DNA from: an uncultured Desulfatiglans sp.
GTDB lineage: Bacteria; Desulfobacterota; DSM-4660; Desulfatiglandales; Desulfatiglandaceae
Length of the DNA: 64,000 nucleotides
Assembly: GCA_900498135.1 (NCBI GenBank)
Contig: LR026961.1
Coordinates: forward strand, 4,251,552-4,315,551
Direction of reading: 5' to 3'
Part shown: positions 1-64,000 of the stretch, piece by piece
Numbering within the stretch: the first letter of the stretch is position 1
Layout of the letters: every line of letters starts with the position of its first letter
Notes under the pieces: generated by a model
What the model was told of the DNA's origin: nothing
Databases searched by the model: none
The model's input: the letters and a program-made list of their open reading frames with translations, nothing else
Translations under genes and position numbers: made by a program

Positions 1-2
1 GG

Positions 3-110
3 CGCCACTCGGCAAACCGGCGTTCGACCTCGACGAGGTCGGGCTGGGAGTGGCTGCTGTATGGGACAGGGTTCCTCGAAGTGGTTTCCATCGCCATCCT
101 CCTTATATAA
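3..110 (+). other. Possible 3' end of a truncated reading frame
   Basis: Frame 3 is open from the window edge to a TAA at 108-110 and ends in a hydrophobic stretch (LLYGTGFLEVVSIAILLI). It could be the C-terminus of a membrane protein that starts outside the window. It is too short to identify and may be chance. Confidence 0.2.
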
Positions 111-224
111 TCCAAATGGGATGGCGCTACCTTATAACATCCCGGCCCCGCGTGTTAAGCACGCCTGCCGGAAGGACACGACTTTAACCCCCAAGCCGCT
201 GCCCATGCCGGGCACACGTCATGA

Positions 225-839
225 CCTCCGGCAAAGCCGGAGGCTTGAATTTGTGAACCGCTCAAAGCGGTAAATGAAATCGGGGGCCACCTGAAGGTGG
301 CTGCTATTTGAACAAACCTAGCTGGTCGAGTTTTTTGTCGATTTCTTCGTGTCTTTTGATGTATTGCCGGATCACCTCTTCATCGTGACCGGCTGTAGAG
401 ACGTAGTAACCTCTTGCCCAAAAGTGAAGACCGGTGAAATTCTTCTGCCTTCCCATATATTGGCGAGCAACGTGGATTGCGCTTTTCCCCTTCAGATAAC
501 CGACGATTTGGGAGACAGCATATTTTGGCGGAATTGATATCAGCATGTGAACATGGTCGCCTCGCAGATGTCCTTCGTGGATTTTGCTCTCTTTGTGCAT
601 TGCCAATTCACGCAGCACGTCTCCCAAATATTTCCGCAACTCGCCGTAAAGAATCTTTTTTCGGTACTTCGGAATCCAAACCAGGTGATACTTGCAATCC
701 CATGCCGTATGGTTTAAGCTTTGAACGTTGTTCATCGAAAGCCTCCTTGAAAGTGATCTTTGACCGGTTCACAATCTTGGAGGCTTTCGTATATTCCCGG
801 AATTGTCAAACTTTGTGTGTCTCCCCGGCAAAGCCGGGG
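225..839. mobile_element. IS200/IS605-type insertion sequence
   Basis: A single tnpA gene is bracketed by two related palindromes: CCTCCGGCAAAGCCGGAGG at 225-243 and CCCCGGCAAAGCCGGGG at 823-839. Both have the same CCGGCAAAGCCGG core. IS200/IS605 elements are known to carry subterminal hairpins that the Y1 transposase recognises, and they lack inverted terminal repeats and target duplications. The exact cleavage sites cannot be set from sequence alone, so the limits given are the outer edges of the hairpins. No tnpB or omega-RNA is seen. Confidence 0.75.
304..735 (-). CDS. tnpA: IS200/IS605-family transposase TnpA (HUH/Y1)
   Basis: A 143-aa single-domain transposase that cuts and joins single-stranded DNA through a 5'-phosphotyrosine. 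The HUH motif lies in GDHVHMLISIP (about residues 59-69). The likely catalytic tyrosine is in the C-terminal helix, RQYIKRH (about residues 123-129). The length matches the family norm of 130-155 aa. The start has a strong SD (AAGGAGG) six bases upstream. The gene lies between the element's hairpins and looks intact. The family call is secure; the residue assignment is by analogy with IS608 TnpA. Confidence 0.92.
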   Translation of the reverse strand: MNNVQSLNHTAWDCKYHLVWIPKYRKKILYGELRKYLGDVLRELAMHKESKIHEGHLRGDHVHMLISIPPKYAVSQIVGYLKGKSAIHVARQYMGRQKNFTGLHFWARGYYVSTAGHDEEVIRQYIKRHEEIDKKLDQLGLFK

Positions 840-1527
840 GTTTACTCGTATTAATTAAAAACTCTATGATATTACAGTATTTTTTTCCTAAGATAAGATA
901 CCACTATGTTCAATCATAAGGATAAGTTTGTTCGTCTTATATGAAAGCGTGGTCTCTCGCGTGTTGAAGGAATTCTTTGAACATAGGTATGCCGTTGTTG
1001 AACTGGCCTAACCGCAACTAAATCCCAATATAGCAGCCTTCTTTGTGTTCTAGTCTTGTACGCTCTTTTCCCTTATACCTACCAAGACCTATAGTCAACA
1101 TCAAAAAGCCGCATTTCTACGACAGAGGCCCAATTTCTTGCCCCAAATCTGGAAACACCACTCCCATCAGTATTTTAGAACGGAGTGGTGGAAGTAAGCT
1201 CATTTTCGTAGACGGATTTTACGATTGAGTTTTGACAGATCCGGTCAAACGCGGAGATATTTTTTTGTGAGGAGAAAGAAACTACTTGGAGTCACGAGCG
1301 GCAGTTGGGTGGTCTCATCAAAGGGGGAGAATTATCACCGACCGGTGAAAACCTTTTGAGATCCGCAATAATATCCTGCCTATAGTGCAGTCTGGACATA
1401 ATGATAGTAGTTTAGGATTGACGATTTTCTCCATCGTTCCTTTTGCACAAAAAGTGAAGCGGGGTAGGAAAAGACCAAATAGAGTGGATTTCAAGGCTTT
1501 CATCATACGTAAAAAGGGAGTTAGGGG
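840..1527. other. Intergenic region, no supported gene
   Basis: AT-rich stretch between the IS200 element and the Mrr gene. Short open frames on both strands lack SD sites and recognisable motifs. No RNA gene or repeat array is visible. Confidence 0.5.
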
Positions 1528-2382
1528 TCACCTGTATTCATGGAAGAACTCATTGTCAATTTCATAAATAGTTCGGGGTTTTAGCCCTAACGACGTCTGC
1601 TCAAAAAGTTTAACCAATTTGGAACCGTCAACCAGCTCAATCGGAGGTACGCCCTCCCGGATGGCTTCATTCTTGGCTTCTTGTGTAAACCGGCCGGTTG
1701 TTATAAAAATTCCCTTCTCTGCGCGGCCTTGCATAGCGCCCCTGAAATCCCGAACTTGAGATGAAGGGACTGCATCCTTATATCGTTTTGCCTGGAAGAT
1801 AACCTTCAAGCTTACGAGGGGGTTGATTTCAAGGATTCCTTCACCATCTATGCCTCCATCACCAGACCGCCCTTTCACCACAACTTTAATGAACCCCGAT
1901 GATCGAAGCAGCCTTTGGCAGAGTCTCTCGAAACCTTCCGGAGAAAGGGCTTTGAGGATCTCAATAAGTTCCGCTCCATGAGGCGCGCCTTGCTCTTCAT
2001 CAGTAATTATCGGTTTATTAGACCTTCGTTTGATGCGTTTTTTAGTTATAAAACCACTGTGAATCTTATGAAAAATCTCCTTTACATCTTGTTCTGTAAG
2101 ATGCCTGCGTAGTCCATCTTCGGTCAAGCGCCATACATGAGGGTCAGAAACATCAAGCAAACCTTCACGAGTCAAATAAGCCTTGGCCCAATTAATGAAC
2201 ATATCAACACGAAATACATTGTTACCAAAACGCTCCGATAGCTCATCCTCGCTTATTTCAAGGCTGACCACAAGTTCGTCTTTGAGCTCCGATGGACTGG
2301 CAGAGCCTCCAAGTTTTTTCAGGGCGTCTATTATGGGTAAAAAGAACTGAACAAGGGCAGGTAGATTCGGGCTTGTCTTCAT
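1528..2382 (-). CDS. Mrr-type restriction endonuclease with N-terminal winged helix
   Basis: A 284-aa protein. Residues 1-90 look like the Mrr N-terminal winged-helix domain (FFLPIIDALKKLGG...VFRVDMFINWAKAYLTREGLL). Residues about 140-270 form the Mrr catalytic PD-(D/E)XK fold: FERLCQRLLRSSGF, then SGDGGIDGEG (catalytic Asp), then VIFQAKRYK (the QAK form of the ExK motif), then GIFITTGRFT. Mrr enzymes cut modified, often methylated, DNA. The gene lies left of the attachment site, so it is probably chromosomal or part of an older island. A second protein of the same layout is at 38030-38935. Confidence 0.9.
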   Translation of the reverse strand: MKTSPNLPALVQFFLPIIDALKKLGGSASPSELKDELVVSLEISEDELSERFGNNVFRVDMFINWAKAYLTREGLLDVSDPHVWRLTEDGLRRHLTEQDVKEIFHKIHSGFITKKRIKRRSNKPIITDEEQGAPHGAELIEILKALSPEGFERLCQRLLRSSGFIKVVVKGRSGDGGIDGEGILEINPLVSLKVIFQAKRYKDAVPSSQVRDFRGAMQGRAEKGIFITTGRFTQEAKNEAIREGVPPIELVDGSKLVKLFEQTSLGLKPRTIYEIDNEFFHEYR

Positions 2383-2894
2383 TTTTTACCTCTGGAAAGT
2401 AGAGAGAAAAATCATAAGAACTACGCATTTTAGTATGTATTACATAAGGAGCGTCTTTTCAAACCGGCTTCCAACCTGATACTCACATGATAGCAAAAAC
2501 ACGCTATTATTCAAGATACTTAGACCTGAGTTCCGGGTGGGCAGTCAAAGGGTAGCCGAAAACGGTTTAAAATCCGCAGATTTAAACATGGTCCCAACAA
2601 ACGCGTGGCAGTACTGCTTCTGAATGGCTGTTCACAACTCCATCAGGGCAGACGGAGACAGCGGGAAATGGCCATCCCATTCCACCATGCCGGCCGGCGC
2701 TGGGTTTAAGGGCCGGGATGGATCCTTCACGTTCCTATAAACAACAGTTTATAAATAGGAGCGCTTACGCGCTGGATTGGGTAGTAAACAACTATGGGAA
2801 ACAATCCCCAGTTTTGCCAAGGGCGGCGATTACCGAAGCTGCGAACCTGGATTTTAGCGGGTGCTGGGTATAGTGCTGGGTGCATTCCCAGCAC
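2383..2894. other. Intergenic region with a small palindrome
   Basis: No convincing gene. A palindrome GTGCTGGG-tgcatt-CCCAGCAC lies at 2873-2894, directly next to the tRNA terminator. The rest is featureless to my reading. Confidence 0.45.
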
Positions 2895-2929
2895 AAAAAA
2901 AAGGGGCTACGTTTTTGACGTAACCCCTT
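2895..2929 (-). terminator. Intrinsic terminator of the original tRNA-Asp
   Basis: Read on the minus strand, AAGGGGTTACGT pairs across a short A-rich loop with ACGTAGCCCCTT (one G-U pair) and runs into eight Ts. It sits just downstream of the tRNA-Asp 3' end, where a tRNA terminator belongs. This marks the left flank as the original chromosomal side. Confidence 0.85.
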
Positions 2930-2937
2930 GTATTAAC

Positions 2938-2985
2938 TGGCGGGAGCGACGAGGATCGAACTCGCGACCTCCGGCGTGACAGGCC
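2938..2985 (-). other. att site: 3' fragment of tRNA-Asp(GTC)
   Basis: On the minus strand this 48-bp piece holds the anticodon loop CTGTCAC, the 3' anticodon arm, the variable region, the T-arm (GTTCGATCC) and the acceptor end CGCTCCC-G-CCA. The 5' anticodon strand keeps only three pairing bases (GGC) before matching stops at 2985. The D-arm and 5' acceptor strand are missing. Tyrosine integrases commonly use tRNA 3' ends as attB. Integration rebuilds the tRNA at one end and leaves a displaced 3' fragment at the other. The integrase lies 190 bp inside, so this is the integrase-proximal junction. Confidence 0.85.
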
Positions 2986-3177
2986 TTCGACACCAAAAAT
3001 CACCTGAAATCATCTGAATCACTCAAACCGCAATCCAATACAAAATCAGTAAGTTGAACTTCACCGATTCCGAACCAAAAAACTCTCCGATAACCAAAAA
3101 TCACGCCTTTCGCTCCCCATACGCTCCCTTTTTTACCTTGACAAAAACCCATAAAACAATGATAACATCATTCCGCC

Positions 3178-4323
3178 ATGCCTGACAACCTCCAAAAAAC
3201 GAGACACGAAGGAACCTACGCCCGAGAATCCGCCAAAAAAAGATTCAAAGGCAAACCAGACCGCTGCTACTACATCACCTACCGAAACAAGCAACAAAAA
3301 TTCGTCAGAGAAAAAATAGGGTGGGCCTCAGAAGGATACACCCCCCAGATGGCCCACCAGATCAGGGCAGAGAGAATCCGGGCCATGAGGCACGGACAGG
3401 AACTCCCGCCCGACACATGGAAAACCGTCAGGACCCTCGACAGCGCCTGGGAAAAAGAATACCAACAAGAAAAGGGGCAGAAAAAGAGCTTCAGCGACGA
3501 CGAATACAGATACAACAAACATATAGCTCCAACACTCGGGGACCGCCTCCTCTCAGGCATCACGCCCCAAGACCTCAAGAAACTCGGAACAGATCTCAAC
3601 AAAAAAGGGTTATCCCCCCAATCCATCTACCATGTCCTTCAGCTAATCAGATCCATTTATAACGTCGCCAAGAACGAAGGAGCTTACTTCGGAGAGAATC
3701 CAGCCACAAAAATCAAGTTCCCCAGAATAACAAACAGCAACCGCCTCAGATACCTCACCCAGGCAGAATCAGACCGGCTCCTGGCAAAAATCAAGGAATC
3801 CAGCCAAACAATGTACGAAATCAGCTACATAAGCCTCTACACCGGCCTCAGAGCCAACGAAATCTTCTCCTTGAAGTGGCAGGACATAGACCTCGAACAG
3901 GGTATCATTAACGTCCTCGAAACCAAGAACACAGAGCCCAGGCCGGCTTATATGAACGAAGGAATCAGGGAAATCTTTGAGAACAAGAAAAAAGGGAATA
4001 AGACTGAGTATGTTTTTCCGCAGGAGCAGCGAAGAGACAAGAACAAGCCTAAAAAGAACCGGAAAAAGGAGGAAGTCAGCAAGACATTCTTCAGAGTCGT
4101 AGAGAAAATGGGGTTGAACGACGGCGTGGAAGACAGGCGGTACCGAGTGTGTTTTCACACCCTCCGCCATACATTCGGAAGCTGGCTCGCCATAAGAGGA
4201 GAGAGCCTGCAGACCATCCAGGAGCTGATGGGGCATAAACGGATTAGCCAGACGCAGAGATACGCCCACCTATGCCCGAACAAGAAACGCCAGGCAGTGG
4301 AAAACCTGGTAGGCCCAGAATAA
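3178..4323 (+). CDS. int: Tyrosine recombinase / integrase
   Basis: A 381-aa phage-type integrase. It has an N-terminal arm-binding region (about 1-60), a SAM-like core-binding domain (about 75-175, ending in LIRSIYNVAKNEG) and a catalytic domain. Catalytic residues seen are the Arg in YTGLRANEIFSLKW, HTLRH, GHKRISQT and the Tyr of QRYAHL. The gene starts 190 bp from the tRNA-Asp fragment and reads away from it, as in many genomic islands. Codons are A-rich and C-rich compared with the defence genes. It should catalyse integration and excision at tRNA-Asp, perhaps with the excisionase-like protein at 4753-4959. Confidence 0.95.
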   Translation: MPDNLQKTRHEGTYARESAKKRFKGKPDRCYYITYRNKQQKFVREKIGWASEGYTPQMAHQIRAERIRAMRHGQELPPDTWKTVRTLDSAWEKEYQQEKGQKKSFSDDEYRYNKHIAPTLGDRLLSGITPQDLKKLGTDLNKKGLSPQSIYHVLQLIRSIYNVAKNEGAYFGENPATKIKFPRITNSNRLRYLTQAESDRLLAKIKESSQTMYEISYISLYTGLRANEIFSLKWQDIDLEQGIINVLETKNTEPRPAYMNEGIREIFENKKKGNKTEYVFPQEQRRDKNKPKKNRKKEEVSKTFFRVVEKMGLNDGVEDRRYRVCFHTLRHTFGSWLAIRGESLQTIQELMGHKRISQTQRYAHLCPNKKRQAVENLVGPE

Positions 4324-4336
4324 GAATCTTGCCAAC

Positions 4337-4732
4337 TCACCTTAGCTCGTGAAACCTCGTGATTACAAGGTTCCTGAATTTTCTGCCGTTCCTCTCCACT
4401 GTCTTCGGAACCACCCTGACCCGCAGCCTTTTCCCAACCAGAACATTCGGGTCTCTGAGTTTGTCGGTGATGCCTACAGCGTTGCACAGATGCGTGAACC
4501 TGACCTTGCCCTTCATCTCCTCATAATAGAACCCTGAAGACAGCTCGAACCCGCTGCACCTCCCTTTAGTCACCACAAACTTTATGACGAGAAGAGGCCT
4601 GCCGCCGCAATCCCTTCGCTCAAAGCCGGTAATCTCGCAGTCAAAATATCCCTTCCGGCTTATCACGTTTGTTGCAACAAGCCTAATCGGCCTAAAATTT
4701 TCACTTATTTCAGTTCGTTGCCTCTGCCCCAT
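4337..4732 (-). CDS. Hypothetical OB-fold-like protein
   Basis: About 131 aa from the ATG at 4732 (MGQRQRTEISENF). An upstream in-frame ATG at 4798 would overlap the neighbouring HTH gene. The pattern is beta-rich: LVATNVISRKGYFDCEI, LVIKFVVTKG, YYEEMKGKVRFTHLCNAVGI, then VGKRLRVRVVPKTVERNGRKF. The last segment resembles the end of phage single-stranded-DNA-binding proteins of the DUF669 type. This is inference from pattern only. It is the last gene of the leftward operon and converges on the integrase gene. Confidence 0.5.
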   Translation of the reverse strand: MGQRQRTEISENFRPIRLVATNVISRKGYFDCEITGFERRDCGGRPLLVIKFVVTKGRCSGFELSSGFYYEEMKGKVRFTHLCNAVGITDKLRDPNVLVGKRLRVRVVPKTVERNGRKFRNLVITRFHELR

Positions 4733-4752
4733 TGCTTCTTCTCCCTCAAGAC

Positions 4753-4959
4753 TCAATCTCTGCAATCCGCAGTCAGGACCCTCGTGGCTTTCAGCCAATT
4801 ATTGAGATCCTTCTCGGCATAAAAGACGCGGCGCCCTACCTTATAATAAGCAGGGCCTCTGCCGTGATATCTCCAGTTTGCCAAAGTCCCTTTCTTGATC
4901 CCCAGAAACCTTTCGGCTTTGTCAACGCTCACCAACCCGTTCTTCTCCCCACCTTCCAT
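4753..4959 (-). CDS. Excisionase-like MerR/AlpA-type HTH protein
   Basis: A 68-aa protein with the short winged-HTH seen in Xis and AlpA proteins: LVSVDKAERFLGIKKGTLANWRYHGRGPAYYKVGRR followed by a wing and YAEKDLNNWL. Proteins of this size near an integrase usually act as recombination directionality factors or regulators. Which of the two it is cannot be told here. It lies inside the leftward operon, 21 bp from the next gene. Confidence 0.75.
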   Translation of the reverse strand: MEGGEKNGLVSVDKAERFLGIKKGTLANWRYHGRGPAYYKVGRRVFYAEKDLNNWLKATRVLTADCRD

Positions 4960-4980
4960 ACCTAATCAACCCCCTCGTCT

Positions 4981-5178
4981 CTATTTCTTCTTCTGAAATC
5001 TGCTGATTGTCCACCCGACGAACACAGCAATAATTAGGAGCTTGGCTGCGTTTTGCCCGAATCCTTCCCTCAACGCCCCTCTGACTGTGCAGGCGAGGTA
5101 AGGGCTTACTCCGTCGATAAACACTGAAGAGGCCAGCAGGAACAAGATTCCGCAAATCAAGCCCAAAAAAGTTTTCAT
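4981..5178 (-). CDS. Small membrane protein, two helices
   Basis: A 65-aa protein with an N-terminal hydrophobic helix (FLGLICGILFLLASSVFIDG) and a second near the C-terminus (AAKLLIIAVFVGWTI), ending in a basic tail RFQKKK. No known family recognised. It lies 9 bp from the neighbouring membrane gene in the leftward operon. It could be a subunit of a transfer or secretion apparatus working with the ATPase at 6877-8238; that is inference from position. Confidence 0.55.
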   Translation of the reverse strand: MKTFLGLICGILFLLASSVFIDGVSPYLACTVRGALREGFGQNAAKLLIIAVFVGWTISRFQKKK

Positions 5179-5187
5179 GACCCTAAT

Positions 5188-5577
5188 TTATCCTTTCCTG
5201 AACCTGCTCAGCACATAGACGCCGGCACCGAAAGCGGCGCCCGTCAAAACCAGTTTGAAAAAAGAAGTCAGGCCCCGTTCAGACACCAAATCAGCGCTGC
5301 GAAACCACCCCTTAACTCCGAGCACCGACTCAGCGCCTAAACCGCTCAGATCCCGAACCAGGACCAGGACGAACAACACAACGAAAAAGACTAGCGCCAC
5401 GACGAGAACAGCAACCCAATCTTTAAGTGCTAAAAACCTCCACTTTGCAGGCTTCCGCACGGCCTCTGCCGAAGCAATTTCGGGCTGCTGCACAACCATC
5501 ACCGGAATCCCCTGGCCTAACTGTGCTTGAGGTCTCTGCTTCTGTTCAGACCCGCTAAAACGACTCCACCAATCCAC
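5188..5577 (-). CDS. Membrane protein, unknown
   Basis: A 129-aa protein with a polar, Gln-rich N-terminus, a strong helix (DWVAVLVVALVFFVVLFVLV) at about residues 53-72, and a second helix near the C-terminus (FFKLVLTGAAFGAGVYVL). It starts at GTG with a good SD (GGAGGTG). Unknown family. Operon position links it to the HerA/TraG-like ATPase and the other small membrane proteins. Confidence 0.6.
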   Translation of the reverse strand: MDWWSRFSGSEQKQRPQAQLGQGIPVMVVQQPEIASAEAVRKPAKWRFLALKDWVAVLVVALVFFVVLFVLVLVRDLSGLGAESVLGVKGWFRSADLVSERGLTSFFKLVLTGAAFGAGVYVLSRFRKG

Positions 5578-5598
5578 AAAAGACCACCTCCCCCCTCC

Positions 5599-6102
5599 TT
5601 AAACATGATGTCTCTTAGATTTAGGCGGCCGGTAAGGCTCATAAGTTCTCGTTATCCTCTGCATCGATGGAGGCAACTCGTTCTTCTTCGCCAGACTGAC
5701 CTTATCAAAAACACTCTCGAACTCTTCCTTTATAAACTCCTTAGCCTCCCTGATTCTGCCGAGCGTGGGCTTGACATCGTAGTATTCATCAACAAACTCC
5801 TCTTCCTCATAATCAGCCAATGGTTCAGTCCTTAAATACTCCGGCACCTCCGCCTCCGGCCTGTTCACAACAGAAATAAGGGACTGCTCCTCTCCTTGTT
5901 CATGCCATTTTTCCTTGTCGTTCTCGATCATGGCTTCAATCATGCGGTCAAAAGCGTATTCGTCGAACTCATCCTCTCCGACACCTTCTCCCTTCTCTTC
6001 ATCGTTGACCAATTCCACTTCGTTCGGCTCGCGGTCCTCTCCGAACTCCTCTTCCATTTCTTCATGGTCTTCAACGTATTCAAAAGTATTCTGCCCAATC
6101 AT
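5599..6102 (-). CDS. Highly acidic hypothetical protein
   Basis: About 167 aa. I chose the ATG at 6102 because it is well placed after GGGAGGG. The first 80 residues are dominated by Glu and Asp. The C-terminus turns basic (PYRPPKSKRHHV). A helical segment lies between (LGRIREAKEFIKEEFESVF). No family recognised. Acidic proteins in mobile elements sometimes mimic DNA or act as scaffolds; nothing here decides between these. Middle gene of the leftward operon. Confidence 0.55.
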   Translation of the reverse strand: MIGQNTFEYVEDHEEMEEEFGEDREPNEVELVNDEEKGEGVGEDEFDEYAFDRMIEAMIENDKEKWHEQGEEQSLISVVNRPEAEVPEYLRTEPLADYEEEEFVDEYYDVKPTLGRIREAKEFIKEEFESVFDKVSLAKKNELPPSMQRITRTYEPYRPPKSKRHHV

Positions 6103-6129
6103 AACCAAGACCCTCCCTTCCTTCTTTTT

Positions 6130-6861
6130 TTAAAGAAATTCGGTTATCCTCTTCACCTTCGTCTTCCCAAGCTGCTCTTGAGGCAAACAACCCTTCAAGA
6201 CATCCTTCGCTTTCTCGCAGTCACTAACAGTTCCGCACACAATCACCAGCTCAGAAGCCTTAAAAAAATTGAAGCACTTCAAAGCGTTACCGCACAAGTT
6301 CTTAAAAGACCGCGTAACCTCATAAGCGGTCTTTGTTGACTTGCAATACACATCAATCCTTCCGTTGATTCCTTCGGCTGTGTATTCGCAGATTCCTTCC
6401 AGACCATTCTTCAAGAGTGACCGGTAAACCCAGAACCTCCACAGCGAATGAACATAAAAAGCAGGACTCACCCTCTTTTTCTCAGAAACCTTCAAGAAAT
6501 CCTGAGCCTTCTCAGTCAAAGGAAAAAAATTCCCTGCGTTCCCCTTAACAGCCACTTTCTCACGCAGAACGAGGCCCTTCTCCAGCAATCCTTGGAGAAC
6601 CTGATCGTGATCCATTTTCTTAAAATTTTTCTTTATCGTCGTTAATACCTGGTAAGGCATCTTGGCCAGACACTCCAGGACAGCCAATTCGTCATCAGAA
6701 ACAATGATTGATTCAGGAACCAAACTCTCCCCGCTCTCGTCGACACTTGGAGGCCCGAGATGGATGACATTCCTGCCATCCACCAACTCGTGAAGCTCCG
6801 CCACGAAACCCCTCATCCGCCTATAAATATCCTCGATCGTTACAGACTTATCAAAACCCAT
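6130..6861 (-). CDS. Winged-helix protein with PD-(D/E)XK-like domain
   Basis: About 243 aa. Residues about 60-130 look like a winged helix (VLECLAKMPYQVLTTIKKNF, then LLEKGLVLREKV, then FFPLTEKAQDFL). The C-terminal part has GINGRIDVYCKSTKTAYEV (Asp then Glu), followed by alternating strands and helices and LVIVCGT, consistent with a small nuclease-like fold. The same order, winged helix then nuclease-like domain, is fused to the HerA ATPase at 46722-48701. Here it is a separate gene 16 bp downstream of the ATPase. Function inferred: DNA-binding or nuclease partner of the ATPase. Confidence 0.6.
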   Translation of the reverse strand: MGFDKSVTIEDIYRRMRGFVAELHELVDGRNVIHLGPPSVDESGESLVPESIIVSDDELAVLECLAKMPYQVLTTIKKNFKKMDHDQVLQGLLEKGLVLREKVAVKGNAGNFFPLTEKAQDFLKVSEKKRVSPAFYVHSLWRFWVYRSLLKNGLEGICEYTAEGINGRIDVYCKSTKTAYEVTRSFKNLCGNALKCFNFFKASELVIVCGTVSDCEKAKDVLKGCLPQEQLGKTKVKRITEFL

Positions 6862-6876
6862 CACGCAGCCCCCATA

Positions 6877-8238
6877 TCACCATTTTGGTATCCTCACCAA
6901 GAAAGGCCGATCAATACCGGGATACCTCATAACCGCCAAACCCGGCCTCGGCATCCCGAGAAAGAAACTGGCCTGCTCGTCGCTCAAATTCAGTATCTTC
7001 TGCGCTCTCTCCAAGCCTTCGCTGAAAACAGGAAAGCCAACACAATAATTGCAGTTAGAAATCGCAAATTCCGATATGCTCTGAGGCTCCTGAGTGCAGA
7101 GAATCCTCCCGAAACCGCTTTCTCGACACGTCGTGAACCAATTCTCCAAAATCTTATTGGAACCATACCCAGCTTTGTCCCGGTCAACATCGAGCCACCA
7201 CCTTGCCTCATCCAGAAACAGCAAAATCCGGCACTTATTCTCAGTAGGATTCTTCATATAATACCTCTGGATATCATAAAGCAGACCTATCAAAGTCGTT
7301 CTCGCCACGAACTCAGAAATCCCGACCACGTTCAGGAACCAGTCGTTTTTGATCCAGAAATTCCAAGGTGGCCCTCTTCTTTTGTTCAGGATATCTCCAT
7401 GCATCTCGAACTCTGCCACGCGATTCGACAGCCTTCCGAGTGCATTCCTCATCTCGTAGCCTTCAATCCCATATTCCTTTAGGTATTGAGCAAGCCTTTT
7501 CCGGATGTCACGGTAAGTCGGGAACTCCTTAGAGCCTTTCAACACTCCAAAATCTTCGTAAGCCTTCCACGCAGCGTATTGGAGAATTGGCACAGTCAAG
7601 GCATACATGAAGTTCTCACCAGCAAAAACCTGCGTGGCAACTTCAATCTTATCTTCAAAACTATCCCAGTCGTAGACTTCCCAGAAGTTGTACCTGTAGT
7701 CTTTCCATTCGAACACTTTCACCCAGGGATACATCGCGGCAAAATAGTCAGCATCGTGCTTGATCCTCTGAATGATGACAACATTGAATCCCCTCACTTC
7801 TGGGGGTACACTCAGAACCTGGTTTAAGAGACCGAATTCTGAGTGGGTTTTGCCAGTGCCTTGCGCTCCAAAAATAAATTTTCCGAGGGTCCATTGCCAC
7901 GGGTTGAAATTGACTGTGCTCCCTTGTGGGTTGACTATGCCGTACCGGTATTTTCCTCTGAGCTTTTCCTGTGCCTCTTTCTGCGAGACGAAAGGCCGGA
8001 AAGGCTCCCTCTCTTCGATGTTCGAGACCTGATAAGCCCTGCGAGCAGCCTCCCCTAACAAACGGGGATTCTGACGAAGAATCATCATCAGCCCGACGGG
8101 GTTTCCGTGCCTCATGTAGTTGCGCAGAGCCGCCGCAACCAAAGGATACCGCTTCTCGTCAGAAAACCCTGCCTTGTCCAGGATCTCAACAACCTCGCCG
8201 AGCCTGCCAAGCTGTCCTAAAAAATCCTTGGAATCCAC
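6877..8238 (-). CDS. HerA/TraG/VirB4-like P-loop ATPase
   Basis: About 453 aa from a GTG at 8238, which overlaps the end of the upstream gene by 22 bp; the frame stays open further upstream, so the start is uncertain. Walker A is FGAQGTGKTHSEF, Walker B is ILLFLDEARWW, and sensor-like segments follow (FGRILCTQEPQ). The architecture fits the FtsK/HerA superfamily, which pumps DNA or works with nucleases. Neighbours are small membrane proteins and a nuclease-like protein, so conjugative transfer, DNA packaging and end processing are all possible. The superfamily is confident, the role is not. Confidence 0.8.
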   Translation of the reverse strand: MDSKDFLGQLGRLGEVVEILDKAGFSDEKRYPLVAAALRNYMRHGNPVGLMMILRQNPRLLGEAARRAYQVSNIEEREPFRPFVSQKEAQEKLRGKYRYGIVNPQGSTVNFNPWQWTLGKFIFGAQGTGKTHSEFGLLNQVLSVPPEVRGFNVVIIQRIKHDADYFAAMYPWVKVFEWKDYRYNFWEVYDWDSFEDKIEVATQVFAGENFMYALTVPILQYAAWKAYEDFGVLKGSKEFPTYRDIRKRLAQYLKEYGIEGYEMRNALGRLSNRVAEFEMHGDILNKRRGPPWNFWIKNDWFLNVVGISEFVARTTLIGLLYDIQRYYMKNPTENKCRILLFLDEARWWLDVDRDKAGYGSNKILENWFTTCRESGFGRILCTQEPQSISEFAISNCNYCVGFPVFSEGLERAQKILNLSDEQASFFLGMPRPGLAVMRYPGIDRPFLVRIPKW

Positions 8239-8711
8239 AGCAAACCCAGGCCTAAAAGGGCAATGGCGACTCCACCAAAAACAGTTATGAAGAAACTGTT
8301 CCTTTTTCGCTTTTTGAGGCACTCCTCGCACAAAGGAACACCGTCTTCGGTGTAGGATCCGTCGTATCCGTCGTAACAAAGCCTCTGTCTATGCATTTTG
8401 TAAGGATCAGCGCATTCCAGCTTGAACCCCTCCGGAATCGGCGTATCCGTCCAACTCAAAGCAACTATATCGGCAGGACTCAGCACCCGCCCACACACAT
8501 CCACAAAAAGAAACACCTTTTCCTTCAACACAAAATCCTGGGCACCATCATCAAATTCGGTCTGCGAACTAGAAACAGGGATCTCTCTCCCAGCAATCCA
8601 AATCATCTTCATACGATGGATAAAAACCTGAAACTTCGCGAAATCCTCTGGGCTACCCATAAAACCAGGTTGACCACCACCACCAAAAAAAGTATCATCG
8701 CCTTGAGGCAT
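8217..8711 (-). CDS. Zinc-knuckle membrane protein
   Basis: About 164 aa from the ATG at 8711 (MPQGDDTFFGGGG), which has SD GAGGGG. The middle is a soluble domain (FAKFQVFIHRMKMIWIAGREI). Near the C-terminus are cysteines (LCEECLKKRKR) followed by a hydrophobic helix (FFITVFGGVAIALLGLGLLW), so it is probably anchored with a short tail. First gene of the leftward operon and divergent from the sigma factor gene. Family unknown. Confidence 0.6.
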   Translation of the reverse strand: MPQGDDTFFGGGGQPGFMGSPEDFAKFQVFIHRMKMIWIAGREIPVSSSQTEFDDGAQDFVLKEKVFLFVDVCGRVLSPADIVALSWTDTPIPEGFKLECADPYKMHRQRLCYDGYDGSYTEDGVPLCEECLKKRKRNSFFITVFGGVAIALLGLGLLWIPRIF

Positions 8712-8812
8712 TGATTTTCCCCTCAACAAAAAAGTGAAGAGGCAGAACTGTGCGTGACTCCCTCTAATAAGAATAATAGAAGAAAGACAAAATCTGTTTA
8801 GTTTAAAAATCA

Positions 8813-9478
8813 ATGGATTCAGAAACAAAGAAACTTATTCAACGGATAATCGATGAAGAACCAGGAGCAGACAAAGAATTTGCACAAGAGTGGATAGGAT
8901 TAATCCATGCTTATATCACTAAAAGCAAATATAGTAATGGATTAGAATATCTTTCGAACTTAGAAGAAATTATCCTAAGCGAAGTCATAAAAACAATTAG
9001 AGCATACCACAAAAAACGAAAAAAAATATGGAACTTAGAAGGCTTAATCAGAAAAATATCTGATATCCATACAATCCAGGAATACAAAAGGCAGAAAAAG
9101 AGTCCAGATGCACTAAAAAAAGCATCTGGAAAAATCAATTCAGACGATATAGACGTAACCAAAGCCATAGCAACAGATTATTATACCAACAAAGTTCAAA
9201 ACCCAGAAGAAATCTTATTGAGCAAAGAACACCAGAAACATTCCAACTGCATCTTCAACAAAGTGATGGAGTGTCTTGAAGAACTAACAGACATAGAAAA
9301 AGAAACGATACTCCTTTTCTTCCAAGGATTAAACTGGGCACAAATAGCTATACGAAGAGCAGTAACACGCAAAGCAGTAACGGAAACCAGAGACAGAGCT
9401 TTTTCAAAAATCATTAAATGCGTGACGAAACTCTGTCCAGCATCAATATATAGTCTCTACCCAAAGTTACTTTCTTAA
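8813..9478 (+). CDS. ECF-like RNA polymerase sigma factor
   Basis: A 221-aa protein. A region-2-like segment (NLEGLIRKISDIHTIQEYKR) is followed by a linker and a region-4-like HTH at about residues 155-205 (LTDIEKETILLFFQGLNWAQ, then VTRKAVTETRDRAFSKI). The sequence is unusually AT-rich and Lys-rich compared with its neighbours, suggesting separate ancestry. It is followed after 16 bp by a likely zinc-binding anti-sigma gene and is divergent from the membrane/ATPase operon (102-bp gap). That layout suggests the pair controls the divergent operon and itself. Target promoters are not identified. Confidence 0.7.
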   Translation: MDSETKKLIQRIIDEEPGADKEFAQEWIGLIHAYITKSKYSNGLEYLSNLEEIILSEVIKTIRAYHKKRKKIWNLEGLIRKISDIHTIQEYKRQKKSPDALKKASGKINSDDIDVTKAIATDYYTNKVQNPEEILLSKEHQKHSNCIFNKVMECLEELTDIEKETILLFFQGLNWAQIAIRRAVTRKAVTETRDRAFSKIIKCVTKLCPASIYSLYPKLLS

Positions 9479-9494
9479 CTTAAAAGGAACTATT

Positions 9495-10220
9495 TTGGAC
9501 TGTAACCAATTCACAAAAAACATAATTCCATACTTAACTGAAGATGATTTTGATGACGGGTTAGGTAAGGAAATTAAGGAACACTATCTCTCATGCGAAT
9601 CATGTTGGAATATTTTCAATACATATCTTGGCATAATCGATGTAATGCATGAAATAACCCCATCTCTTGTTATTGAATACATGGCTAAAAACTATATTAT
9701 TAATATGGTTGAAGCAGGAAGACGTTTCGAGACAGAACATCTTTCGCCTCAAAAAACTTTGCCACCAGATTATGATGCTGGAGAGGATATCAGACTGATT
9801 AAACTTAAACCAAATTTCATCTACGACTATAAAGGTAATACAGATCAACTTAGAAAAGATCTCGACCAATTATTCAGATTACCTAAAAAGTATTCAAAGG
9901 AATTGATTCGGCACAAAGATGTTGATGAATTAAAGAAAACATTCAAGAAAGAGAATATAGACGAGTTAGAGGGCTCACTTCATCTCAATCTTTGCGTAGT
10001 ATTAGTTATGGCATTGATTGACCCCAAAAAAAAGAAGAAATCCGCGCTAAAAATGAGCTTGAAGAATATGCCGAAGAATATCACTGAATCATTCTTGGAG
10101 GATATCAGTAACGGAATAGCCAGAATTGGTCTTCTACCAACAAAAACAAAAATAATGCCTAACCTGAAACAATTTGAAATAATAAATAAATTAATTCAGG
10201 ACGTTAGTTTCGTCGAATAG
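9495..10220 (+). CDS. Putative zinc-binding anti-sigma factor
   Basis: A 241-aa protein starting at TTG with SD AAGGA. The N-terminus has the H-x3-C-x2-C pattern of ZAS/zf-HC2 anti-sigma domains (EHYLSCESCW, about residues 33-42), preceded by a short helix with a Cys (MDCNQF). The rest is Lys-rich, helical and without a clear transmembrane segment, so it may be a cytoplasmic regulator rather than a membrane-anchored one. Pairing with the sigma-like gene directly upstream is the main support. AT-rich like that gene. Confidence 0.5.
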   Translation: MDCNQFTKNIIPYLTEDDFDDGLGKEIKEHYLSCESCWNIFNTYLGIIDVMHEITPSLVIEYMAKNYIINMVEAGRRFETEHLSPQKTLPPDYDAGEDIRLIKLKPNFIYDYKGNTDQLRKDLDQLFRLPKKYSKELIRHKDVDELKKTFKKENIDELEGSLHLNLCVVLVMALIDPKKKKKSALKMSLKNMPKNITESFLEDISNGIARIGLLPTKTKIMPNLKQFEIINKLIQDVSFVE

Positions 10221-10236
10221 AGCCTATAAGATAGGT

Positions 10237-10533
10237 TTATCCTCCGCACCCGATCATCCAGCCCAGCACGTAGAAAGTGGCGTAGACCGTAACGGCCAAG
10301 ATGATTAAGGTAAAAACTGCCTGCGCTCCGTTCCTCATCTCTAAAACGTCCCAGACACTCAGCAAAACACCCAAAACAATTAGGTTGACTACGACCACGA
10401 CCCAGTACCACTTCACCCGGAACCCAAAACCTCCCACGCTGCCGCTGTAAAGCACCGAATCAGCCACGCACTGAATATTGTCGGACCCCAGACGACACAA
10501 AAAAAAGACATGAATCCAATTAAGGCGACTCAT
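10237..10533 (-). CDS. Small membrane protein
   Basis: A 98-aa protein with two hydrophobic helices (WYWVVVVVNLIVLGVLLSVW and AVFTLIILAVTVYATFYVLG) and a C-terminal GCGG. No family recognised. It is the last gene of a second leftward cluster (11383 to 10237) and converges with the anti-sigma gene. Confidence 0.5.
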   Translation of the reverse strand: MSRLNWIHVFFLCRLGSDNIQCVADSVLYSGSVGGFGFRVKWYWVVVVVNLIVLGVLLSVWDVLEMRNGAQAVFTLIILAVTVYATFYVLGWMIGCGG

Positions 10534-10563
10534 GTCATTTTTTCTCTCAGGCTTTGACTTTGC

Positions 10564-10932
10564 TCAGCGCGGAACAGATTTTTCGATGAAAATTCTTCCG
10601 CAGAAAACGCATTCAATCTTGTTGCCAGGCAAGTCCGTTTTCTTACCGAAAAATTCGTAATTACAGTCAGGGCAGATAAACAAAACGGCATTCTCTATGA
10701 ATTCGCGTATGTCTTGCGGCTCAGATTTACAGTAACCGCAATGTCTGCAAACACAGTTATTGTCGCTTACCTGCAGGTTCCTGGTTTCGCATTCCGGACA
10801 AAACAGCAAGTCTGTGTGGGTATTGATTGGCCTCGCAAACGGCTGTTGTCCATCATCTTTATTGGCGGCTTTTTCGGCCTTTAATTCCTGATATTTCTCC
10901 TTAAATAGCTGTTTTGATAGCTTCAGAGGCAT
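10564..10932 (-). CDS. Tandem zinc-ribbon protein
   Basis: A 122-aa protein with a helical, Lys-rich N-terminus and two zinc-ribbon pairs: LLFCPECETRNL with CRHCGYC, then FICPDCNYEFFG with CVFCGRIF. Ribbons of this kind bind nucleic acid or protein; no specific role can be named. It overlaps the upstream zinc-ribbon gene by 10 bp, so the two are probably translated together. Confidence 0.65.
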   Translation of the reverse strand: MPLKLSKQLFKEKYQELKAEKAANKDDGQQPFARPINTHTDLLFCPECETRNLQVSDNNCVCRHCGYCKSEPQDIREFIENAVLFICPDCNYEFFGKKTDLPGNKIECVFCGRIFIEKSVPR

Positions 10933-11120
10933 CTCTTCCTCCTTTCTTTCAGTTTTTTCCGGATCTCTTCATGTTCATCAAACATCTTTCCGCAGAAAGG
11001 ACAGTATCGGTATCCGAAATCATTCCAATTTTCGTTTTCCTCAACCAAGACCAGGATGTAGCTTTTCTCGCAGGAGCTGCATGTTTCAAAATCGTCGGAA
11101 CTGATTCTTATTTCAGTCAT
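10923..11120 (-). CDS. Zinc-ribbon microprotein (WNDFGYRYCPFCG type)
   Basis: A 65-aa single zinc ribbon: ETCSSCEKSY, then ENWNDFGYRYCPFCGKMFDE, then a charged helix. The WNDFGYRYCPFCG block is shared exactly with the protein at 49651-49821. Its start overlaps the stop of the upstream gene by 4 bp (ATGA), indicating coupling. Function unknown. Confidence 0.7.
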   Translation of the reverse strand: MTEIRISSDDFETCSSCEKSYILVLVEENENWNDFGYRYCPFCGKMFDEHEEIRKKLKERRKRCL

Positions 11121-11383
11121 GAAACCCCCCTTTCAGTTTTGATTCTTGATAAGATTTTTCGAATAGCCCTTTTGACAGATTCATATTCGCGGATCATCTC
11201 CTTTCGTTCTTCAGGTCCTTGCATCTTCCGAATTTCCTTTTGGACATTGCTCAAATGAATCCCTGACAGGATTATTGAGGAGCTTAATTCCAGGTTCAGC
11301 GTTTTGGTTCGACTCAAGGTTTCACTGATTTCTCGTAGAACCGTGTATGTCTCTTTATTGAAATTGCGCAAAGATGTTTCCAT
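11117..11383 (-). CDS. Small helical protein, paralogue of 48975-49265
   Basis: About 88 aa from the ATG at 11383, chosen for its AAAGGAGG SD. The frame also has an upstream TTG. It is all helical: SSSIILSGIHLSNVQKEIRK, then ERKEMIREYESVKRAIRKIL. The protein at 48975-49265 shares this pattern (AVILAVIHLGLVESKI ... RINEFNRVKNAIEKGI) and also precedes zinc-ribbon genes. This conserved pairing suggests that helical protein and ribbon act together. First gene of the leftward cluster. Confidence 0.6.
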   Translation of the reverse strand: METSLRNFNKETYTVLREISETLSRTKTLNLELSSSIILSGIHLSNVQKEIRKMQGPEERKEMIREYESVKRAIRKILSRIKTERGVS

Positions 11384-11620
11384 AGTGATTCCTCCTTTCA
11401 ATTTATTTAAATAAGCTGTTGGGCTGATTTGTTTAGGTAGGAAGAAAAATTGAGGGAGATAGGTATTCCTATAGAACTTGGGTTTTTTTGGTCTTCTTCG
11501 TTGAGTTGTCTTTCAAAAAAAGTTTTGGACTTTTGTGAACGCGATATGTTTTTTGGATACCTGGAAGAAAAGCAATTTTTCTTTCTCGTTATGTGTTGAG
11601 GTCCGACCTTTTGGGGCCCC

Positions 11621-11646
11621 CTCCATTAAGACGGGGCGTAATGGAG
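11621..11646 (+). promoter_or_regulatory. Leader hairpin overlapping the SD
   Basis: CTCCATTA (11621-11628) pairs perfectly with TAATGGAG (11639-11646). The 3' arm contains the first bases of the SD GGAGGTG for the gene starting at 11660. Folding would hide the ribosome site. Similar arrangements precede 13132 and 13993. Confidence 0.5.
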
Positions 11647-11659
11647 GTGTCCTAAGAAA

Positions 11660-12247
11660 ATGATTTGTGCAAGAAAGCAGATGAACATATCGGAGGAGGT
11701 TGATTGTTGGATTGCTGAGGAGGATTTGGCGTGGAGGCCGGGCCTGAAGGTGGAGAGGTATTCTGATTTTTTGGAGAACGATGATGGTTATTGGGATTTT
11801 ATCAGCTGGTTTTTGTGTCAGCCTTTCGCGGTTCTTGACTGCATTCCCGTAAGGAAAGAGGTTCGTTTTTGTGGGGCGGATCTTGATGAGTTCGGGAATG
11901 ATGTGTCGGCCTTTAACACCGTCGATTTTGTTCGGGAGAGTGGTTACGAGTTTGATTTGGAGGCATGGAGGACCCGTGAGGTTTTGGATAAGGTTGTGCA
12001 GATTGCTATAACGCATTCGGTTGTTGGGGACAGCGAGGCTAAGGAGAGATGCAGGGAGCGGTATGTCTGTTTGGTCGAGGCGGAGTTCCGGGATCGTGCT
12101 TTTGCGATTAAATCTAAATTGAGGAAAGCGAGGAGCGAACAGGCTGAGGAGAGCCTGAAGGAGCAGTTGCTTCGTTTGAATTATTGTTTGAGGAGGTGCA
12201 GGGAGGCGTGGAGGAGATACGCTGGAGATGGTGATGATGCTGGTTGA
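11660..12247 (+). CDS. Hypothetical protein, DEFGN-x-VSAFNTVDF family, copy 1
   Basis: A 195-aa protein of no family I recognise. A paralogue lies at 14937-15515. Shared features in order: a Trp-containing N-terminus (VDCWIAEED), YWDFISWFL, a hydrophobic segment AVLDCIP, the core DEFGNDVSAFNTVDF, a helical part with ALL/ITHS, EFRDRA, and a basic C-terminal helix (RLNYCLRRCREAW). No transmembrane segment or nucleotide motif is seen. This copy is G-rich (TTG, GTT and GAG codons) while the second is balanced, so the two diverged or arrived separately. The conserved core suggests a functional surface. Confidence 0.6.
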   Translation: MICARKQMNISEEVDCWIAEEDLAWRPGLKVERYSDFLENDDGYWDFISWFLCQPFAVLDCIPVRKEVRFCGADLDEFGNDVSAFNTVDFVRESGYEFDLEAWRTREVLDKVVQIAITHSVVGDSEAKERCRERYVCLVEAEFRDRAFAIKSKLRKARSEQAEESLKEQLLRLNYCLRRCREAWRRYAGDGDDAG

Positions 12248-12397
12248 TGGCTGATTGTGCTTCGAAAGCCGGCTCTTTTTTTGTTTCCGTTGGTGAGGGT
12301 TCGGCCCGCTGGGCCAGTAAGAACGGGAAATTACGAAAAAGAGAGAAAAACCATGAAAATTGCCGAAATGCGGAGATATGATAATATAACTGCAATA

Positions 12398-12760
12398 TTA
12401 GCGGGGATTATAGGATAGGAAAGAATAAGATCGATTAGAATAAGATAAGAAATAAGGGAAATAGTATACACGTAGGGGCATCTTCGAGTACACACGTTCT
12501 TTTGTATTGATTCCCCTGTTATAGTTTTGTCTTCCTACCAGTGCATAGTACTCTATGCAGGCCCCGAGCTCCAGGAGATAGAAATCAGCATACCATAGGC
12601 GAGGCTTGTCATCGTCGGAGTTGATCAGGACCCCCAGTTCGTAGTGGTAACTGATTGAAGTGTACTCCAGAAAATTGGCTATTCGGCGTTCTCCTTCGGA
12701 TTTGAAGTTAGGGTCTTTATGGTTTCCGATCATGTCTTCAAGATTTCGGATCGAGCCCAT
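12398..12760 (-). CDS. Small PD-(D/E)XK-like nuclease, putative
   Basis: About 120 aa from the ATG at 12760 (MGSIRNLEDMIGN); an in-frame ATG at 12796 is also possible. The pattern GERRIANFLEYTSISYHYEL, then WYADFYLLELGACIEYYALV, then NYNRGINTKERVY matches the compact nuclease fold of Vsr-like and helicase-linked proteins (E, then DFYL, then an IEY strand). The expected Lys of ExK is Tyr here, so activity is uncertain. The C-terminal 25 residues are Tyr/Ser-rich and may be frameshifted. It stands alone, convergent with its neighbour. Confidence 0.45.
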   Translation of the reverse strand: MGSIRNLEDMIGNHKDPNFKSEGERRIANFLEYTSISYHYELGVLINSDDDKPRLWYADFYLLELGACIEYYALVGRQNYNRGINTKERVYSKMPLRVYYFPYFLSYSNRSYSFLSYNPR

Positions 12761-12796
12761 CGTAGGCCTTATGAAGAAAGGGAGATATTTAAACAT

Positions 12797-13131
12797 GAGC
12801 AGTCACTGGTAAGTGGCTAAAAAGAGTCTTCATGTTGTTGGACCAATTCGGAGCAGTGAAACGCACCCTTTGGTGCCTCCGATCTGATCGTTGTTTCTCT
12901 CCCTTCGGTTTTGTGGTTTTTGGGACACACGCAAACCCATTATCGTAAATCTTTCCCCCCTTCGGGGATCGGCTTTATCGGCCTAAAGATTTCCTCAAAG
13001 GGAAAAAGATAGCCTACGCGGCCTCCATTCGTTTCAGTCAAAACAACACATCCCTTCATGTTATGACCTAAACAGAGCCCCTTATTCAACTCCGTGCCCG
13101 ACATAATAAAAGGCACGGAGGATGATAAAAA
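12797..13131. other. Intergenic region with leader structures
   Basis: No gene. Contains a CCCC-TTCG-GGGG hairpin around 12956-12967 enclosed by complementary arms (AAATCTTT near 12945 and AAAGATTT near 12987). It ends with the SD-masking hairpin at 13090-13120. Probably the promoter and leader of the methyltransferase gene. Confidence 0.4.
13090..13120 (+). promoter_or_regulatory. Leader hairpin masking the SD of the methyltransferase gene
   Basis: CTCCGTGCC (13090-13098) pairs perfectly with GGCACGGAG (13112-13120) around a 13-nt A-rich loop. The 3' arm supplies GGAG of the SD GGAGG, eight to ten bases before the ATG at 13132. This would make translation depend on opening of the hairpin. 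Confidence 0.55.
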
Positions 13132-13968
13132 ATGGAAACCATAAAGACCTTGATTTTGGAATGCGTGGTTGGAAACAGTGCCCAGCATATCCGCGAGATA
13201 CACCTCAGGGTTTCTGAATTCAGGCCGGAGGTGCCTCAACATACTGTCAGAGCCAGGCTCTCCGAGATGTCCCGGAGTGATAACCTGGAGGAGAAGTTGA
13301 GCGCTTTTGGAAGCGGATTTTATGGCCTGTATCAAGAAAACAAGGAGATGTGCAGCGTCGTCTCATACGTCGACCGAGGCCCGTGGGGCGATTCCAAATA
13401 CAGGGGCAATTGTACCGGCCACCTCGTAAAGGACCTTATTTTGCGGTTTGACAGCAAAAGCGTTTTTGACCCGGCTGAAGGCGGTGGAACAGTGAGGGAT
13501 GTGGTCAGAGGCATCAACACATACCTCAAGCGCGAAATCCGTTACGAGGGCAGAGACCTGAACCAGGATTGGGACATCTTGACCAGCCGACTGCCGGAAA
13601 ACCAGTTTGATTTGGTCTTTTATCACCCCCCATACTGGGACATCATCAAGTATTCAGATAATGCCAAAGACCTCAGCAACTGCACAACACTGAATGATTT
13701 TGAACTCAAGTTGAATGGCTCTGTCCAGCGCCTTTTCCGCGTGGTCAAGCCGAATGGAATAATGGCGATTCTCATTGGCGATAAGCGCAGAACCGGACAC
13801 TACTATGCCTTGATGAGGACCTTGCTCATGAACAAAAACATTGGGCAGCTCAAGGCCGTCATCATCAAGATACAGCATCATTGCAGAAGCGATCGGAACT
13901 TTTACGGCGCAAACAATCCGTTTCTGATTCCCATCAAGCATGAATACTGCCTCATCTTCCAGAAATAA
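13132..13968 (+). CDS. Orphan DNA methyltransferase (N6-A or N4-C type)
   Basis: A 278-aa protein. Residues 1-70 are a winged helix (QHIREIHLRVSEF, then HTVRARLSEM). SAM-binding motif I appears as FDPAEGGGTVRDV (about residues 115-127) and catalytic motif IV as FYHPPYWD (about 163-170); VVKPNGIMAILIGD follows. PPY/W motifs mark amino-methyltransferases acting on A or C. There is no partner endonuclease next to it, so it is likely a solitary enzyme for self-protection or anti-restriction. The motif I sequence (DPAEGGG) departs from the usual DPFxGxG. Confidence 0.85.
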   Translation: METIKTLILECVVGNSAQHIREIHLRVSEFRPEVPQHTVRARLSEMSRSDNLEEKLSAFGSGFYGLYQENKEMCSVVSYVDRGPWGDSKYRGNCTGHLVKDLILRFDSKSVFDPAEGGGTVRDVVRGINTYLKREIRYEGRDLNQDWDILTSRLPENQFDLVFYHPPYWDIIKYSDNAKDLSNCTTLNDFELKLNGSVQRLFRVVKPNGIMAILIGDKRRTGHYYALMRTLLMNKNIGQLKAVIIKIQHHCRSDRNFYGANNPFLIPIKHEYCLIFQK

Positions 13969-13984
13969 AAAGGAAGATGGAGGC
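13949..13984 (+). promoter_or_regulatory. Hairpin masking the SD of the gene at 13993
   Basis: GCCTCATCTTCC (13949-13960) pairs with GGAAGATGGAGGC (13972-13984), with one bulged G. The 3' arm contains the SD GGAGG. The 5' arm lies inside the end of the methyltransferase reading frame, so ribosomes finishing that gene would open the hairpin: a plausible coupling device. Confidence 0.5.
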
Positions 13985-13992
13985 TGATAAAA

Positions 13993-14280
13993 ATGACAAA
14001 TGAAATGCCGAAAAGATTGGCTACTGTGAGATACAATGGCAAAGAATATTTTGTGGATTGGCGGTTGAGGGAATTCAGGCCTGTTGAACCACCGCTTGAA
14101 TTCATTCCTTTTGACAGCGAATTGGGCAGAAAAATAGATGAAATGCCGGCACCCACAATCAACAAGAATCCAAGAAATGACAAAGTAACCGTTAAATGTT
14201 CCCATTGCGGTAAACTGCTCTTCGAAGGCCCAGAAACTGAGGCGAGACATCTCATTATTTACTGTGAAGATTGCGTCTGA
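13993..14280 (+). CDS. Hypothetical protein with C-terminal zinc ribbon
   Basis: A 95-aa protein. The N-terminus is a beta-rich segment (ATVRYNGKEYFVDWRLREF) and the C-terminus a short ribbon (VKCSHCGKLLFEG ... IIYCEDCV). No known family. It lies 24 bp after the methyltransferase gene, probably in the same transcript. Confidence 0.55.
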   Translation: MTNEMPKRLATVRYNGKEYFVDWRLREFRPVEPPLEFIPFDSELGRKIDEMPAPTINKNPRNDKVTVKCSHCGKLLFEGPETEARHLIIYCEDCV

Positions 14281-14291
14281 AAACCTCGACT

Positions 14292-14420
14292 GTTGGTGCC
14301 ATTTCCTCGCTAAAAGTTCAAAATTGGCGCACTGAGATGAAGTCGAAAGCTTTCTCATCGCTCTCAGGAACAAAGACGTCCTGAGAGCGAGCAGAAGACC
14401 CGCTCCACGAGGTGATAGAA
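14292..14420 (+). ncRNA. Structured leader RNA, copy 1
   Basis: A leader homologous to the one at 14745-14936. A 5' TTGGTGCCA block can pair (GTGCCA 14296-14301 with TGGCGC 14325-14330, one G-U pair) and is followed by ACTGA. Next comes an 11-bp hairpin, CGCTCTCAGGA with TCCTGAGAGCG (14359-14389). A 56-nt block, 14361-14416, matches copy 2 with one change, in the loop. It ends at the SD GAGGTGAT of the gene at 14421. Likely a cis-acting regulatory RNA; ligand or protein partner unknown. Confidence 0.55.
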
Positions 14421-14636
14421 ATGGAAAAACTCAAAGGCATCAGGAAAGGCCGAATATGGCTGAACCTATTTAAGGCAGATGACGGAGAACTCATTGCCAC
14501 CGTCAACAAAACATACATGAACAAGGAAGGTAAATGGAATTATACCCCGTTCTTACATCCGAGACGTGGTGATATCGAGGATTTGAGGGATTGTATTTCT
14601 GAGTTCCACGAATTCGCAAAATCTTTCAAAATCTAA
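14421..14636 (+). CDS. Hypothetical small protein
   Basis: 71 aa from the ATG at 14421, eight bases after GAGG. An in-frame GTG lies at 14412. Mixed alpha/beta: GIRKGRIWLNLFKADDGELI, then a helical end (LRDCISEFHEFAKSF). Unknown family. It is preceded by copy 1 of the duplicated leader, so it is probably co-regulated with the 195-aa protein at 14937. Confidence 0.5.
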   Translation: MEKLKGIRKGRIWLNLFKADDGELIATVNKTYMNKEGKWNYTPFLHPRRGDIEDLRDCISEFHEFAKSFKI

Positions 14637-14744
14637 AAGCGTAGATGAAACTCTCTTTGTTCTTTTTTAGTCATATTTCCTCCTTTCCGGCCGTGGTCTT
14701 AAAACCCGAATGAGATTGACCTCCCCCAAAGCTTTGTTTCAACT

Positions 14745-14936
14745 ATTGGTGCCACTTCACGGCTAAAGATTTAAAAGGGGTATTTGCTCAATCGCAAAAC
14801 CCCTTTTTAAACCTTTCCCCCTTCGGGGTCGCCTGTGGCACACTGACCCGGATGCGATGAAAAAACCTTCTCCTCTCTCTCAGGAACAAAGATGTCCTGA
14901 GAGCGAGCAGAAGACCCGCTCCACGAGGTGATTCAG
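14745..14936 (+). ncRNA. Structured leader RNA, copy 2
   Basis: Homologue of the leader at 14292-14420. GTGCCA (14749-14754) pairs with TGGCAC (14836-14841). In copy 1 the partner is TGGCGC, so one A-T pair has become a G-T wobble and pairing is kept. Between the arms this copy has an extra terminator-like hairpin. The 9-bp hairpin CTCTCAGGA/TCCTGAGAG is at 14877-14903. The block 14877-14932 differs from copy 1 at one base. It ends at the SD of the gene at 14937. Confidence 0.6.
14773..14808 (+). terminator. Terminator-like hairpin inside leader copy 2
   Basis: AAAAGGGG-TATTTGC pairs with GCAAAACCCCTTTTT around a short TCAATC loop and ends in a run of Ts. It lies between the two halves of the leader that are contiguous in copy 1, so it could be an attenuator or the terminator of the upstream gene that has become part of the leader. 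Confidence 0.6.
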
Positions 14937-15515
14937 ATGAAAGAAAATATAGGTAAACAGGTAGACAGTTGGATACATGCAGAAGAGATTCCACCTCCAG
15001 CGAGTCTTAAGCCCGCATCAAAATGGGACGGACTGTATCCCGAAGATGAGGAAGAGCTTGAGGCTTACTGGGACTTCATCCACTGGGCGATGTCCCAGGA
15101 ACACGCAGTACTTCTCAGCATACCAAAACCCGAAAATGAATATGATTTCTGGGATGTTGAATTGGACGAGTTCGGCAACAATGTGTCCGCGTTCAACACC
15201 GTGGACTTTGAAAGGATGTATCCTCACGGGCTCAACAAATACGCTTACAGGCTCAAGAAGATTTTCGAGAAAGTAAACGACATGGCCCTTCTCCATAGCT
15301 GTATCAGTAACGATGAAGGGAAGAAGAACACTCACGAGAGATTCAAAAACCTGGTTGAGAACGAATTCAGAGATAGGGCAGCAATGCTCCTTGAGACACT
15401 CAGGCAATACGGGGTTTGGGTGGACAAAGCCAGGATTTTCAGAGAGATTGCAGCGTTAAACGGGCGGATAAGAAAGTGCAACCAGATATGGCAGGAACAT
15501 GCCTACCAAGGTTGA
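14937..15515 (+). CDS. Hypothetical protein, DEFGN-x-VSAFNTVDF family, copy 2
   Basis: 192 aa from the ATG at 14937, which follows GAGGTGATTCAG. Paralogue of 11660-12247: VDSWIHAEEI, then YWDFIHWAMSQEHAVLLSIP, then LDEFGNNVSAFNTVDFERM, then LLHSC, then EFRDRAAML, ending IRKCNQIWQEHA. Conserved aromatic and acidic residues around DEFGN suggest a binding or catalytic pocket, but no known fold is visible. Its stop overlaps the start of the next gene by 17 bp. Confidence 0.6.
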   Translation: MKENIGKQVDSWIHAEEIPPPASLKPASKWDGLYPEDEEELEAYWDFIHWAMSQEHAVLLSIPKPENEYDFWDVELDEFGNNVSAFNTVDFERMYPHGLNKYAYRLKKIFEKVNDMALLHSCISNDEGKKNTHERFKNLVENEFRDRAAMLLETLRQYGVWVDKARIFREIAALNGRIRKCNQIWQEHAYQG

Positions 15516-15804
15516 CGAGGCACCGAAAATGCCTCCAACTTCAAGAGTCGGAAACAGCCATAACCTGAAGTCCGCCAAGGTTATATGCCTAATATGCAAA
15601 GACTATGTCGACAGAAGACAGAAAGAGAAAGGAAAAGCGGTCTGCCGGCAGTGTGAATCCATATTTTTTAGTCCTAATCCCGAACGATTTTCCCGCAAAA
15701 TGATTCTCGCAGAGGACTATTGGATAAACAAAAGAAAGGTTGAGGAATATATCTTTCTCAATGCCATGAGAAAGGCATTCGAAAGGCTGTCCCAATCAAG
15801 GTAA
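15499..15804 (+). CDS. Hypothetical zinc-ribbon protein
   Basis: A 101-aa protein with one ribbon (VICLICKDYV ... AVCRQCESIFF) and a basic helical C-terminus. It overlaps the preceding gene and has no clear SD, so translation is probably coupled. Unknown function. Confidence 0.5.
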   Translation: MPTKVDEAPKMPPTSRVGNSHNLKSAKVICLICKDYVDRRQKEKGKAVCRQCESIFFSPNPERFSRKMILAEDYWINKRKVEEYIFLNAMRKAFERLSQSR

Positions 15805-15843
15805 CAAGATGAACTCATGAAATGTTGAATGATAATCTCTCTA

Positions 15844-15869
15844 GGGGGCTGTGGGGTGCCTCAGCCCCC
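15844..15869 (+). promoter_or_regulatory. GC-rich hairpin in leader
   Basis: GGGGGCTG (15844-15851) pairs with CAGCCCCC (15862-15869). No T-run follows, so it is not a typical terminator. It lies in the 190-bp gap before the gene at 15998. There, CTCCTT (15962-15967) can also pair with AAGGAG (15982-15987) of the SD. Confidence 0.4.
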
Positions 15870-15997
15870 GGAACGCTTAATCAGCTATCGCGCACGGCAG
15901 GGATACCCGGATTTTCCTGTTGATGGTGATTCAAAACCAAAAGATTTATTTGTGAGTACGTCTCCTTTTTCTCCAAAATCCAAGGAGGCGGATATGC

Positions 15998-16297
15998 GTG
16001 GAGGAAAAAGGAATCAAGGTAAGAGAGATTAAGAATTTCGTGTCCTTAATTAAGGCAATCAGATCAGACGAGGTTGGATGGTTCAAGTATCAGGGAAAAA
16101 CCATCTTTATGGGGTATCATGGCGGAAAAGATGCCCTCGGCCGGACCCGGAAGAAGAGGCTCTATCAAAGACGGCGGAGTCGAGGCCTATGCGTCGCCTG
16201 CGGCAAAAAAATAACAAGAAAAAATCCCCGAACAGGGAAGCCTTACAGGTTGTGTGACTTCCATCAGGAAAAATTCGATAGAAAGAAACAACAATGA
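15998..16297 (+). CDS. Basic zinc-finger-like small protein
   Basis: 99 aa from a GTG nine bases after AAGGAGG. An ATG at 15994 in another frame gives only a short product. Features: FVSLIKAIRSDEVGWFKYQG, a basic stretch KKRLYQRRRSRG, then CVACGKKITRK and CDFH, a likely Cys3His metal site. Probably nucleic-acid binding. Its stop overlaps the next start (ATGA). Confidence 0.55.
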   Translation: MEEKGIKVREIKNFVSLIKAIRSDEVGWFKYQGKTIFMGYHGGKDALGRTRKKRLYQRRRSRGLCVACGKKITRKNPRTGKPYRLCDFHQEKFDRKKQQ

Positions 16298-17214
16298 CCG
16301 CCTGCCCTAAACCCAGAAGACTGACCACCCTAAAGCCTTCCATGATTGGCTCCCCAAAAAGAAAATGGGACAGCATCGACCTTGAGGAAATAAAAGCCAG
16401 TCTCAAAAGGAGGTTATCCACCAAAGAGACCAGTAACACAAACATGCGCATATGGGGAAATCTTATTTGTGGGATAGTCATAGCGCTTTCTAAGAAGGTC
16501 GACGAGGAGCTCCTGGAGCCTGTGAGCCGGTGGATGGATGACTCCGATTGGCTGAACCGGTTTAAAACAGTCAAAGAATATACCCCGGACTGGGCCGCTT
16601 ATAAAAGAAAACAGAGAAGGTGGACCAAGCGGCAAAAGTATCTTGCCGCAGAACGACTTAAGCTTTACAGGCAAGACGCAAGAAAGAAGCGAGCATTTAA
16701 AGACGACCTTTTCTCACTTAAGAAGCGATCAAGCCCGGGGAAAAGTACCGACATCCAGTTTGGCTCCGACTTTATCACTCCGATCATCTCACCCTTCAGC
16801 CCCCCTGAACAACACAAGAAAGAAACGGAACAAGCGTTTCGCCAGGCCCTTTCCGCTTCCATTTCCGACCGTCTCCCCTGGAGACTATTCCTCATGTCAG
16901 ACCTCGCAGAAGCCAAGAAGTTCGCGGAATTCAAGACCTATTATCCCGAAAACAGAAAAAAAGATACCGTATCCAAGCTCATGCACTTCCTGGAACTGGA
17001 GAAAGAAGAAAGGCTCATCATCAACCAGGACGAGCCTTTCGGAGACATAGTCATCGAACCCACTGATGCTCAAACGAAGGCCATTATTTGTGTCAAGGAT
17101 CAGGAGGGACACGACTATTTCTTTGACTGGCTCACACTTACCGATAATCAAAGGAAAAAGATCATAGATGACATCAAGGCGAACAAAATCATATCCAGGC
17201 AGGTTGAGGCATAA
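16294..17214 (+). CDS. Hypothetical protein, 306 aa
   Basis: No family recognised. It has a basic N-terminus, a central Arg/Lys-rich helical region (YKRKQRRWTKRQKYLAAERL), a Pro-rich linker and an acidic C-terminus. The last segment (DAQTKAIICVKDQEGHDYFFDWL) recalls the beta segment at the start of the 13993 protein (RYNGKEYFVDW). Translated together with the preceding gene through a 4-bp ATGA overlap. Confidence 0.5.
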   Translation: MTACPKPRRLTTLKPSMIGSPKRKWDSIDLEEIKASLKRRLSTKETSNTNMRIWGNLICGIVIALSKKVDEELLEPVSRWMDDSDWLNRFKTVKEYTPDWAAYKRKQRRWTKRQKYLAAERLKLYRQDARKKRAFKDDLFSLKKRSSPGKSTDIQFGSDFITPIISPFSPPEQHKKETEQAFRQALSASISDRLPWRLFLMSDLAEAKKFAEFKTYYPENRKKDTVSKLMHFLELEKEERLIINQDEPFGDIVIEPTDAQTKAIICVKDQEGHDYFFDWLTLTDNQRKKIIDDIKANKIISRQVEA

Positions 17215-17780
17215 TGAGAAACCCAAATACCTTTACCGAGCGCCAACTGAGGTTTCTGGAAGCCATAAGAGAGAGAATACGCCATATCAACGATCCAAAC
17301 CCTGAAATCATAACAGACCAGTCCTATGAATGGCTAATTGGACACACAAAGCAATTTGGGAAGATCCCCAAAATCAAATTCTTCCCAAATTCCTGCCATA
17401 TAAAGGCGGAAATCATTGAATCTTCGGGCCTAATAGATGAGTTCCAGGCTCCAAAAAAAGACGAGGTTCGAGCTAAATTCAGCATCAAAAAGGCACGGAA
17501 CACAAAAGCCAATCTCTTTGAATCTGAATGGAACAATATCATGCTCAAAGCAAAAAAAGCCACATTCACCCTGGCTCTCATGAATCAGATCTTTTCAAAT
17601 CAAGATCAGAAAGTTTCTGAACCAATTGCGCTCTTCCAATCCATCGTCATGGACGAATATGCACCCCTGATTAAGGCCCAGAAAGAGCCAATTCATCCGC
17701 CTGAAACAGCCAAAACCGCTGAAACCCCAAAAAACCCAGGAATTAAGACGTATGATCAGGAATTGGCTGAATTGGAATAA
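17214..17780 (+). CDS. Hypothetical protein, 188 aa
   Basis: Mostly helical N-terminal two thirds (FTERQLRFLEAIRERIRHIN) and a disordered Pro/Thr/Lys-rich tail with HPPETAKTAETPKNPG. No motif identified. Its start overlaps the previous stop, so it belongs to the 15998-17780 operon. A TACATAAAA-TTTTTATGTA palindrome lies just after the stop, near 17794-17812. Confidence 0.5.
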   Translation: MRNPNTFTERQLRFLEAIRERIRHINDPNPEIITDQSYEWLIGHTKQFGKIPKIKFFPNSCHIKAEIIESSGLIDEFQAPKKDEVRAKFSIKKARNTKANLFESEWNNIMLKAKKATFTLALMNQIFSNQDQKVSEPIALFQSIVMDEYAPLIKAQKEPIHPPETAKTAETPKNPGIKTYDQELAELE

Positions 17781-18010
17781 CTCAGCAAAATTACATAAAA
17801 TTTTTATGTACAATCCTCCCTCAAAGCTCCCCCGTCGATACCTCCAAAAAGACCCCTCCAAAATCATTCATTTACCCATCAATCACCCCTCATGAGTCCA
17901 AAAAGGCCTTTTTGCCACTTTTTTGGAAACAGCCTCTTTGCGAGAAAAGCGTTGGATACTTTTGGACAATTTCGGAAAAGAAGCATCCCCAAAAAACGAG
18001 GTGATTTTGC

Positions 18011-18442
18011 ATGAAAACCCGGCCCAGAACGCCAATATCAGCCAAAATCGAGATGAACAAGGACAAGATCTACAGAATATCGGACCCGGTCCAACTATCA
18101 GAAATCTTTTTCCCTTCAAAAAACGCCCGCCAAAGAAGAGCTGCCTTCCTGGCCATAATCTTCGAAATCAAGAATGCCAGGGATCAGAAACTGAGCACCA
18201 CGGACCACATTGCAAATAAATATAGCCTCAGCCAGTCATCCATCGTAAAGGCCAGGACAAAAATGACCCGGATAGGATTGATCAGAAAAAGGGATGGGTA
18301 CTGGATGTTCAGTACCGTTTTTAGCAAGAGTTTGGAAATCCTAGTCCAGAAGGTAACCACCTATAAGGTTCAAAAGCAAAATAGTGAGGCAAGTGCCAGG
18401 GAAAAGTTGTTTGTGGCGATGGCGAAAGGAGCGAAAAATTAA
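18011..18442 (+). CDS. Winged-helix DNA-binding protein
   Basis: A 143-aa protein, SD GAGGTGAT before the ATG. Residues about 40-105 form an HTH with wing: RAAFLAIIFEIKNARDQKLS, then HIANKYSLSQSSIVKARTKM, then GLIRKRDGYWMFS. This looks like a transcriptional regulator or a small replication initiator. It is monocistronic and lies just before the BREX-like operon. Confidence 0.55.
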   Translation: MKTRPRTPISAKIEMNKDKIYRISDPVQLSEIFFPSKNARQRRAAFLAIIFEIKNARDQKLSTTDHIANKYSLSQSSIVKARTKMTRIGLIRKRDGYWMFSTVFSKSLEILVQKVTTYKVQKQNSEASAREKLFVAMAKGAKN

Positions 18443-18692
18443 AAAGACCATCTTTTCAAGGTCGGCAGATCACTCGCAGACGCAAAAAAAATCAATCGGT
18501 TAAAATAGGTTAAACCAATAAAAAAATACAACAAACCTTTTGACAATAGATTCCCATGTGGTATATTTCTCATAAATTGGGGCACAATGGTTTTGAAGCC
18601 CTTTATGGCAAATCTGGGTGACATAGTTTAAAAGCCATATTAATGAGCTGTTGTGTGACAGCTTACATTCTAAATGTGAATGGAGATAACTG
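18443..18692 (+). promoter_or_regulatory. Promoter region of the BREX-like operon
   Basis: A 250-bp AT-rich gap. Two small palindromes sit close to the first start codon: GCTGT-tgtg-ACAGC near 18648-18662 and ACATT-cta-AATGT near 18664-18677. They are possible operators for the HTH protein encoded immediately downstream. No HU/IHF gene remnant is visible here, unlike the other defence-module borders. Confidence 0.35.
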
Positions 18693-18911
18693 ATGGAAGA
18701 CCGGTGGCTTTCTGTGGATGAGATTGCCGAACATCTTGGCATCAAACGGGATACGGTCTATAGATGGGTTAACGACCGACAGATGCCCGGTCACAAAATC
18801 GGTCGGTTGTGGAAGTTTGATAAAAAAGAGGTGGATGCGTGGGTCAAGTCCGGCGCAGCCGGCGATAAAGACAATGAAGACCCGAAGACGACGAAGGACA
18901 GGTCGAAATAG
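18693..18911 (+). CDS. Excisionase-family HTH regulator
   Basis: A 72-aa protein with a canonical MerR/Xis-type HTH: WLSVDEIAEHLGIKRDTVYR, then GHKIGRLWKFDKKEVDAWV. First gene of the BREX-like operon, with a 2-bp gap to the next gene. In this position it is more likely a repressor of the defence operon than an excisionase. Confidence 0.8.
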   Translation: MEDRWLSVDEIAEHLGIKRDTVYRWVNDRQMPGHKIGRLWKFDKKEVDAWVKSGAAGDKDNEDPKTTKDRSK

Positions 18912-18913
18912 AA

Positions 18914-20068
18914 ATGTCGGATACAGGGAAGAAAGGGCATCGACAACGGTTGCGGGATCGCTTCGCTAGCGGCGAGGAAGACTCCCGCTCAGAAGAAGCC
19001 CTGCTTGAGCTTTTGCTGACCTATGCTATCCCGCAAAAGGATGTTCAGCCTCTTGCCGCCCGTCTGCTTTCGGAACACGGTAGTCTCTCTTCTCTGTTGG
19101 AAGCTCCTATGAAAACGCTCTGCCAGAATGACGGCGTTAAGGGAAACAGTGCGGTCCTGCTCAAGCTGGTTGATTGGATTCGCCGGCATTACAGCCCTCG
19201 CCAACTTGGGGAAGATATGTCCAAACCTCCGATCCAAGCCTCTTTGTTCGAGACCATTTCAAAAGACGCGGAGGGGACGGATTCAGTTGTGGCTGAGCGG
19301 CACCCTAAGAAGGCCATGTCAAGGCGCGGCACCTTGAAATTCAGCAATGCAGTCCTCAAGGAGGCTATCCAGATTCTGCCAGGCCTTCCGGACAACGAGT
19401 CGCTGGACGAGATACGTTCCTTCCTCCGCGCTAACCTCCATTTCAGTGCGGAACAGACCCGGCAACGATATGCCAATTACATCACGCGCAGGATGTTCCC
19501 GGAAGGTTACGCGGACGCTCCATTGCGCTTGTTTGCCAAAGCCTTTCCGAATACCCAGGAATTGCGGGATGTTTGCTTTTATCGTTTTCTTCTCTCGGAG
19601 CCGCTTGAGGTGGAGATTATCGAGGATCTTTTGATTCCTACTCTCGGCACAGGTCGACTGAGCCGCGAGCGAATTCGAAAACGCCTTTCAGAAAAATTCC
19701 CCGAGGCTAAAAGCATCGTCGGTTGTGGCAAGGCCATCGTGGACGCCCTTACCGCAGGTGGGATCGCCAAGGCCGACCGAACGAAGATCAGTTTCTCTTA
19801 TCGGGAGATTTCTGTGGCATCCTTCGGATTCGTTCTGCACAGTGAATTTCCCGAACCGGGCATGTACGACATCCGCAAGCTCGATGAGAATCGCATGATC
19901 AGGGCCATGCTCTGGAATCCTGAACGCCTTCTACATGTCCTTTATGAGTTGCGGAACCGGGGGCTGATCAGCAAGGTGTCGGAAATCGATAACATCCGAC
20001 AGTTCACTATCAAAAACACGCTCGCCGTAGTGGTTGAGCAGATCGTCTCCGAAGAGAAAAAGCCATGA
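18914..20068 (+). CDS. RadC N-terminal HhH domain fused to a BrxA-like domain
   Basis: A 384-aa protein. Residues about 5-95 match the N-terminal helix-hairpin-helix part of RadC/UPF0758 (HRQRLRDRFASG, then EEALLELLLTYAIPQKDVQP, then LARLLSEHGSL-like and LLKLV). The JAB metalloprotease half is absent. Residues about 140-375 resemble BrxA (DUF1819) in plan: HFSAEQTRQRYANYITRRM, then a helical middle, then LHVLYELRNRGLISKV. The BrxA link is from pattern and operon position and needs profile support. The HhH domain suggests DNA binding. Stop overlaps the next start (ATGA). Confidence 0.6.
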   Translation: MSDTGKKGHRQRLRDRFASGEEDSRSEEALLELLLTYAIPQKDVQPLAARLLSEHGSLSSLLEAPMKTLCQNDGVKGNSAVLLKLVDWIRRHYSPRQLGEDMSKPPIQASLFETISKDAEGTDSVVAERHPKKAMSRRGTLKFSNAVLKEAIQILPGLPDNESLDEIRSFLRANLHFSAEQTRQRYANYITRRMFPEGYADAPLRLFAKAFPNTQELRDVCFYRFLLSEPLEVEIIEDLLIPTLGTGRLSRERIRKRLSEKFPEAKSIVGCGKAIVDALTAGGIAKADRTKISFSYREISVASFGFVLHSEFPEPGMYDIRKLDENRMIRAMLWNPERLLHVLYELRNRGLISKVSEIDNIRQFTIKNTLAVVVEQIVSEEKKP

Positions 20069-20589
20069 AGCCCACTGAGATCATCGAAGCCATTCGTCAA
20101 AAACTTACGGTTCCCGGCGGGAGACATTTATATGGGGTTCTTGGGACCTATAGACAGCTTGATACTTTCGCTAAGAAACTGCACCAGGCCAAGACCACTG
20201 GCGGCGATCCTTTCCCTAAACCGGTCAATGTAAACCGGGGCATCCTGGATGCGATACCGGATGATGAGTTTAAGCAGCTTGCTGAAAACGAAGCCAAGCG
20301 ACCCGAGCCGACAGCCGCCCACGTAGCAAGGGCATTCGAGCGATTCCTGCGCGCAAATCTAAACGGCAAGGGCATCCTCGTCTTGTCCAATCTGGAGATG
20401 CTTTTTGCCTATCACATCGAGCTGAACCTGCTTCGAACAATGGCTGCAGACGAAGATCGGGTGCTGCTTCTCTTGCCCGGGCGGAGATCTCGTGGCCGGG
20501 TAATTATGTTTCAAGAAATGGACGAGGGTGACTACACATTGCCCACGAACCTAATAGCCGAAAACCACCTGTGGGAGATTAGGGAATAG
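20065..20589 (+). CDS. BrxB-like small BREX protein
   Basis: A 174-aa protein. The C-terminal half (GILVLSNLEMLFAYHIELNL, then DRVLLLLPGRRSRGRVIMF, then NLIAENHLWEI) follows the layout of BrxB/DUF1788: a strand after a helix, then a PG-containing loop and F. No Walker A motif is present, which argues against BrxF. It lies between the BrxA-like and methyltransferase genes, with overlaps or gaps of a few bases. Assigned by position and pattern. Confidence 0.5.
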   Translation: MKPTEIIEAIRQKLTVPGGRHLYGVLGTYRQLDTFAKKLHQAKTTGGDPFPKPVNVNRGILDAIPDDEFKQLAENEAKRPEPTAAHVARAFERFLRANLNGKGILVLSNLEMLFAYHIELNLLRTMAADEDRVLLLLPGRRSRGRVIMFQEMDEGDYTLPTNLIAENHLWEIRE

Positions 20590-20591
20590 CC

Positions 20592-23174
20592 ATGGCCAAA
20601 AAATACGATCCGAAAGCTGGAAGCCTTTTCAAGAAGGAAGTCCCCGAAATGCCGGAGGGATACTATTCCGGCGACAAGCCAAACCCGAACCTGCGGGCGT
20701 TCGTCGAGCAGCATATCAAGGAGCGGCCCTACGACCCTGAGACCGACGACTATGATGTGCCCGCATTCGACAAACCCATTGAGAGCACCAAAGCCACGGC
20801 AATCTACAACATGCACACCTACTGGTCGAAGAAGCCTCACGACGCCATCCGTCAGTATGTTCGGCACTATACAAAATCCGGCGATCTCGTGCTCGATCCC
20901 TTCTGTGGATCGGGTGGCACGGCCCTGGCAGCGCTTATGGAAGGCCGCAAGGCCATTGCCATTGACCGTTCCCCGGCCGCAACTTTCATCACCAAGAACT
21001 ACTGTACACCAGTGGATGTGGATGGACTTCATAAAGCCTTCGAGGAACTCAAGCGCAAAGTCAAGCCGGAGATCGACTGGCTTTATGAAACTCGATGTGA
21101 CCGCTGCGGCGGGAAGGCGACCACTGCCTACACGGTGTATTCCCAGGTCTTCCAGTGTCCGCGGTGTTTAGAAAAGGTACCGCTGTTCGACTGTGTTGAG
21201 GTCGAAGGAACGACTGCCAAGGGTAAATCCAAGAAGATCCGGGCCTGTCCTCACTGTCATAAGAGGGACATTGTGGAGGAGATCAGCACGCGGGCGGATA
21301 AGTTTGGCGCGGTGCCAGTATTGGTGAGCTACCTCTGTGAAAGCGGATGCCGACCTGCCCGCGACGAGCGGAGCCACAATGACTCAAACAAAAAGAAACA
21401 CGAATACTTCGAGAAATATGACCTTGGGAAAATCCGGGAGATTGAGGCGAAAGATATTCCGCATTGGTATCCCAAGAATCGGATGATGAATGCTCCCGAG
21501 GATCAGAAATGTTGGGGTGTCAAGTGGCGTGCTGGAACGAGCAACTTCCGCACAATTGATGAACTCTTCACCAAACGCAATTTGTGGGCTCTGGCGGCGA
21601 TAAGAGATGGGTTAGAGGTTTCTTCGAAGAGAGATATTCTTCTTTTCGCTTTTACCGGAATATGCCTTGGTTTCAGCAAGATGTGTCAGTGGATACCAGG
21701 CGCATCATATCCTTTCCCAATGATGCGCGGAACTTACTACATGCCGCCTATCTCAAAGGAACAGTTGGTTCCTCATTACTATGAAAACCGAATTAATCTG
21801 ATTCAGAGAGCAGCCGCTCAAATATCATTTGATTCGGTATCTTTGTTCGTTTCGACTCAAGATATATGTAATCTCTCCAATATTCCATCAGCAGCTTTAG
21901 ACTACATTTTCACTGACCCTCCGTATGCAGAAAAGGTCCAATATGGTGAGCTGAATTTCATTTGGGAGGCATGGCTCGGTTTAGACACGCAATGGCAAGA
22001 TGAGGAGATAATTGTCAACGAAGTTCGTGGTAAAACCGAGGACGACTGGGCATATATGATGCGCCAGGCAATGTCCGAGTGCTATCGGGTTCTGAAACCT
22101 GGACGATGCATTTCGCTTTGTTACCACGATACATCAGAAGGCACTTGGTCGTTGGTGCAGGATATCATGGCCGAAGCCGGTTTCATCGTCGAGAAATCGG
22201 ACGCTGCCCTCTATATTGATACCGGGCAAAAGTCGTATAACCAGCTTGTGGCTGACAAGGTCAACAAACGCGATCTCGTAATCAACTTCCGAAAGCCCAA
22301 ACCCAGTGAAGTAAAGGCTATCATCGCCATCACAGGAAACGAAGACAAAACAACCTTCACCGAAAAGGTCTGCCAGATTATTCGGGATTATGTTGGCGCG
22401 AATCCCGGCACTGCGAAGGACCGCATCTATGACGAGGTCGTCAGCCGTATGGTTCGCAGCGGGCAGATGGAGGCGCATGACTTCGATGAACTCCTTCGAA
22501 CAGTGGCTGAAGAAGTTAAAACGCCGGTAATGAAAAACCTGTTTGAGCAGAAAGACCCTGATATCTTTGGCACGCACGAGGTTGGCCGCTGGTACTTGAA
22601 AGAGACCGAACTGGTTATTGCCGATGCCGCCGAAAACGCCCGAGAGGATGCTGCCGCAGAAAAGACCGGCGCGTTCATCACAAAATTTCTCGAAAAGAAC
22701 CCTGGAGATGAAGGCGTCCACTACAGTGATATCTTCGAACACTATATCTACGCAGTGAAGGACAAACCGCGGCGTCAACTGGCAGAATTCCTGCCGGACT
22801 ACTTTTACAAGACCGAGCAAGGCACATGGCGGCTTCCCGGCTCCGAGGAGGAGGAAAAGGCCAAGCGTGAGGCACGGGTTAAGGGTCTGGGTAGGCGGGT
22901 TAAACGCTATATTACCCAGCTCGAACAGGGCGCGTTGCTTCCCGACCATGAACGTCCAAATGACGCCACCCTCGCTGAATGGATACGCCACTGCAAGCGG
23001 GCCGGATTGTATGAACAGGGCAAGCTTTTGTACGAAAAGGGTGGACTCAATCCTGATAACCTGTCCGAGGAGGCGATGGTCAACGTCGAGGAAGATTACC
23101 AGGTTTGCGCACGAATGCTGGCACGCGAAGCAAGCCAGCCTCAGCGTCGCGGCAGGAAGAAAGCGGAGGAATAA
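20592..23174 (+). CDS. BREX-associated DNA methyltransferase with zinc ribbons
   Basis: An 860-aa protein. SAM motif I is LDPFCGSGGTALAALMEG (about residues 97-114) and catalytic motif IV is FTDPPYAEKVQYGEL (about 437-451). Between them is a zinc-binding insert (CDRCGGKATT, FQCPRCLEKV, ACPHCHKRDI). A YWSKKPHDAIRQYV segment near residue 75 is typical of DUF1156-like methylases. The C-terminal 300 residues are helical. It plays the role of PglX: host DNA modification that marks self. It differs from PglX of type 1 systems, which is about 1200 aa and has NPPY. Confidence 0.85.
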   Translation: MAKKYDPKAGSLFKKEVPEMPEGYYSGDKPNPNLRAFVEQHIKERPYDPETDDYDVPAFDKPIESTKATAIYNMHTYWSKKPHDAIRQYVRHYTKSGDLVLDPFCGSGGTALAALMEGRKAIAIDRSPAATFITKNYCTPVDVDGLHKAFEELKRKVKPEIDWLYETRCDRCGGKATTAYTVYSQVFQCPRCLEKVPLFDCVEVEGTTAKGKSKKIRACPHCHKRDIVEEISTRADKFGAVPVLVSYLCESGCRPARDERSHNDSNKKKHEYFEKYDLGKIREIEAKDIPHWYPKNRMMNAPEDQKCWGVKWRAGTSNFRTIDELFTKRNLWALAAIRDGLEVSSKRDILLFAFTGICLGFSKMCQWIPGASYPFPMMRGTYYMPPISKEQLVPHYYENRINLIQRAAAQISFDSVSLFVSTQDICNLSNIPSAALDYIFTDPPYAEKVQYGELNFIWEAWLGLDTQWQDEEIIVNEVRGKTEDDWAYMMRQAMSECYRVLKPGRCISLCYHDTSEGTWSLVQDIMAEAGFIVEKSDAALYIDTGQKSYNQLVADKVNKRDLVINFRKPKPSEVKAIIAITGNEDKTTFTEKVCQIIRDYVGANPGTAKDRIYDEVVSRMVRSGQMEAHDFDELLRTVAEEVKTPVMKNLFEQKDPDIFGTHEVGRWYLKETELVIADAAENAREDAAAEKTGAFITKFLEKNPGDEGVHYSDIFEHYIYAVKDKPRRQLAEFLPDYFYKTEQGTWRLPGSEEEEKAKREARVKGLGRRVKRYITQLEQGALLPDHERPNDATLAEWIRHCKRAGLYEQGKLLYEKGGLNPDNLSEEAMVNVEEDYQVCARMLAREASQPQRRGRKKAEE

Positions 23175-23177
23175 GTC

Positions 23178-26100
23178 ATGGCCGATGATCTTTTTACCAA
23201 CAGAAAAAACCTCTCCGAGATCTGCACGGTCCCGGACAAGATTATTTCCGTCTATTCTCTGGAAAAGCATGTCTGGGCCGACTCGAACTCCGAGGCCAGC
23301 CGCAAGGTGCGCAAACCGGAGTTGCAGACCATCGAGGAGTTTCAGATCGATCCGGTTCGGCCATTCCTTACGGACATTTTGCGAAATATAGCCGCCCCCT
23401 GGAAACGGGAGCGCAAAGATAATCCGGTTGGCCAGGGGTATTGGATTCAGGCTGAGTTCGGCTCCGGTAAATCGCATCTACTCTGCTGTCTTTCCGCCCT
23501 GGCTTTGGGACGGAAAGAGGCCTGGGAGATCGTCAAGAAAAAAGAAGACGCCTCCGGACGGGGCAAGCGTGAATCCCTTTTCCGCTTCTGGGAGGAAGGA
23601 ATCGAGGCCAAAAGCGGCAAGGGAACCAAAGGCATCTTTGTCATCGTCAAGACGCTTGTGGGGGCAGGTAGCGGGACAGTGGGCCTGACCGACAAGGGTC
23701 GGCGGCTCTCCGAGTACATCCTTGATGCTGCCAAGGAGCAAATCCAGGTCGAACTCGGCAAGAACATTTCCCTGTATCCGGTTGAGCTGTTGGCGGACCG
23801 GTTCATCTCAAAAGATCTGGACCTTTATCGGAAGAAACTCGCTGCATTTCTTCGGGACCCAAAGTACTTTGATGAAGATGAATTTGAGGAGGTCGATGAT
23901 TTTATCCGGACTATCCAACAGAACAAAACGCCCGAGTATAAGAAAAGTTGCGGCAACAAGCTATGGCAATTTTATAACGAATACCTCGAAGTTACTCCCC
24001 AGATTGCAGCTGAGACCGAAGACATCCTCAAGCACATGACGGAGACGATCCTGGCTGAGGGGTATAGTGGGGTTCTATTGGTTCTGGATGAGGTGTCCCT
24101 GTTCATGAAGAACCGGGACGAAGACCAGCGAACTGACGATGAGAAAACCCTGGTCGTACTATCGAACCGGCTTGGAAAAATCCACAATCTACCTGTCTGG
24201 ACAGTCTGCGCAGCTCAGCAGGCCATTGAGAGCAAGATGGGCGTCAAGAACATCATTGCTGACGATCGGCTAAAGCTGGTGAAGCTGCTCGAAGAAGACA
24301 AGGATTATTACGACATTGTCCTGGCGCGCGTGCGGGAGATCAAGGACCCGGCTGCCATCAGCAATTATTATCTCCATTACAAGCGAGGATTTACCTGGCC
24401 GAACAGCATCGGCGAGCCGGACTTCCGGCACTTCTTTCCTTTCCACAAACCCGCTATCGAGGTCTTGCGGGCGATTACCTACGAGTTGACCACGACTCGC
24501 TCAGCGATCCACTTCATGCATCAGACCTTGAAACACCAGATCAAAAGCAAGGGTCGCGAACTCATACGACTGTGGGAGCTGTTTGACGAAGCCGTGCGAT
24601 ATGAAGAAGATCCGAGCGGGGTCCATGCGGGGCTGGTGGCCATCAAGACAAAGCGTGAGACGGAATATCGGGCTTACGAAGCATGCAAACGCCAAATTGA
24701 CGGCCTGACCAAGGGCTATCTGAAGGTACACCGTGACAAAGGCGTCAAGGTCATACAGACTCTCTTCCTCTATCATATTGCCCGCACCCGCCAACAGGGT
24801 ATCACACCGGAAGATATTGCCAACTCGGTCCTCATCGAGCGGGAGGCCGACGCCAATCCGGATGAAAATATCCAGCATTATGAAACCATCGCTGACAACC
24901 TCAAGAAGGAATTACGACAGATCGTCCAGGCCTTCGACGAGGAGAAGCGACCCAGATACCGCTTTGATCCCGTTTTTACCGGGGTTGATCCTAGGGATGA
25001 GTTCAGCAAGGCCAGAGACGAGGCAGAATCTAACGAGGCCATGCAAAAGGAAGCGTGGGACCACCTCCTGGCGCTTGACGAGTGGCCGGTGCGCACGCGC
25101 CAGATGACCATCGATTTGTCCAGCGGCGTTAGGTCAACATTCAGGGACATCGCTCCGTTCATTGCACCATGGGAGGACCGAGGCGCTGCACGTTCCGGGG
25201 ATCAAAATCTGGATGTGATCTGGCAGGGGCGGCAGATTTCCGGACGGGTGGGGATGCGCGATCTCGGGCGAATGTTCTCCGAAAATTTGCCGCTACCACC
25301 CATTGAAAGCGATCAGACAGATCTTGATTTCGCGGTATATATTGGCACACGCCACGTCGCGGACGCATCTGTGCTCAAGCTGATCGAGCGGCGCAAAGAC
25401 CCTCGTGTCCTTCTCTGGACCCCGGCCGAGTTGACCCAGGAAGAACGTGATCGACTTGTCGACTTTGCCGCCTATCGCAAGCTCATCTCCGACTGGCAGG
25501 GAAAGGAAACCGAGGATGCTGTGGCGGTGGTGAACTGGGTATCCAACGCGCTCCAATCAGACCTCGCCAAGATCGTAAAGATCGTAGACAACAGTTATGC
25601 CCGGGGGCGTATAGATGCACTCAACAACACTCAGATGGCCTTTCGCGTGGCTGGCGAGCTGGCGGCCATCCTTACGCCCTTGGTGGATCGAGTGCTCACG
25701 GCAGCTTATGTGTCCAAGGACATCAAGTTCGATCCGCCTTTTGTATTCCGCAAGGAAGAAGGGGTAAAGGTCATCAACGGCATCGTAAAGACGGGGCGTA
25801 TTCCCAAAGGGGCAAAACCCAATCAGAACATCAGTGCCGCCCAGAATTTTGGCTTTGGCCTGAACATTATGAAAAAAAGCGCCGAAAAGGAACTGGATGT
25901 TTCGAGCAACGCCTATGTTCAGGACATGTGGACTTTCATAGACGACAAGTTGACCGACGACGGACAAACCATGAAGATGGACACCCTTTATAAGAATTTC
26001 ATGGGCATCGGCGGTCCGAAGGATTATGGACTCACACGGCGTATGGTTCAGCTCTACATGCTCTGCCTGGTTCGGGAGGGGCGTGTGCGGGTCACTATGG

Positions 26101-27515
26101 GAGCGAAGGCCGGGCTTGCCGTTTCCATACTCGATTACTCGAACATAACCGATGTGGAATTCTCTACCAAGGTTCTGGATGCCTTAGGCGAGATTCAGAA
26201 AGTGGCCAAACCTGAGAACTGGGAGGTCTTGAGACCCTATGCGGAGAAACTGCTCAGCATCGAAATTCCCACGACTCAGGATGACGCCGTGATTTCGGAA
26301 CATCGGGCCAGACTTCGACAACTGTTCGCCCAGGAAAAAGAGTCATCCTCACGGATGGCAAGTCGGGCACAGAGTCTTTTCGAAGCATTGAAGACCACCA
26401 ATCCCTATGAAACTGAACTGGCGCAGGTCGTGAAGCTTTTTTCCGCAAATATCGAGAGTGGCGACGATATACACCTTCTTCTGTATGCTCTTAAAGAGGC
26501 CATGGGGTATCAGGCCTTTGATACGAACATAGCGGCCCCTGCCGAGGTAGATGATCTTGCCAATCGAATGAAAAACTATAGAGACATTCGGACCTTCCTT
26601 GAATACGAGGCCGAGCTTCGAACAGCTCATGCCTACTGCACGATCACACTTGGGGACCAAAAAGAACTGGCCCAGGCCCGAAAGTCCGTTGAGACCGTTC
26701 GAGCCAAGCTTGGCAGCCTGAAAGACTATATCGATTCCGACGTCAAGTTGAAGACCGAGCTCGTGGGGCATTTCCCGCCTGTCGAGGGGGAAAAAGACAC
26801 AATTGCCGCGATGATCCGCGAATACTCATCTGTATACCTGCCGATGCACGAATCCGTGGTGAACAGAATCGATACCAGCCGAAAGCGGATTCTGGATGCA
26901 ATGACGGGCGCTGACATCAAGGTCCTCGGCGTTCTTGACGGTATCACGGCGCTCCAACCAGCAAACACGGACAAGCTGATAAGCCGCTTGAATCAACTTC
27001 TCGCAGGGGTGTTCGAGTGTCCGTCGCCCTCTCGGGCTTCAGTCGAGGATCACCTTCGCAGCGGCCCGCTCCATGAATGCGGTTTATCGTTTGTGAATGC
27101 GCCGACCCACGCGCAAACTGCTGACAGAGTCGCCAAAATGGCCGCCTACTTGCTCGATGAGGCGTTTCGGAGAAAAATGGAGGTGTTTTTGAATCCTGCC
27201 GTGCGGGAACGCCTAGAGCAGGGCAAGTCGGAGGAAGCCATCGCTGAGCTTTTGGCATGCAGGACCACCGACAAGCTTCGTACTTATTTTGTCAAAACTA
27301 TCCCGGAAACGCCTCAGATTGTGGACATTATCAACAAGTACCTCAAGCGTATCGTTGTGAAGCGGGTCAGAATGGCCGATTTCAGGCCTAAAACAGGTAC
27401 CATCCAAAAGGACCAGGTTGGGAACGTGGCGGAGGAATTCGGCCGTTTCCTGGAATCCCAGTTCACCGATAACGAGGGAGACGACGACTCCCTTCCAATG
27501 CTTCAGTTGGAATAG
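23178..27515 (+). CDS. BrxC/PglY-like P-loop ATPase (DUF6079-like)
   Basis: A 1445-aa protein. Walker A is GYWIQAEFGSGKSHLLCCL (about residues 93-111), and Walker B is GVLLVLDEVSLFM (about 298-310). A long helical C-terminal region follows. Size, P-loop and neighbours fit the BrxC/PglY family of large BREX ATPases. The exact subfamily (DUF499 or DUF6079) needs a profile search. The gene is intact and 11 bp from pglZ. Confidence 0.8.
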   Translation: MADDLFTNRKNLSEICTVPDKIISVYSLEKHVWADSNSEASRKVRKPELQTIEEFQIDPVRPFLTDILRNIAAPWKRERKDNPVGQGYWIQAEFGSGKSHLLCCLSALALGRKEAWEIVKKKEDASGRGKRESLFRFWEEGIEAKSGKGTKGIFVIVKTLVGAGSGTVGLTDKGRRLSEYILDAAKEQIQVELGKNISLYPVELLADRFISKDLDLYRKKLAAFLRDPKYFDEDEFEEVDDFIRTIQQNKTPEYKKSCGNKLWQFYNEYLEVTPQIAAETEDILKHMTETILAEGYSGVLLVLDEVSLFMKNRDEDQRTDDEKTLVVLSNRLGKIHNLPVWTVCAAQQAIESKMGVKNIIADDRLKLVKLLEEDKDYYDIVLARVREIKDPAAISNYYLHYKRGFTWPNSIGEPDFRHFFPFHKPAIEVLRAITYELTTTRSAIHFMHQTLKHQIKSKGRELIRLWELFDEAVRYEEDPSGVHAGLVAIKTKRETEYRAYEACKRQIDGLTKGYLKVHRDKGVKVIQTLFLYHIARTRQQGITPEDIANSVLIEREADANPDENIQHYETIADNLKKELRQIVQAFDEEKRPRYRFDPVFTGVDPRDEFSKARDEAESNEAMQKEAWDHLLALDEWPVRTRQMTIDLSSGVRSTFRDIAPFIAPWEDRGAARSGDQNLDVIWQGRQISGRVGMRDLGRMFSENLPLPPIESDQTDLDFAVYIGTRHVADASVLKLIERRKDPRVLLWTPAELTQEERDRLVDFAAYRKLISDWQGKETEDAVAVVNWVSNALQSDLAKIVKIVDNSYARGRIDALNNTQMAFRVAGELAAILTPLVDRVLTAAYVSKDIKFDPPFVFRKEEGVKVINGIVKTGRIPKGAKPNQNISAAQNFGFGLNIMKKSAEKELDVSSNAYVQDMWTFIDDKLTDDGQTMKMDTLYKNFMGIGGPKDYGLTRRMVQLYMLCLVREGRVRVTMGAKAGLAVSILDYSNITDVEFSTKVLDALGEIQKVAKPENWEVLRPYAEKLLSIEIPTTQDDAVISEHRARLRQLFAQEKESSSRMASRAQSLFEALKTTNPYETELAQVVKLFSANIESGDDIHLLLYALKEAMGYQAFDTNIAAPAEVDDLANRMKNYRDIRTFLEYEAELRTAHAYCTITLGDQKELAQARKSVETVRAKLGSLKDYIDSDVKLKTELVGHFPPVEGEKDTIAAMIREYSSVYLPMHESVVNRIDTSRKRILDAMTGADIKVLGVLDGITALQPANTDKLISRLNQLLAGVFECPSPSRASVEDHLRSGPLHECGLSFVNAPTHAQTADRVAKMAAYLLDEAFRRKMEVFLNPAVRERLEQGKSEEAIAELLACRTTDKLRTYFVKTIPETPQIVDIINKYLKRIVVKRVRMADFRPKTGTIQKDQVGNVAEEFGRFLESQFTDNEGDDDSLPMLQLE

Positions 27516-27526
27516 GAGGGGAGTCG

Positions 27527-30436
27527 ATGCTTTCAAGTTGGGTCATCGATAAGTTGGAGGCGATGAAAGATGAGCAGATTCTGCTTGTCCAGGATTCGCT
27601 TCGACTTCTTCCTGAAGCCGACGGCGCTGTCCACCGGTTCGCCAATGAAAGCGGGTTTACGGTCATCATTGCCTCCACAAACCTAGTTTTCAGAGAACTC
27701 TTTGAAAAGGCAACCGTTTCAAAGGAGACAAAGAAGCTGCTTCTCATAGATCGCGCACCAGCACGAAGGCGGGCGCATACTTCTCTGACAAAAGCGCCGC
27801 CCCCCTTCTATCCTGATCTTCTTTCCAGAACAGCGGACACAGCGCGAATCGACATAAGCCTCCGGCAGTTCTTGATCGAAAAGACCGGAGACCCCAACTG
27901 GCCTCAAGAGGCCAATAATCCACGGTTTGCGAGGCTGATTACGGGTTCTATGGAAGCCGTGCTGAAGGCACACGCGAGCCTGCGTGTGGCCCATCCGACT
28001 CGGTTCACGGATCACGATTTCAAGACCATTGTTGCCTATTCGGCATTGGGTGTTCCTGACGCGGCTTTCAAACGGCCTGAGGCGAAAAGCTACTGGCGCA
28101 TCGCGCTTATCGGATACCCAGCTCTCGAAGAACTCGATTCGCTTGCTCCAGAAGTGGCACGTTCCATCCGAGACGAGCTGCGCATCGCCCCTGCCCCATT
28201 CTGCTGGTTTGCGGACTCTCCGCCGGAATTGATTGTCAAGGCCTTCTATCTCGCAACCATATTGTCCCAGCACATCGAGCATTGGAAACTCCTGCTGACC
28301 AGCATTGACCCAGACCTCAAGGCTTTCAGCGAAATGGACACAACTCTAGTTGCCAAAGCCGCACCTGAACTTGTGTCGATTGACCCCCATAGGGCTAACC
28401 GTGATCTTCTGGAAGTTGAAGCGTCGCTTTCCAAGGATATGCTCAACCTTATCCTTCTCGACCAACTGAAACTTATCACCAACGGGCGATTTGCAGAAGT
28501 TATTGAAAGCGAGCATTATTCGGTCCTCATTCGATCCCTTGCTCTTTTGGTCGGTCTGGACAGTCTCATTTCAAACACTCCGCCCCTCGCTTCACATGAG
28601 AAACTCAGTCATGTCCTCTTTGGAGAGTCGGATGGAAAAAAGGACCTGTTTATCGAACAACGACCATCGCAGGCCTGGGAGAATCTAAAGGCGGCATATG
28701 GCCTGGTTCGATCAATACGCGACATCCGTGATGCCTTGGATGAAGCTGTCAAGCATCTGATTGTGAAACCAACCTCCGAATTGACTTTCAGGTGGTTCCG
28801 ATCCTTATGGAATGATCGACGGGTCAACCGCTTGGAGTTTTACCTGTCTGCTCTGGAGCGTTTGGTTTTCAGCGTGGATTTTCTCCCGCGTGCGGCCAAG
28901 GATCTGCCGCCTGATTTTCTGGCCGCCCAGGACCGTATTCTACACCGTGTGGGCTCACTGAGGGACGAGATACAAGAGGCACTTTCAGTTTTGAATACAC
29001 GATACCAGGAACTGGTAGCTGCACAATACCAATCGTGGGTTGCTTCAGATTCCTCCGAGGTACGATTAACCAGCCATTTCTTGCGGCGCTGTCTGAAGCC
29101 CAATTGGGACCCAGAAAGCGAGAAAGCCGTGGTATTTGTGTTCGACGGCATGCGTTACGACATATGGGATGAACTGGTCAGGCCCATTTTTGAGGATCGC
29201 ATGGAGATCATCGCGGATTATTCGGCTACGTCCCTTTTGCCCTCAGAGACTCACATCAGCAGAAAAGCGATTTTTGCCGGGACGTTCCCCGATTCCTTCG
29301 ACACTAAACGCGGCGAGGACGCTCTTCTCAAAGAAGCCATGCAACGGGAATTTGGATATACCGGGGATGTCGAAGTCGTGGCCCCCGATGGTATGGGAAC
29401 CGGCGAGACCGTTCGGTATCGCGCAAAAAATATCGAGTTTTTCATTTTCGAACTCTGTGACAAGGAACTCCATAAAATTCCGGTGAAAACGCTACATGAT
29501 GGTCGTTGCGTGCCCGGACGTCCTCTTTCATTCATCTATCAGCAACATATCAAAGACATAATTGACACCGAAGTCATGGCCATAGTCCGGGGTCTTGAAC
29601 CGGATACGAAGGTGTTTGTAGTGGCTGACCATGGGTTTGGCGCTATCGGTCGCGAGCGCATCCGGGTAGATCTAAATTGGCTGAATGAGCCTTTCGATTG
29701 TTTTTATCTGAACGCATGGCTCAGACAGACGCTGGCTGATTCCCGCGCACCACGAAAGGTACGCGATAATGTTTTGGAGTTTTCAGTCGGTGATCTGCGT
29801 ATACCAAGTTCAGGGGACGCTTATGACCGGACCACAAAACAGAGCTGGCAAAAGAAGTTTGAATCCATTGTTTTCCCCAAAACTGGCTATGCCCTGGCGC
29901 GACCAAAAGCCAAATTTAGTCCTGATGCATTTTCACATGGTGGGATTTCGATCCAGGAAATGCTTGTGCCTATGCTCGCCATGCGAGTGAAGGCACCGGA
30001 GGAAGGTTTGCTGGTCCTTGCCCCGATTTCCGGGCCAGCGGACCTCATTGAAGGAGAAGAAGCCGAGTTTAAGATGCCTGTTAAATTTACGGAACCCCAT
30101 AAGCATAGGGAGGTTCGGCTCGAAGCCCACGCCGTGTATCAGAACAAGGAAACAACACCAGCATTGCCTTCCCAGGTTCAATATATCTCTTCCTCGGGAG
30201 GGGATGTCGTCTTTCGGTTTGTTCCAGATGCGATCGACGCATCGGATGAAGAGCGAAAAACGGGTATTATGGAACGGATGCTGAGGATCAGCGTCACGTA
30301 CCGTGAGGCGCAACGCTTGGTGAGAAAGGCGCGGGCTATTCGATTCTCTATGCGATTGAATTCAGAAAGGATTGTTCGCAGAGTCCCAGCACATCTTGGG
30401 AAGATTTTAGGTTTGACTCCGAGGAGCATGAGATGA
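27527..30436 (+). CDS. pglZ: PglZ alkaline-phosphatase-fold BREX protein
   Basis: A 969-aa protein with the PglZ domain at about residues 535-800. The first metal-site motif is [15 protein letters not shown], followed by [16 protein letters not shown] (nucleophile region) and [15 protein letters not shown] (DHG metal ligands). N-terminal region: helical, of unknown role. PglZ is a hallmark of BREX systems. The stop codon overlaps the start of a 33-codon frame (ATGA) that leads into brxL. Confidence 0.9.
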
Positions 30437-30534
30437 TTCCGGATACCAGAACAACAAACAAGGCGACTTCTCGAGGGCGCTGCCCAGAATCGCGTCTGGC
30501 CATTCCCATATCGCCGGTGGAGGACGTTGTATGA
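30433..30534 (+). CDS. Possible 33-aa microprotein between pglZ and brxL
   Basis: An ATG overlaps the pglZ stop (ATGA, 30433-30436), and the frame's TGA overlaps the brxL start (ATGA, 30531-30534). The frame is open for 33 codons ([16 protein letters not shown], then 17 more). It fills the gap exactly, as a translationally coupled gene would. There is no SD of its own and no known domain. It might only serve to carry ribosomes to brxL. Confidence 0.45.
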
Positions 30535-32603
30535 ACCTAAAACTAAAAGATGTTTTCAGAGGCAAGGTCGTCAACAAGGCCCATACGATAGACACGGGTG
30601 TTGACGAATTTCCCCGCTATGTCTTGGAGTACCTCATCGACAACTACTGCTCCGAGGAAACTTTTCACGAAGATATGGAAAAGGTCGTTAGAAGGTTGAA
30701 GGAGACCTTCGTCCACGGGGCGGAGGCTGAAAAGATCAGGCATTACATTCGTGAAAATCGCAACCATTCGGTGATCGCAAGCCTTGAAGCCCGACTGGTT
30801 GAAACGGAGGATAAGTATTGGGGCACAATTTCAGCGATCAACGAAAACTTCGTGAATATACCAGAAAGCATCGTCCGTCAATATCCTATGTTGCTTTCAG
30901 GTGGCATGTGGGGAACCATCGATCTCACTTACGACGAGACCGAGATTCATAACAAGAAAATCAGGCCCTTTAAAATTACCGGATTTACACCTTTTCAGAT
31001 TAGTATTATTAACCTTGATGAATTTTTGGAACATCGCAGAGAATTTTCCACCGATGAATGGATTGATGTTTTGATAAATTCCTGTGGTCTTGATCCGGTG
31101 GGAATGACACGTCGTCAGAAATTGCTCTACCTCTGCCGTTGCATTCCCCTGGTGGAAACCAATGTAAATATGGTGGAACTTGCACCTCGGGAGACCGGAA
31201 AAACCTATCTATATCGCAATATCTCATATTATGCCCACGTGCTATCAGGCGGCAAAGCAACTCCGGCCCAGCTTTTCATCAACCTCAACACGGGGAGAAT
31301 TGGCGAGGTTGGGGTACGGGATGCGGTTGTATTTGACGAGATCGCAAATACCGATTTCACAGATCCGAGGTCCTTCGTGAGCATCATGCAGGGTTATATG
31401 CAGGATGCGAAATTCAGCAGAGGGAAAAAGGAAATCCTTGCTTTTGCCAGCTTGGTTTTTGTAGGCAACCTGGACGTTCAAGGCAATCTGCCGCATGAAA
31501 AGTATTACCACCTCTTTGAGCCGCTGCCGGATTTTATGCAAGTGATCGCGTTCTTGGACCGTATCCATGGCTACCTGCCCGGATGGGAAATTCCGAAATT
31601 GGCGCCTAACAGTTACTCGAAAGACTATGGATTCATTACCGATTATTTTTGCGAGATCATGCATGAACTCCGGCGTATTGACCTCCTTGGAGCGCTACGT
31701 GCCCGTTTTGAAGTAGTTGACCATGCAAAAAGGGCCCAGGGTGTCTCGGGCCGAGACCAACGCGCTGTGATGAAAACGACTTCAGGCTTATTGAAGCTGC
31801 TACATCCTGACGGACGGGTAAATGACGGGGAACTTGAAGGCATCTTGAGCCTGTCCTGCGAACTGCGCCAACGAGTGCGGGACCAGCTCCATCTAATTGC
31901 GCCTGGCGAATACGACCGTATCTCTTTAGGAGCGCTGATGCAGCCGTCCGGCAAGCAAGTTGTGCCTGAGCTTCCAGATAGCAACCGTGTCCAGCGCGTT
32001 GCACTGCCCGAGAAGCCTTCCGTCGGCGAGGTCGTAGGCTTGGCCGTTGAAGGGGATCATGGCTGCATTCTGCACTTTGAGATGCAGGCAACCAAAGGGT
32101 CCGGACGTATCGTGCCACTCGGGTCTATCCAAAGGGTCATGCGGGAAAGTATAGAGGCCGCCGCTCAGTATATCCGGGCAAAACACGAGGACCTCGGAAT
32201 AAGCGCCGAGTGGCGAAAGAGCTTTGATGTCGCGGTATTGGCGACCTTCATGGGTGTACCCAAAGAGGGTCCGTCAGCCGGTATCACAATCGTTACAGGA
32301 ATCGTATCGGCCCTAAAAAAAGCCCCCATACGAAACGACCTAGCCATGACTGGGGAGATTACGATTATGGGCAAGGTGTTGCCTGTTGGGGGTATCCAAC
32401 AAAAGGTAAGAGCAGCTTATGATGCAGGCGTCACCGAGGTCCTTCTACCTGCTGACAATCTCAGAGAGGCGGAAGGATTACCTTCCTACGTACTCGATGG
32501 TATCAAGCTGACTCCGGTAAGTAACATTGAAAAGGTTATCGAGGTGTCGTTAGTGAATAATAAAAGTGGAGGGGCCGAAACCCAGCCACGAAAGATGACC
32601 TAA
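30531..32603 (+). CDS. brxL: BrxL, Lon-like AAA+ BREX protein
   Basis: A 690-aa protein. The N-terminal part is typical of BrxL ([17 protein letters not shown]). Walker A is [14 protein letters not shown] (about residues 219-232) and Walker B is [13 protein letters not shown] (about 263-275). The C-terminal domain is Lon-protease-like, with [13 protein letters not shown] (Ser of PSAG) and [15 protein letters not shown] (Lys). BrxL is known from type 1 and type 4 BREX as a DNA-binding effector. An SD (GGAGG) lies nine bases before the ATG. Confidence 0.93.
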
Positions 32604-32670
32604 TTCTCGTTGCCCGGAGGGTGGTCACGTTCAAGTGCTCTGGGGTGCTGAAGGGGGAGATTGAATGGAG
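32604..32670 (+). pseudogene. 3' remnant of an HU/IHF gene
   Basis: Directly after the brxL stop the DNA reads ARRVVTFKCSGVLKGEIEW in one frame. This matches ARRVGRFKCSGVLKERLNG, the end of the intact HU/IHF gene at 37719-38003. No start or first half is present. It marks the border between the BREX and CBASS modules. Confidence 0.8.
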
Positions 32671-32778
32671 GGAGCTCTCTAAACCCTTGGCGATTCCAAA
32701 AAGAGCTGAAATCAGTAGATAGTGGTTAACAATTGCCCTGGAGAAACATATTAACAGTCTTATAATTATCCTTACACT

Positions 32779-32841
32779 GTTATTCCGGCGGAAGCCGGAA
32801 TCCAGGCTGTTTCTGGATGCAGGATCGAGTCCGACATGACC
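32779..32841. repeat. Palindromic REP-like repeat
   Basis: ATTCCGGCGGAAGCCGGAAT followed by CCAGG, a spacer, CTGGATGCAGGATCGAGTCC and GACATGAC. This is the layout of the dispersed inverted repeats found in many deltaproteobacterial genomes. The coding-looking frame that crosses it (before the ATG at 32874) is therefore not part of the CD-NTase. Confidence 0.6.
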
Positions 32842-32873
32842 AAAATGTCGTTTGTATTACGAGACAGTTAATA

Positions 32874-33749
32874 ATGGGCGTAGCAGATTGGTTCAGTACT
32901 TTTTGTTTCAACATCCAAGTCAAGGATGGAGGCACGATCGCAAGCCGGTACAAGGCCATAACTCGCCGCCTCAACACTGACTTCTGGAATACTACATCCG
33001 ATACATCACATAGCCTATATGTCGGATCATACGGCAGAAATACGGCAATACAAGGCTTCAGCGACCTAGACATGGTTTTTGAATTGCCTTCGAGTCTCTA
33101 TTATCAATACGATCAATACCACGGAAATGGCCAGTCAGCGCTCCTTCAATCGGTACGTAATTCGATGCAAAAGACGTATTCGACTTCGAGTATTGGAGCT
33201 GACGGACAAGTTGTTGTTGTCAGCTTCAAGGACGGAATCACCTTTGAGGTCGTTCCCGTTTTTACCAACAAAGCTGGAAGCTATACCTACCCAGACTCGA
33301 CCGCGGGAGGTAGATGGAAAATAACGAACCCAAAGCCTGAGATAGAAGCTATTCGTACCAGGAACAGCGCCTGTAACGGCAACTTAGTGCCTCTTTGTAG
33401 AATGATGCGCTCCTGGAAACGAAAATGGAGCGTCCTTATTGGGGGTCTTCTCGTTGACACGCTCGCATACCAATTTATAGCTGGATGGGAAAATAAAGAT
33501 AAGTCATTTCTCTATTACGATTTCATGTGCCGTGATTTTCTTGAATGGATGGCAACTCAGAGTTCAGGGCAGGAATATTGGAAGGCACCCGGCAGTGGCC
33601 AATACGTCTATGGCAAAGGGCTTTTCCAATACAAGGCGAGGCGTTGCTACAATATCAGCTTGGACGCCATTAATTATGAGCTGGAGAACAAGGAATGGTC
33701 AGCCAAGCAGAAATGGAGAGAGATTTTTGGAAAAACATTCCCAGACTGA
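32874..33749 (+). CDS. CD-NTase (SMODS) of a CBASS system
   Basis: 291 aa from the ATG at 32874 (MGVADWFSTFC). The longer frame upstream runs through a REP-like repeat. Polymerase-beta-type nucleotidyltransferase motif: YVGSYGRNTAIQGFSDLDMV (GS and DxD, about residues 48-67). The third Asp/Glu site is in GITFEVVPVF. CD-NTases make cyclic oligonucleotide alarm signals on phage infection. The partner effector gene overlaps its end. No cap genes are present, as in minimal CBASS. Confidence 0.85.
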   Translation: MGVADWFSTFCFNIQVKDGGTIASRYKAITRRLNTDFWNTTSDTSHSLYVGSYGRNTAIQGFSDLDMVFELPSSLYYQYDQYHGNGQSALLQSVRNSMQKTYSTSSIGADGQVVVVSFKDGITFEVVPVFTNKAGSYTYPDSTAGGRWKITNPKPEIEAIRTRNSACNGNLVPLCRMMRSWKRKWSVLIGGLLVDTLAYQFIAGWENKDKSFLYYDFMCRDFLEWMATQSSGQEYWKAPGSGQYVYGKGLFQYKARRCYNISLDAINYELENKEWSAKQKWREIFGKTFPD

Positions 33750-34308
33750 CAGCCCTCTCGATGTCAGACGCGTTCTCGAAGCCCAATTACGCGAGTGCTT
33801 TGGCAGGGTTATTTACTCTCATAAGACTCACGAGAAATGCACCGACATCCTCCTTACCCAATTGTCTACCATCAAGCTTTCGCAGATCATTCTATCGGCG
33901 ATTACCACTGGTGGATTTATAGCCGCTGTGTTCGGAGCTGGTAAAGCCGGTGCTGTGGTAGGCGTAGTTGTGTCCACTCTCCTGCTCGTCTTGAACGCCT
34001 TCACCAAGAATTATGACCTTGGCGAATTGGCCCAGAAACATAAGCAAGCTGCTAATGACCTGTGGTTGATACGGGAGAGGTATCTTTCACTGATTACTGA
34101 TTTGGTCATCGGTGAGAAGCCGATGGAGAAATTGCAAGAGGACCGCGATTCGCTTCTTGAGGAACTTCACGCTGTATATTCCGGCGCTCCTAGCACAACT
34201 TTTAAGGCGTATAAGAAAGCACAAGGCGCGCTCAAAAGCTATGAGGAAATGACCTTCTCTGATGGAGAGATTGATGCTTTTCTGCCAAAAGAATTGAAAA
34301 GAGGCTAA
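33727..34308 (+). CDS. SLATT-domain membrane effector of CBASS
   Basis: About 193 aa if it starts at the TTG at 33727, 23 bp inside the CD-NTase gene; the start is uncertain. Features: VLEAQLRECFGRVIYSHKTH, then two hydrophobic helices (LSQIILSAITTGGFIAAVFG and AGAVVGVVVSTLLLVLNAF), then NYDLGELAQKHKQAANDLWL. The order of helices, membrane hairpin and AxxHK..A..LW is that of SLATT proteins, thought to form membrane pores when triggered by the CD-NTase product. Confidence 0.8.
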   Translation: MEKHSQTDSPLDVRRVLEAQLRECFGRVIYSHKTHEKCTDILLTQLSTIKLSQIILSAITTGGFIAAVFGAGKAGAVVGVVVSTLLLVLNAFTKNYDLGELAQKHKQAANDLWLIRERYLSLITDLVIGEKPMEKLQEDRDSLLEELHAVYSGAPSTTFKAYKKAQGALKSYEEMTFSDGEIDAFLPKELKRG

Positions 34309-34349
34309 CAATTTGGATCCGATATATTAACCCGTACAAGGGACGAAAT

Positions 34350-34462
34350 ATGACCCTCACCAAATCCAGCTTAATCGACAAAAGCCAAACCGAAATCAGG
34401 CTCCCCAAGAGGTACCTCACAGGCCCTCGAAACCACACTGAAAACCATCAAACGAAAACTTG
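34350..34462 (+). pseudogene. 5' remnant of an HU/IHF gene
   Basis: ATGACC-CTCACCAAATCCAG and the following bases match the first 30 bases of the intact HU/IHF gene at 37719 (MTITKSNLID there, MTLTKSSLID here). After a degraded stretch, CCCTCGAAACCACACTGAAA again matches. The frame is shifted, and the second half of the gene is missing. The upstream leader (CGTACAAGGGACGAAAT) also resembles that of the intact copy. Border between the CBASS and SIR2 modules. Confidence 0.85.
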
Positions 34463-34477
34463 AAGGGAAATATAAGG

Positions 34478-37400
34478 ATGATTGAGATACCACTAGGTCT
34501 TAGGACTGCATTAGAATCCGGCGATTGTGTGCTTTTCATTGGCGCCGGGATTGGGAGGCACCTTTTTGACGAAGCTGGTAACACAACTCCTGACGGTGCG
34601 TCTCTGGCGAAAGAACTCGCTGATCACTTTGAGATTGAAACCGGCGGTTCCTATGACTTGGCAAAGATCTCGAGAGTCGTGGAAATAAGAAAGGGTCGAA
34701 CCGAGTTGATCGCCTTCTTGCACAGACGCCTGGCAAACCTTACTCCTGACGAAGACTTCCAGTGGTTGAGCACACTTAGGTGGAAGGCGATCTATACGAC
34801 AAATTATGACAATGGTATTGAGCGTGCCTACGAACTGTCATCAGACCCCCCTCAAAATCCAGTTACTTTGACTGTTACTTCTGATCTGGTATCCTACAAC
34901 CCTCACTTCGAGCTTCCAGTCTATCATCTCCACGGAGCCTTATTTTCTGCTTTTGAGCCAAGCATTGTTATTACTGAGGACGATTATGCAAGGTTTAAAG
35001 AGCGGAGAAGAATGCTCTTTGAGCTCCTCAAGAAGGATTTTGCTACCTCTCCAGTCCTTTACATCGGTTACTCAAACCGTGATCCAAACTGGAATATGGT
35101 CATTGCCGAGATAAGCTCAGAATTCTATCCATCAAAGCTTCCGCGATCATACCGGATAGCCCCAGATACAGAACCAATCGATATCGAGATACTCCGTGAG
35201 AAAAACATAGAGACGCTTAGCGCGTCATACGGGGAGTTCCGTGCGGCTGCCTCCGTTATGCTCTCGGAGCAAAAGATAGATCCTAGTATTCTGCAAAGAA
35301 TCGAACAACAGGTGCCTGTCGATCTAATGCCTGCATTTTCAAAAAGCCCCGCAGCACTCGTTAGACTTCTTACCTCTTGGACTTACGTGAACCAGGCCCC
35401 CTTTCATGAGAATCCAAACGTCTATAGTTTTCTTAGAGGAAATGAGGCGAACTGGGCTTTGATAGGCCGTAAACACTATTTTCAGAGGGATATTGAAGAA
35501 GAAGTCTATGAGGATTTATTAGACTATGCCACAGGCACGAGAGAGATACCCCGTATGAGAATCGTCCTTGGGCCGGCAGGGTACGGGGTCACGACTCTAT
35601 TAAAGATCTTAGCAGTGAAGCTAGTCAAAGAAAAAGCAGGCCCAGTATTTATGCTCAAAACAGGAAGGGCCTTTTCAGAAGGGGACATCGAATTCGCGGT
35701 TTCGCTATTTCCTAATACACGGCCTTTCTTCATAATTAATAATGCATCTGACCATGTTTCACGGATAACCGATATCTTTCATCAACTTAAGGAGGCACAT
35801 AAGAATTCGCTGTTTCTCCTCGGAGAGAAATTGAATGAATGGCGACAAGCTCACGGCAGGCTTAACCCAAAAGAATATCAACTAGAATCTCTGAGTGATC
35901 CTGAAATTAACCGTCTGATAGACTGCCTCGACCAACACTCCGAACTTGGAGTCCTGGAACCACTGAGCAGGGAACTCCAATTTGCAGCTATCCGACAAAA
36001 GCATGGTAAAGAACTATTGGTCGCAATGCGGGAAGCCACAGAAGGGAGGAGCTTCGACGCGATACTAGAGAGCGAATATCGTGGAATCAATAACAATACA
36101 GCCCGTCGTCTCTATTTGTCCGTATGTTGCTTTCACCAGCACGGTGCCCTTGTTCGTGACTCACTCTTGGCCGATCTTATGGAGACCTCGCTTTCAGAGC
36201 TCTATAATGAGACACGCGATGCAACCGAAGGAGTAGTTATCTATGATTGTCTTGATGAAGTGACTGGGACGTTCGTCGCAAGGTCACGCCACAGGACTAT
36301 CGCAACGGTTGTGTGGGAGAGATGCGGATATCCGGATGAGAAGGAGCATCTAATACAGGGAGCTTTATCTACTCTAAATCTTAACTATAAGACAGATAGA
36401 GATTCGCTCGAATATTTTATTCGTTCAGACCATCTTATAGATAGCATCCGAACTTTAGAGGGAAGAATAAGATTCTTTGAGACTGCCTGCAAAAAGGACC
36501 CTGAAAGCCCCTACGTTAGGCAGCATTTTGCAAGAATGCTATTACGTTCAGGCAGATTTGAGTTGGCGTTGAACCAAATAGATGAGGCTCTCATTCTCAA
36601 TCCAAATGGGTTGGTATTGCATCATACTAAAGGGATTATCCTTATGCATCTTGCCCTTTCGATTGAAAGCCATGAAATTGCGAGGCGGAGACTTGCCCAA
36701 AGCGAGTCGAGCTTTCGGAGATCTCTAAGTATCTATCCAAAGCATGAATATAGCTATCAGGGTCTTGCCCAACTTTACCTTGGTTGGGCAAAGAAGGCTC
36801 CCACTGAAGAAGAGTCTACCGAGTACGTTTCAAAAGCGGAGGAAACAATTAGCGAGGGTCTCAGGACGGTCCGCGTGCGTGACGGACTTTGGATTGAATC
36901 CGCAAATATCCAACGATGGCTAGGTGACGAGCCATCCCGGTTAAGCGCACTCGAAAAAGCAGTAGAAAGCCATCCTGGCAGTATCGTTGCAAGGTACTTG
37001 CTCGGAAGAAGTTACCGAAGAAGCGGTTCCCCTGAGAAGACGCTCAAGGTGCTTGAACCGGTGATAAAAGACCACCCTGATGAATTTCGATCGTTCGTAG
37101 AGTATGCAAATGCCCTAATATATCTGAAAAGACCATTCAAAGAAGCGATAGCTGTTTTGAGATTGAGTACACTTTATGGGTTCGGTGACCCCCGTTTTAT
37201 AGCCACATTGGGTGGGCTGCTCTTCTTAGAAAGGGAATTCACTGAAGCGAATTCTGTTTTCAATGAATCGGCAAAGCGAAACTTTTCTGGTCGGGAACTG
37301 AATAGCGTGCAATTTTGTCCTCCAAATCCTGATAATCTTAGCGCAGACATTCGTGTCGTCGGCACCGTCATAACAGTGAAAGCTGGATATGCCATCGTTG

Positions 37401-37540
37401 AGACTGGTATATATCCCAGACTGATATGCCCAGGATCAAAATTCGGCGGAGTGATAATGAGACAAGGCCTGAAGGCGTCTTTCAGACTGGCATTCAGCGC
37501 AAAAGGACCTGTTTTGGATAGACCCATATTGGAGGTTTAG
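34478..37540 (+). CDS. SIR2-STAND-TPR defence protein
   Basis: About 1020 aa from the ATG at 34478. Residues 1-270 are a SIR2-like NAD-binding domain (LFIGAGIGR, then IYTTNYDNGIERA, then VYHLHGAL, then VLYIGYSNRDPNW). Next comes a STAND-like P-loop region whose Walker A is GPAGYGVTTLLK, with Val where Lys is expected, and whose Walker B is FFIINNASD. TPR-like repeats (about 640-930) and a small OB-like C-terminus (VVGTVITVKAGYAIVETG) follow. SIR2 defence proteins deplete NAD when triggered; repeats may sense phage protein. Confidence 0.8.
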   Translation: MIEIPLGLRTALESGDCVLFIGAGIGRHLFDEAGNTTPDGASLAKELADHFEIETGGSYDLAKISRVVEIRKGRTELIAFLHRRLANLTPDEDFQWLSTLRWKAIYTTNYDNGIERAYELSSDPPQNPVTLTVTSDLVSYNPHFELPVYHLHGALFSAFEPSIVITEDDYARFKERRRMLFELLKKDFATSPVLYIGYSNRDPNWNMVIAEISSEFYPSKLPRSYRIAPDTEPIDIEILREKNIETLSASYGEFRAAASVMLSEQKIDPSILQRIEQQVPVDLMPAFSKSPAALVRLLTSWTYVNQAPFHENPNVYSFLRGNEANWALIGRKHYFQRDIEEEVYEDLLDYATGTREIPRMRIVLGPAGYGVTTLLKILAVKLVKEKAGPVFMLKTGRAFSEGDIEFAVSLFPNTRPFFIINNASDHVSRITDIFHQLKEAHKNSLFLLGEKLNEWRQAHGRLNPKEYQLESLSDPEINRLIDCLDQHSELGVLEPLSRELQFAAIRQKHGKELLVAMREATEGRSFDAILESEYRGINNNTARRLYLSVCCFHQHGALVRDSLLADLMETSLSELYNETRDATEGVVIYDCLDEVTGTFVARSRHRTIATVVWERCGYPDEKEHLIQGALSTLNLNYKTDRDSLEYFIRSDHLIDSIRTLEGRIRFFETACKKDPESPYVRQHFARMLLRSGRFELALNQIDEALILNPNGLVLHHTKGIILMHLALSIESHEIARRRLAQSESSFRRSLSIYPKHEYSYQGLAQLYLGWAKKAPTEEESTEYVSKAEETISEGLRTVRVRDGLWIESANIQRWLGDEPSRLSALEKAVESHPGSIVARYLLGRSYRRSGSPEKTLKVLEPVIKDHPDEFRSFVEYANALIYLKRPFKEAIAVLRLSTLYGFGDPRFIATLGGLLFLEREFTEANSVFNESAKRNFSGRELNSVQFCPPNPDNLSADIRVVGTVITVKAGYAIVETGIYPRLICPGSKFGGVIMRQGLKASFRLAFSAKGPVLDRPILEV

Positions 37541-37718
37541 AGCCGCTTGTGCAAATATTTACCCAATCATTACCCCTCACAACGGCCGCACCAATGTCGC
37601 GGGGAAGAAGCCTTCAGCAAAACAATTGCTGAGTGAAAATTGAAGATTTCTAGGCACTTAAGAGGCACTACAGACAATTAAAAAAAGCAACACAAAGCAG
37701 CGTAACAAGGAACTCCAA

Positions 37719-38003
37719 ATGACCATAACCAAATCCAACCTAATCGACCAACTCTACCACCAGTGCGGCATCTCAAAGACCGACGCCACCGAAGCTCTCG
37801 AAACCACCCTGAAAATCATAAAACAAACCTTGGCCGAAGGCGAACCCGTCATAATCTCCGGCTTCGGGAAATTCGAAGTGAAGGACATGAAGCCGCGAAG
37901 AGGCAGGAACCCTGCCACCGGAAATGACCTGACCCTGGACGCAAGAAGAGTCGGAAGGTTCAAGTGTTCAGGTGTGCTGAAGGAGAGGTTGAACGGGAAA
38001 TAA
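37719..38003 (+). CDS. HU/IHF-family DNA-binding protein
   Basis: A 94-aa protein of typical length. The family signature is GFGKFEVKDMKPRRGRNPATG, followed by ARRVGRFKCSGVLKERL. The N-terminal helices (TKSNLIDQLYHQCGISKTDA) are standard. It bends DNA and could assist integration or replication. SD AAGGA. It is the intact relative of the two HU/IHF fragments near 32.6 kb and 34.4 kb. Confidence 0.93.
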   Translation: MTITKSNLIDQLYHQCGISKTDATEALETTLKIIKQTLAEGEPVIISGFGKFEVKDMKPRRGRNPATGNDLTLDARRVGRFKCSGVLKERLNGK

Positions 38004-38029
38004 CGAATAGATCAAAAGGGGGCCTACCC

Positions 38030-38935
38030 ATGCCTATCCCAGATTACCAATCAATCATGCTACCCATCTTAAAATTCACCGGAGATGGGAAGGAGCACTC
38101 TTTGAGAGAAACTATCGAGTTCCTCGCACAGCAATTTGGACTTTCGGATGAAGAGCGAAAAGAACTGCTCCCAAGCGGCAGGCAGGCGACTTTCGACAAT
38201 CGCGTGGGCTGGGCTCGTACCTATATGAAGAAAGCTGGCCTTCTCGATTACACGGGAAGAGGTTTATTCTGCATCACAGAGAGAGGGAAGGAAGTGCTCT
38301 CTAAAAATCCTACTGAAATCAATGCTAAATTCCTGAAAAAGTTCCCTGAATTCGTCGAATTTCAGAAGATCAAAAAAACTGATGGAGAAGGACAGACCCC
38401 GTCCATAGAGCCAACAATAACGCCAGAAGAATCCTTAGAAGCTTCCTTCCAGGAGCTCAAGGAAAGCCTGGCATCAGACCTGTTACAGACGATTAAGGGA
38501 TGCTCATCTGAATTTTTCGAGCGCCTTGTTGTTGACGTTCTGATAAAGATCGGCTACGGCGGGTCCCGCCGAGAGGCTGGACAGGCGATGGGAAGATCTG
38601 GTGATGGTGGCATAGACGGAATTATCAAGGAAGACAAATTAGGCCTCGATATAATCTATATCCAGGCAAAGAGATGGGAAAACACGGTTGGGAGGCCGGA
38701 AATACAGAAATTCGCTGGTGCCCTCCAAGGCCAAAGAGCCAGAAAGGGAATTTTCATCACGACATCGAATTTCAGCAAAGAAGCCCTTGATTACGTGCAG
38801 AATATTGACAGTAAGATCATCCTGATAGATGGACAGAGACTCGCGGAATTGATGATAGAAAACAACGTGGGCGTCTCACCTGTATCCACATACGAAGTAA
38901 AAAAAATCGACTCAGATTATTTCACAGACAGCTGA
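38030..38935 (+). CDS. Mrr-type restriction endonuclease
   Basis: 301 aa from the ATG at 38030 (MPIPDYQSIM), preceded by AGGGGG. The N-terminal Mrr winged helix is RQATFDNRVGWARTYMKKAG. The catalytic domain has FFERLVVDVLIKIGYGG, SGDGGIDGII, IYIQAKRW, GIFITTSNFS. The QAK form of the ExK motif is intact. It acts on modified DNA, which makes sense in an island where invading DNA may carry methylation. Same plan as 1528-2382 but not a recent copy. Confidence 0.92.
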   Translation: MPIPDYQSIMLPILKFTGDGKEHSLRETIEFLAQQFGLSDEERKELLPSGRQATFDNRVGWARTYMKKAGLLDYTGRGLFCITERGKEVLSKNPTEINAKFLKKFPEFVEFQKIKKTDGEGQTPSIEPTITPEESLEASFQELKESLASDLLQTIKGCSSEFFERLVVDVLIKIGYGGSRREAGQAMGRSGDGGIDGIIKEDKLGLDIIYIQAKRWENTVGRPEIQKFAGALQGQRARKGIFITTSNFSKEALDYVQNIDSKIILIDGQRLAELMIENNVGVSPVSTYEVKKIDSDYFTDS

Positions 38936-38969
38936 GACAATAAAGCACTCAAGAAAAGCCACCTTGCTA

Positions 38970-39428
38970 ATGAAACCGAAGCGAACCCGTAGAGATACAA
39001 AACTGGAATCCGAGGGAGCGGAATTCCTGGTCCTTGGCCGCCTTCTCTTGGAAAAAATCACCGCTTTCAAAACGTACACCAATTTCCCAGGGTACGACCT
39101 GATCGCCACCTCAGCGGATAATAACACGTCAGCCAGAATCCAGGTGAAAAGCCGTTACCAGACCAACTGGGACGGATTCATTATTAATAACTTTGAGTGC
39201 GAATTTGTTGTTTTTGTCGCGCTGAACCGTGGCTATTCCAAACCAAGAAAGAGCGGGGACACCGGTATTAGTGATCCGGAGTTTTATGTCCTACCGATAT
39301 CGTATGTGATGAAAGTCAGAGATCCTAATAATGAATGGGGAAAGATAGTCAAAAACCGCCTGGTTGAGTTGGACAAATACAGGGATCAATGGGGCCTGAT
39401 TCAGGATTTCTTGATGGGGAATAAATGA
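38970..39428 (+). CDS. PD-(D/E)XK-like nuclease (DUF4365-type)
   Basis: About 152 aa from the ATG at 38970. SEGAEFLVLGRLLLEKI, then FPGYDLIATSADNNTSARIQ and VKSRYQTNW give the pattern of a small PD-(D/E)XK fold (D, then QVK). It follows the Mrr gene by 34 bp and overlaps the next gene by 4 bp (ATGA). It may form a restriction-type pair with the next gene. Family assignment is from motif only. Confidence 0.6.
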   Translation: MKPKRTRRDTKLESEGAEFLVLGRLLLEKITAFKTYTNFPGYDLIATSADNNTSARIQVKSRYQTNWDGFIINNFECEFVVFVALNRGYSKPRKSGDTGISDPEFYVLPISYVMKVRDPNNEWGKIVKNRLVELDKYRDQWGLIQDFLMGNK

Positions 39429-40099
39429 AACTGCAATATCTCGGTGATTCAAAGGACAGCTTTAAATGGGATTACCATGACTATCTGACGTCGGCTCTCG
39501 GCTTTAATACCCTCAATATCCTCTTGATGATGACCTCTGATGAAAATTCAAATGAGGGCAAAACAAAGTCAGACTGGTTCCCTTCACGGCCACAAATAAT
39601 CGATTTTTGCAAGGATCTCCGTTCAAAAAGAGGCATAGATTATATCAGATCCATGCCATCCTTAACTGGGGCATCATACAAGGTCAGGCTTCATAATCTC
39701 GATAGAATTATTACGAGAGCTAACAGGGAAAGCTATTTCTTAGGGTTGAACTCGAATGAAAACCAAGTCGTATTTCTCGATCCGGATAATGGTTTCGAGC
39801 CTGAAACAAGATACAACGAAAAGCATGTGAGCTATTCGGAAATCCTGTCAATTCTACGGCAAATCTCGTCAGAATCCCTCATATCCGTATTCCAGCATTT
39901 TAGACGAATTAAGTTTGATCAGGATTTCAAAAGGATCAGGCAAAGACTGAATGAGCTAAACACGACTGTTCACGCAGTAGCAATCTATTGGCATCAATTG
40001 ATGTTTGTCTTGATTAGTAGGTCAGAGAAAATCATTCAGAAGGTCAACTCGATAAATATGGCATATGCCTCCAATTACCCCGTGAATTGGATAGAATAG
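39425..40099 (+). CDS. Hypothetical protein coupled to a nuclease-like gene
   Basis: A 224-aa protein. KLQYLGDSKDSFKWDYHDYL at the N-terminus and FLDPDNGFEP in the middle (about residues 117-126) are the most striking segments. The second resembles a motif in toxin- or restriction-linked proteins of unknown function. It overlaps the nuclease-like gene, so the two likely act together. No transmembrane segment. Confidence 0.5.
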   Translation: MKLQYLGDSKDSFKWDYHDYLTSALGFNTLNILLMMTSDENSNEGKTKSDWFPSRPQIIDFCKDLRSKRGIDYIRSMPSLTGASYKVRLHNLDRIITRANRESYFLGLNSNENQVVFLDPDNGFEPETRYNEKHVSYSEILSILRQISSESLISVFQHFRRIKFDQDFKRIRQRLNELNTTVHAVAIYWHQLMFVLISRSEKIIQKVNSINMAYASNYPVNWIE

Positions 40100-40661
40100 A
40101 TTCAAGACCGCGCCGGTGATCTGTGGAAAGCGCTTGAATTGCCTGGATCGCGGACTCGAAAACCAGGGGACTTTTTCCGCATACGTTTAGCTTGAGAGAT
40201 CCGCGATCTTTGGACGGGTTCATAACGTCTCATGACCGTCTGTCATTTGCCTAATGGAAACAGTGCGTCTTTGAAATATTCCGATAAATCCGTGTCGATT
40301 CACTAGAAGAGGTCTCGGTTATCTTACTTGATACCTGGCTTCAATCGATGTCATTCGAAGTAGGTGGGGAGATTTCCGATGGAAACCTGATTTCTGGAAT
40401 GTGAGGCCTTCGATTCCCTTAGGACTCACCACTCTGGAGGAGCAACCTTTATGAATCTTTTTCTTTAACTGTCTGTATATATTATATATATTGTTTTCAA
40501 TATAGAAAATAAATAAGAAAGAAAAAAAGACACCTGAAAAAAGAAGGAGCTGAATTCCATCGGAAATTTACCCACCTACCTGGGCGCCCCTCCTTTCAAG
40601 TGGTAAAAAACCATTAAATACCCCCAATATTTCCTTTGAAGGTAAGCTTAGAAAATTTCCA
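40100..40661. promoter_or_regulatory. Putative replication origin with ORB-like inverted boxes
   Basis: GTAGGTGGGGAGATTTCCGA (40360 on, ending TGGAAACC at 40387) and its inverted partner at 40555-40579 match at 23 of 25 positions. Each holds a TTTCC-gat-GGAA dyad next to a G-rich run, the plan of archaeal origin recognition boxes. Between them lies a very AT-rich tract (about 40478-40530). A third partial box, TGTCCGATGGAAACC (40672-40686), overlaps the orc1 start. The part before 40360 shows no gene. Confidence 0.65.
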
Positions 40662-41915
40662 ATGCAGAAAATGTCCGATGGAAACCAACCCGGTCAGGAT
40701 AGCACTGAAAAACTGATTGAATCCCTCCACGCCTCAAGGAAGAAGCGGGCCCTTATCATAAATCCTGATTACCTGGATGATGAAAATCTCCCGGAGGATG
40801 AAAGGACAGCCGTCCTCAAGGAAATATTCAACAGAAATATCCGGGAAAAGCAACTCAGTAGAATCATATCCCATATCACACCTGTCCTTGACGGTTCCCA
40901 CCCGCCGTCGGCATTGGTATACGGCCCGACGGGCTCCGGAAAGACCGTCACACTCATACATGTCCTATCAACATTCACCCAGGTAGCCGAAAAACATGGG
41001 GTCAGCTTCCATTACCGTTATATTGATCTCACCTCACCCAAGACCTATTTCGGGGCGCTGAATGAAGTCGCAATTGCCATTGACAGTTCAAACAGGAAAT
41101 ACCGGAAGGGAATCCCTGTTGAGTACATGCAGACCAGAATAATAGAGGGGATAGCCAGATATAAGGGTTTCGTGACGCTTCTGATTGACGAGGCCGACAA
41201 CATTCTCCCCAACCCCGATGCCCTGCTCACATTTCTTGCGAAAACCCTTCCAAGAAAAATTTCCTGCCGACTCATCCTCATACTACTCACCAACAGGCTG
41301 GACTGGGAGAAAACCCTCGATCCAAGAATCCTGAGTTTTCTCAAGAAAACGGACATTATCTTTGAACCCTACGATGCCCTTGATCTACTGGAGATCCTGA
41401 AACTGAGAGCTGAAAAGTCCCTTCACAGCGAAAAAGTAAGCCACGCCGCACTCAGGAAGGTAGCCGCCTATGCATCACGGGAGACGGGTGATGCCAGAAA
41501 GGCCGTGGAATTGATGGCCAAGGCCGTAAAGGTCGCAGAAGAAACAACCGGATACTTGGGCGAGAAAGAGGTGGACATTGCCGAGAGCCGCCTCGAAGTG
41601 GATAAAACCTCAGAGATGATTAATGCCTTGGCCACCCAACAGCGTTTTGCCCTTCAGGCCTGTTACAGCCTGTTCAGGAAAGGGGCCAAGAAGGTTTCCA
41701 CCGGGCAGACTTATGAAGTATACAAAGGTATCTGCAGCAGCGAGGGGTGCCGCCCGCTGACCCAACGCCGCTTCTGTGACATCATCAGTTTCCTCGATCT
41801 CTACGGCCTGATCAATGCCCGCGTTGTCTCCATGGGACGCTACGGCAAGACCAGAGAGATAATGAGCTCGTTGCCGGATCAGGTCAAACAATCCCTCTGC
41901 AAGTCTATTCATTGA
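40662..41915 (+). CDS. Archaeal-type Orc1/Cdc6 replication initiator
   Basis: A 417-aa AAA+ protein. Walker A is VYGPTGSGKTVTLI (about residues 85-98), Walker B is TLLIDEADNI, sensor 1 is LILLTNRLDW and sensor 2 is ETGDARKAVELMAKAVKVAE. The C-terminal winged helix reads YEVYKGICSSEGCRPLTQRR, then FLDLYGLINARVVSMGRYGK and TREI, exactly the layout of archaeal Orc1/Cdc6 proteins. ORB-like boxes lie just upstream. The start may be the ATG at 40662 or 40671. Very unusual beside a DnaN clamp gene. Confidence 0.88.
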   Translation: MQKMSDGNQPGQDSTEKLIESLHASRKKRALIINPDYLDDENLPEDERTAVLKEIFNRNIREKQLSRIISHITPVLDGSHPPSALVYGPTGSGKTVTLIHVLSTFTQVAEKHGVSFHYRYIDLTSPKTYFGALNEVAIAIDSSNRKYRKGIPVEYMQTRIIEGIARYKGFVTLLIDEADNILPNPDALLTFLAKTLPRKISCRLILILLTNRLDWEKTLDPRILSFLKKTDIIFEPYDALDLLEILKLRAEKSLHSEKVSHAALRKVAAYASRETGDARKAVELMAKAVKVAEETTGYLGEKEVDIAESRLEVDKTSEMINALATQQRFALQACYSLFRKGAKKVSTGQTYEVYKGICSSEGCRPLTQRRFCDIISFLDLYGLINARVVSMGRYGKTREIMSSLPDQVKQSLCKSIH

Positions 41916-42002
41916 TCCCTATCACCTTTCGGAGACCAATTTCCCTTACCAGCAAGGGAAAATGATCCCTCAATACGAAAAAAGATCGGAGGTGTAAACA
42001 GA

Positions 42003-42380
42003 ATGGAAAAATGGAAAACCATAGAACCAGGTGTGTGGAAACCCATAAAAGCAGGAGATTATATCATAGGCATCCTTGTGAACAAGGAGCCTAAGGATGA
42101 GACATCCGGACTGAGCGCAAGGTATTACCTTGAGAACGACGAAGGAATGTTCTTTGTCTGGGGTTGCGCAGTCCTTGATGACCGGATGCAGTATGCAAAG
42201 GTCGGAGGCAAGGTGAGGATCACCTACGAAGGGGTGACAGCCAACAAACGAAACCAAAAGGTGAACCTATACAGGGTGGACGTTGCAGAGACCCGGCAGT
42301 CAGAGCAATCCTCCGGGGCTGCTGATATCAAAGACGAAGATGAAGCCGTGGAACTTGAAAAGATAGAAGATGCGGTTTGA
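42003..42380 (+). CDS. OB-fold-like single-strand DNA-binding protein, putative
   Basis: A 125-aa protein with a beta-barrel-like pattern (AGDYIIGILVNKEPKDE, then ARYYLENDEGMFFVWGCAVL, then VGGKVRITYEGVTANKRNQK, then NLYRVDV) and an acidic C-terminal tail (DEDEAVELEKIEDAV). That matches SSB-like proteins. SD GGAGG. It follows the Orc1 gene, consistent with a role in replication. Confidence 0.6.
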   Translation: MEKWKTIEPGVWKPIKAGDYIIGILVNKEPKDETSGLSARYYLENDEGMFFVWGCAVLDDRMQYAKVGGKVRITYEGVTANKRNQKVNLYRVDVAETRQSEQSSGAADIKDEDEAVELEKIEDAV

Positions 42381-42402
42381 GGCTTGAAAGCCTCCTTTTT
42401 CT
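42379..42402 (+). terminator. Intrinsic terminator after the Orc1/OB operon
   Basis: GAGGC-ttgaaa-GCCTC followed by CTTTTTCTTTTTT. It starts at the stop codon of the 42003 gene. Confidence 0.8.
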
Positions 42403-42567
42403 TTTTTCTATTAAAGAAGAAATAGGCGTATTTGAAAATGGGAATTCTCTGGGAGGTTTTAGTGGTTGGTCTCCCCTCTCAGAATTCCCAGGGTTGGAGA
42501 ATCTGAGACAATATAAAAAGATTTCGTAACCGGAGAATATATATTTCTTTCAAATCTTCAAATGAAC

Positions 42568-42819
42568 CATGCCTATCCGGTTAACACATGCTCGTCAGAT
42601 TCCGCAGGATTCGTATTTCCCTACGCGCCTTCGTAAAAGGCTCTGTAGGAAAGCGACTCTAATGGGGCAGCACGGGCCGCCCGCCGGATACGCCCAAGAT
42701 GGCGGGAGCAGGTCGTCTCATCATGGTAAGATGCTGAGAGTCAAACTGCGTCCGAGGATAATCTGACACGCACAGGATCACGCGCCAAAGCATCAACCTG
42801 TGCCAACCGGATAGGCATG
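42568..42819. mobile_element. MITE-like element, 252 bp, with 8-bp target duplication
   Basis: The ends are perfect 15-bp inverted repeats, CATGCCTATCCGGTT (42568-42582) and its complement (42805-42819). Looser similarity extends a few bases further in. Both sides are flanked exactly by AAATGAAC (42560-42567 and 42820-42827), an 8-bp target duplication. There is no gene inside. The interior holds several hairpins (CCCGCC/GGCGGG; CACAGG/CCTGTG). It must have been moved by a transposase not seen in this window. Confidence 0.85.
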
Positions 42820-43237
42820 AAATGAACATAGATAGGACCGATTTTCTTAAGGCCCTTTTTAACGCCTCAGCGGGAAATATATTCTGGAGAATGGAAAAAT
42901 TTATAAACTTAAAGGTATTACCATTCTTGAGGAGTGAAAATGATCGATCAAAAGGAAGCCAACTATTATCAAAACTATATCCCTAGCACCCAAGGTGCCA
43001 AGATCAGGATACTTCCAGCTGTGCAGTACCTCCCCTCCCCCCACTCGCCGGGGAAAAACACGTATTCAATGGCAGAGACCTTCATGGGGACTATCAGTGA
43101 TTCTCAAAATAAAGGCTATCTTGACGACTTTTTTAACCAGAAAAAAGAACTTTCGTTAGCGATCACAGGGGGTGCATTTTTCCCTGGCGTCCGAAGCTAA
43201 ATTTTGGTAGGGTGCTTTGCCAGGAGGGAACAGCACC

Positions 43238-44113
43238 TTGGCAGAGACCCTGTATCAAATTCGTGGCCGTCAAATCAGAGAGGAAGACCTCTCGGTTATC
43301 CGCGATACCATCTCCCGGCATTGGGAACGCGGTCGAACCGCCATTTCCCGAGTGCTGTGTGAGCACTGGGACTGGCGGCAGCCGAACGGGCAACTCAAAG
43401 GGATGGCCTGCCGTGCGCTGCTGCTCAAGCTCCAAGAAAAGCAGGTTGTTAATCTCCCCCCGCCTTTGTCCACAACGAATCATCGGAAGCCCCGCAAGGC
43501 TGTTCGACGCAGCTATAACTACGACACCTCGGAGATTCACGGAACGGTCTCCGAGTTTGGCTCTTTGAAAATCGAGATGGTCCGGCGCACCCCGGATGAA
43601 GGCCTGTGGGATCACCTGGTCGATAAGTACCATTACCTGGGGCGCCCCCGAATCGTCGGTGCATACTTGAAGTACCTGGCCTACCTGGATGGACACCTGG
43701 TGGCTTGCCTCGGTTGGGGCTCAGCGGCCTGGAAGGTGGAGTGCCGCGACCGGTTCATCGGTTGGGAGCCCCGTACCAGGGAAGCGAACCTCTACAAGGT
43801 CGTCAATAACGTCCGGTTCCTGATTCCGGGCTGGGTTTCGGTGGAACACTTGGCCTCGAAGCTTCTGAGCGCCAACATCCGGATGCTTCCCGGGGACTGG
43901 CAGGCGTTTTACCGCCATCCCGTTGCCTTGCTCGAAACCTTCGTGGACACCACCCGGTTCCAGGGCACCTGCTACCGGGCAGCCAACTGGGTCTATGCAG
44001 GACTGACCAAGGGGCGTGGACGCTACGACCGCTATAACCGCTGCATGGAACCGGTCAAGGCGGTCTACCTCTACCCGCTTGGCAAGCGTTTCCGGGAGGC
44101 GCTCCATGCCTGA
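43238..44113 (+). CDS. DUF4338 (DruA-like) protein of the IS66-type element
   Basis: About 291 aa from a TTG nine bases after GGAGGG. An in-frame TTG at 43217 is also possible. It shows the full DUF4338 pattern: YHYLGRPRIVGAYLKYLAYL, then LGWGSAAWKVECRDRFIGW, then NVRFLIPGWVSVEHLASKLL, then LLETFVDTTRFQGTCYRAAN, then KGRGRYDR and KAVYLYPL. DUF4338 is also the DruA subunit of the Druantia defence system. Here it lies inside the ends of an insertion element and overlaps the transposase gene, so it is probably part of the transposition machinery. Confidence 0.85.
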   Translation: MAETLYQIRGRQIREEDLSVIRDTISRHWERGRTAISRVLCEHWDWRQPNGQLKGMACRALLLKLQEKQVVNLPPPLSTTNHRKPRKAVRRSYNYDTSEIHGTVSEFGSLKIEMVRRTPDEGLWDHLVDKYHYLGRPRIVGAYLKYLAYLDGHLVACLGWGSAAWKVECRDRFIGWEPRTREANLYKVVNNVRFLIPGWVSVEHLASKLLSANIRMLPGDWQAFYRHPVALLETFVDTTRFQGTCYRAANWVYAGLTKGRGRYDRYNRCMEPVKAVYLYPLGKRFREALHA

Positions 44114-45506
44114 AACGCCTCTTTTTCCCGAAGGCATCGCCTTGACCGAAGAGGGGCTGCAGGATGTGCCGCGCTCCGTGCTCATCCAGATCATCCTCGC
44201 CCTTGTGGAGGAAAACCGCGAACTCCGAAAACGGATCGAACAACTCGAAGCGCGTCTGAACAAGGATTCCTCCAACTCGGATCGGCCGCCGTCCTCGGAT
44301 CCGCCCTTCAAAAAGAAAAAATCCGGTAAGAAAAAGAAAGGCACCGATCGACGGAAACTGAGCCATCCGGGGCACCGGCAGGAGATGCTCCCGCCGAAGG
44401 AAACCCGAGTCATCCTTCCGGAAATCTGCACCTGCGGCAACCGCGAGTTCCCCGAAACCGAACCGTATTATACGCACCAAGTCATCGAACTGCCGCCGAT
44501 CGAACTCGAGGTCATCCACTTCGAGCTACACCGAGGCAGGTGCCCGGTCTGCGGCAAGATGCAAAAGGCCACCGTCCCCAGGGAACATCGGACAGGCTAC
44601 GGTCCCAGGCTTTCAGCCATGATCGCCGAGATGGCGGGCACCCAGGCAGACAGCCGGTCAACGATTCAAACCTTCTGCGCTTCGGTGCTTGGGTTCCATA
44701 TCAGCCTGAGCGCCATCCAGAAGATCATCGTTCGGGCTTGTGCCGCGATCCAACCCCACTATGAAACGATCGGCCAGGCAGCCAGGCAGGCGCCGGTCAA
44801 CCACATCGACGAGACCAGCCATCGCCTCAACGGCCTCCTGCAATGGCTGTGGGTCATGGCGGGGCCGGCAGTGGCTTTCTTCATGATCCATTCCAACCGC
44901 TCGAAGGAAGCCTTCGAAGCATTGATCAAGGACTGGACCGGCATCCTGGTCTCGGACGGATACGGCGTGTACCGCAAATGGGTCGGACTGCGGCAGACCT
45001 GCCTTGCTCATCTGATCCGCAAGGCCAAGGAACTCTCCGAAAGGAAAGACCCGGACATAAAACGGTTCGGTCTGTGGGCAACCCATGAACTCCAACGACT
45101 ATGTCATATGGCCAAGGATCCCCCCTCCGTCGGAGAGTGGCAGGCCTTTTATGCTCGTTTGATCCGCTTGATCACCCTTCATGAGAAGCGCAAGGATGAT
45201 GCCGGCAGATTTGCACGCCGTCTTCGCAGGGAGATCGAAAGCCTTTGGACGTTCCTCTCGGAGCAGGGGGTGGATCCCACGAACAATCATGCTGAGCGGA
45301 TGCTTCGATTCGCCGTGCTGTGGCGCAAATCCAGCCAGGGTACGTCCAGTGAAAAAGGCAATCGTTGGGTGGAGCGTATCCTCTCACTCAAGCAGACCTG
45401 CCGCCTGCAGAAAAAAACAACCTTCCCCGTCCTTGTCGATGCCCTGCACGCCTACTTCCGGGGTCAGGAACCCGACCTCGCCTGGATCGCTCAGCCCACC
45501 GCCTGA
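44106..45506 (+). CDS. IS66-family transposase (TnpC-like)
   Basis: 466 aa from the ATG at 44106. A coiled N-terminus (ALVEENRELRKRIEQLEARL) and SSNSDRPPSSDP are typical of IS66. A zinc ribbon (CTCGNREF ... CPVCGKMQ) follows. DDE residues are in NHIDETSHRLNG, VSDGYGVYRKW and NNHAERMLRFAV. Start overlaps the stop of the DUF4338 gene. Intact. Confidence 0.93.
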   Translation: MPETPLFPEGIALTEEGLQDVPRSVLIQIILALVEENRELRKRIEQLEARLNKDSSNSDRPPSSDPPFKKKKSGKKKKGTDRRKLSHPGHRQEMLPPKETRVILPEICTCGNREFPETEPYYTHQVIELPPIELEVIHFELHRGRCPVCGKMQKATVPREHRTGYGPRLSAMIAEMAGTQADSRSTIQTFCASVLGFHISLSAIQKIIVRACAAIQPHYETIGQAARQAPVNHIDETSHRLNGLLQWLWVMAGPAVAFFMIHSNRSKEAFEALIKDWTGILVSDGYGVYRKWVGLRQTCLAHLIRKAKELSERKDPDIKRFGLWATHELQRLCHMAKDPPSVGEWQAFYARLIRLITLHEKRKDDAGRFARRLRREIESLWTFLSEQGVDPTNNHAERMLRFAVLWRKSSQGTSSEKGNRWVERILSLKQTCRLQKKTTFPVLVDALHAYFRGQEPDLAWIAQPTA

Positions 45507-45889
45507 TCCAGATCCTGTGATCGCTTACGAACTTTCAGAGGACAGGGTGAGCCTTATCCTGGGAGAGATCCACGGTCGTGAGACGTTAAAACATGACAAC
45601 CTCGCCAGACTTTATGACGATCTCCTGAAAGTAAGAAACTGGCGACTGGAAAGACCATTCCCCGAATATTACCAAAAAGACAGAATATGGTCAGACCTCA
45701 ATCGCATGGAGATTCAGATCAGGGAACAGATCAGGCGTGAGCTCAAAGATGCCGCCCGTGATACATCCTTCCCCCAGAAAGACCTCCGGGAATCTCTAAT
45801 TGACTTCAAGCTTCAAAGTCAAAAGGCCCAGATGATGGAAGGGGGACTGGAAATGAGTCTGGAAGACTCCGATCAAACCGATAAAGGTG

Positions 45890-46684
45890 ATGCCTATCAC
45901 CATAAAAACCACCAAACTCCATTCTTCTACTGAAGGCCCAAAAAGACCGAAAAAAAGATGGCTCTCCCCATCGTCCATAAACGCCTACCTCAGATGCCCC
46001 AGAAGCTACTATTACAGCAGGATCGCAAAACTGAAACAGAAACCGAGTGTCTATCTCATCAGGGGCATCGCCGTCCATTCCGCAATCCAAAAGTTTTACA
46101 CACACAAGATCCATCGCTGCATAAACATGGACTACAGTGAAATCCGAAGGATCGTTATCGAGCTTTTAAAGGACGAATGGAAGAACCAGAAAAGCGACAT
46201 CCTTGAACTCGACCTCAAAGAAGACGAGATCGCGTTTTATTTCGAGGAAAGCAGGAAGATGATGCTCAATTTTCTGCACGACTTCCTCGATGACGGGGGA
46301 TTCGAAAAGCCGGAACCCATAATTGAGAAAACCCTTTTCTCCAGAAAACAGTTGCTCCTTGGACGGATCGATGCCATCTACAACAACCGTGACCCTCCCC
46401 TCCTGGTGGACTTCAAGACCTGCAAATCAAAAGAACTCATCGACGATTACAAGCGACAACTCGGCATCTACGCCCTTCTCTACAAAGAGAACTACAACAT
46501 CATCCCCACCATTGGGATCCATTTCCTCAAGTTCAGACACGGCCTCGAAGAGTTCAAAATGACAGAAAGATACATAAATAAAATCAGGGACCTTATCCGG
46601 GATATCCATTCAAAAACCCGGTCAGAACGGATCACCGATTACCCATGCACATGCGGATGGTGCAAGAAGAATTTCAAGATCTGA
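45890..46684 (+). CDS. Cas4/RecB-like PD-(D/E)XK nuclease
   Basis: About 264 aa from the ATG at 45890. WLSPSSINAYLRCPRSYYYS at the N-terminus carries the first Cys. LLGRIDAIYN and LLVDFKTCKSKE are the catalytic D and DxK motifs, QLGIYALLYK is the QxxxY motif, and CTCGWCKKNF supplies the last cysteines. This is the iron-sulphur RecB-nuclease type of Cas4 and AddB. No CRISPR genes are nearby. Next to HerA it suggests end processing of DNA, as in the HerA-NurA pair. It overlaps the interrupted gene. Confidence 0.85.
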   Translation: MPITIKTTKLHSSTEGPKRPKKRWLSPSSINAYLRCPRSYYYSRIAKLKQKPSVYLIRGIAVHSAIQKFYTHKIHRCINMDYSEIRRIVIELLKDEWKNQKSDILELDLKEDEIAFYFEESRKMMLNFLHDFLDDGGFEKPEPIIEKTLFSRKQLLLGRIDAIYNNRDPPLLVDFKTCKSKELIDDYKRQLGIYALLYKENYNIIPTIGIHFLKFRHGLEEFKMTERYINKIRDLIRDIHSKTRSERITDYPCTCGWCKKNFKI

Positions 46685-46721
46685 GATTTCTGGGCAGTCA
46701 AGTTTGAAGGTGGAAAAGCAT

Positions 46722-48701
46722 ATGATCACCATCGATGAAAAGCTTAAAATCCTGCAACCGATCCTCGGCCACATCAAGACCCGACGATTAAGGCAGATGT
46801 ATTACTATGAAGATGATTTCAGGAGAAAGAGAGAGCTTGAAAACCATATCGACCTTCTCATATCCCGTTATGTGAAAAAAGATGTTGAGGACGAAATCAT
46901 ACTTCCACCACCCCAAAAAGAGCTATGCGATGGGGACCTAAATATCGGAGAGATTGAATATCTCGGGAAAAGACTTTTTCCATTTCACCTTAAACTCAAG
47001 GACATCAACCGTCACTTGGCGGTCTGCGGATCGACGGGATCAGGGAAAACAACGTTTGCCAAACACCTGATCAGGCAGCTCCACAAAAAGGGCATCCCCT
47101 TCCTTATCTTTGACTGGGAAAAAAGTTACCGGAACCTCATAAACGAGTTTGACGACATCGAGGTGCTGACCGTCGGAAGCGATATCAACCCATTGTTTCT
47201 CAATTTCCTGAACGTGCCCCCGGGCATCCGCTACGACGAATACATCAAGTCCATCATCGCTATTATATCTGAAGACTACATCGGCGGCATAGGCGCGGAC
47301 ACCATGCTCCTAAACTATATGGAGATGGCGTATCAGGAGACACAAAACCCGTTTTTCGGAGACCTCAAGGAAATCGTTCTAAGAGAAATCAACAAAGACA
47401 TGGGTAAAAGGGGAAGACTCGCCGGCAGGTCAGGGCTATGGAAAGAAAGCGTTTCCAGGCAAATCACTTTCCTTTCAAAGGGCGCCTCCGGAAACGTGGT
47501 GAACCCCAAAAGACACTACCCACTCCAAGAACTTTTCAGTAAGCCAATTGTTCTCGAATTCGGGAATCTGAAGAGTCCATATGACCGAAAATTTTTCATT
47601 CACGTCATCCTCAACTGGCTCTCCATCTACAACCAACACTGCGGCATCCAGACAGAACACCTGAAACAGGTCATGATCTTCGAAGAGTTCCATAACATTG
47701 CCATGAAAGGAAAAGAAGATAACATGATTTCAACGCTGTTTCGGGAATCAAGGAAATACGGCATCGGTCTAATCGCTATCGATCAGACTCCCTCGGAGAT
47801 CCCCAACGCCATCTTTGCCAACATGAACGTCAAGGTCTCCTTTGCCCTTGGAACCAGCAGGGATATCGCCTCGATGGGGAAGGCCATGAACCTGGACACC
47901 TACAAATCAAAATACCTGGGCATGCTCAAGACCGGCCAGGCCATGATCAATGTGAAACAGAGACATTATGATACCTTCCTTATTAAGGCCCCATTTATCA
48001 AACAGGAGGAAAATATCCGGGATGAAGAGCTGAGGGAAAAAATGAAGAAGTTCGCAGGCAGGATAAGGGTAAAAGAGCCTGACATCGAGTTTATGAGTAT
48101 CTCACAGACCCCTCAAAGATCAGAAAACATTTCCCCCTTGGAACCCCTTGAAAAAGTGCTCCTTTCAAACATCATCGAAAGGCCCCTTGATGGCGTTGAT
48201 GAAAGAACCAAGAGGCTGGGTATCCATCCCTCAACGGTTTCTGATCTCCACACATCATTGTCGCAACGAGGACTGATCAAGACCGTTAATGTGGACAAGA
48301 AGAAACTCTTCGAGCTCACGGATCAAGGAAAAGAGATGGCTGAAAAACTGGGCATCCGGATTCCGGTGAAACACACAAGAGGCGGTATAGAACACGACTA
48401 CTGGGTCCACCAGACCGCCCAATTCTTGAGAAAACACGAGTTTCAGCCGGTCTGTGAGGTAAAGGGCATTGACATCGTTGACACCCAAGCAGGAATCGCC
48501 ATCGAGATTGAGACAGGCAAATCAGATCTACTATCAAACCTCTTAAAACTCAAGAAATCTCGATATTCAAGATGTTTCATGCTGGCCACCACCAAGGCAG
48601 CTGAAATTAAAATCAAGAACCAATCAATTGACTTCCCATCCATCCAAGTCTTTTTCATAAAAGACTTCCTCAAACTCACCAGAGACCAGCTCACCCAATA
48701 G
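46722..48701 (+). CDS. HerA-type ATPase fused to winged helix and nuclease-like domain
   Basis: About 659 aa from the ATG at 46722, chosen for its AAGGTGG SD; the frame has a TTG at 46704. Walker A is VCGSTGSGKTTFAKHL (about residues 102-117), Walker B is QVMIFEEFHNIA, and GIGLIAIDQTPSEIP follows. After about residue 475 comes a winged helix (LGIHPSTVSDLHTSLSQRGL), then VKGIDIVDTQAGIAIEIETG, a PD-(D/E)XK-like core (D, then ExE). It may translocate and cut DNA together with the Cas4-like nuclease encoded upstream. Confidence 0.85.
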   Translation: MITIDEKLKILQPILGHIKTRRLRQMYYYEDDFRRKRELENHIDLLISRYVKKDVEDEIILPPPQKELCDGDLNIGEIEYLGKRLFPFHLKLKDINRHLAVCGSTGSGKTTFAKHLIRQLHKKGIPFLIFDWEKSYRNLINEFDDIEVLTVGSDINPLFLNFLNVPPGIRYDEYIKSIIAIISEDYIGGIGADTMLLNYMEMAYQETQNPFFGDLKEIVLREINKDMGKRGRLAGRSGLWKESVSRQITFLSKGASGNVVNPKRHYPLQELFSKPIVLEFGNLKSPYDRKFFIHVILNWLSIYNQHCGIQTEHLKQVMIFEEFHNIAMKGKEDNMISTLFRESRKYGIGLIAIDQTPSEIPNAIFANMNVKVSFALGTSRDIASMGKAMNLDTYKSKYLGMLKTGQAMINVKQRHYDTFLIKAPFIKQEENIRDEELREKMKKFAGRIRVKEPDIEFMSISQTPQRSENISPLEPLEKVLLSNIIERPLDGVDERTKRLGIHPSTVSDLHTSLSQRGLIKTVNVDKKKLFELTDQGKEMAEKLGIRIPVKHTRGGIEHDYWVHQTAQFLRKHEFQPVCEVKGIDIVDTQAGIAIEIETGKSDLLSNLLKLKKSRYSRCFMLATTKAAEIKIKNQSIDFPSIQVFFIKDFLKLTRDQLTQ

Positions 48702-48877
48702 AACCCATCACCGATCATACCCATCATCGTCCCCCTAATCCCCTTATTCATGATCACCCCAAAGAGTGCGGATGATCGCCGATAACCCCGAAGCAAAAGG
48801 AGCGATCCCCTCACTTATGTCAAAACAATAAAGGCAGACAACAAGCAGAAAAAGGTGCCTTTACCCCAGGTGAAACG

Positions 48878-48905
48878 GCCTGTCCCGTCGGAGACAGGCT
48901 TTTTC
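48878..48905 (+). terminator. Intrinsic terminator
   Basis: GCCTGTC (48878-48884) pairs with GACAGGC (48893-48899), followed by TTTTTC. It lies in the 270-bp gap after the HerA gene and ends that transcript. Confidence 0.85.
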
Positions 48906-48974
48906 ATTAGTGGAAGCTATCGAGTTCTCGGCTTTTTAAATCATTAACCGGAAGAAAGGAGGTGAGACGTAAGT

Positions 48975-49265
48975 ATGCTCAGGAATTTCAGGAAAGAGAT
49001 GGAAGACACGAGATGTGAAGTCGCCGCTGCGATGGCCGAGACCGTGCCCTCCAAAGAGTTCCGTGCGGCCGTAATCCTCGCCGTGATCCATCTCGGATTG
49101 GTTGAATCGAAAATTCATAAAACCACAAATCTTGAAGAAAGGAGGACAAGGATCAATGAATTTAACAGAGTCAAAAATGCCATTGAAAAGGGAATCGGGC
49201 TTCTCCAAAACAATCAACCCGGAAGAAGATTATTACCTGAAAATCAAAAAAAATCTCTGCCCTGA
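48975..49265 (+). CDS. Small helical protein, paralogue of 11117-11383
   Basis: A 96-aa protein with SD GGAGGTGAG. Helices: FRAAVILAVIHLGLVESKIH and RRTRINEFNRVKNAIEKGIG. Shares its pattern with the protein at 11117-11383, which also lies beside zinc-ribbon genes. The last 36 codons overlap the next gene in another frame. Confidence 0.6.
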   Translation: MLRNFRKEMEDTRCEVAAAMAETVPSKEFRAAVILAVIHLGLVESKIHKTTNLEERRTRINEFNRVKNAIEKGIGLLQNNQPGRRLLPENQKKSLP

Positions 49266-49338
49266 TTGCGGTGGAAAGCTCTATGTCTCCGGCGGGTGTC
49301 CGGTCTGTTTTTTCTGCGGATGGTCCAGATGCTCATAA
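49156..49338 (+). CDS. Zinc-ribbon microprotein
   Basis: About 60 aa from the ATG at 49156. NLCPDCGGKLYVSGG followed by CPVCFFCGWSRC gives a compact ribbon. It overlaps the upstream gene by 110 bp in a different frame. Function unknown. Confidence 0.5.
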   Translation: MNLTESKMPLKRESGFSKTINPEEDYYLKIKKNLCPDCGGKLYVSGGCPVCFFCGWSRCS

Positions 49339-49402
49339 ACGGAAGTCATTCAACACGCTGTTAGAAGTGAACCATTCCCATCAAAAAGGAGGGATAAAAG
49401 AG

Positions 49403-49567
49403 ATGAAAGACAATGCATGGGAACAAACCCTCAGCATGGAAGAGAAAGGGAGGATCTGTCCTTGCTGTGGCGATATCTACAAGGTTGTGCAGACAGGCAA
49501 GAAGAATCAGAAGTACGGATACGGATACATTCGGTGCCTCTCCTGCGGCATGTACACGGAAGTTTAG
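49403..49567 (+). CDS. Zinc-ribbon microprotein
   Basis: A 54-aa protein (MKDNAWEQTLSMEEKGR, then ICPCCGDIYKVV, then YGYIRCLSCGMYTEV). SD AAGGAGG. One C-x2-C pair on each side of a short loop. Function unknown; one of three in a row. Confidence 0.6.
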   Translation: MKDNAWEQTLSMEEKGRICPCCGDIYKVVQTGKKNQKYGYGYIRCLSCGMYTEV

Positions 49568-49650
49568 TCCGAGGAGGATCTGTATCCGGAGTCCAAACCC
49601 AAAGCAGCCTTGGTTTCAAGGCCTATTTTTCTAAAAGGAGGATCCATGAC

Positions 49651-49821
49651 ATGGCAGAAAGACAGCTCTTCAAGCTCCTGGATTCCTATGATGAGACCGA
49701 GACCTGTCCGGTCTGCGGCAACACCTACAAGGTGGAACTGCTTAAAGAAAGCGAGGACTGGAACGATTTCGGATACCGGTATTGCCCTTTCTGCGGCGAC
49801 ATGATCGATCTGTACGCCTGA
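49651..49821 (+). CDS. Zinc-ribbon microprotein (WNDFGYRYCPFCG type)
   Basis: A 56-aa protein: ETCPVCGNTYKVELLKESED, then WNDFGYRYCPFCGDMIDLYA. The block WNDFGYRYCPFCG is identical to that of the protein at 10923-11120. SD AAAGGAGG. The likeness between the two is high for such short proteins and ties the two halves of the window together. Confidence 0.7.
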   Translation: MAERQLFKLLDSYDETETCPVCGNTYKVELLKESEDWNDFGYRYCPFCGDMIDLYA

Positions 49822-49852
49822 CACCCATGATCCGCTTTCACAAACCAGCAAT

Positions 49853-49886
49853 GAGACTCTCTTGAGCAGAGGCTCATTTGTTTTAA
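49853..49886 (+). terminator. Hairpin and T-run before an SD
   Basis: GAGACTCT (49853-49860) pairs with AGAGGCTC (49868-49875), then ATTTGTTTT and immediately AAGGAGGTG. Same terminator-then-SD layout as at 54742, 58248 and 60652. Confidence 0.5.
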
Positions 49887-49899
49887 GGAGGTGTGTTGG

Positions 49900-49953
49900 T
49901 TGGCAGAATATGCTGTCGGGAAGGGGCCGTATTTTTCACAAACGCTTGACTAG
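49900..49953 (+). pseudogene. 5' stub of a gene truncated by the transposon
   Basis: A strong SD (AAGGAGGTG) is followed by TTG-GCA-GAA (MAEYAVGKGPYFSQTLD, stop at 49951). The transposon end begins at about 49934, inside this frame. It is probably the start of a small gene cut by the insertion; no matching 3' part is seen after 53664. Confidence 0.3.
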
Positions 49954-50087
49954 AGGGGGTCGGATGTCGAATTATTCTGGCTTTGGGAATAGGGCGAAAG
50001 CGGGCATAGAAAACAATTGGGGTAAAGGATGTAGCAGCACCCTTTACCCCGAAAAACATGTGAGTAAAACTCACAACCCGTACTCTA

Positions 50088-50684
50088 TTGATAGTATTTG
50101 TCGAGGTATGCGTCAAGAGCCTTTTCAGGCTGGGCCGAAAATATCTCTGGCCCAGGCCGCCATCCTGCCCCAAATGCGAAGGGAAGCTGTGGGGGCATGG
50201 GTATACCACCGCCTGTTTTGACGGGTACGGGGAACCTGCCGAGATTCCGAGGTACCGCTGCCCGGCTTGCGGGTGTGTGGTCCGGCTCCGCCCCGAAGGA
50301 TACTTCTCTCGTTTCCAATCTTCTATCGAAACCATCCAATCGAGTATTGCCAACCGCTTATCAGGCCGCGGCTGGCTCCCGGGTCTTTCGCCATCCCGCC
50401 AGCGCCACTGGCTGAACAGCTTGATCGAGCAGACGAAACTGCATCTTGGCCTGTCGTGGTCCGGACAGCTCCCGGACGCATTCGAACTGCTTCACGCCGT
50501 GGGGATCTGCCCGGTCAGCCGCTCCATCCAATGTGAAAGAAGGGCTTCTTTTGTGGGGCCCCACCGAAGGCTGCCCTTTACCAGCCCTCGGGAGGTGGGG
50601 TATCCAGACGCAAAACCACAAAGGAGGTCCCACAGATGGACGAACAGCAGCAAAAAGACATCGCCGTTTTCCGGTTCGGGGTGA
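50088..50684 (+). CDS. DUF6431-like zinc-ribbon transposon protein
   Basis: About 198 aa, possibly from a TTG at 50088. PPSCPKCEGKLWGHGYTTAC, then PRYRCPACGCVVRLRPEGYF form a zinc ribbon like the N-terminal domain of IS1-like and DUF6431 proteins. The rest is helical. It overlaps the transposase gene by 49 bp. Genes of this type commonly precede this transposase/ExeA pair and are thought to help recognise the ends. Confidence 0.6.
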   Translation: MIVFVEVCVKSLFRLGRKYLWPRPPSCPKCEGKLWGHGYTTACFDGYGEPAEIPRYRCPACGCVVRLRPEGYFSRFQSSIETIQSSIANRLSGRGWLPGLSPSRQRHWLNSLIEQTKLHLGLSWSGQLPDAFELLHAVGICPVSRSIQCERRASFVGPHRRLPFTSPREVGYPDAKPQRRSHRWTNSSKKTSPFSGSG

Positions 50685-51940
50685 TCAGCGACTTTTTCTG
50701 CCAGAAATTGACCCGGGGAGAGAAAGAGCGGTTGCTCAGAGAGAAGTGCTCCCGGCAGTGGCAGATCCCCCACTCAGAGCGTACCCGGCTTGCCCGCACC
50801 ACGATCCTTTCCTGGATCAAGGCGTATCGGGAAGGCCGGCAGAGGCTCGAAGCCCTTTACCCTCAATCCAGAAGCGACCGGGGCATGCCCCGCAGCATCC
50901 ACGATGAGGCCGCTGCCGTCATCGTCACGCTGCGCAGGCGGATGCCCCGCTGCACCCTCATGGTTCTTCTCTCGGAACTTGAAAACCGCAAGCTTTTGAG
51001 GTCGGACGAGCTGCCGAGCTACTCTTCATTGTACCGCTTCCTTAAAAAGGAGAACCTCTTGCACCTCGATCAGTCCGCACCGGTCGATCGGAGAAAGTTC
51101 GAGGCCGAATCCCCCAACGACATTTGGCAGGCCGATGCCATGCACGGTCCCATGATCCTCGATGGGGAAAAGCGGCGGAAAACGTACCTCTTCGCTTTCC
51201 TCGACGACATGAGCCGACTGATCCCCCACGCTGCCTTCTACTTCAGCGAAAACCTCGAATGCTACCTCGACGCCTTGCGCTCAGCGCTCCTCAAGCGCGG
51301 CCTCCCACGCAAACTCTACACCGACAACGGCAGCGCCTTCCGCTCCAAACTCCTCCAGGAAACCACCGCCAGCCTCGGCATCGCGCTGGTTCACTCCCGG
51401 CCTTACAAACCCCAGGGTCGGGGCAAAATAGAGCGTTGGTTCCTCACCGTGCAGAAACAGTTCCTCCCCACACTCAGCTCCAACCTCGATCTCAGGGGCC
51501 TCAATGAAAAGCTCGAAGAGTGGATCCACTCCGTCTACCATCAACGTCCCCACGGATCCACGGGTCAAAGTCCCATCCAGCGCTTTGCCGAAAAAATGGA
51601 GTGCATCCGCCCCGCCCCCAGAAACCTCGAGGACTTCTTCCGTAAGCGTGCCAGGCGAAAGGTCGCCAACGACCGCACCATCGCCCTGAATGGCAAGGTC
51701 TATGAGGCGCCTGTTCCCCTCATCGGAAAACAGGTCACGCTCCTTTACCACGACCATGATCCCACCCGGGTTGAAGTGCACCTGGACAACCTCTCCTACG
51801 GGTTCCTCACCCCTCTGGATCTGCACGTCAACTGCCGGGTGCGCCGGTCCCGCTCTCAAGACCTCGTCATAGACAGCGCTCCTCCAAAATCCGTCCCATC
51901 CGGCCGGTTACCCTTTTCTCTCGCAAAGGAGCCCCGATGA
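50636..51940 (+). CDS. DDE transposase (rve integrase core)
   Basis: A 434-aa protein, SD GGAGGT. It has an N-terminal HTH (LSWIKAYREGRQRLEALYP), an rve core with IWQADAMHGPMI, LYTDNGSAFRS and GRGKIERWFLTVQKQ (D, D, E), and a C-terminal beta region (NGKVYEAPVPLIGKQVTLLY). This matches the IS481/TniA-like group. Its stop overlaps the next start (ATGA), so both are translated together. Confidence 0.9.
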   Translation: MDEQQQKDIAVFRFGVISDFFCQKLTRGEKERLLREKCSRQWQIPHSERTRLARTTILSWIKAYREGRQRLEALYPQSRSDRGMPRSIHDEAAAVIVTLRRRMPRCTLMVLLSELENRKLLRSDELPSYSSLYRFLKKENLLHLDQSAPVDRRKFEAESPNDIWQADAMHGPMILDGEKRRKTYLFAFLDDMSRLIPHAAFYFSENLECYLDALRSALLKRGLPRKLYTDNGSAFRSKLLQETTASLGIALVHSRPYKPQGRGKIERWFLTVQKQFLPTLSSNLDLRGLNEKLEEWIHSVYHQRPHGSTGQSPIQRFAEKMECIRPAPRNLEDFFRKRARRKVANDRTIALNGKVYEAPVPLIGKQVTLLYHDHDPTRVEVHLDNLSYGFLTPLDLHVNCRVRRSRSQDLVIDSAPPKSVPSGRLPFSLAKEPR

Positions 51941-52746
51941 AACCCCATTATCTCAACTTTTTCGGCTTTACTCGTGAACCGTTCGGCTCCGAACTCGAGC
52001 TCGATCAGATCCTTCAGACCGCCGAAGTGGTGGCCGTGGCCGAGCGCTTCGATTACACCCTGCGCCTGGGCGCCGTCGCACTGGTGACCGGTGAGGTCGG
52101 TGCGGGCAAGTCCACGGCCCTGCGCTGGGCCATCAGCCGTCTTCACCCCTCCGAGTATCGCCCCATCTGGGTGACGGCAACTTCTGGCTCCATCCTCGAG
52201 TTGTATCGCCAGCTCTGCTCTGCCCTCGACTGCGATTTGCAGGGCTCCTCCCGCGCCACCCTCCTGCGCATCATCCGCAGGCAGGTCCTCGATCTCGTCC
52301 TCAGCCGCAAGCAGACCCCGGTGCTTGTCATCGACGAGGCTTCACTCCTGCGCCTCGAGGTCCTGGCCGAGGTCCATACTCTCCTTCAGTTCGAAGCCGA
52401 CTCCAAACCCTATTTGCCCATGATCCTCGTCGGCCAGAACCACCTGGCCGATCTGCTGACCTATCGTACCTCGCTTCCCCTCTCTTCCCGCATCATCGCC
52501 CGCTATCATCTCCAGGGGATCGACCGGGAGACCCTCGGTACCTATCTCCTGCACCACCTCAAGATCACCGGCATCACCCGCCCCCTTTTCTCCGAGCAGG
52601 CCCTGACCGCCATCCACCAGGGCTCGGGCGGCATCCTCAGGCGGGCTAACCATCTCGCCCGCGGTGCCCTCATCGCTGCGGCCGCAGAAAAGATCCAGCA
52701 GGTCGCCGCCGAACACGTCCGTGTCGCCGCAACCGAACTCCTCTGA
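51937..52746 (+). CDS. ExeA/TniB-family AAA ATPase
   Basis: A 269-aa protein. YLNFFGFTREPFGSE is the ExeA-family N-terminus. Walker A is VTGEVGAGKSTALRW and Walker B is VLVIDEASLL, then ILVGQNHLADLL and a C-terminal HhH-like helical lid. In transposons such ATPases (MuB, TniB, TnsC) choose the target and activate the DDE transposase. Confidence 0.88.
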   Translation: MKPHYLNFFGFTREPFGSELELDQILQTAEVVAVAERFDYTLRLGAVALVTGEVGAGKSTALRWAISRLHPSEYRPIWVTATSGSILELYRQLCSALDCDLQGSSRATLLRIIRRQVLDLVLSRKQTPVLVIDEASLLRLEVLAEVHTLLQFEADSKPYLPMILVGQNHLADLLTYRTSLPLSSRIIARYHLQGIDRETLGTYLLHHLKITGITRPLFSEQALTAIHQGSGGILRRANHLARGALIAAAAEKIQQVAAEHVRVAATELL

Positions 52747-52791
52747 TCTTCTACCCGGGGCTGGTCATCGGCCAGCCCCTCCTTCAGCAAC

Positions 52792-53634
52792 ATGGACGCT
52801 GTGCTTAGAAAACTCCACCGCTTCTTTCGCCAAAAATGGCACCTGGCGGTTCTCCATCCGGAAAAAGGACGCTGGATCGTCCAGCCCCATCCCGACCATA
52901 TCCCTTATCTCAAGGCCCTCAACGCCTCAGGCTGCCACATCCTCCTTCAACCCCTTGAACAATCCCGCTATCTCCTGGCCGATGATCTGTCCTGGGAGAG
53001 GGTTTGCCGTCACCATCGCCAACCTGACAACACCTGGAGGCCCGGTCGCATGGTCGTCGAGACCTCCCCTCACAACTTCCAGGTCTGGATCCGTTCTGCC
53101 CACCCCTTGGATCTCCACCATAAACGCATCCTCCTCCACATGCTTCACAGCGATCCGGCTGCCGATCCCAACAACCGTTTCGGCAGGTGCCCCGGCTTCC
53201 GCAACCGCAAACCCTGCCATCGGACCCCCGACGGGCAATATCCACTCTCTCGCCTCATCTGGGTCGACTACAACTCCTCGGCCATCATCCCGCAGCATCT
53301 CTTCCAGGCAATGACTCCGTCTTCCCCTCAACCCTTTCCCCCTCCACCCCCAGGGGGGGCGGTGTGTCTTTCTTCCCCTCCATCTCGCTCCAGATATCTG
53401 CGCGCTACCGAATCCGAAACCGACTTCGCCTACGTCCTCGCCCTCCTCAGACGCGGGTACTCCGAACACGCCATCCGCTCCCTCCTCATCGAGCAACGGA
53501 CCTCCTGGGATCATCACCAGGGCGAACGGAGGAAAAATGCCTATATCAATACAACCATCGCCAAGGCCAAGACCATCATCCAAAACAAGTCTGTCCAAAT
53601 TACCCCGAAAATCACCACCAATCGTCCAGGATAA
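52792..53634 (+). CDS. RepB-primase-like protein of the transposon
   Basis: A 280-aa protein. LLADDLSWERVCRHHRQPDN, then MVVETSPHNFQVWIRS, then DPNNRFGRCPGFRNRKPCHR match the RepB-type archaeo-eukaryotic primase domain (DD, ETSP-N-QvW, and GfRNRK). A Pro-rich linker and a C-terminal helical part follow. A primase in a transposon hints at replicative transposition or a plasmid origin of the cargo. The first Asp pair (DD) is present, so it may be active. Confidence 0.7.
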   Translation: MDAVLRKLHRFFRQKWHLAVLHPEKGRWIVQPHPDHIPYLKALNASGCHILLQPLEQSRYLLADDLSWERVCRHHRQPDNTWRPGRMVVETSPHNFQVWIRSAHPLDLHHKRILLHMLHSDPAADPNNRFGRCPGFRNRKPCHRTPDGQYPLSRLIWVDYNSSAIIPQHLFQAMTPSSPQPFPPPPPGGAVCLSSPPSRSRYLRATESETDFAYVLALLRRGYSEHAIRSLLIEQRTSWDHHQGERRKNAYINTTIAKAKTIIQNKSVQITPKITTNRPG

Positions 53635-53686
53635 TCAGAAAAAAACCGTCAGATTATTGTGAAAGACGACAAGGAGGTGAAACATA

Positions 53687-54118
53687 ATGTGGAACGAACC
53701 GACAAGAGAAAGGCTGAGCAAACTGCCACGGCTCTATGAAACAGAAAATGTCCCGCTCAAAGAGAAGCTTGTGCATCTTCATTTTTTTATCGGAGGATGC
53801 GACTGGTATGTCTCCGAGACGGACGGCAAGGATCTCATGTGGGGATTCTGCATCCTCAACAACGACTATGACATGGCCGAGTGGGGGTATGTATCCCTGT
53901 CGGAACTGCGCGAAATCAAGGTGAGCGGCTGGCTCGAAGTGGACTGTGAAAGTGAAGATGTCTGGGAAGTCAGAAGGGCAATCGATGTGGACAAGATCCG
54001 CATCACCCAGGGCTGGAGCAAAGAAGAGAATGTATCGGGTCTGGCCCGGGACCTGATTCCGGACGCTGTCCAGAACCCTGATCAAACGTCGAGCATGAGG
54101 GAGAACCGGCCATGTTAG
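53687..54118 (+). CDS. DUF2958 domain protein
   Basis: A 143-aa protein. LPRLYETENVPLKEKLVHLH, then FFIGGCDWYVSETDGKDLMW, then DMAEWGYVSLSEL is the DUF2958 pattern, common on plasmids and integrative elements next to DUF932 and ArdC genes. Function unknown. SD AAGGAGGTG. Its stop overlaps the next gene. Confidence 0.85.
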   Translation: MWNEPTRERLSKLPRLYETENVPLKEKLVHLHFFIGGCDWYVSETDGKDLMWGFCILNNDYDMAEWGYVSLSELREIKVSGWLEVDCESEDVWEVRRAIDVDKIRITQGWSKEENVSGLARDLIPDAVQNPDQTSSMRENRPC

Positions 54119-54291
54119 ACAAGCAATCATACCTCAAAGGAAAAGGACTTTCCTGCCCGTATTGCGGATCCTTATCGATTCAGGGAGGCTTTGTTGAGAT
54201 CGATTCCGGCAAGGCCTATCAGCGAATGTTATGCACTGAGTGCAAACAGAGCTGGCAGGACATTTATGAACTGATGGACGTCAGCCCTTAA
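54112..54291 (+). CDS. Zinc-ribbon microprotein
   Basis: A 59-aa protein starting at the ATG at 54112, overlapping the DUF2958 stop by 7 bp. LSCPYCGSLSIQGG and MLCTECKQSWQDIYEL give two C-x2-C knuckles. Unknown function. Confidence 0.6.
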   Translation: MLDKQSYLKGKGLSCPYCGSLSIQGGFVEIDSGKAYQRMLCTECKQSWQDIYELMDVSP

Positions 54292-54309
54292 CAAAAAAGG
54301 AGGCTACCC

Positions 54310-54489
54310 ATGAATGCATACCAGATCAAACGGCTGGCCTGGCAGGCCTGCTGGGAAGGTGTGATCGAGATCGAGTGTCCTCTCTGCGGGGCTGAAATCA
54401 CGATCGAGCCAGATGCTGAAGATATCTATTGCCCGGACTGCGGCAAGTCGACTGGGAAGAATCCTCTTGTGGTACTGGGAATCATTTAA
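54310..54489 (+). CDS. Zinc-ribbon microprotein
   Basis: A 59-aa protein from ATG 54310, SD AAGGAGG. A helix (YQIKRLAWQACWEGV) precedes IECPLCGAEITIEP and IYCPDCGKSTGK. Unknown function. Confidence 0.6.
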   Translation: MNAYQIKRLAWQACWEGVIEIECPLCGAEITIEPDAEDIYCPDCGKSTGKNPLVVLGII

Positions 54490-54506
54490 AGGAAAGGAGG
54501 TGACAT

Positions 54507-54713
54507 ATGGCATACACACCTGAACTCCGGCAGGACTACAGCGGTGCGCTGAGACGCCTTGCCTGGGCACTTGATCTGCCCATGACAACAGCCTTGGAGG
54601 AAGTGATCTTCCAGATCGCGAGGGAAGTGAACCATGCACTTGTCTGCAAGGCGTGCAGGGACCCGAGCTTCTGCGAACGATGCCTTTTTAACAGAAAGGA
54701 TACCATCATGTGA
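54507..54713 (+). CDS. Hypothetical small protein with Cys motif
   Basis: A 68-aa protein, SD AAAGGAGGTG. Helical (YSGALRRLAWALDLPMTTAL) with a C-terminal CKACRDPSFCERC cluster that could bind a metal. Unknown. Confidence 0.55.
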   Translation: MAYTPELRQDYSGALRRLAWALDLPMTTALEEVIFQIAREVNHALVCKACRDPSFCERCLFNRKDTIM

Positions 54714-54741
54714 CAAGAACCGACCATTCAATCAACCAACG

Positions 54742-54773
54742 GCCTCCTGGGAGACATCTCAGGGGGCTTTTTT
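54742..54773 (+). terminator. Intrinsic terminator directly before an SD
   Basis: GCCTCCTGGGAG pairs imperfectly with TCTCAGGGGGC, then TTTTTT. The following GTGCAGAAAGGAG contains the SD of the gene at 54792. Compare 60652-60690. Confidence 0.8.
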
Positions 54774-54791
54774 GTGCAGAAAGGAGAACCC

Positions 54792-55133
54792 ATGAGAAAG
54801 GTAGATTACCAGCTTCAAAAGGAGTCTTTCAAAGACATGGCTGCAGCCGGTCGCTTGAGCCCCTGTCTCGAAATCACGTTTAGGGACAGGCGGGGGAAGC
54901 ATATCCACAAGATCGGCGCGGGATACAGCGACGATATCGCCGCGTTTCGTGAAAACGGCGCCACCTACATCCTGAGCCTCAACCCTGCTTTGGGCTATGC
55001 AGGGCTCGAAGCCTTCGAGGGGGATGAGAAAACAGGGGATGTCTTCCTTCAGGGAGATCAGTTGCTGGATCTTCTGGGAGATAAGGACCTCGGCCCTGTC
55101 CAACTGATTTACGAACTCAGTGTCTTCATATGA
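54792..55133 (+). CDS. Hypothetical protein, 113 aa
   Basis: Starts at the ATG at 54792 (MRKVDYQLQKESFKDMAAAG) with SD AAAGGAG. Beta-rich middle (CLEITFRDRRGKHIHKIGAG), then an acidic segment. No known family. It lies in a series of small genes typical of integrative-element backbones. Confidence 0.5.
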   Translation: MRKVDYQLQKESFKDMAAAGRLSPCLEITFRDRRGKHIHKIGAGYSDDIAAFRENGATYILSLNPALGYAGLEAFEGDEKTGDVFLQGDQLLDLLGDKDLGPVQLIYELSVFI

Positions 55134-55147
55134 GAGGAGGGATAGCC

Positions 55148-55357
55148 ATGCAGGAATACTGGGGCATGATATCGAGCCGACACCAGGCAAAGCTTTTGAG
55201 TGTGGCTAAAAAGCGGGGCGTGGACCTGGACACGGCCATGCGCAACATCATCACCTATCTCATGTGCGATACCTCGAATCCGAGGAGACCTGCGTATTTC
55301 CAGGAGTTTGTAACCGCAAGGCATATCGAAGGGATGATCGATATGCTCGTGCTTTAA
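55148..55357 (+). CDS. Hypothetical small protein
   Basis: About 69 aa from the ATG at 55148 (MQEYWGMISSRHQAKLLSVA), SD GAGGAGG. Helical. The 55-60 kb series shares the SD type GGAGG. Unknown function. Confidence 0.5.
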   Translation: MQEYWGMISSRHQAKLLSVAKKRGVDLDTAMRNIITYLMCDTSNPRRPAYFQEFVTARHIEGMIDMLVL

Positions 55358-55374
55358 AAAAGGAGGTGAATCGA

Positions 55375-55878
55375 ATGCAATACGTACTGATTACCCTGTC
55401 AAGGGGGATTATTGACCAGGCGATCTTATTCGAAGATCCGGGATTGGCCATCCAGGCTCTGTCAGACCACGTCAAAGACATGAACCCTGAATATGACGAC
55501 GCAGCCCTTTACGATACCAGGGGCCTCGTCGCAAACGCCAAGCACTTCCTGGATGAGGAAGAGCGGTTCAGGGAAAACAGGAGCCTGATAAAGGAAGTGT
55601 CTGAAGAACAAAGCGGGCCCATCTACATCATCGCCAACCCCAACCATACGCTCGGCTTCATGGTCACATCACCGGATGATCCCCTGGGGTACATTGATCC
55701 GGCCGAGGCCGTCTCCGATTTGGGACAGATGCGCAAAGACCACGGAAGCCACCTGAAACTTTACCGTGTGATAGAGGTGAGCGGCCCGGTAGTGCGTAAA
55801 ACAGACCTTTACAAATGCCTCGCCGAAGCGGGGGTCGATCACTTCGATGATTCGATGGTCGAAGCGTACATCTCATAA
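55375..55878 (+). CDS. Hypothetical protein, 167 aa
   Basis: From the ATG at 55375, SD AAGGAGGTG. QYVLITLSRGIIDQAILFED at the N-terminus, then acidic helices and an IIANPNHTLGFM segment. No family recognised. Part of the 53.7-62.4 kb cluster. Confidence 0.5.
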   Translation: MQYVLITLSRGIIDQAILFEDPGLAIQALSDHVKDMNPEYDDAALYDTRGLVANAKHFLDEEERFRENRSLIKEVSEEQSGPIYIIANPNHTLGFMVTSPDDPLGYIDPAEAVSDLGQMRKDHGSHLKLYRVIEVSGPVVRKTDLYKCLAEAGVDHFDDSMVEAYIS

Positions 55879-55927
55879 CCAGTCCGTTATCACCCACAAC
55901 CAAACATTTATTTAAAAGGAGAACACC

Positions 55928-56692
55928 ATGAAAGCACAAAGGGTTTTCGAGGACGAGGTCCTCGCAGTTCCGGCACCGGAATGGACAGATACCTGGCATC
56001 CGGTCTCACACAGGCAACTGATCGAGTCGCTTGAAACCGCCACAAAAGACAGGGGACTTGAGGTCATCCGGCGGTCGTACGAACTGTCACCGTCCGGCGC
56101 CACGCTGTTCGGCACATGGGCCATCAGCCCGCTGTCAGGGAACCAGGAAGTGGAGTGGCAGATCGGATTTCGAAATGCCGTCAACCGGACCATGGCCCTG
56201 GGCATCACCGCAGGGACCCGTGTCCTCGTATGTTCCAACATGGCCTTCAACGGCCAGTTTGTCGCATTTCGCAGGCATACCAAAGGACTGACCATCGAAG
56301 TCCTGCAGATCGTTGCAGGGGAGGCCCTGGATCAGGCGGTCCTGGATGCATCTGCATTCGAGGGCTGGCTGATGGGCCTCAAAGAAATCCGCATATCGCA
56401 GGAGGAGTTCCGGATGCTGACCTGGGATCTCCTGACCCAAACCGCCTACCCGGCTCGTCTTCGGGACTTCCTCCAGAATTACGAGACTGAAGAACAAAGC
56501 GATTTCAGCGGGACCCTGTTCGCCTGGTACGGGGCCGTGACCCGTTCCCTCAGAAACCGGAGTATCCGGCAGACGTTCGACATCACCAAGGATGTCAACC
56601 AACTGGTCCAACGGTTTCAGAACAACAGGCTTCCGGCACCCGTGGTGATCCCCCAATGGCAGGGAGACATGCTGCCAGTCCCTGCCTTCTAA
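55928..56692 (+). CDS. DUF932 domain protein
   Basis: A 254-aa protein with the DUF932 pattern: WHPVSHRQLIESLETATKDR, then ELSPSGATLFGTWAI, then QIGFRNAVNRTMALGITAGT, then VLVCSNMAFNGQF. Common on plasmids and integrative elements; role unknown, possibly linked to DNA protection. SD AAAGGAG. Confidence 0.85.
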   Translation: MKAQRVFEDEVLAVPAPEWTDTWHPVSHRQLIESLETATKDRGLEVIRRSYELSPSGATLFGTWAISPLSGNQEVEWQIGFRNAVNRTMALGITAGTRVLVCSNMAFNGQFVAFRRHTKGLTIEVLQIVAGEALDQAVLDASAFEGWLMGLKEIRISQEEFRMLTWDLLTQTAYPARLRDFLQNYETEEQSDFSGTLFAWYGAVTRSLRNRSIRQTFDITKDVNQLVQRFQNNRLPAPVVIPQWQGDMLPVPAF

Positions 56693-56770
56693 GACACACA
56701 CCCCAAAACAGAGGGGAGGTCCATGGCTTCCCCTCCGGGGAGTCATGCCTCCTCCCTCAAGGAGGTTCAC

Positions 56771-57307
56771 ATGCAATTATCACTTTTCCAAACGAAAACC
56801 CAATCCATCCAGGACCCTGGGCGGGCCGTGTATACGCCTGGCTACCGGGTGATGCTGGTCAAGGACCCAGGTGTGTATTCGCCCGCCAATGTATCCAGTT
56901 CCGTGGGTGCCGCCGAGATGTTCAGGAAGCTCCTGGCCGAGAAGGGATCAACGGATAGGGAGCACTTCATGGTCCTGATGCTCAACGGGCAAAACAGCGT
57001 GCTGGGTTTCAACATGGCTGCGATCGGGGGCCACAACTGCGCACAAGTGCGGCTGCCTGAGATATTTCGCGTGCTCCTCCTTGCCGGGGCAGCATCGTTC
57101 GTTGTCGGGCACAACCATCCCAGTGGATGCCGAAGTCCATCACTAGAAGATATCGCTTTGACACGAGAAATAGTGAAAGGCGCGAAGATCCTCGGTCTAC
57201 TTCTGCTGGATCACATTATCCTGGCGGATTTCAAGGAGTACTACAGCTTTGCAGACGACGGAAAACTCCGCGAGATATCCAGGAAGATTGGAAACGGACA
57301 AGGATAA
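56771..57307 (+). CDS. RadC/JAB-domain protein
   Basis: 178 aa from the ATG at 56771, SD AAGGAGG. The JAMM metalloprotease motif is present: FVVGHNHPSGCRSPSLEDIA (HxHPSG, SxxD), with an upstream Glu region. The N-terminal HhH domain of chromosomal RadC is missing. The BREX-like operon has the reverse: HhH without JAB (18914-20068). JAB-only RadC proteins are frequent on mobile elements. Confidence 0.88.
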   Translation: MQLSLFQTKTQSIQDPGRAVYTPGYRVMLVKDPGVYSPANVSSSVGAAEMFRKLLAEKGSTDREHFMVLMLNGQNSVLGFNMAAIGGHNCAQVRLPEIFRVLLLAGAASFVVGHNHPSGCRSPSLEDIALTREIVKGAKILGLLLLDHIILADFKEYYSFADDGKLREISRKIGNGQG

Positions 57308-57336
57308 AACCCCCATACAGGATAGATGGGGGTTTT
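57306..57336 (+). terminator. Intrinsic terminator
   Basis: AAAACCCCCAT pairs with ATGGGGGTTTT around a 9-nt loop. Starts at the stop codon of the RadC-like gene. Confidence 0.8.
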
Positions 57337-57368
57337 GAAATCCCCCGAAACATGAGGAGGTGAAAGAA

Positions 57369-58220
57369 ATGAACGATAGAATCAAGCAGGTCCTCGATGG
57401 CATTTTGGAGAGGTTTAAAAACGGAAATATCCCAGAGGCGGTGGCATGCTCCATGTTCCCCATGGCAGACGATATCCCATCGGCCAACTGGTCGCTCCTG
57501 AACCGGATCCTGATGTTCGTTGCAGGCACAGCCGATGCGCGCGGGTACAGGCAGTGGCGTAAAGCGAACCGCTACGTCAAAAAGGGCTCGAAGGGATTCC
57601 ACATACTGGTGCCCTGCATGAAAAAGGTGGAAGACGAAGAAACCGGGGAAGAGGCCGAGGCCTTAGTGGGGTTTATGTGTCGGCCCGTGTTCCGGTACGA
57701 GGATACGGACGGCGAGCCCCTTGCGTACGAACAGATCGAACTCCCTGAACTCCCTTTACTTGATAGGGCCCGCGAGTGGGGCTTGAACGTCCGGGCCATA
57801 CCCGGGAACTACCGGTGTTACGGGTACTACTCGTCCAAAAGAAAAGAGATTGCACTGGCTACTCCGGAGGAAAAGACCTTTTTCCACGAACTGAGCCATG
57901 CGGCCCATGACAGGGTCCAGAAAGGGCTCAAGAGCGGTCAGGATCCGTTTCAGGAGATCGTGGCGGAGCTCTCGGCCCAGGCACTGTGTCACCTGGTGGG
58001 AAAGCAGGTGGACGATTCGCTTGGAAATTCCTTCCGCTACATAGAAAGCTACGCGGAAAAAGAAAAACTGACCCCGCACGGGGCCTGCCTGAAAGTCATG
58101 AACCAGACCGAAAAGGTCCTGAAGCTGATACTGAAGAAAGGACACAATCCATCGGTATCCCTACCAGAGGCCTCAGGGGCAACAGTTGAGGGACTTGCAT
58201 CGGTAAGGGGCTACGTGTAG
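57369..58220 (+). CDS. ArdC-like antirestriction protein
   Basis: About 283 aa from the ATG at 57369 (the GTG at 57360 is in frame). The N-terminal ArdC ssDNA-binding domain is NRILMFVAGTADARGYRQWR, then KGSKGFHILVPC. The zincin site is FFHELSHAAHD, followed by EIVAELSAQALCHLVG (Glu ligand). ArdC proteins protect incoming single-stranded DNA of conjugating elements from restriction. This supports entry by conjugation. Confidence 0.88.
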   Translation: MNDRIKQVLDGILERFKNGNIPEAVACSMFPMADDIPSANWSLLNRILMFVAGTADARGYRQWRKANRYVKKGSKGFHILVPCMKKVEDEETGEEAEALVGFMCRPVFRYEDTDGEPLAYEQIELPELPLLDRAREWGLNVRAIPGNYRCYGYYSSKRKEIALATPEEKTFFHELSHAAHDRVQKGLKSGQDPFQEIVAELSAQALCHLVGKQVDDSLGNSFRYIESYAEKEKLTPHGACLKVMNQTEKVLKLILKKGHNPSVSLPEASGATVEGLASVRGYV

Positions 58221-58247
58221 CGCAAAATCATAACCACTTCTCTGAAA

Positions 58248-58281
58248 AGCCCTTCCGGTATTTGCCGGAGGGGCTCTTTTG
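58248..58281 (+). terminator. Intrinsic terminator directly before an SD
   Basis: AGCCCTTCCGG pairs with CCGGAGGGGCT, then CTTTTGTTT and GGAAAGGAGG, the SD for the gene at 58301. Confidence 0.75.
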
Positions 58282-58300
58282 TTTGGAAAGGAGGATCGAC

Positions 58301-58768
58301 ATGGCCTTTGTCGGCATTGTGGGAGCCCGGAAATATCGGGACAGGCGGTCGGTCGTCGACCTGGTGGAATACCTCCCCCTCGATTCAATTATCGTCACGA
58401 GCAAATGCAGGGGCGTATGCACCTGGACCATCGAAGCGGCAGCGCAACGAGGCATGGCGGTGGAGGTGTTTGCCCCTGATCTGACCCATATCCGGTCCAA
58501 TTTCGAGGTGGCGGAAAGGTACTATCAGAGAAACCGCGAACTCATCGAGAGATGCGATCTGGTCCATGCCTTCTTAAGCCAAGAGGACGGATGCACCGGC
58601 GGCACCGGGTTTGAGGTCGAGTACGCCATGCGGATCGGAAGGCCGGTGGAGCTTCACTGGGAAAACGGCCTGAACGAGATGCTTTACCAATATGTCCTTC
58701 CCTTTGAGACAAGGGCAATGGTCTTTCGCATGGCATGGCAGGAATTTTTCACTGTAACGTTTGCGTGA
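58301..58768 (+). CDS. SLOG/DUF2493-like Rossmann protein
   Basis: 155 aa from the ATG at 58301 (MAFVGIVGARKYRDRRSV). GIVGARKYRD is the nucleotide-binding loop. TSKCRGVCTWTIEAAAQRGM replaces the usual SGGARG, and VEVFAPDL, GCTGGTGFEVEYAM follow. SLOG proteins bind nucleotide-derived signals. Role here unknown. Lies 51 bp before dnaN. Confidence 0.7.
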   Translation: MAFVGIVGARKYRDRRSVVDLVEYLPLDSIIVTSKCRGVCTWTIEAAAQRGMAVEVFAPDLTHIRSNFEVAERYYQRNRELIERCDLVHAFLSQEDGCTGGTGFEVEYAMRIGRPVELHWENGLNEMLYQYVLPFETRAMVFRMAWQEFFTVTFA

Positions 58769-58819
58769 GCTGTCAGACTCTCAGATAGCTTTCACGCACC
58801 AGAAGGAAAGGAGCAGGAG

Positions 58820-59938
58820 ATGAATTTCACGATTCCAAAAAATGAACTGTTCAGAATGATATCGAAATTAAAAGGAATACCGAAAAGGTCGTCCTCGATG
58901 GCTGTGCTGAGCCACCTGCATGTGATGACGGCCAAAGACGCGCTTTTCATCACGGCCACGGACCTGGAGGTGGCGGTGAGGGTGAAAACCCGGGCGGAAG
59001 TGTTCGATAAAGGAGCTGTTGCCCTGCCTGGGGACCCGTTTTTCAGGATCGTCCAGAAGATGCCGGGTGGAGATATCTCGTTCGAGGCCGGGGAAAACCA
59101 CCGGGTCAGGATAACGGGTGGCAGTGCCCGGTTCACCCTGGCGGGCTTGTCTGGAGAGGAATTTCCCGAGTTCCCCAACATCATGTTCAAGGAACGTCTC
59201 ACCATTCCCTCAAAGACACTTCAGAACATGCTTGAAAAGACCTTGTTCGCCGTGTCCAGAAACGAAGGGATGGTCAGCCTGGCCGGAGTTTTTGTGGCGA
59301 TGTGCGGAAACAACGGCAGCAACACGTTGTGCATGGTAGCGACCGATGGCCACAGGCTGGCCAAGGTCGAAACACGGTCTCATCAACAGGTGCCGGTCCT
59401 TCAGGAGGGCGTGATCATCCCCTTGAAAGGGGGCATGGAACTTCTGAGGATGGCCAGAGAAACAGATGAAGATCTCGAGTTGCAGATCGACAAAAACAAC
59501 ATCGCTGCCTCTCTGACAGATGAGACCCTCGTCATACGCCTCCTCAGCGGTCAATTTCCCGACTACCGAGCCGTCCTTGAAAATATCGATGGAGTTCCGG
59601 TCGTATCGGATCGGGAATCCTTCGGAGAATGCCTGGAGAGGATTCAAGTCATAGCTAAAAACCAAAGCAACCATACATCACTCAGCCTTACGGGAAGCGA
59701 ATTCATGGAAATAAAAGCAGCGAGCCATGACCTGGGGGACGCGGAGGACCGCATCAATGTCCAAACCGATCTTCAGGAGATATCGGTTGGATTCAATGCA
59801 GGTTATCTCCTTGAGGGCCTCAAGGTAATGAGGAGCAGGGACCTGGATATATTGCTGAAAGACTCCAAGTCGCCTGCCCTTATAACCGGCAAAGAAGACG
59901 AAGGCTTCAGCTACGTCGTGATGCCCATGAGGGCATAA
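58820..59938 (+). CDS. dnaN: DNA polymerase III beta sliding clamp
   Basis: A 372-aa protein of normal length, three clamp domains. FTIPKNELFRMISKLKGI starts domain 1. MVATDGHRLAKVE is the signature of domain 2. The C-terminus SYVVMPMRA matches the YxVMPMR tail that closes the dimer. It is intact and diverged from housekeeping clamps (short first domain). An element-borne clamp could recruit host polymerase to element origins. Confidence 0.93.
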   Translation: MNFTIPKNELFRMISKLKGIPKRSSSMAVLSHLHVMTAKDALFITATDLEVAVRVKTRAEVFDKGAVALPGDPFFRIVQKMPGGDISFEAGENHRVRITGGSARFTLAGLSGEEFPEFPNIMFKERLTIPSKTLQNMLEKTLFAVSRNEGMVSLAGVFVAMCGNNGSNTLCMVATDGHRLAKVETRSHQQVPVLQEGVIIPLKGGMELLRMARETDEDLELQIDKNNIAASLTDETLVIRLLSGQFPDYRAVLENIDGVPVVSDRESFGECLERIQVIAKNQSNHTSLSLTGSEFMEIKAASHDLGDAEDRINVQTDLQEISVGFNAGYLLEGLKVMRSRDLDILLKDSKSPALITGKEDEGFSYVVMPMRA

Positions 59939-59982
59939 GGACCATTTTTGTGAAATCGTCAAACCGGTAAAGGGAGGCACGC

Positions 59983-60627
59983 ATGAAAAGACAGACCACA
60001 AAGAAAATCAACGCGGCCATCGTTGAAAGCAGAAGCGATGCTTTCGATTGGCCGCTGCGCAGCCTTTCATCCGAGCTTTACTGGTGGATAGCGTTCTTCA
60101 ACACCGCTTTCTTCAAAAACCAACCGGTGCCCATGCCGATCCTGTCGTTCGAGAAGAAAAGCGTGAAGAACCTGGGCCATTACCAAAAAGAAAGAAACGG
60201 GTTCGGACTGAAAGAAAACATCAACATCAACCAATGCCACCTTGGCCGACCGCTATGGGAAATTTTGGTGATCCTGATCCATGAGATGTGCCACTCCTGG
60301 CAAAACCTTTACGGAAAACCATCCGGATCGTGGTTCCACAACAAGGAGTTCAGGAACAAGATGGCAGAGACAGGGATCGTTACAGACAACAGGGGCCGAC
60401 ACCTGAAAGTGGACGACCCGTTCGTGTTCCTCCTGGAAAAGCACGGGATAGATTTTGGTTGTCCGAAAAATTCTGAAAGAAGCATCAAAGTCGCCCGGGA
60501 ACATGAACCAAAGGGCAAATCAAAGCTCAAGAAGTGGACGTGCGGATGCACAAACATTCGTGTTGCCGTATCAGATCTTGAGGCCAAGTGCCTTAAATGC
60601 GGCAACAGGTTTGAGATGCTTACCTAA
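59983..60627 (+). CDS. SprT-like zinc protease
   Basis: A 214-aa protein, SD GGGAGG. The zincin motif ILIHEMCHSWQNLYG (HExxH) is at about residues 99-113, with NKEFRNKMAE holding the third ligand region. A C-terminal ribbon (WTCGCTNIRVAV ... AKCLKCGNRF) completes the SprT layout. SprT/Spartan proteins remove DNA-protein crosslinks. On mobile elements the role is unknown. Confidence 0.85.
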   Translation: MKRQTTKKINAAIVESRSDAFDWPLRSLSSELYWWIAFFNTAFFKNQPVPMPILSFEKKSVKNLGHYQKERNGFGLKENININQCHLGRPLWEILVILIHEMCHSWQNLYGKPSGSWFHNKEFRNKMAETGIVTDNRGRHLKVDDPFVFLLEKHGIDFGCPKNSERSIKVAREHEPKGKSKLKKWTCGCTNIRVAVSDLEAKCLKCGNRFEMLT

Positions 60628-60651
60628 CGGCATAAATCCGGACATTTCTAC

Positions 60652-60690
60652 AAAAAAGGCCTCTCGTACAAGAAGCGGGGGGCCTTTTTT
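60652..60690 (+). terminator. Intrinsic terminator directly before an SD
   Basis: AAAAAAGGCC pairs with GGCCTTTTTT across a 19-nt loop that can extend the stem. Then GTGAAGAAAGGAG holds the SD of the gene at 60709. Nearly the same junction sequence as at 54764-54787. Confidence 0.85.
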
Positions 60691-60708
60691 GTGAAGAAAG
60701 GAGACCTT

Positions 60709-61743
60709 ATGAGATTAGCAGCACAGGCAAAGATGGGTTATTACCCGACCCCGGAGAACGTAACGCCGATCATAAAAAGATATCTTAAACGACGGTCTGA
60801 GGGGCTTATGAGGATATTGGACCCCTGCGCCGGCGAAGGTACGGCCATTGGTCTTATCGGGCATCATCTTGAGGCCGAAACCTACGGCATAGAGATCAAC
60901 CTTGAAAGAGGCATAAAGGCAAAAGAATGCCTTACAAAATGCCTTGTGACAGACTACCAGGACACGAGGATCAGCCACGGCTCGTTTTCCCTGTTGTGGC
61001 TCAATCCCCCCTATGACTGGGCAGCAAAAGATGATGAGCTTGAAGCCTCAGAAAGGTACGAAAGAACATTCCTCAGGGACTCCATGAAATATCTCTGCCC
61101 GAAAGGCATTCTTGTCTACCTCATCCCCCAGAGAAGGCTCGATGGACACATCGCCCGGATGCTTTCATACCGGTTGGAGCGCATCTGTGTCTTCAGGTTT
61201 CCGGAGGAGGAATACAGGTTTTTCAAGCAGTTGGTCATTTTCGGTGTTCTGAAGAAAAGGCCTGACAAGGAAGAGGACACTGCAGAATATCTGAAAAAAT
61301 GCGGGCAAAGGAAAGCCATAGTTCCTTACCTTCCAGAGGCCCCGACGCACGTCTACGATGTTCCAGTATCTCCATCAAAAACAGGCTTTGTTTTCAGAAG
61401 CAAGGAGATTGATCCGGAAGAACTCGCAGAGGAGATACAGGAATATGGGCTTTTCAGCCAGTTCAGGGAAATGACCACTCCCCTCAAGATGACGGAAAAA
61501 ATCACACCGATCATGCCGCTTAGGCACGGCCACCTTGCCCAGATTCTGGCATGCGGGTTAATGAACGGAATCGTCTGGGACAAGGACCGGAAGGATCCAC
61601 TCCTGATCAAGGGGGTGACGAAAAAAGAGGTCAAGCATTCAGTGGAGGTCAATGGAGACATTGAGAAACATATAGAGACCGACCAGATCAGAATCATTAT
61701 CCATGCATTCAACCGAAACGGTGAGATGTTTACCGTTCAATAA
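60709..61743 (+). CDS. DUF6094-like DNA methyltransferase
   Basis: 344 aa from the ATG at 60709. KMGYYPTPENVTPIIKRYL, then LDPCAGEGTAIGLIG (motif I, about residues 38-52), then LLWLNPPYDWAAKD (motif IV NPPY). An N6-adenine methyltransferase fold. DUF6094 genes usually lie next to SNF2-like helicases on mobile elements, and one follows here. It may be part of anti-restriction or of an unrecognised defence pair. Confidence 0.82.
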   Translation: MRLAAQAKMGYYPTPENVTPIIKRYLKRRSEGLMRILDPCAGEGTAIGLIGHHLEAETYGIEINLERGIKAKECLTKCLVTDYQDTRISHGSFSLLWLNPPYDWAAKDDELEASERYERTFLRDSMKYLCPKGILVYLIPQRRLDGHIARMLSYRLERICVFRFPEEEYRFFKQLVIFGVLKKRPDKEEDTAEYLKKCGQRKAIVPYLPEAPTHVYDVPVSPSKTGFVFRSKEIDPEELAEEIQEYGLFSQFREMTTPLKMTEKITPIMPLRHGHLAQILACGLMNGIVWDKDRKDPLLIKGVTKKEVKHSVEVNGDIEKHIETDQIRIIIHAFNRNGEMFTVQ

Positions 61744-61770
61744 AATTACTAAAAGGAGGTGATGGGAATC

Positions 61771-62400
61771 ATGAAACTGCATCCAATACATGCAATGGGA
61801 ATCAGTGCCTATTGTTCCGATATGATCATAGACCCTTACGATCTCGATACCGTCTATCTCATGTCCATCTGCGGTTATCAGGCCACAGTCAAGGGCATTT
61901 TGGCCAATCTTTTGGAAGACTATGGGGTAAGCATAGATATTGGCGGCCACGAGTATTATCTCGCAAGATCGGGATTCAGCTACAAGACCCGGTTGAAGAA
62001 GCTGCCATCCGGGCTCGTTCACGCTGTGGTTTTCCCTCTAACGGCCCTGCCGGAAAAGGAGGGGGAGAAGGAGAATGATTTCTGCGTCTTTAGGGAAGGA
62101 AACGGGGATGTCCTTGGCCTGTTTTTTCGCCACCTGGATGAAAAGACCGAGATACCCCTTCATCCCTCCTGGGCGAACTGGCTCTGGGAGACGTTTATGG
62201 AACAGGAAGGATGGCTCCTTGAACTCAAAACCCTTGCGGGCACCTATTGCGGCTACTCATTTACATTTAATCCCGGCCAGCTTCACGACATCATATCAGA
62301 GGCTATCAGGAAAAAGGTGCCCGAAATCATCCAATGCATGAAATGGAGAGGAGGTGAGGAAAATGGAAAATCTGATTTCGCTCAAGGATTTCTTGAATGA
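61771..62400 (+). CDS. Hypothetical protein between methyltransferase and helicase
   Basis: About 209 aa from the ATG at 61771, SD AAAAGGAGG. MKLHPIHAMGISAYCSDMII, then strands and helices with Trp-rich WANWLWETFMEQEGWLLEL. No family recognised. Its last 38 bp overlap the helicase gene, so the three genes 60709-64000 form one unit. Confidence 0.55.
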   Translation: MKLHPIHAMGISAYCSDMIIDPYDLDTVYLMSICGYQATVKGILANLLEDYGVSIDIGGHEYYLARSGFSYKTRLKKLPSGLVHAVVFPLTALPEKEGEKENDFCVFREGNGDVLGLFFRHLDEKTEIPLHPSWANWLWETFMEQEGWLLELKTLAGTYCGYSFTFNPGQLHDIISEAIRKKVPEIIQCMKWRGGEENGKSDFAQGFLE

Positions 62401-64000
62401 ATATGGCGAAAACATGGCCGAGAAGGTCACAAAGGAGCTAAGTGTTATCCATGATCCCACAACAGAAAAGGAGATAGAAATATCATCACTTCTCAATGGC
62501 ATGAAAAAGAGACCTTTCCCCTCGCAAGGAGAGATCATCAAGGCATGCTACAAGTCCCTGATTTCGGGCAACAGGGCGGCTTATATGGTGGCGGAATGCG
62601 GCACTGGGAAAACCCTCATGGCCATCGCGACCGCCTACACCCTGCATGTTTATAAAGGCATCCATCGGGTGCTGGTCATCTGCCCGCCACATCTCGTTCC
62701 CAAATGGATTCACGAGATAAAGGACAGCCTCTCAAACGTAAAGGCCTATAACTTCAATGGCAAGGACATCATAAAACGGCTTGAGCTGCTGCGGAAACAG
62801 CCGGTTCCCTATGGACTTGAGTTCTATGTCATCGGTAGAGAAAGGGCGAAGACAGGGTTCCTTTGGAGGCCTGCGGTCGTGACCTGGCAGAGGAAATATT
62901 TCTGCCCGAAGTGTGGAAAGGAGTTGCTGGACAAGGACGGATACCCCTTGCCTGTCTTTGAAAGGAACACCCAGGAGCGGTTCAAAAAAAGGCATTCGTG
63001 TAAAAACAGGGTCTGGAAATGGACCCACGATCCTGATACCGGGGAACCTCAACGAATCGAGGTGATCTGCGGAGAACAGCTCTGGCAACCTGATAACACC
63101 AGAAAAACCTATCGCAAGGTAATCCCCGCCAAGTTTATCAAGAAAAAAATGAAGGGGTGCTACGACCTGCTGATCTGTGATGAGGTCCATCAGTTCAAGA
63201 ACGAATCAGGCCAGGGTTATGCATTCGGGGCCCTTGCATCCGCGTGTCAGTGCACGTTGTGCCTTACCGGAACCCTTGCAGGAGGGTACTCCTCGGATGT
63301 CTATCATCTCCTGTTCCGTACCCATTCCAAGCTCATGCTGGAGGATAACAACAAGTGGGGGAATCCAAAGGGGTTCATAGAGAGGTACGGCGTGCTGGAG
63401 CGGATCACCACCATCAAGGAGGAGGACGGCCTGACAACCAAAGCAAAGAGGCGAACGGTCGTGAAGGAAAAGCCGGGGATCAGTCCATTGTTGCTGGGAA
63501 AGATGCTGTTATCGAATTCGGTCTTCCTGAGGCTTTCAGATGTGATGGACGCTCTTCAGCCTTATGAAGAGGATGTGATCGAGCTTGGTATGGATCCCCA
63601 GATGGCGCAGTTCTACGCGGAATTTGAAGACACCTTGAAAGAGGCCCTAAGAGAGGCCCTGGCGAGGGGTGACAATTCGTTACTGGGCGGCTACCTGCAT
63701 GCCCTGCTCTCCTATCCGGAAAGAATATATAAGGGAGTGCGGGTCATCCATCCCCATACGAAGGAGACGGTTGCCTATGGTCCTCCCCTTCAGGGTGTCA
63801 TGCCCAAGGAGCATGAGCTCATAGGCATCATAAAAGGCGAGTTGGAAAACAGGCGCAAGGTTCTGGTCTACATTCAGAATTCCGATACCACGGATATCAG
63901 CCCAAGGCTCGTCCATATGATGAAAGAGGACAACATCAAAGTGAAGGTTCTCAGAAGCGGGGATACCGAGGGAAGGGCCAAGATCATTCAAGGGTGGCTC
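62363..64000 (+). CDS. SNF2/DEAD-like helicase, 5' part
   Basis: 546 codons from the ATG at 62363 (MENLISLKDFLNEYGENMAE), open to the window end. Motif I is VAECGTGKTLMAIATAY, motif Ia VLVICPPHLVPKW, motif II LLICDEVHQFK and motif III LCLTGTLAGG. A zinc ribbon is inserted between Ia and II (YFCPKCGKELLDKDG). The helicase C-terminal domain begins near the window end (KVLVYIQNSDTT). SD GAGGAGGTG. A translocase linked to the methyltransferase; remodelling or restriction are both possible. Confidence 0.88.
   Translation, partial: MENLISLKDFLNEYGENMAEKVTKELSVIHDPTTEKEIEISSLLNGMKKRPFPSQGEIIKACYKSLISGNRAAYMVAECGTGKTLMAIATAYTLHVYKGIHRVLVICPPHLVPKWIHEIKDSLSNVKAYNFNGKDIIKRLELLRKQPVPYGLEFYVIGRERAKTGFLWRPAVVTWQRKYFCPKCGKELLDKDGYPLPVFERNTQERFKKRHSCKNRVWKWTHDPDTGEPQRIEVICGEQLWQPDNTRKTYRKVIPAKFIKKKMKGCYDLLICDEVHQFKNESGQGYAFGALASACQCTLCLTGTLAGGYSSDVYHLLFRTHSKLMLEDNNKWGNPKGFIERYGVLERITTIKEEDGLTTKAKRRTVVKEKPGISPLLLGKMLLSNSVFLRLSDVMDALQPYEEDVIELGMDPQMAQFYAEFEDTLKEALREALARGDNSLLGGYLHALLSYPERIYKGVRVIHPHTKETVAYGPPLQGVMPKEHELIGIIKGELENRRKVLVYIQNSDTTDISPRLVHMMKEDNIKVKVLRSGDTEGRAKIIQGWL

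Follow-up and report, generated by a model that had tools for sequence, protein, structure and literature searches.

A structured three-way junction in two circular permutations ahead of genes of bacteria and a few DPANN archaea

Introduction

In the genome of an uncultured Desulfatiglans sp., two leaders that share a 56-nt block each stand ahead of a different gene, which raises the question of what the duplicated structure is, on which strand it folds and what could read it. The original prediction took the pair for two copies of one structured cis-regulatory leader RNA of no recognised class, with a hairpin and a long-range GTGCCA/TGGCRC pairing that survives a change from A to G. We addressed this question in the window, i.e., the whole stretch of 64,000 nt that was analysed (contig LR026961.1), and in searches of further genomes and contigs.

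The available portions of two reports (PMC11541004, PMC9849209) describe expression of the leading region of conjugative plasmids from Frpo/ssi single-stranded DNA (ssDNA) promoters, which gives a precedent for a mechanism. Two motifs in the accessible text of PMC2864571 also bear on the locus: STAXI (RF01728), which lies near SSB, anti-restriction and integrase genes and for which the authors considered an ssDNA role, and the Rhodopirellula-1 candidate motif, a cis-regulatory motif of Proteobacteria and Planctomycetes.

Results

Composition of the two leaders

The 56-nt block is common to both leaders with a single base change, located in the hairpin loop, and its hairpin arms are as originally described; neither half of the block was reproduced by any shuffle of the window. 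What had been taken as one leader unit is two separable modules joined together, a three-way junction and a hairpin plus SD, and the 56-nt block is the latter (Table 1). The junction of leader 2 is about 100 nt in size and is built from a base helix (GTGCCA/TGGCAC), a GGC/GCC arm, a hairpin arm (CCCC..GGGG) and a long arm (AAAG..CTTT), the long-range GTGCCA/TGGCRC pairing being the base helix. As sense RNA it folds at −39.2 kcal/mol (z −5.2), which was matched by none of 200 shuffles. The pairing region of leader 1, in contrast, folds no better than chance (z −0.3), so we read leader 1 as a relic in which two arms were lost and the base helix was left. The leaders are thus not the equivalent copies that had been supposed, and of the two only the second holds the complete structure. 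The A-to-G change does keep the pairing on the + strand, as a G-U pair, but on the − strand the pair is broken. A further, worn copy stands ahead of a methyltransferase gene, with the long arm open and the GGC/GCC arm closed.

Table 1 Positions of junctions, hairpins and genes in the window
Feature	Position	Strand	Remarks
Mrr nuclease gene	1528-2382		
Integrase gene	3178-4323		
Hairpin before the 192-aa paralogue	11629-11651		CTCCATTA/TAATGGAG, covering the SD
Paralogue of the 192-aa gene	11681-12244		without junction
Small endonuclease-like gene	12401-12796		homologues near elements in G028 and G072
Worn form B	12922-13018	−	circular permutation; ahead of DNA methyltransferase gene
Hairpin over SD of methyltransferase gene	13090-13120		CTCCGTGCC/GGCACGGAG
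Methyltransferase-like gene	13132-13968	+	behind the form B copy
Leader 1, relic of form A	14286-14334	−	retains the base helix, with the long and hairpin arms deleted
Base helix of leader 1	14296-14301, 14325-14330		GTGCCA opposite TGGCGC
Hairpin-SD module 1	14355-14416	+	CGCTCTCAGGA/TCCTGAGAGCG, GAGC..GCTC, SD GAGGTGAT
56-nt block, leader 1	14361-14416		
Gene after leader 1	14421-14636	+	71 aa
Intact three-way junction, form A	14744-14845	− (better-folding strand)	leader 2; downstream gene on +
Base helix of leader 2	14749-14754, 14836-14841		GTGCCA opposite TGGCAC
Hairpin-SD module 2	14870-14932	+	near-identical to module 1
56-nt block, leader 2	14877-14932		
Gene after leader 2	14937-15515	+	192 aa
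BREX-like set	20592-30436		methyltransferase, BrxC/D-like ATPase, PglZ
SIR2-nSTAND-TPR gene	34460-37540		after the BREX-like set

Homologues and their spread

The 56-nt block occurs twice in its own 4.8-Mb genome and as DNA has no match among 196 relatives; relatives of the element could be reached only by searching with the protein encoded downstream or with a structural model. The 192-aa protein has relatives in three other genomes (197 searched), and upstream of these stands the architecture of the window leaders (form A) together with a second arrangement, in which a small loop closes the GGC/GCC arm and the long arm is left open (form B). A search of 84,980 genomes for the shared-core pattern returned 30 stretches, 23 of them judged genuine and seven dropped for want of the partner arm (L132, L133, L135, L141, L143, L146, L156). 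By record title the genuine stretches belong to Deltaproteobacteria, Desulfobacterales, Phycisphaerae and other Planctomycetota, Latescibacterota, Gemmatimonadetes, Poribacteria, Nanoarchaeota and Diapherotrites, with the reservation that most element-bearing records are MAGs and individual taxon assignments may be wrong. Desulfosarcina cetonica and NaphS2 are the named isolates among the element-bearing records.

With covariance models, form A was matched in 6 of 85 genomes of its own class (two of these weak), in 6 of 336 genomes of its own phylum (the own genome alone strong) and in 4 of 309 genomes of a sample of the Nanoarchaeota phylum (one strong), and form B in 13 of 347 genomes of a planctomycete class. 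Among 20 element-bearing genomes the models R2 and R3 had matches in 9 and 14, respectively, at one to six per genome when partial matches on the wrong strand are included. Probable chance matches (L120, L121, L224-L228, L230) were set aside, as were L190 and L191. On the two Diapherotrites contigs, a weakly scoring form B is followed by small proteins that resemble each other. The element family, with its two permutations, spans bacteria and a small number of DPANN archaea, and its patchy distribution is that of a mobile feature.

Neither the block nor the leader, as DNA queries, found anything in phages, plasmids or viral contigs, and a tblastn search of plasmids with the 192-aa protein and a Replic_Relax protein was likewise empty. 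A loose 17-nt pattern gave 101 stretches in viral contigs, and none of the viral loci checked by script had the downstream core. The improved pattern had one viral match (L127), judged to be due to chance.

Circular permutation and covariation

Forms A and B are circular permutations of each other. They have in common the junction strands GSC-T-AAAG / CTTT-CCCC / GGGG-TC-GSC and, in part, the distal end of the long arm (GGGTYYGCT opposite CGCARACCC). In the form B alignment (A7, 25 distinct rows) 91.8% of cells are paired and 24 of 35 base pairs show double changes, and the corresponding values for form A (A8, whose 27 distinct rows include partial matches on the wrong strand) are 88.7% and 23 of 33. 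No measure was equalled in either alignment by any of 500 shuffles, and pairing dropped to 33-58% when the alignments were slid. A7 and A8 were fitted to covariance models; the alignments A5 and A6, made without a model, agree with them (94.3% and 83.8%), their covariation score being reached by 0 of 500 shuffles. Both the homologues and the covariation that the original prediction would have looked for, with covariance models and genome searches, are thus present. The base helix varies as GTGCCA/TGGCAC, GGTTTT/AAAACC, GGCAA/TTGCC and GGACGG/CCGTCC, and the inner helix as GGC/GCC or GCC/GGC.

Junctions conserved under circular permutation are rare in nature, and such conservation indicates that the fold itself is the thing read. 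In one contig (L211, about 1405-1594) two form B elements stand directly in tandem, an arrangement that is a possible route to the permutation.

Which strand folds

Folded as RNA, 30 of 33 elements are more stable on the template strand, taken with respect to the downstream gene, by a mean of 5.1 kcal/mol where random windows also differ between strands (sd 6.7 kcal/mol); folded as DNA, all ten chosen pairs agree. Wobble pairs lean the same way, with 61 on the template strand vs 32 on the sense strand in all kept rows and 37 vs 10 in the stronger rows, the weak L229 (24.4 bits) being retained in the count over all kept rows and the short L223 left out of it. Counted on the template strand as G-U vs A-C, form B has 36 vs 17 (24 rows kept, 3 dropped; a single pair supplies 16 of the 36) and form A 25 vs 15 (22 rows kept, 5 dropped), and the higher-scoring rows have 17 vs 3 and 20 vs 7, respectively, all from rows and elements that are related. 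The single form B pair is G-U in 16 rows, A-U in 5 and G-C in 2 (23 of 23 rows), and would therefore be A-C in 16 rows if read on the sense strand. The strand argument is softened by R2 and R3 having been built on the template strand. UNCG-type RNA loops and C(GNA)G DNA hairpins are both unusually stable, and the C(UNCG)G loop carried on the sense strand by 16 of 43 elements suits either a sense RNA or, as C(GNA)G on the template strand, a DNA hairpin. We lean towards the template strand, which is probably the one that folds.

With the wobble and energy bias directed to the template strand, the junction fits ssDNA or an antisense transcript better than the leader RNA first proposed. That proposal holds better for the hairpin-SD module, for which a sense leader RNA is quite plausible.

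The hairpin-SD module

A hairpin of 10-14 bp, variable in sequence, separates the junction from the SD and reads CTCTCAGG/CCTGAGAG or CCCTCTCTGG/CCAGAGAGGG in eight Desulfobacterota leaders and GGTTCGC/GCGAACC in 12 planctomycete leaders, each with small variants. Its 3' arm can alternatively pair downstream, in a hairpin that stops immediately short of the SD; the SD itself is left unpaired in 17 of 24 segments (two segments were not properly scored by the script). Against composition shuffles the mean z is −1.2, which is suggestive and not proof. The hairpin stretch is without strand preference, the sense strand being better in 16 of 41.

Position and gene neighbours

An SD-preceded start codon lies within 350 nt on the gene side of 36 of 41 elements, vs 5 of 41 in the opposite direction. 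The distance from element to start has a median of 91.5 nt (range 46 to 333 nt), and that from junction to start is 40-140 nt in 31 of 36; a looser scan placed an SD start within 420 nt for 41 of 43 elements. Genes downstream include RadC, methyltransferase and the 192-aa family, which recurs behind elements in Desulfobacterota and Planctomycetota, as well as small helical-looking proteins in several phyla (a family judged by eye). The 192-aa product has no Pfam family over cut-off and a poor AlphaFold model (mean pLDDT 68.8, pTM 0.49), and the 71-aa product shows weak similarity, at 16-25% identity, to members of a small family near elements of other phyla. A homologue 48% identical to the window methyltransferase is encoded on a Phycisphaerae contig bearing form B. 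Replic_Relax, integrase, HerA-like ATPase and ArdC N-domain genes were also found on element contigs, and the element-bearing DNA looks like that of mobile elements.

An integrase gene of Desulfosarcina cetonica (L194, 6909-13420) precedes three form A elements, and a + strand gene follows each of them; minus-strand genes separate the elements, and a short RadC comes after the last.

Comparison with known systems

Rfam 15 gave no matches at gathering score in the window and 19 loci, in agreement with a structure that had not been recognised, and a known ribozyme is rejected on the same scan, which included the self-cleaving classes; in lax scans the sole matches, all well under cut-off, were to miRNA, Xist and flavivirus-element families. 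Integron attC sites carry the R-box consensus RYYYAAC / GTTRRRY, and such a pair was found in none of 46 elements on either strand. The radC RNA motif (RF01754) is a structured motif that stands before radC, integrase, methyltransferase and anti-restriction genes, and is thus similar in its gene neighbours; its model scored over cut-off in none of 16 element-bearing genomes, and none of the weak matches listed lies on an element. STAXI resembles the element, in the accessible text of PMC2864571, in its anti-restriction and integrase neighbours and possible ssDNA role, but is a repeated pseudoknot, and the Rfam scans of the window and 19 loci found none. Rhodopirellula-1 is alike in phyla and cis-regulatory class, a comparison by its listing in that text, with no Rfam entry listed.

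The likeness to Frpo/ssi lies in a fold, here probably on the template strand, ahead of putative leading-region genes, in several copies per element and in neighbours such as methyltransferases and anti-restriction genes. The Frpo stem, however, rebuilds −35 and −10 boxes, whereas a gene-ward −35/−10 pair (9 of 12 positions) was found in 0 of 46 elements, and the elements described here have a different fold, a wider spread and archaeal copies. They are not filed as Frpo, since the defining boxes are absent; another factor would have to read the fold. A literature search, with subscription journals and supplements largely outside its reach, returned no description of the element, and within the literature searched the junction is a real, undescribed family of structured elements.

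Discussion

The explanation that we tentatively favour is that the junction is a leading-region-type ssDNA signal, Frpo/ssi-like but working without −35 and −10 boxes. The junction would fold while the element is single-stranded, on entry into a new cell or during replication, and would offer a docking site to a factor encoded by the element or by the host. Once bound, this factor could initiate transcription or primer synthesis in the direction of the neighbouring gene, and establishment genes (methyltransferase, ArdC-like, RadC and small unknown proteins) might thereby be expressed early; in the mRNA, translation may then be tuned by the competition of two hairpins for one arm immediately ahead of the SD. 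Transfer of a single DNA strand is an assumption here, because the proteins scanned yielded no relaxase, oriT or mating system. A host sigma-70 ssDNA promoter is unsupported, given the lack of gene-ward −35/−10 pairs and of any sigma-70 promoter found around the window element, and copies in archaea speak against any single host polymerase.

A sense leader RNA, in which the junction is a 5' UTR aptamer or protein-binding site and the competing hairpins are its expression platform, is a serious if unlikely candidate. The constant position, about 90 nt ahead of SD starts, the SD left free by the competing hairpins, the UNCG-type loops and the good folding of the sense strand in leader 2 all agree with it. 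They have to be set against the wobble and energy bias toward the opposite strand, the lack of strand preference in the hairpin stretch itself and the separability of the junction from the hairpin module, with 46 to 333 nt to the start. The same strand bias would suit a − strand antisense transcript lying opposite the 5' UTR, comparable with plasmid copy-number control and at home in a plasmid-like setting. We consider this quite improbable, as a cis-antisense RNA would not be expected to keep one fold ahead of unrelated genes and in different domains, and no promoter was found around the window element. It is also improbable that the junction is a recombination or replication site acting as folded DNA (an attC-like cassette site, a transposon end or a single-strand origin), with its position before genes a by-product. 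Several copies per locus, tandem copies in L211, L218 and L214 and the integrase upstream of the three copies in L194 speak for such a site, but the R-box pair is absent and the distance to the start is tighter than a cassette boundary requires.

The ssDNA signal could be taken further, to a cross-domain class of structured ssDNA gene-start signals in two circular permutations, with which mobile elements of bacteria and DPANN archaea would express establishment genes before the second strand is made, via a factor of their own. We regard this extension as rather unlikely. Being common to bacteria and archaea and associated with neighbours of anti-restriction type, the element offers a way to find establishment genes in mobile elements that are little characterised, and to test concretely whether genes are expressed from single strands beyond enterobacterial plasmids.

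The surroundings of the leaders in the window hold further hairpins and genes (Table 1). The 192-aa gene has a paralogue without the junction, preceded by a hairpin that covers its SD, and a small endonuclease-like gene lies between this paralogue and the worn form B. An Mrr nuclease gene, an integrase gene, a BREX-like set and a SIR2-nSTAND-TPR gene lie further out. The hairpin arms over the SD of the methyltransferase gene recur in NaphS2 (L005, about 1443-1478, opposite strand) ahead of the homologous gene.

Follow-up and report, generated by a model that had tools for sequence, protein, structure and literature searches.

Why should a bacterial chromosome carry an intact initiator gene of the archaeal type, with what look like its own origin boxes alongside? 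Initiation by DnaA in Bacteria and by Orc1/Cdc6 proteins in Archaea and eukaryotes are regarded as separate, non-interchangeable systems, and origins of the Orc1/Cdc6 kind are well known in Archaea and archaeal plasmids. The question is raised by a stretch of 64,000 nucleotides (the window) from an uncultured Desulfatiglans sp., whose 4.80-Mb genome is a single contig with a bacterial 16S rRNA match. We think it probable that the locus is an archaeal initiator-origin cassette that was captured once, is spread by integrative elements, and replicates their excised form in bacteria.

The identity of the gene itself can be settled with the greatest confidence.

40662..41915, plus strand: orc1/cdc6 initiator gene (family profiles above cut-off, relatives of solved structure, tree)

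This open reading frame of 417 aa, whose conserved start is more likely the ATG at 40671 than 40662, had been read in a first-pass annotation as an archaeal-type Orc1/Cdc6 gene, and profile searches bear this out. It reaches 243.8 bits with the NCBIfam model TIGR02928 (orc1/cdc6 family replication initiation protein; curated cut-off 181.3), 84 bits with Pfam Cdc6_C (cut-off 25.1) and 44.3 bits with Cdc6_lid (cut-off 27). The closest solved structures are an Aeropyrum homologue (2v1u) and Sulfolobus Cdc6-1 (2qby_A), and much weaker structural relatives are Cdc6-3 and 1fnn, the latter the Pyrobaculum protein. The AAA+ motifs, GDARKA sensor 2 and archaeal winged helix recognized at first reading are each present: Walker A is GPTGSGKT, Walker B LLIDEAD and sensor-1 LTN, and the C-terminal winged helix is complete (...LTQRRF...GLINARVVSMGRYGKTREI). 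Alignments show that the AAA+ motifs and winged helix are intact here and kept across relatives. A generic bacterial AAA protein is excluded as the identity of this frame by the Orc1/Cdc6 cut-offs and the archaeal structural relatives; best matches to bacterial non-initiator AAA proteins, which would have spoken against the assignment, were not what the searches returned. We consider it nearly certain that the frame encodes an Orc1/Cdc6 protein in a bacterial element, and such a protein would be expected to bind ORBs and load MCM. Like archaeal Orc1/Cdc6 proteins (TIGR02928; Sulfolobus Cdc6-1 and the Aeropyrum homologue), it joins AAA+, lid and winged-helix domains with all motifs and a GRYGKTRE wing, and its gene adjoins its own boxes. 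The bacterial clade differs from them in its long branch, in a conserved N-terminal STExLIExLH, and in a host that lacks a convincing MCM.

How widespread is this gene among bacteria? When 84,980 species genomes were scanned with conserved Orc1 peptides, five bacterial loci and one archaeal locus were recovered. The bacterial loci belong to NaphS2, Desulfocarbo indianensis (two copies), a Zixiibacteriota MAG and a Desulfobacteraceae MAG (GREV), at 66-77% identity. Searching the order yielded, in addition, a more distant copy below that range in genome G450 (375 bits) and a truncated copy in G430. At least five further anaerobic bacteria carry the cassette in mobile or plasmid-like DNA. Because a close homologue is present in only 3 of 395 sampled genomes of the phylum, the source genome included, orc1 is not a lineage gene. 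Phylogeny, which had been recommended as a check, unites the seven full-length bacterial Orc1 proteins in a single clade with 100/100 support. No donor lineage is singled out by this tree, in which archaeal sampling is limited, and its simplest reading would be one transfer of orc1 from archaea to bacteria. Two scans of viral contigs yielded no viral relatives, and a phage collection gave a single weak match, to an archaeal virus. The orc1/cdc6 replicons of archaeal plasmids (e.g. Natronorubrum, Methanohalobium) are alike in using a plasmid-type Orc1 initiator and, in some, in having ParA nearby; the plasmid matches listed show less than 30% identity to the window protein, and none among them is a bacterial plasmid. 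Separately, genomes from the same phylum as the Zixiibacteriota MAG hold much more divergent Orc1/Cdc6-like genes outside the clade (L071, L072, L088 8308-9501, L076), which are possibly contamination.

If the protein is an initiator, its gene might be expected to lie beside sites that it recognizes. The region immediately upstream and at the start codon contains the following candidates.

40360..40384, plus strand: left ORB-like box, G-run outward (inverted-repeat search; box model 31.8 bits, rank 1 in 184 kb)
40450..40530, no strand assigned: putative unwinding region, A+T-rich, with the palindrome-like TTTTCAATATAGAAAA kept in several elements
40555..40579, minus strand: right ORB-like box, inverted (inverted-repeat search; box model 30.7 bits, rank 2 in 184 kb)
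40605..40620, plus strand: archaeal BRE/TATA-like element AAAAACCATTAAATA, upstream of orc1 and at the corresponding place in all copies
40671..40686, plus strand: third box, on the orc1 start codon, ATGTCCGATGGAAACC (box model 13.7 bits; place in other copies)

The 25-bp inverted boxes around an AT-rich tract, and the partial third box at the start codon, had all been proposed from inspection, and all were recovered. The two arms of 25 nt agree at 23 of 25 positions (92% complementary), stand 170 nt apart, and enclose a 60-mer of 85% A+T upstream of orc1. The exact TTTCCGATGGAA occurs only three times in the 4.80-Mb genome, two of these being the inverted pair and the remaining one falling within a repeat-protein coding sequence. 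Moreover, a box weight matrix trained exclusively on other elements and genomes, with the window excluded, ranks the pair first and second in 184 kb, where the next best site scores 14.0 bits. Taken together, these two results indicate that the boxes are not chance occurrences. Boxes scattered over the genome, the outcome that would have undermined an origin, are ruled out by the same near-uniqueness and ranking: the pair is specific to this place and is conserved with orc1 across bacteria. Indeed, the inverted pair holds ranks 1 and 2 not only in the window but also in the GREV, NaphS2, D. indianensis and Zixiibacteriota elements. The consensus across elements is GTGRGWGTARATTTCCNNTGGAA, and the dyad core reads TTTCCNNTGGAA in the window, TTTCCAGTGGAA in G450 and TTCCAGTGGAAA in the D. 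indianensis copy DCA.

Every complete copy presents the same order of box, A+T-rich tract, inverted box, TATA-like element and orc1, with the G-run boxes pointing outward around the tract. Most copies also show a clear third box at or close to the start codon; in the Zixiibacteriota copy this box is weak. Since the promoter and start codon of orc1 lie among the boxes, and since a ParA ATPase gene lies directly 3' of orc1 in G450, one might suppose that Orc1 has turned into a transcription regulator or a partition protein, and that the boxes are operators or centromere-like sites rather than an origin. We find this quite improbable, given that the alignments show strict conservation of the ATPase motifs, the lid and sensor 2, and that each complete copy has its boxes on either side of an A+T-rich tract, as origins do. 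The orc1-ParA pair of G450 has an arrangement often seen in the replication and partition genes of plasmids.

The resemblance to archaeal origins is substantial but not complete. By published criteria, such origins have two or more ORBs in inverted orientation around an A+T-rich element beside orc1 (PMC3528665), and this is the arrangement found at 40360-40579 next to the gene. The common archaeal ORB motif is TCCA[CG]T[TG]GAAA[TC][GA]AAGGGGT (PMC4164010), and the boxes of the bacterial elements possess its TCCA..GGAAA dyad. In those archaeal groups that have a G-string, it lies 3' of GGAAA on the same strand (PMC4164010 Table 1), whereas in all bacterial copies the run is on the opposite strand and C replaces G after GGAAA. 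The archaeal-origin layout claimed initially thus holds for the inverted boxes, the dyad and the A+T tract by orc1, but not for the strand of the G-run. Archaeal ORB origins (haloarchaeal, methanogen, Sulfolobus and Thermococcales) have TTTCC-NN-TGGAA inverted boxes around an A+T tract adjoining orc1, as here; besides the C-run 3' of GGAAA, the bacterial elements differ in their start-codon box and in their location in bacterial mobile DNA.

The promoter region carries a further archaeal-looking signal. A BRE plus TATA-like motif, roughly AAANN(N)TTTAWATA, precedes the third box by 41-44 nt in most loci; in the window and in GREV the distance is 56-59 nt. The only match to this pattern in the 68-kb window element is the one at orc1, with about one expected by chance anywhere in the element, and the notion that archaeal-type promoters are an element-wide feature was dropped on this single match. 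The TATA-like element may be a kept archaeal promoter or a bacterial -10 element. One could go further and propose replicons that work in both domains, with Orc1 loading a bacterial DnaB-type helicase and the BRE/TATA kept for passage through archaeal hosts, although we judge this unlikely. The ‘cross-domain replicon’ of the first-pass annotation is upheld insofar as a bacterial mobile element carries an initiator and an origin of archaeal type, and the support does not extend to replication in Archaea as well.

What carries the cassette? Two features at the left of the window bear on this point.

2938..2985, plus strand: left attachment repeat and left element end, a 48-nt copy of the tRNA-Asp 3' end (92% identity; empty site in G184)
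3178..4323, plus strand: tyrosine recombinase (integrase) just inside the left end (XerA/XerD/XerC-type NCBIfam matches, below cut-offs)

The right attachment copy lies at window coordinate 71174-71221 (locus L028), in the tRNA-Asp gene at 71174-71251, and both the NaphS2 and the D. indianensis elements contain homologues of the integrase. In the same-genus genome G184 the site is empty: sequence matching window 853-2985 (98.5%) joins directly to that matching 71128 onward (98.9%), and the two segments overlap only in the tRNA-Asp end. On sequence grounds, the attachment repeats, the integrase and the empty site place orc1 in a 68.2-kb integrative element that occupies the tRNA-Asp gene from window coordinate 2938 to 71221. 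It resembles other integrative elements at tRNA genes in its tyrosine integrase, attachment repeats, defence cargo and empty site in a relative; it differs in having an archaeal-type replicator and no recognized relaxase or mating apparatus. No relaxase or type IV secretion genes were recognized in the window copy, and the GREV element has a TrwB/TraG-like coupling protein and a Replic_Relax protein. A second (right-end) tRNA-Asp copy for the GREV element was not found in the stretch examined, nor was a second copy of the tRNA-Pro attachment site within the NaphS2 contig. The tRNA-Asp 3' end occurs once more (89%) near window coordinate -35084, in stretch L026 to the left of the window, which suggests a second, tandem island there.

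These boundaries also bear on whether the gene belongs to the bacterium at all. Many of the related genomes are MAGs and the G430 copy is truncated, and so one might invoke contamination from archaea, an assembly error or a passenger gene in decay. However, a same-genus bacterial genome is colinear with the flanks at 97-99% identity and has an exact empty site, which leads us to reject contamination, and copies are also present in the NaphS2 and Desulfocarbo indianensis strain SCBM records. Decay is opposed by the substitution pattern. Synonymous sites are saturated in most Orc1 pairs (dN 0.19-0.33), and the two D. indianensis copies differ by a dN of 0.004 against a dS of 0.14, which indicates strong purifying selection on orc1. 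Explanations of this kind are therefore extremely improbable.

A more serious challenge comes from other replication genes in the element.

52792..53634, plus strand: RepB-type primase, next to a transposase/ATPase pair (PF16793 72 bits, PF22448 37 bits)
58820..59938, plus strand: element-borne DnaN, a bacterial sliding clamp (three Pfam beta-clamp domains)

The host has its own replication genes, two DnaA and a DnaN, near 1.37 Mb, so that the element DnaN is a second copy (host DnaN at 1373382); the two strong DnaA genes, at G000:C1:1364179 and 1375119, are 11 kb apart on opposite strands. No further Cdc6_C gene was found in the host genome. Early reading had put DnaN and a sigma factor beside orc1, which is loosely put: DnaN is 17 kb away, and the sigma-like frame (8813-9478, a sub-threshold region 4 match) is 31 kb away. 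With a primase and a clamp on board, and the element integrated, Orc1 could be an accessory for copy control or maintenance, replication being achieved through the RepB-type primase and host factors or passively in the chromosome. This reading seems to us rather unlikely, because none of the compared elements has a homologue of the primase, whose gene lies in GC-rich sequence by the transposase/ATPase pair, whereas orc1 and its boxes are common to all copies.

Several other proteins are shared among the elements to varying degrees.

12398..12796, minus strand: small nuclease-like protein, in four element copies (40% identity to the GREV, DCA and DCB copies)
18011..18442, plus strand: 143-aa predicted winged-helix protein, with a homologue accompanying every complete orc1 copy examined
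42003..42380, plus strand: 125-aa protein after orc1, in three elements (56-61% identity)
45887..46684, plus strand: PD-(D/E)XK exonuclease-like protein, kept in GREV and DCA (PF12705 71 bits; PHROG exonuclease)
46704..48701, plus strand: HerA/FtsK-like ATPase (PF01935 51 bits; 69% identity in GREV)

The winged-helix homologue accompanies orc1 in all seven full-length cases, and its AlphaFold2 model (pLDDT 67.7) shows a helix-turn-helix and wing with only generic MarR/ArsR-like fold matches. Structure prediction for the 125-aa protein was uninformative (pLDDT 39), and the GREV copy of the nuclease-like protein has a weak Phage_endo_I match. A 410-aa protein at L028:928-2157, with a hydrophobic N-terminal half, is kept in four of the elements and has no family assignment.

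The cargo is mostly defence: a BREX-like cluster, a CBASS pair, a SIR2-STAND protein and an Mrr-type enzyme. The cluster at 18914-32603 comprises BrxL, a PglX-like methyltransferase, PglZ and, more distantly related, BrxC/BrxF-like proteins; the scores of several components fall far short of the respective BREX models, and the cluster may be an unusual BREX type. In the CBASS pair (32817-34308) a SMODS cyclase overlaps a SLATT_4 2TM effector, and the 1026-aa protein at 34460-37540, with a SIR2-like domain, STAND NTPase and TPR, is probably a defence gene. A DruA-like protein lies immediately 5' of an IS66-type transposase (43217-45506), and the GC-rich segment 50636-53634 encodes an rve transposase, an AAA_22 ATPase and the RepB-type primase consecutively. 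Among the relatives, the GREV element (L020:10404-13673) has ThiF-like and JAB-like genes, possibly a ubiquitin-like module, with homologues in the D. indianensis element (L036), which also carries ribonucleotide reductase. In G450 (L086:12120-18119), heavy-metal RND efflux-like genes, judged from protein starts only, adjoin the orc1 module.

We therefore return to the captured cassette as the favoured reading. Its support comes from the family cut-offs, the 100/100 clade, the box ranks and near-unique boxes, the element ends and empty site, and purifying selection, to which the ORB dyad and layout, the G450 ParA module, and the element clamp and primase can be added. Counting against it are the G-run strand, the lack of MCM, the fact that no loader or helicase partner was identified, and the passive copying of an integrated element by its host. 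Under the cassette hypothesis, the cassette was acquired a single time from an archaeon, and its later diversification took place in the mobile DNA of bacteria. Orc1 would attach to the inverted boxes, melt the A+T tract and start replication of the excised circle, and its binding around promoter and start codon would also control its own expression. A search for MCM in the host genome gave only weak AAA-type matches, the best of which (29 bits) is taken to be an AAA+ cross-match. Without a convincing MCM in the host, the helicase to be loaded would be a bacterial one, probably host DnaB, or one encoded by the element. The element DnaN and, in the window copy, the RepB-type primase might serve as replication aids.

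Public annotation pipelines can already name such orc1/cdc6 genes. Even so, our literature search, which covered few subscription papers, found no report of a bacterial Orc1/Cdc6. The findings suggest that bacteria host replicons started by machinery thought to be archaeal. An intact Orc1/Cdc6 with its matching origin offers a natural test of Orc-type initiation with a bacterial helicase and polymerase, and the cassette could provide a replicator usable for vectors in sulfate-reducing bacteria.
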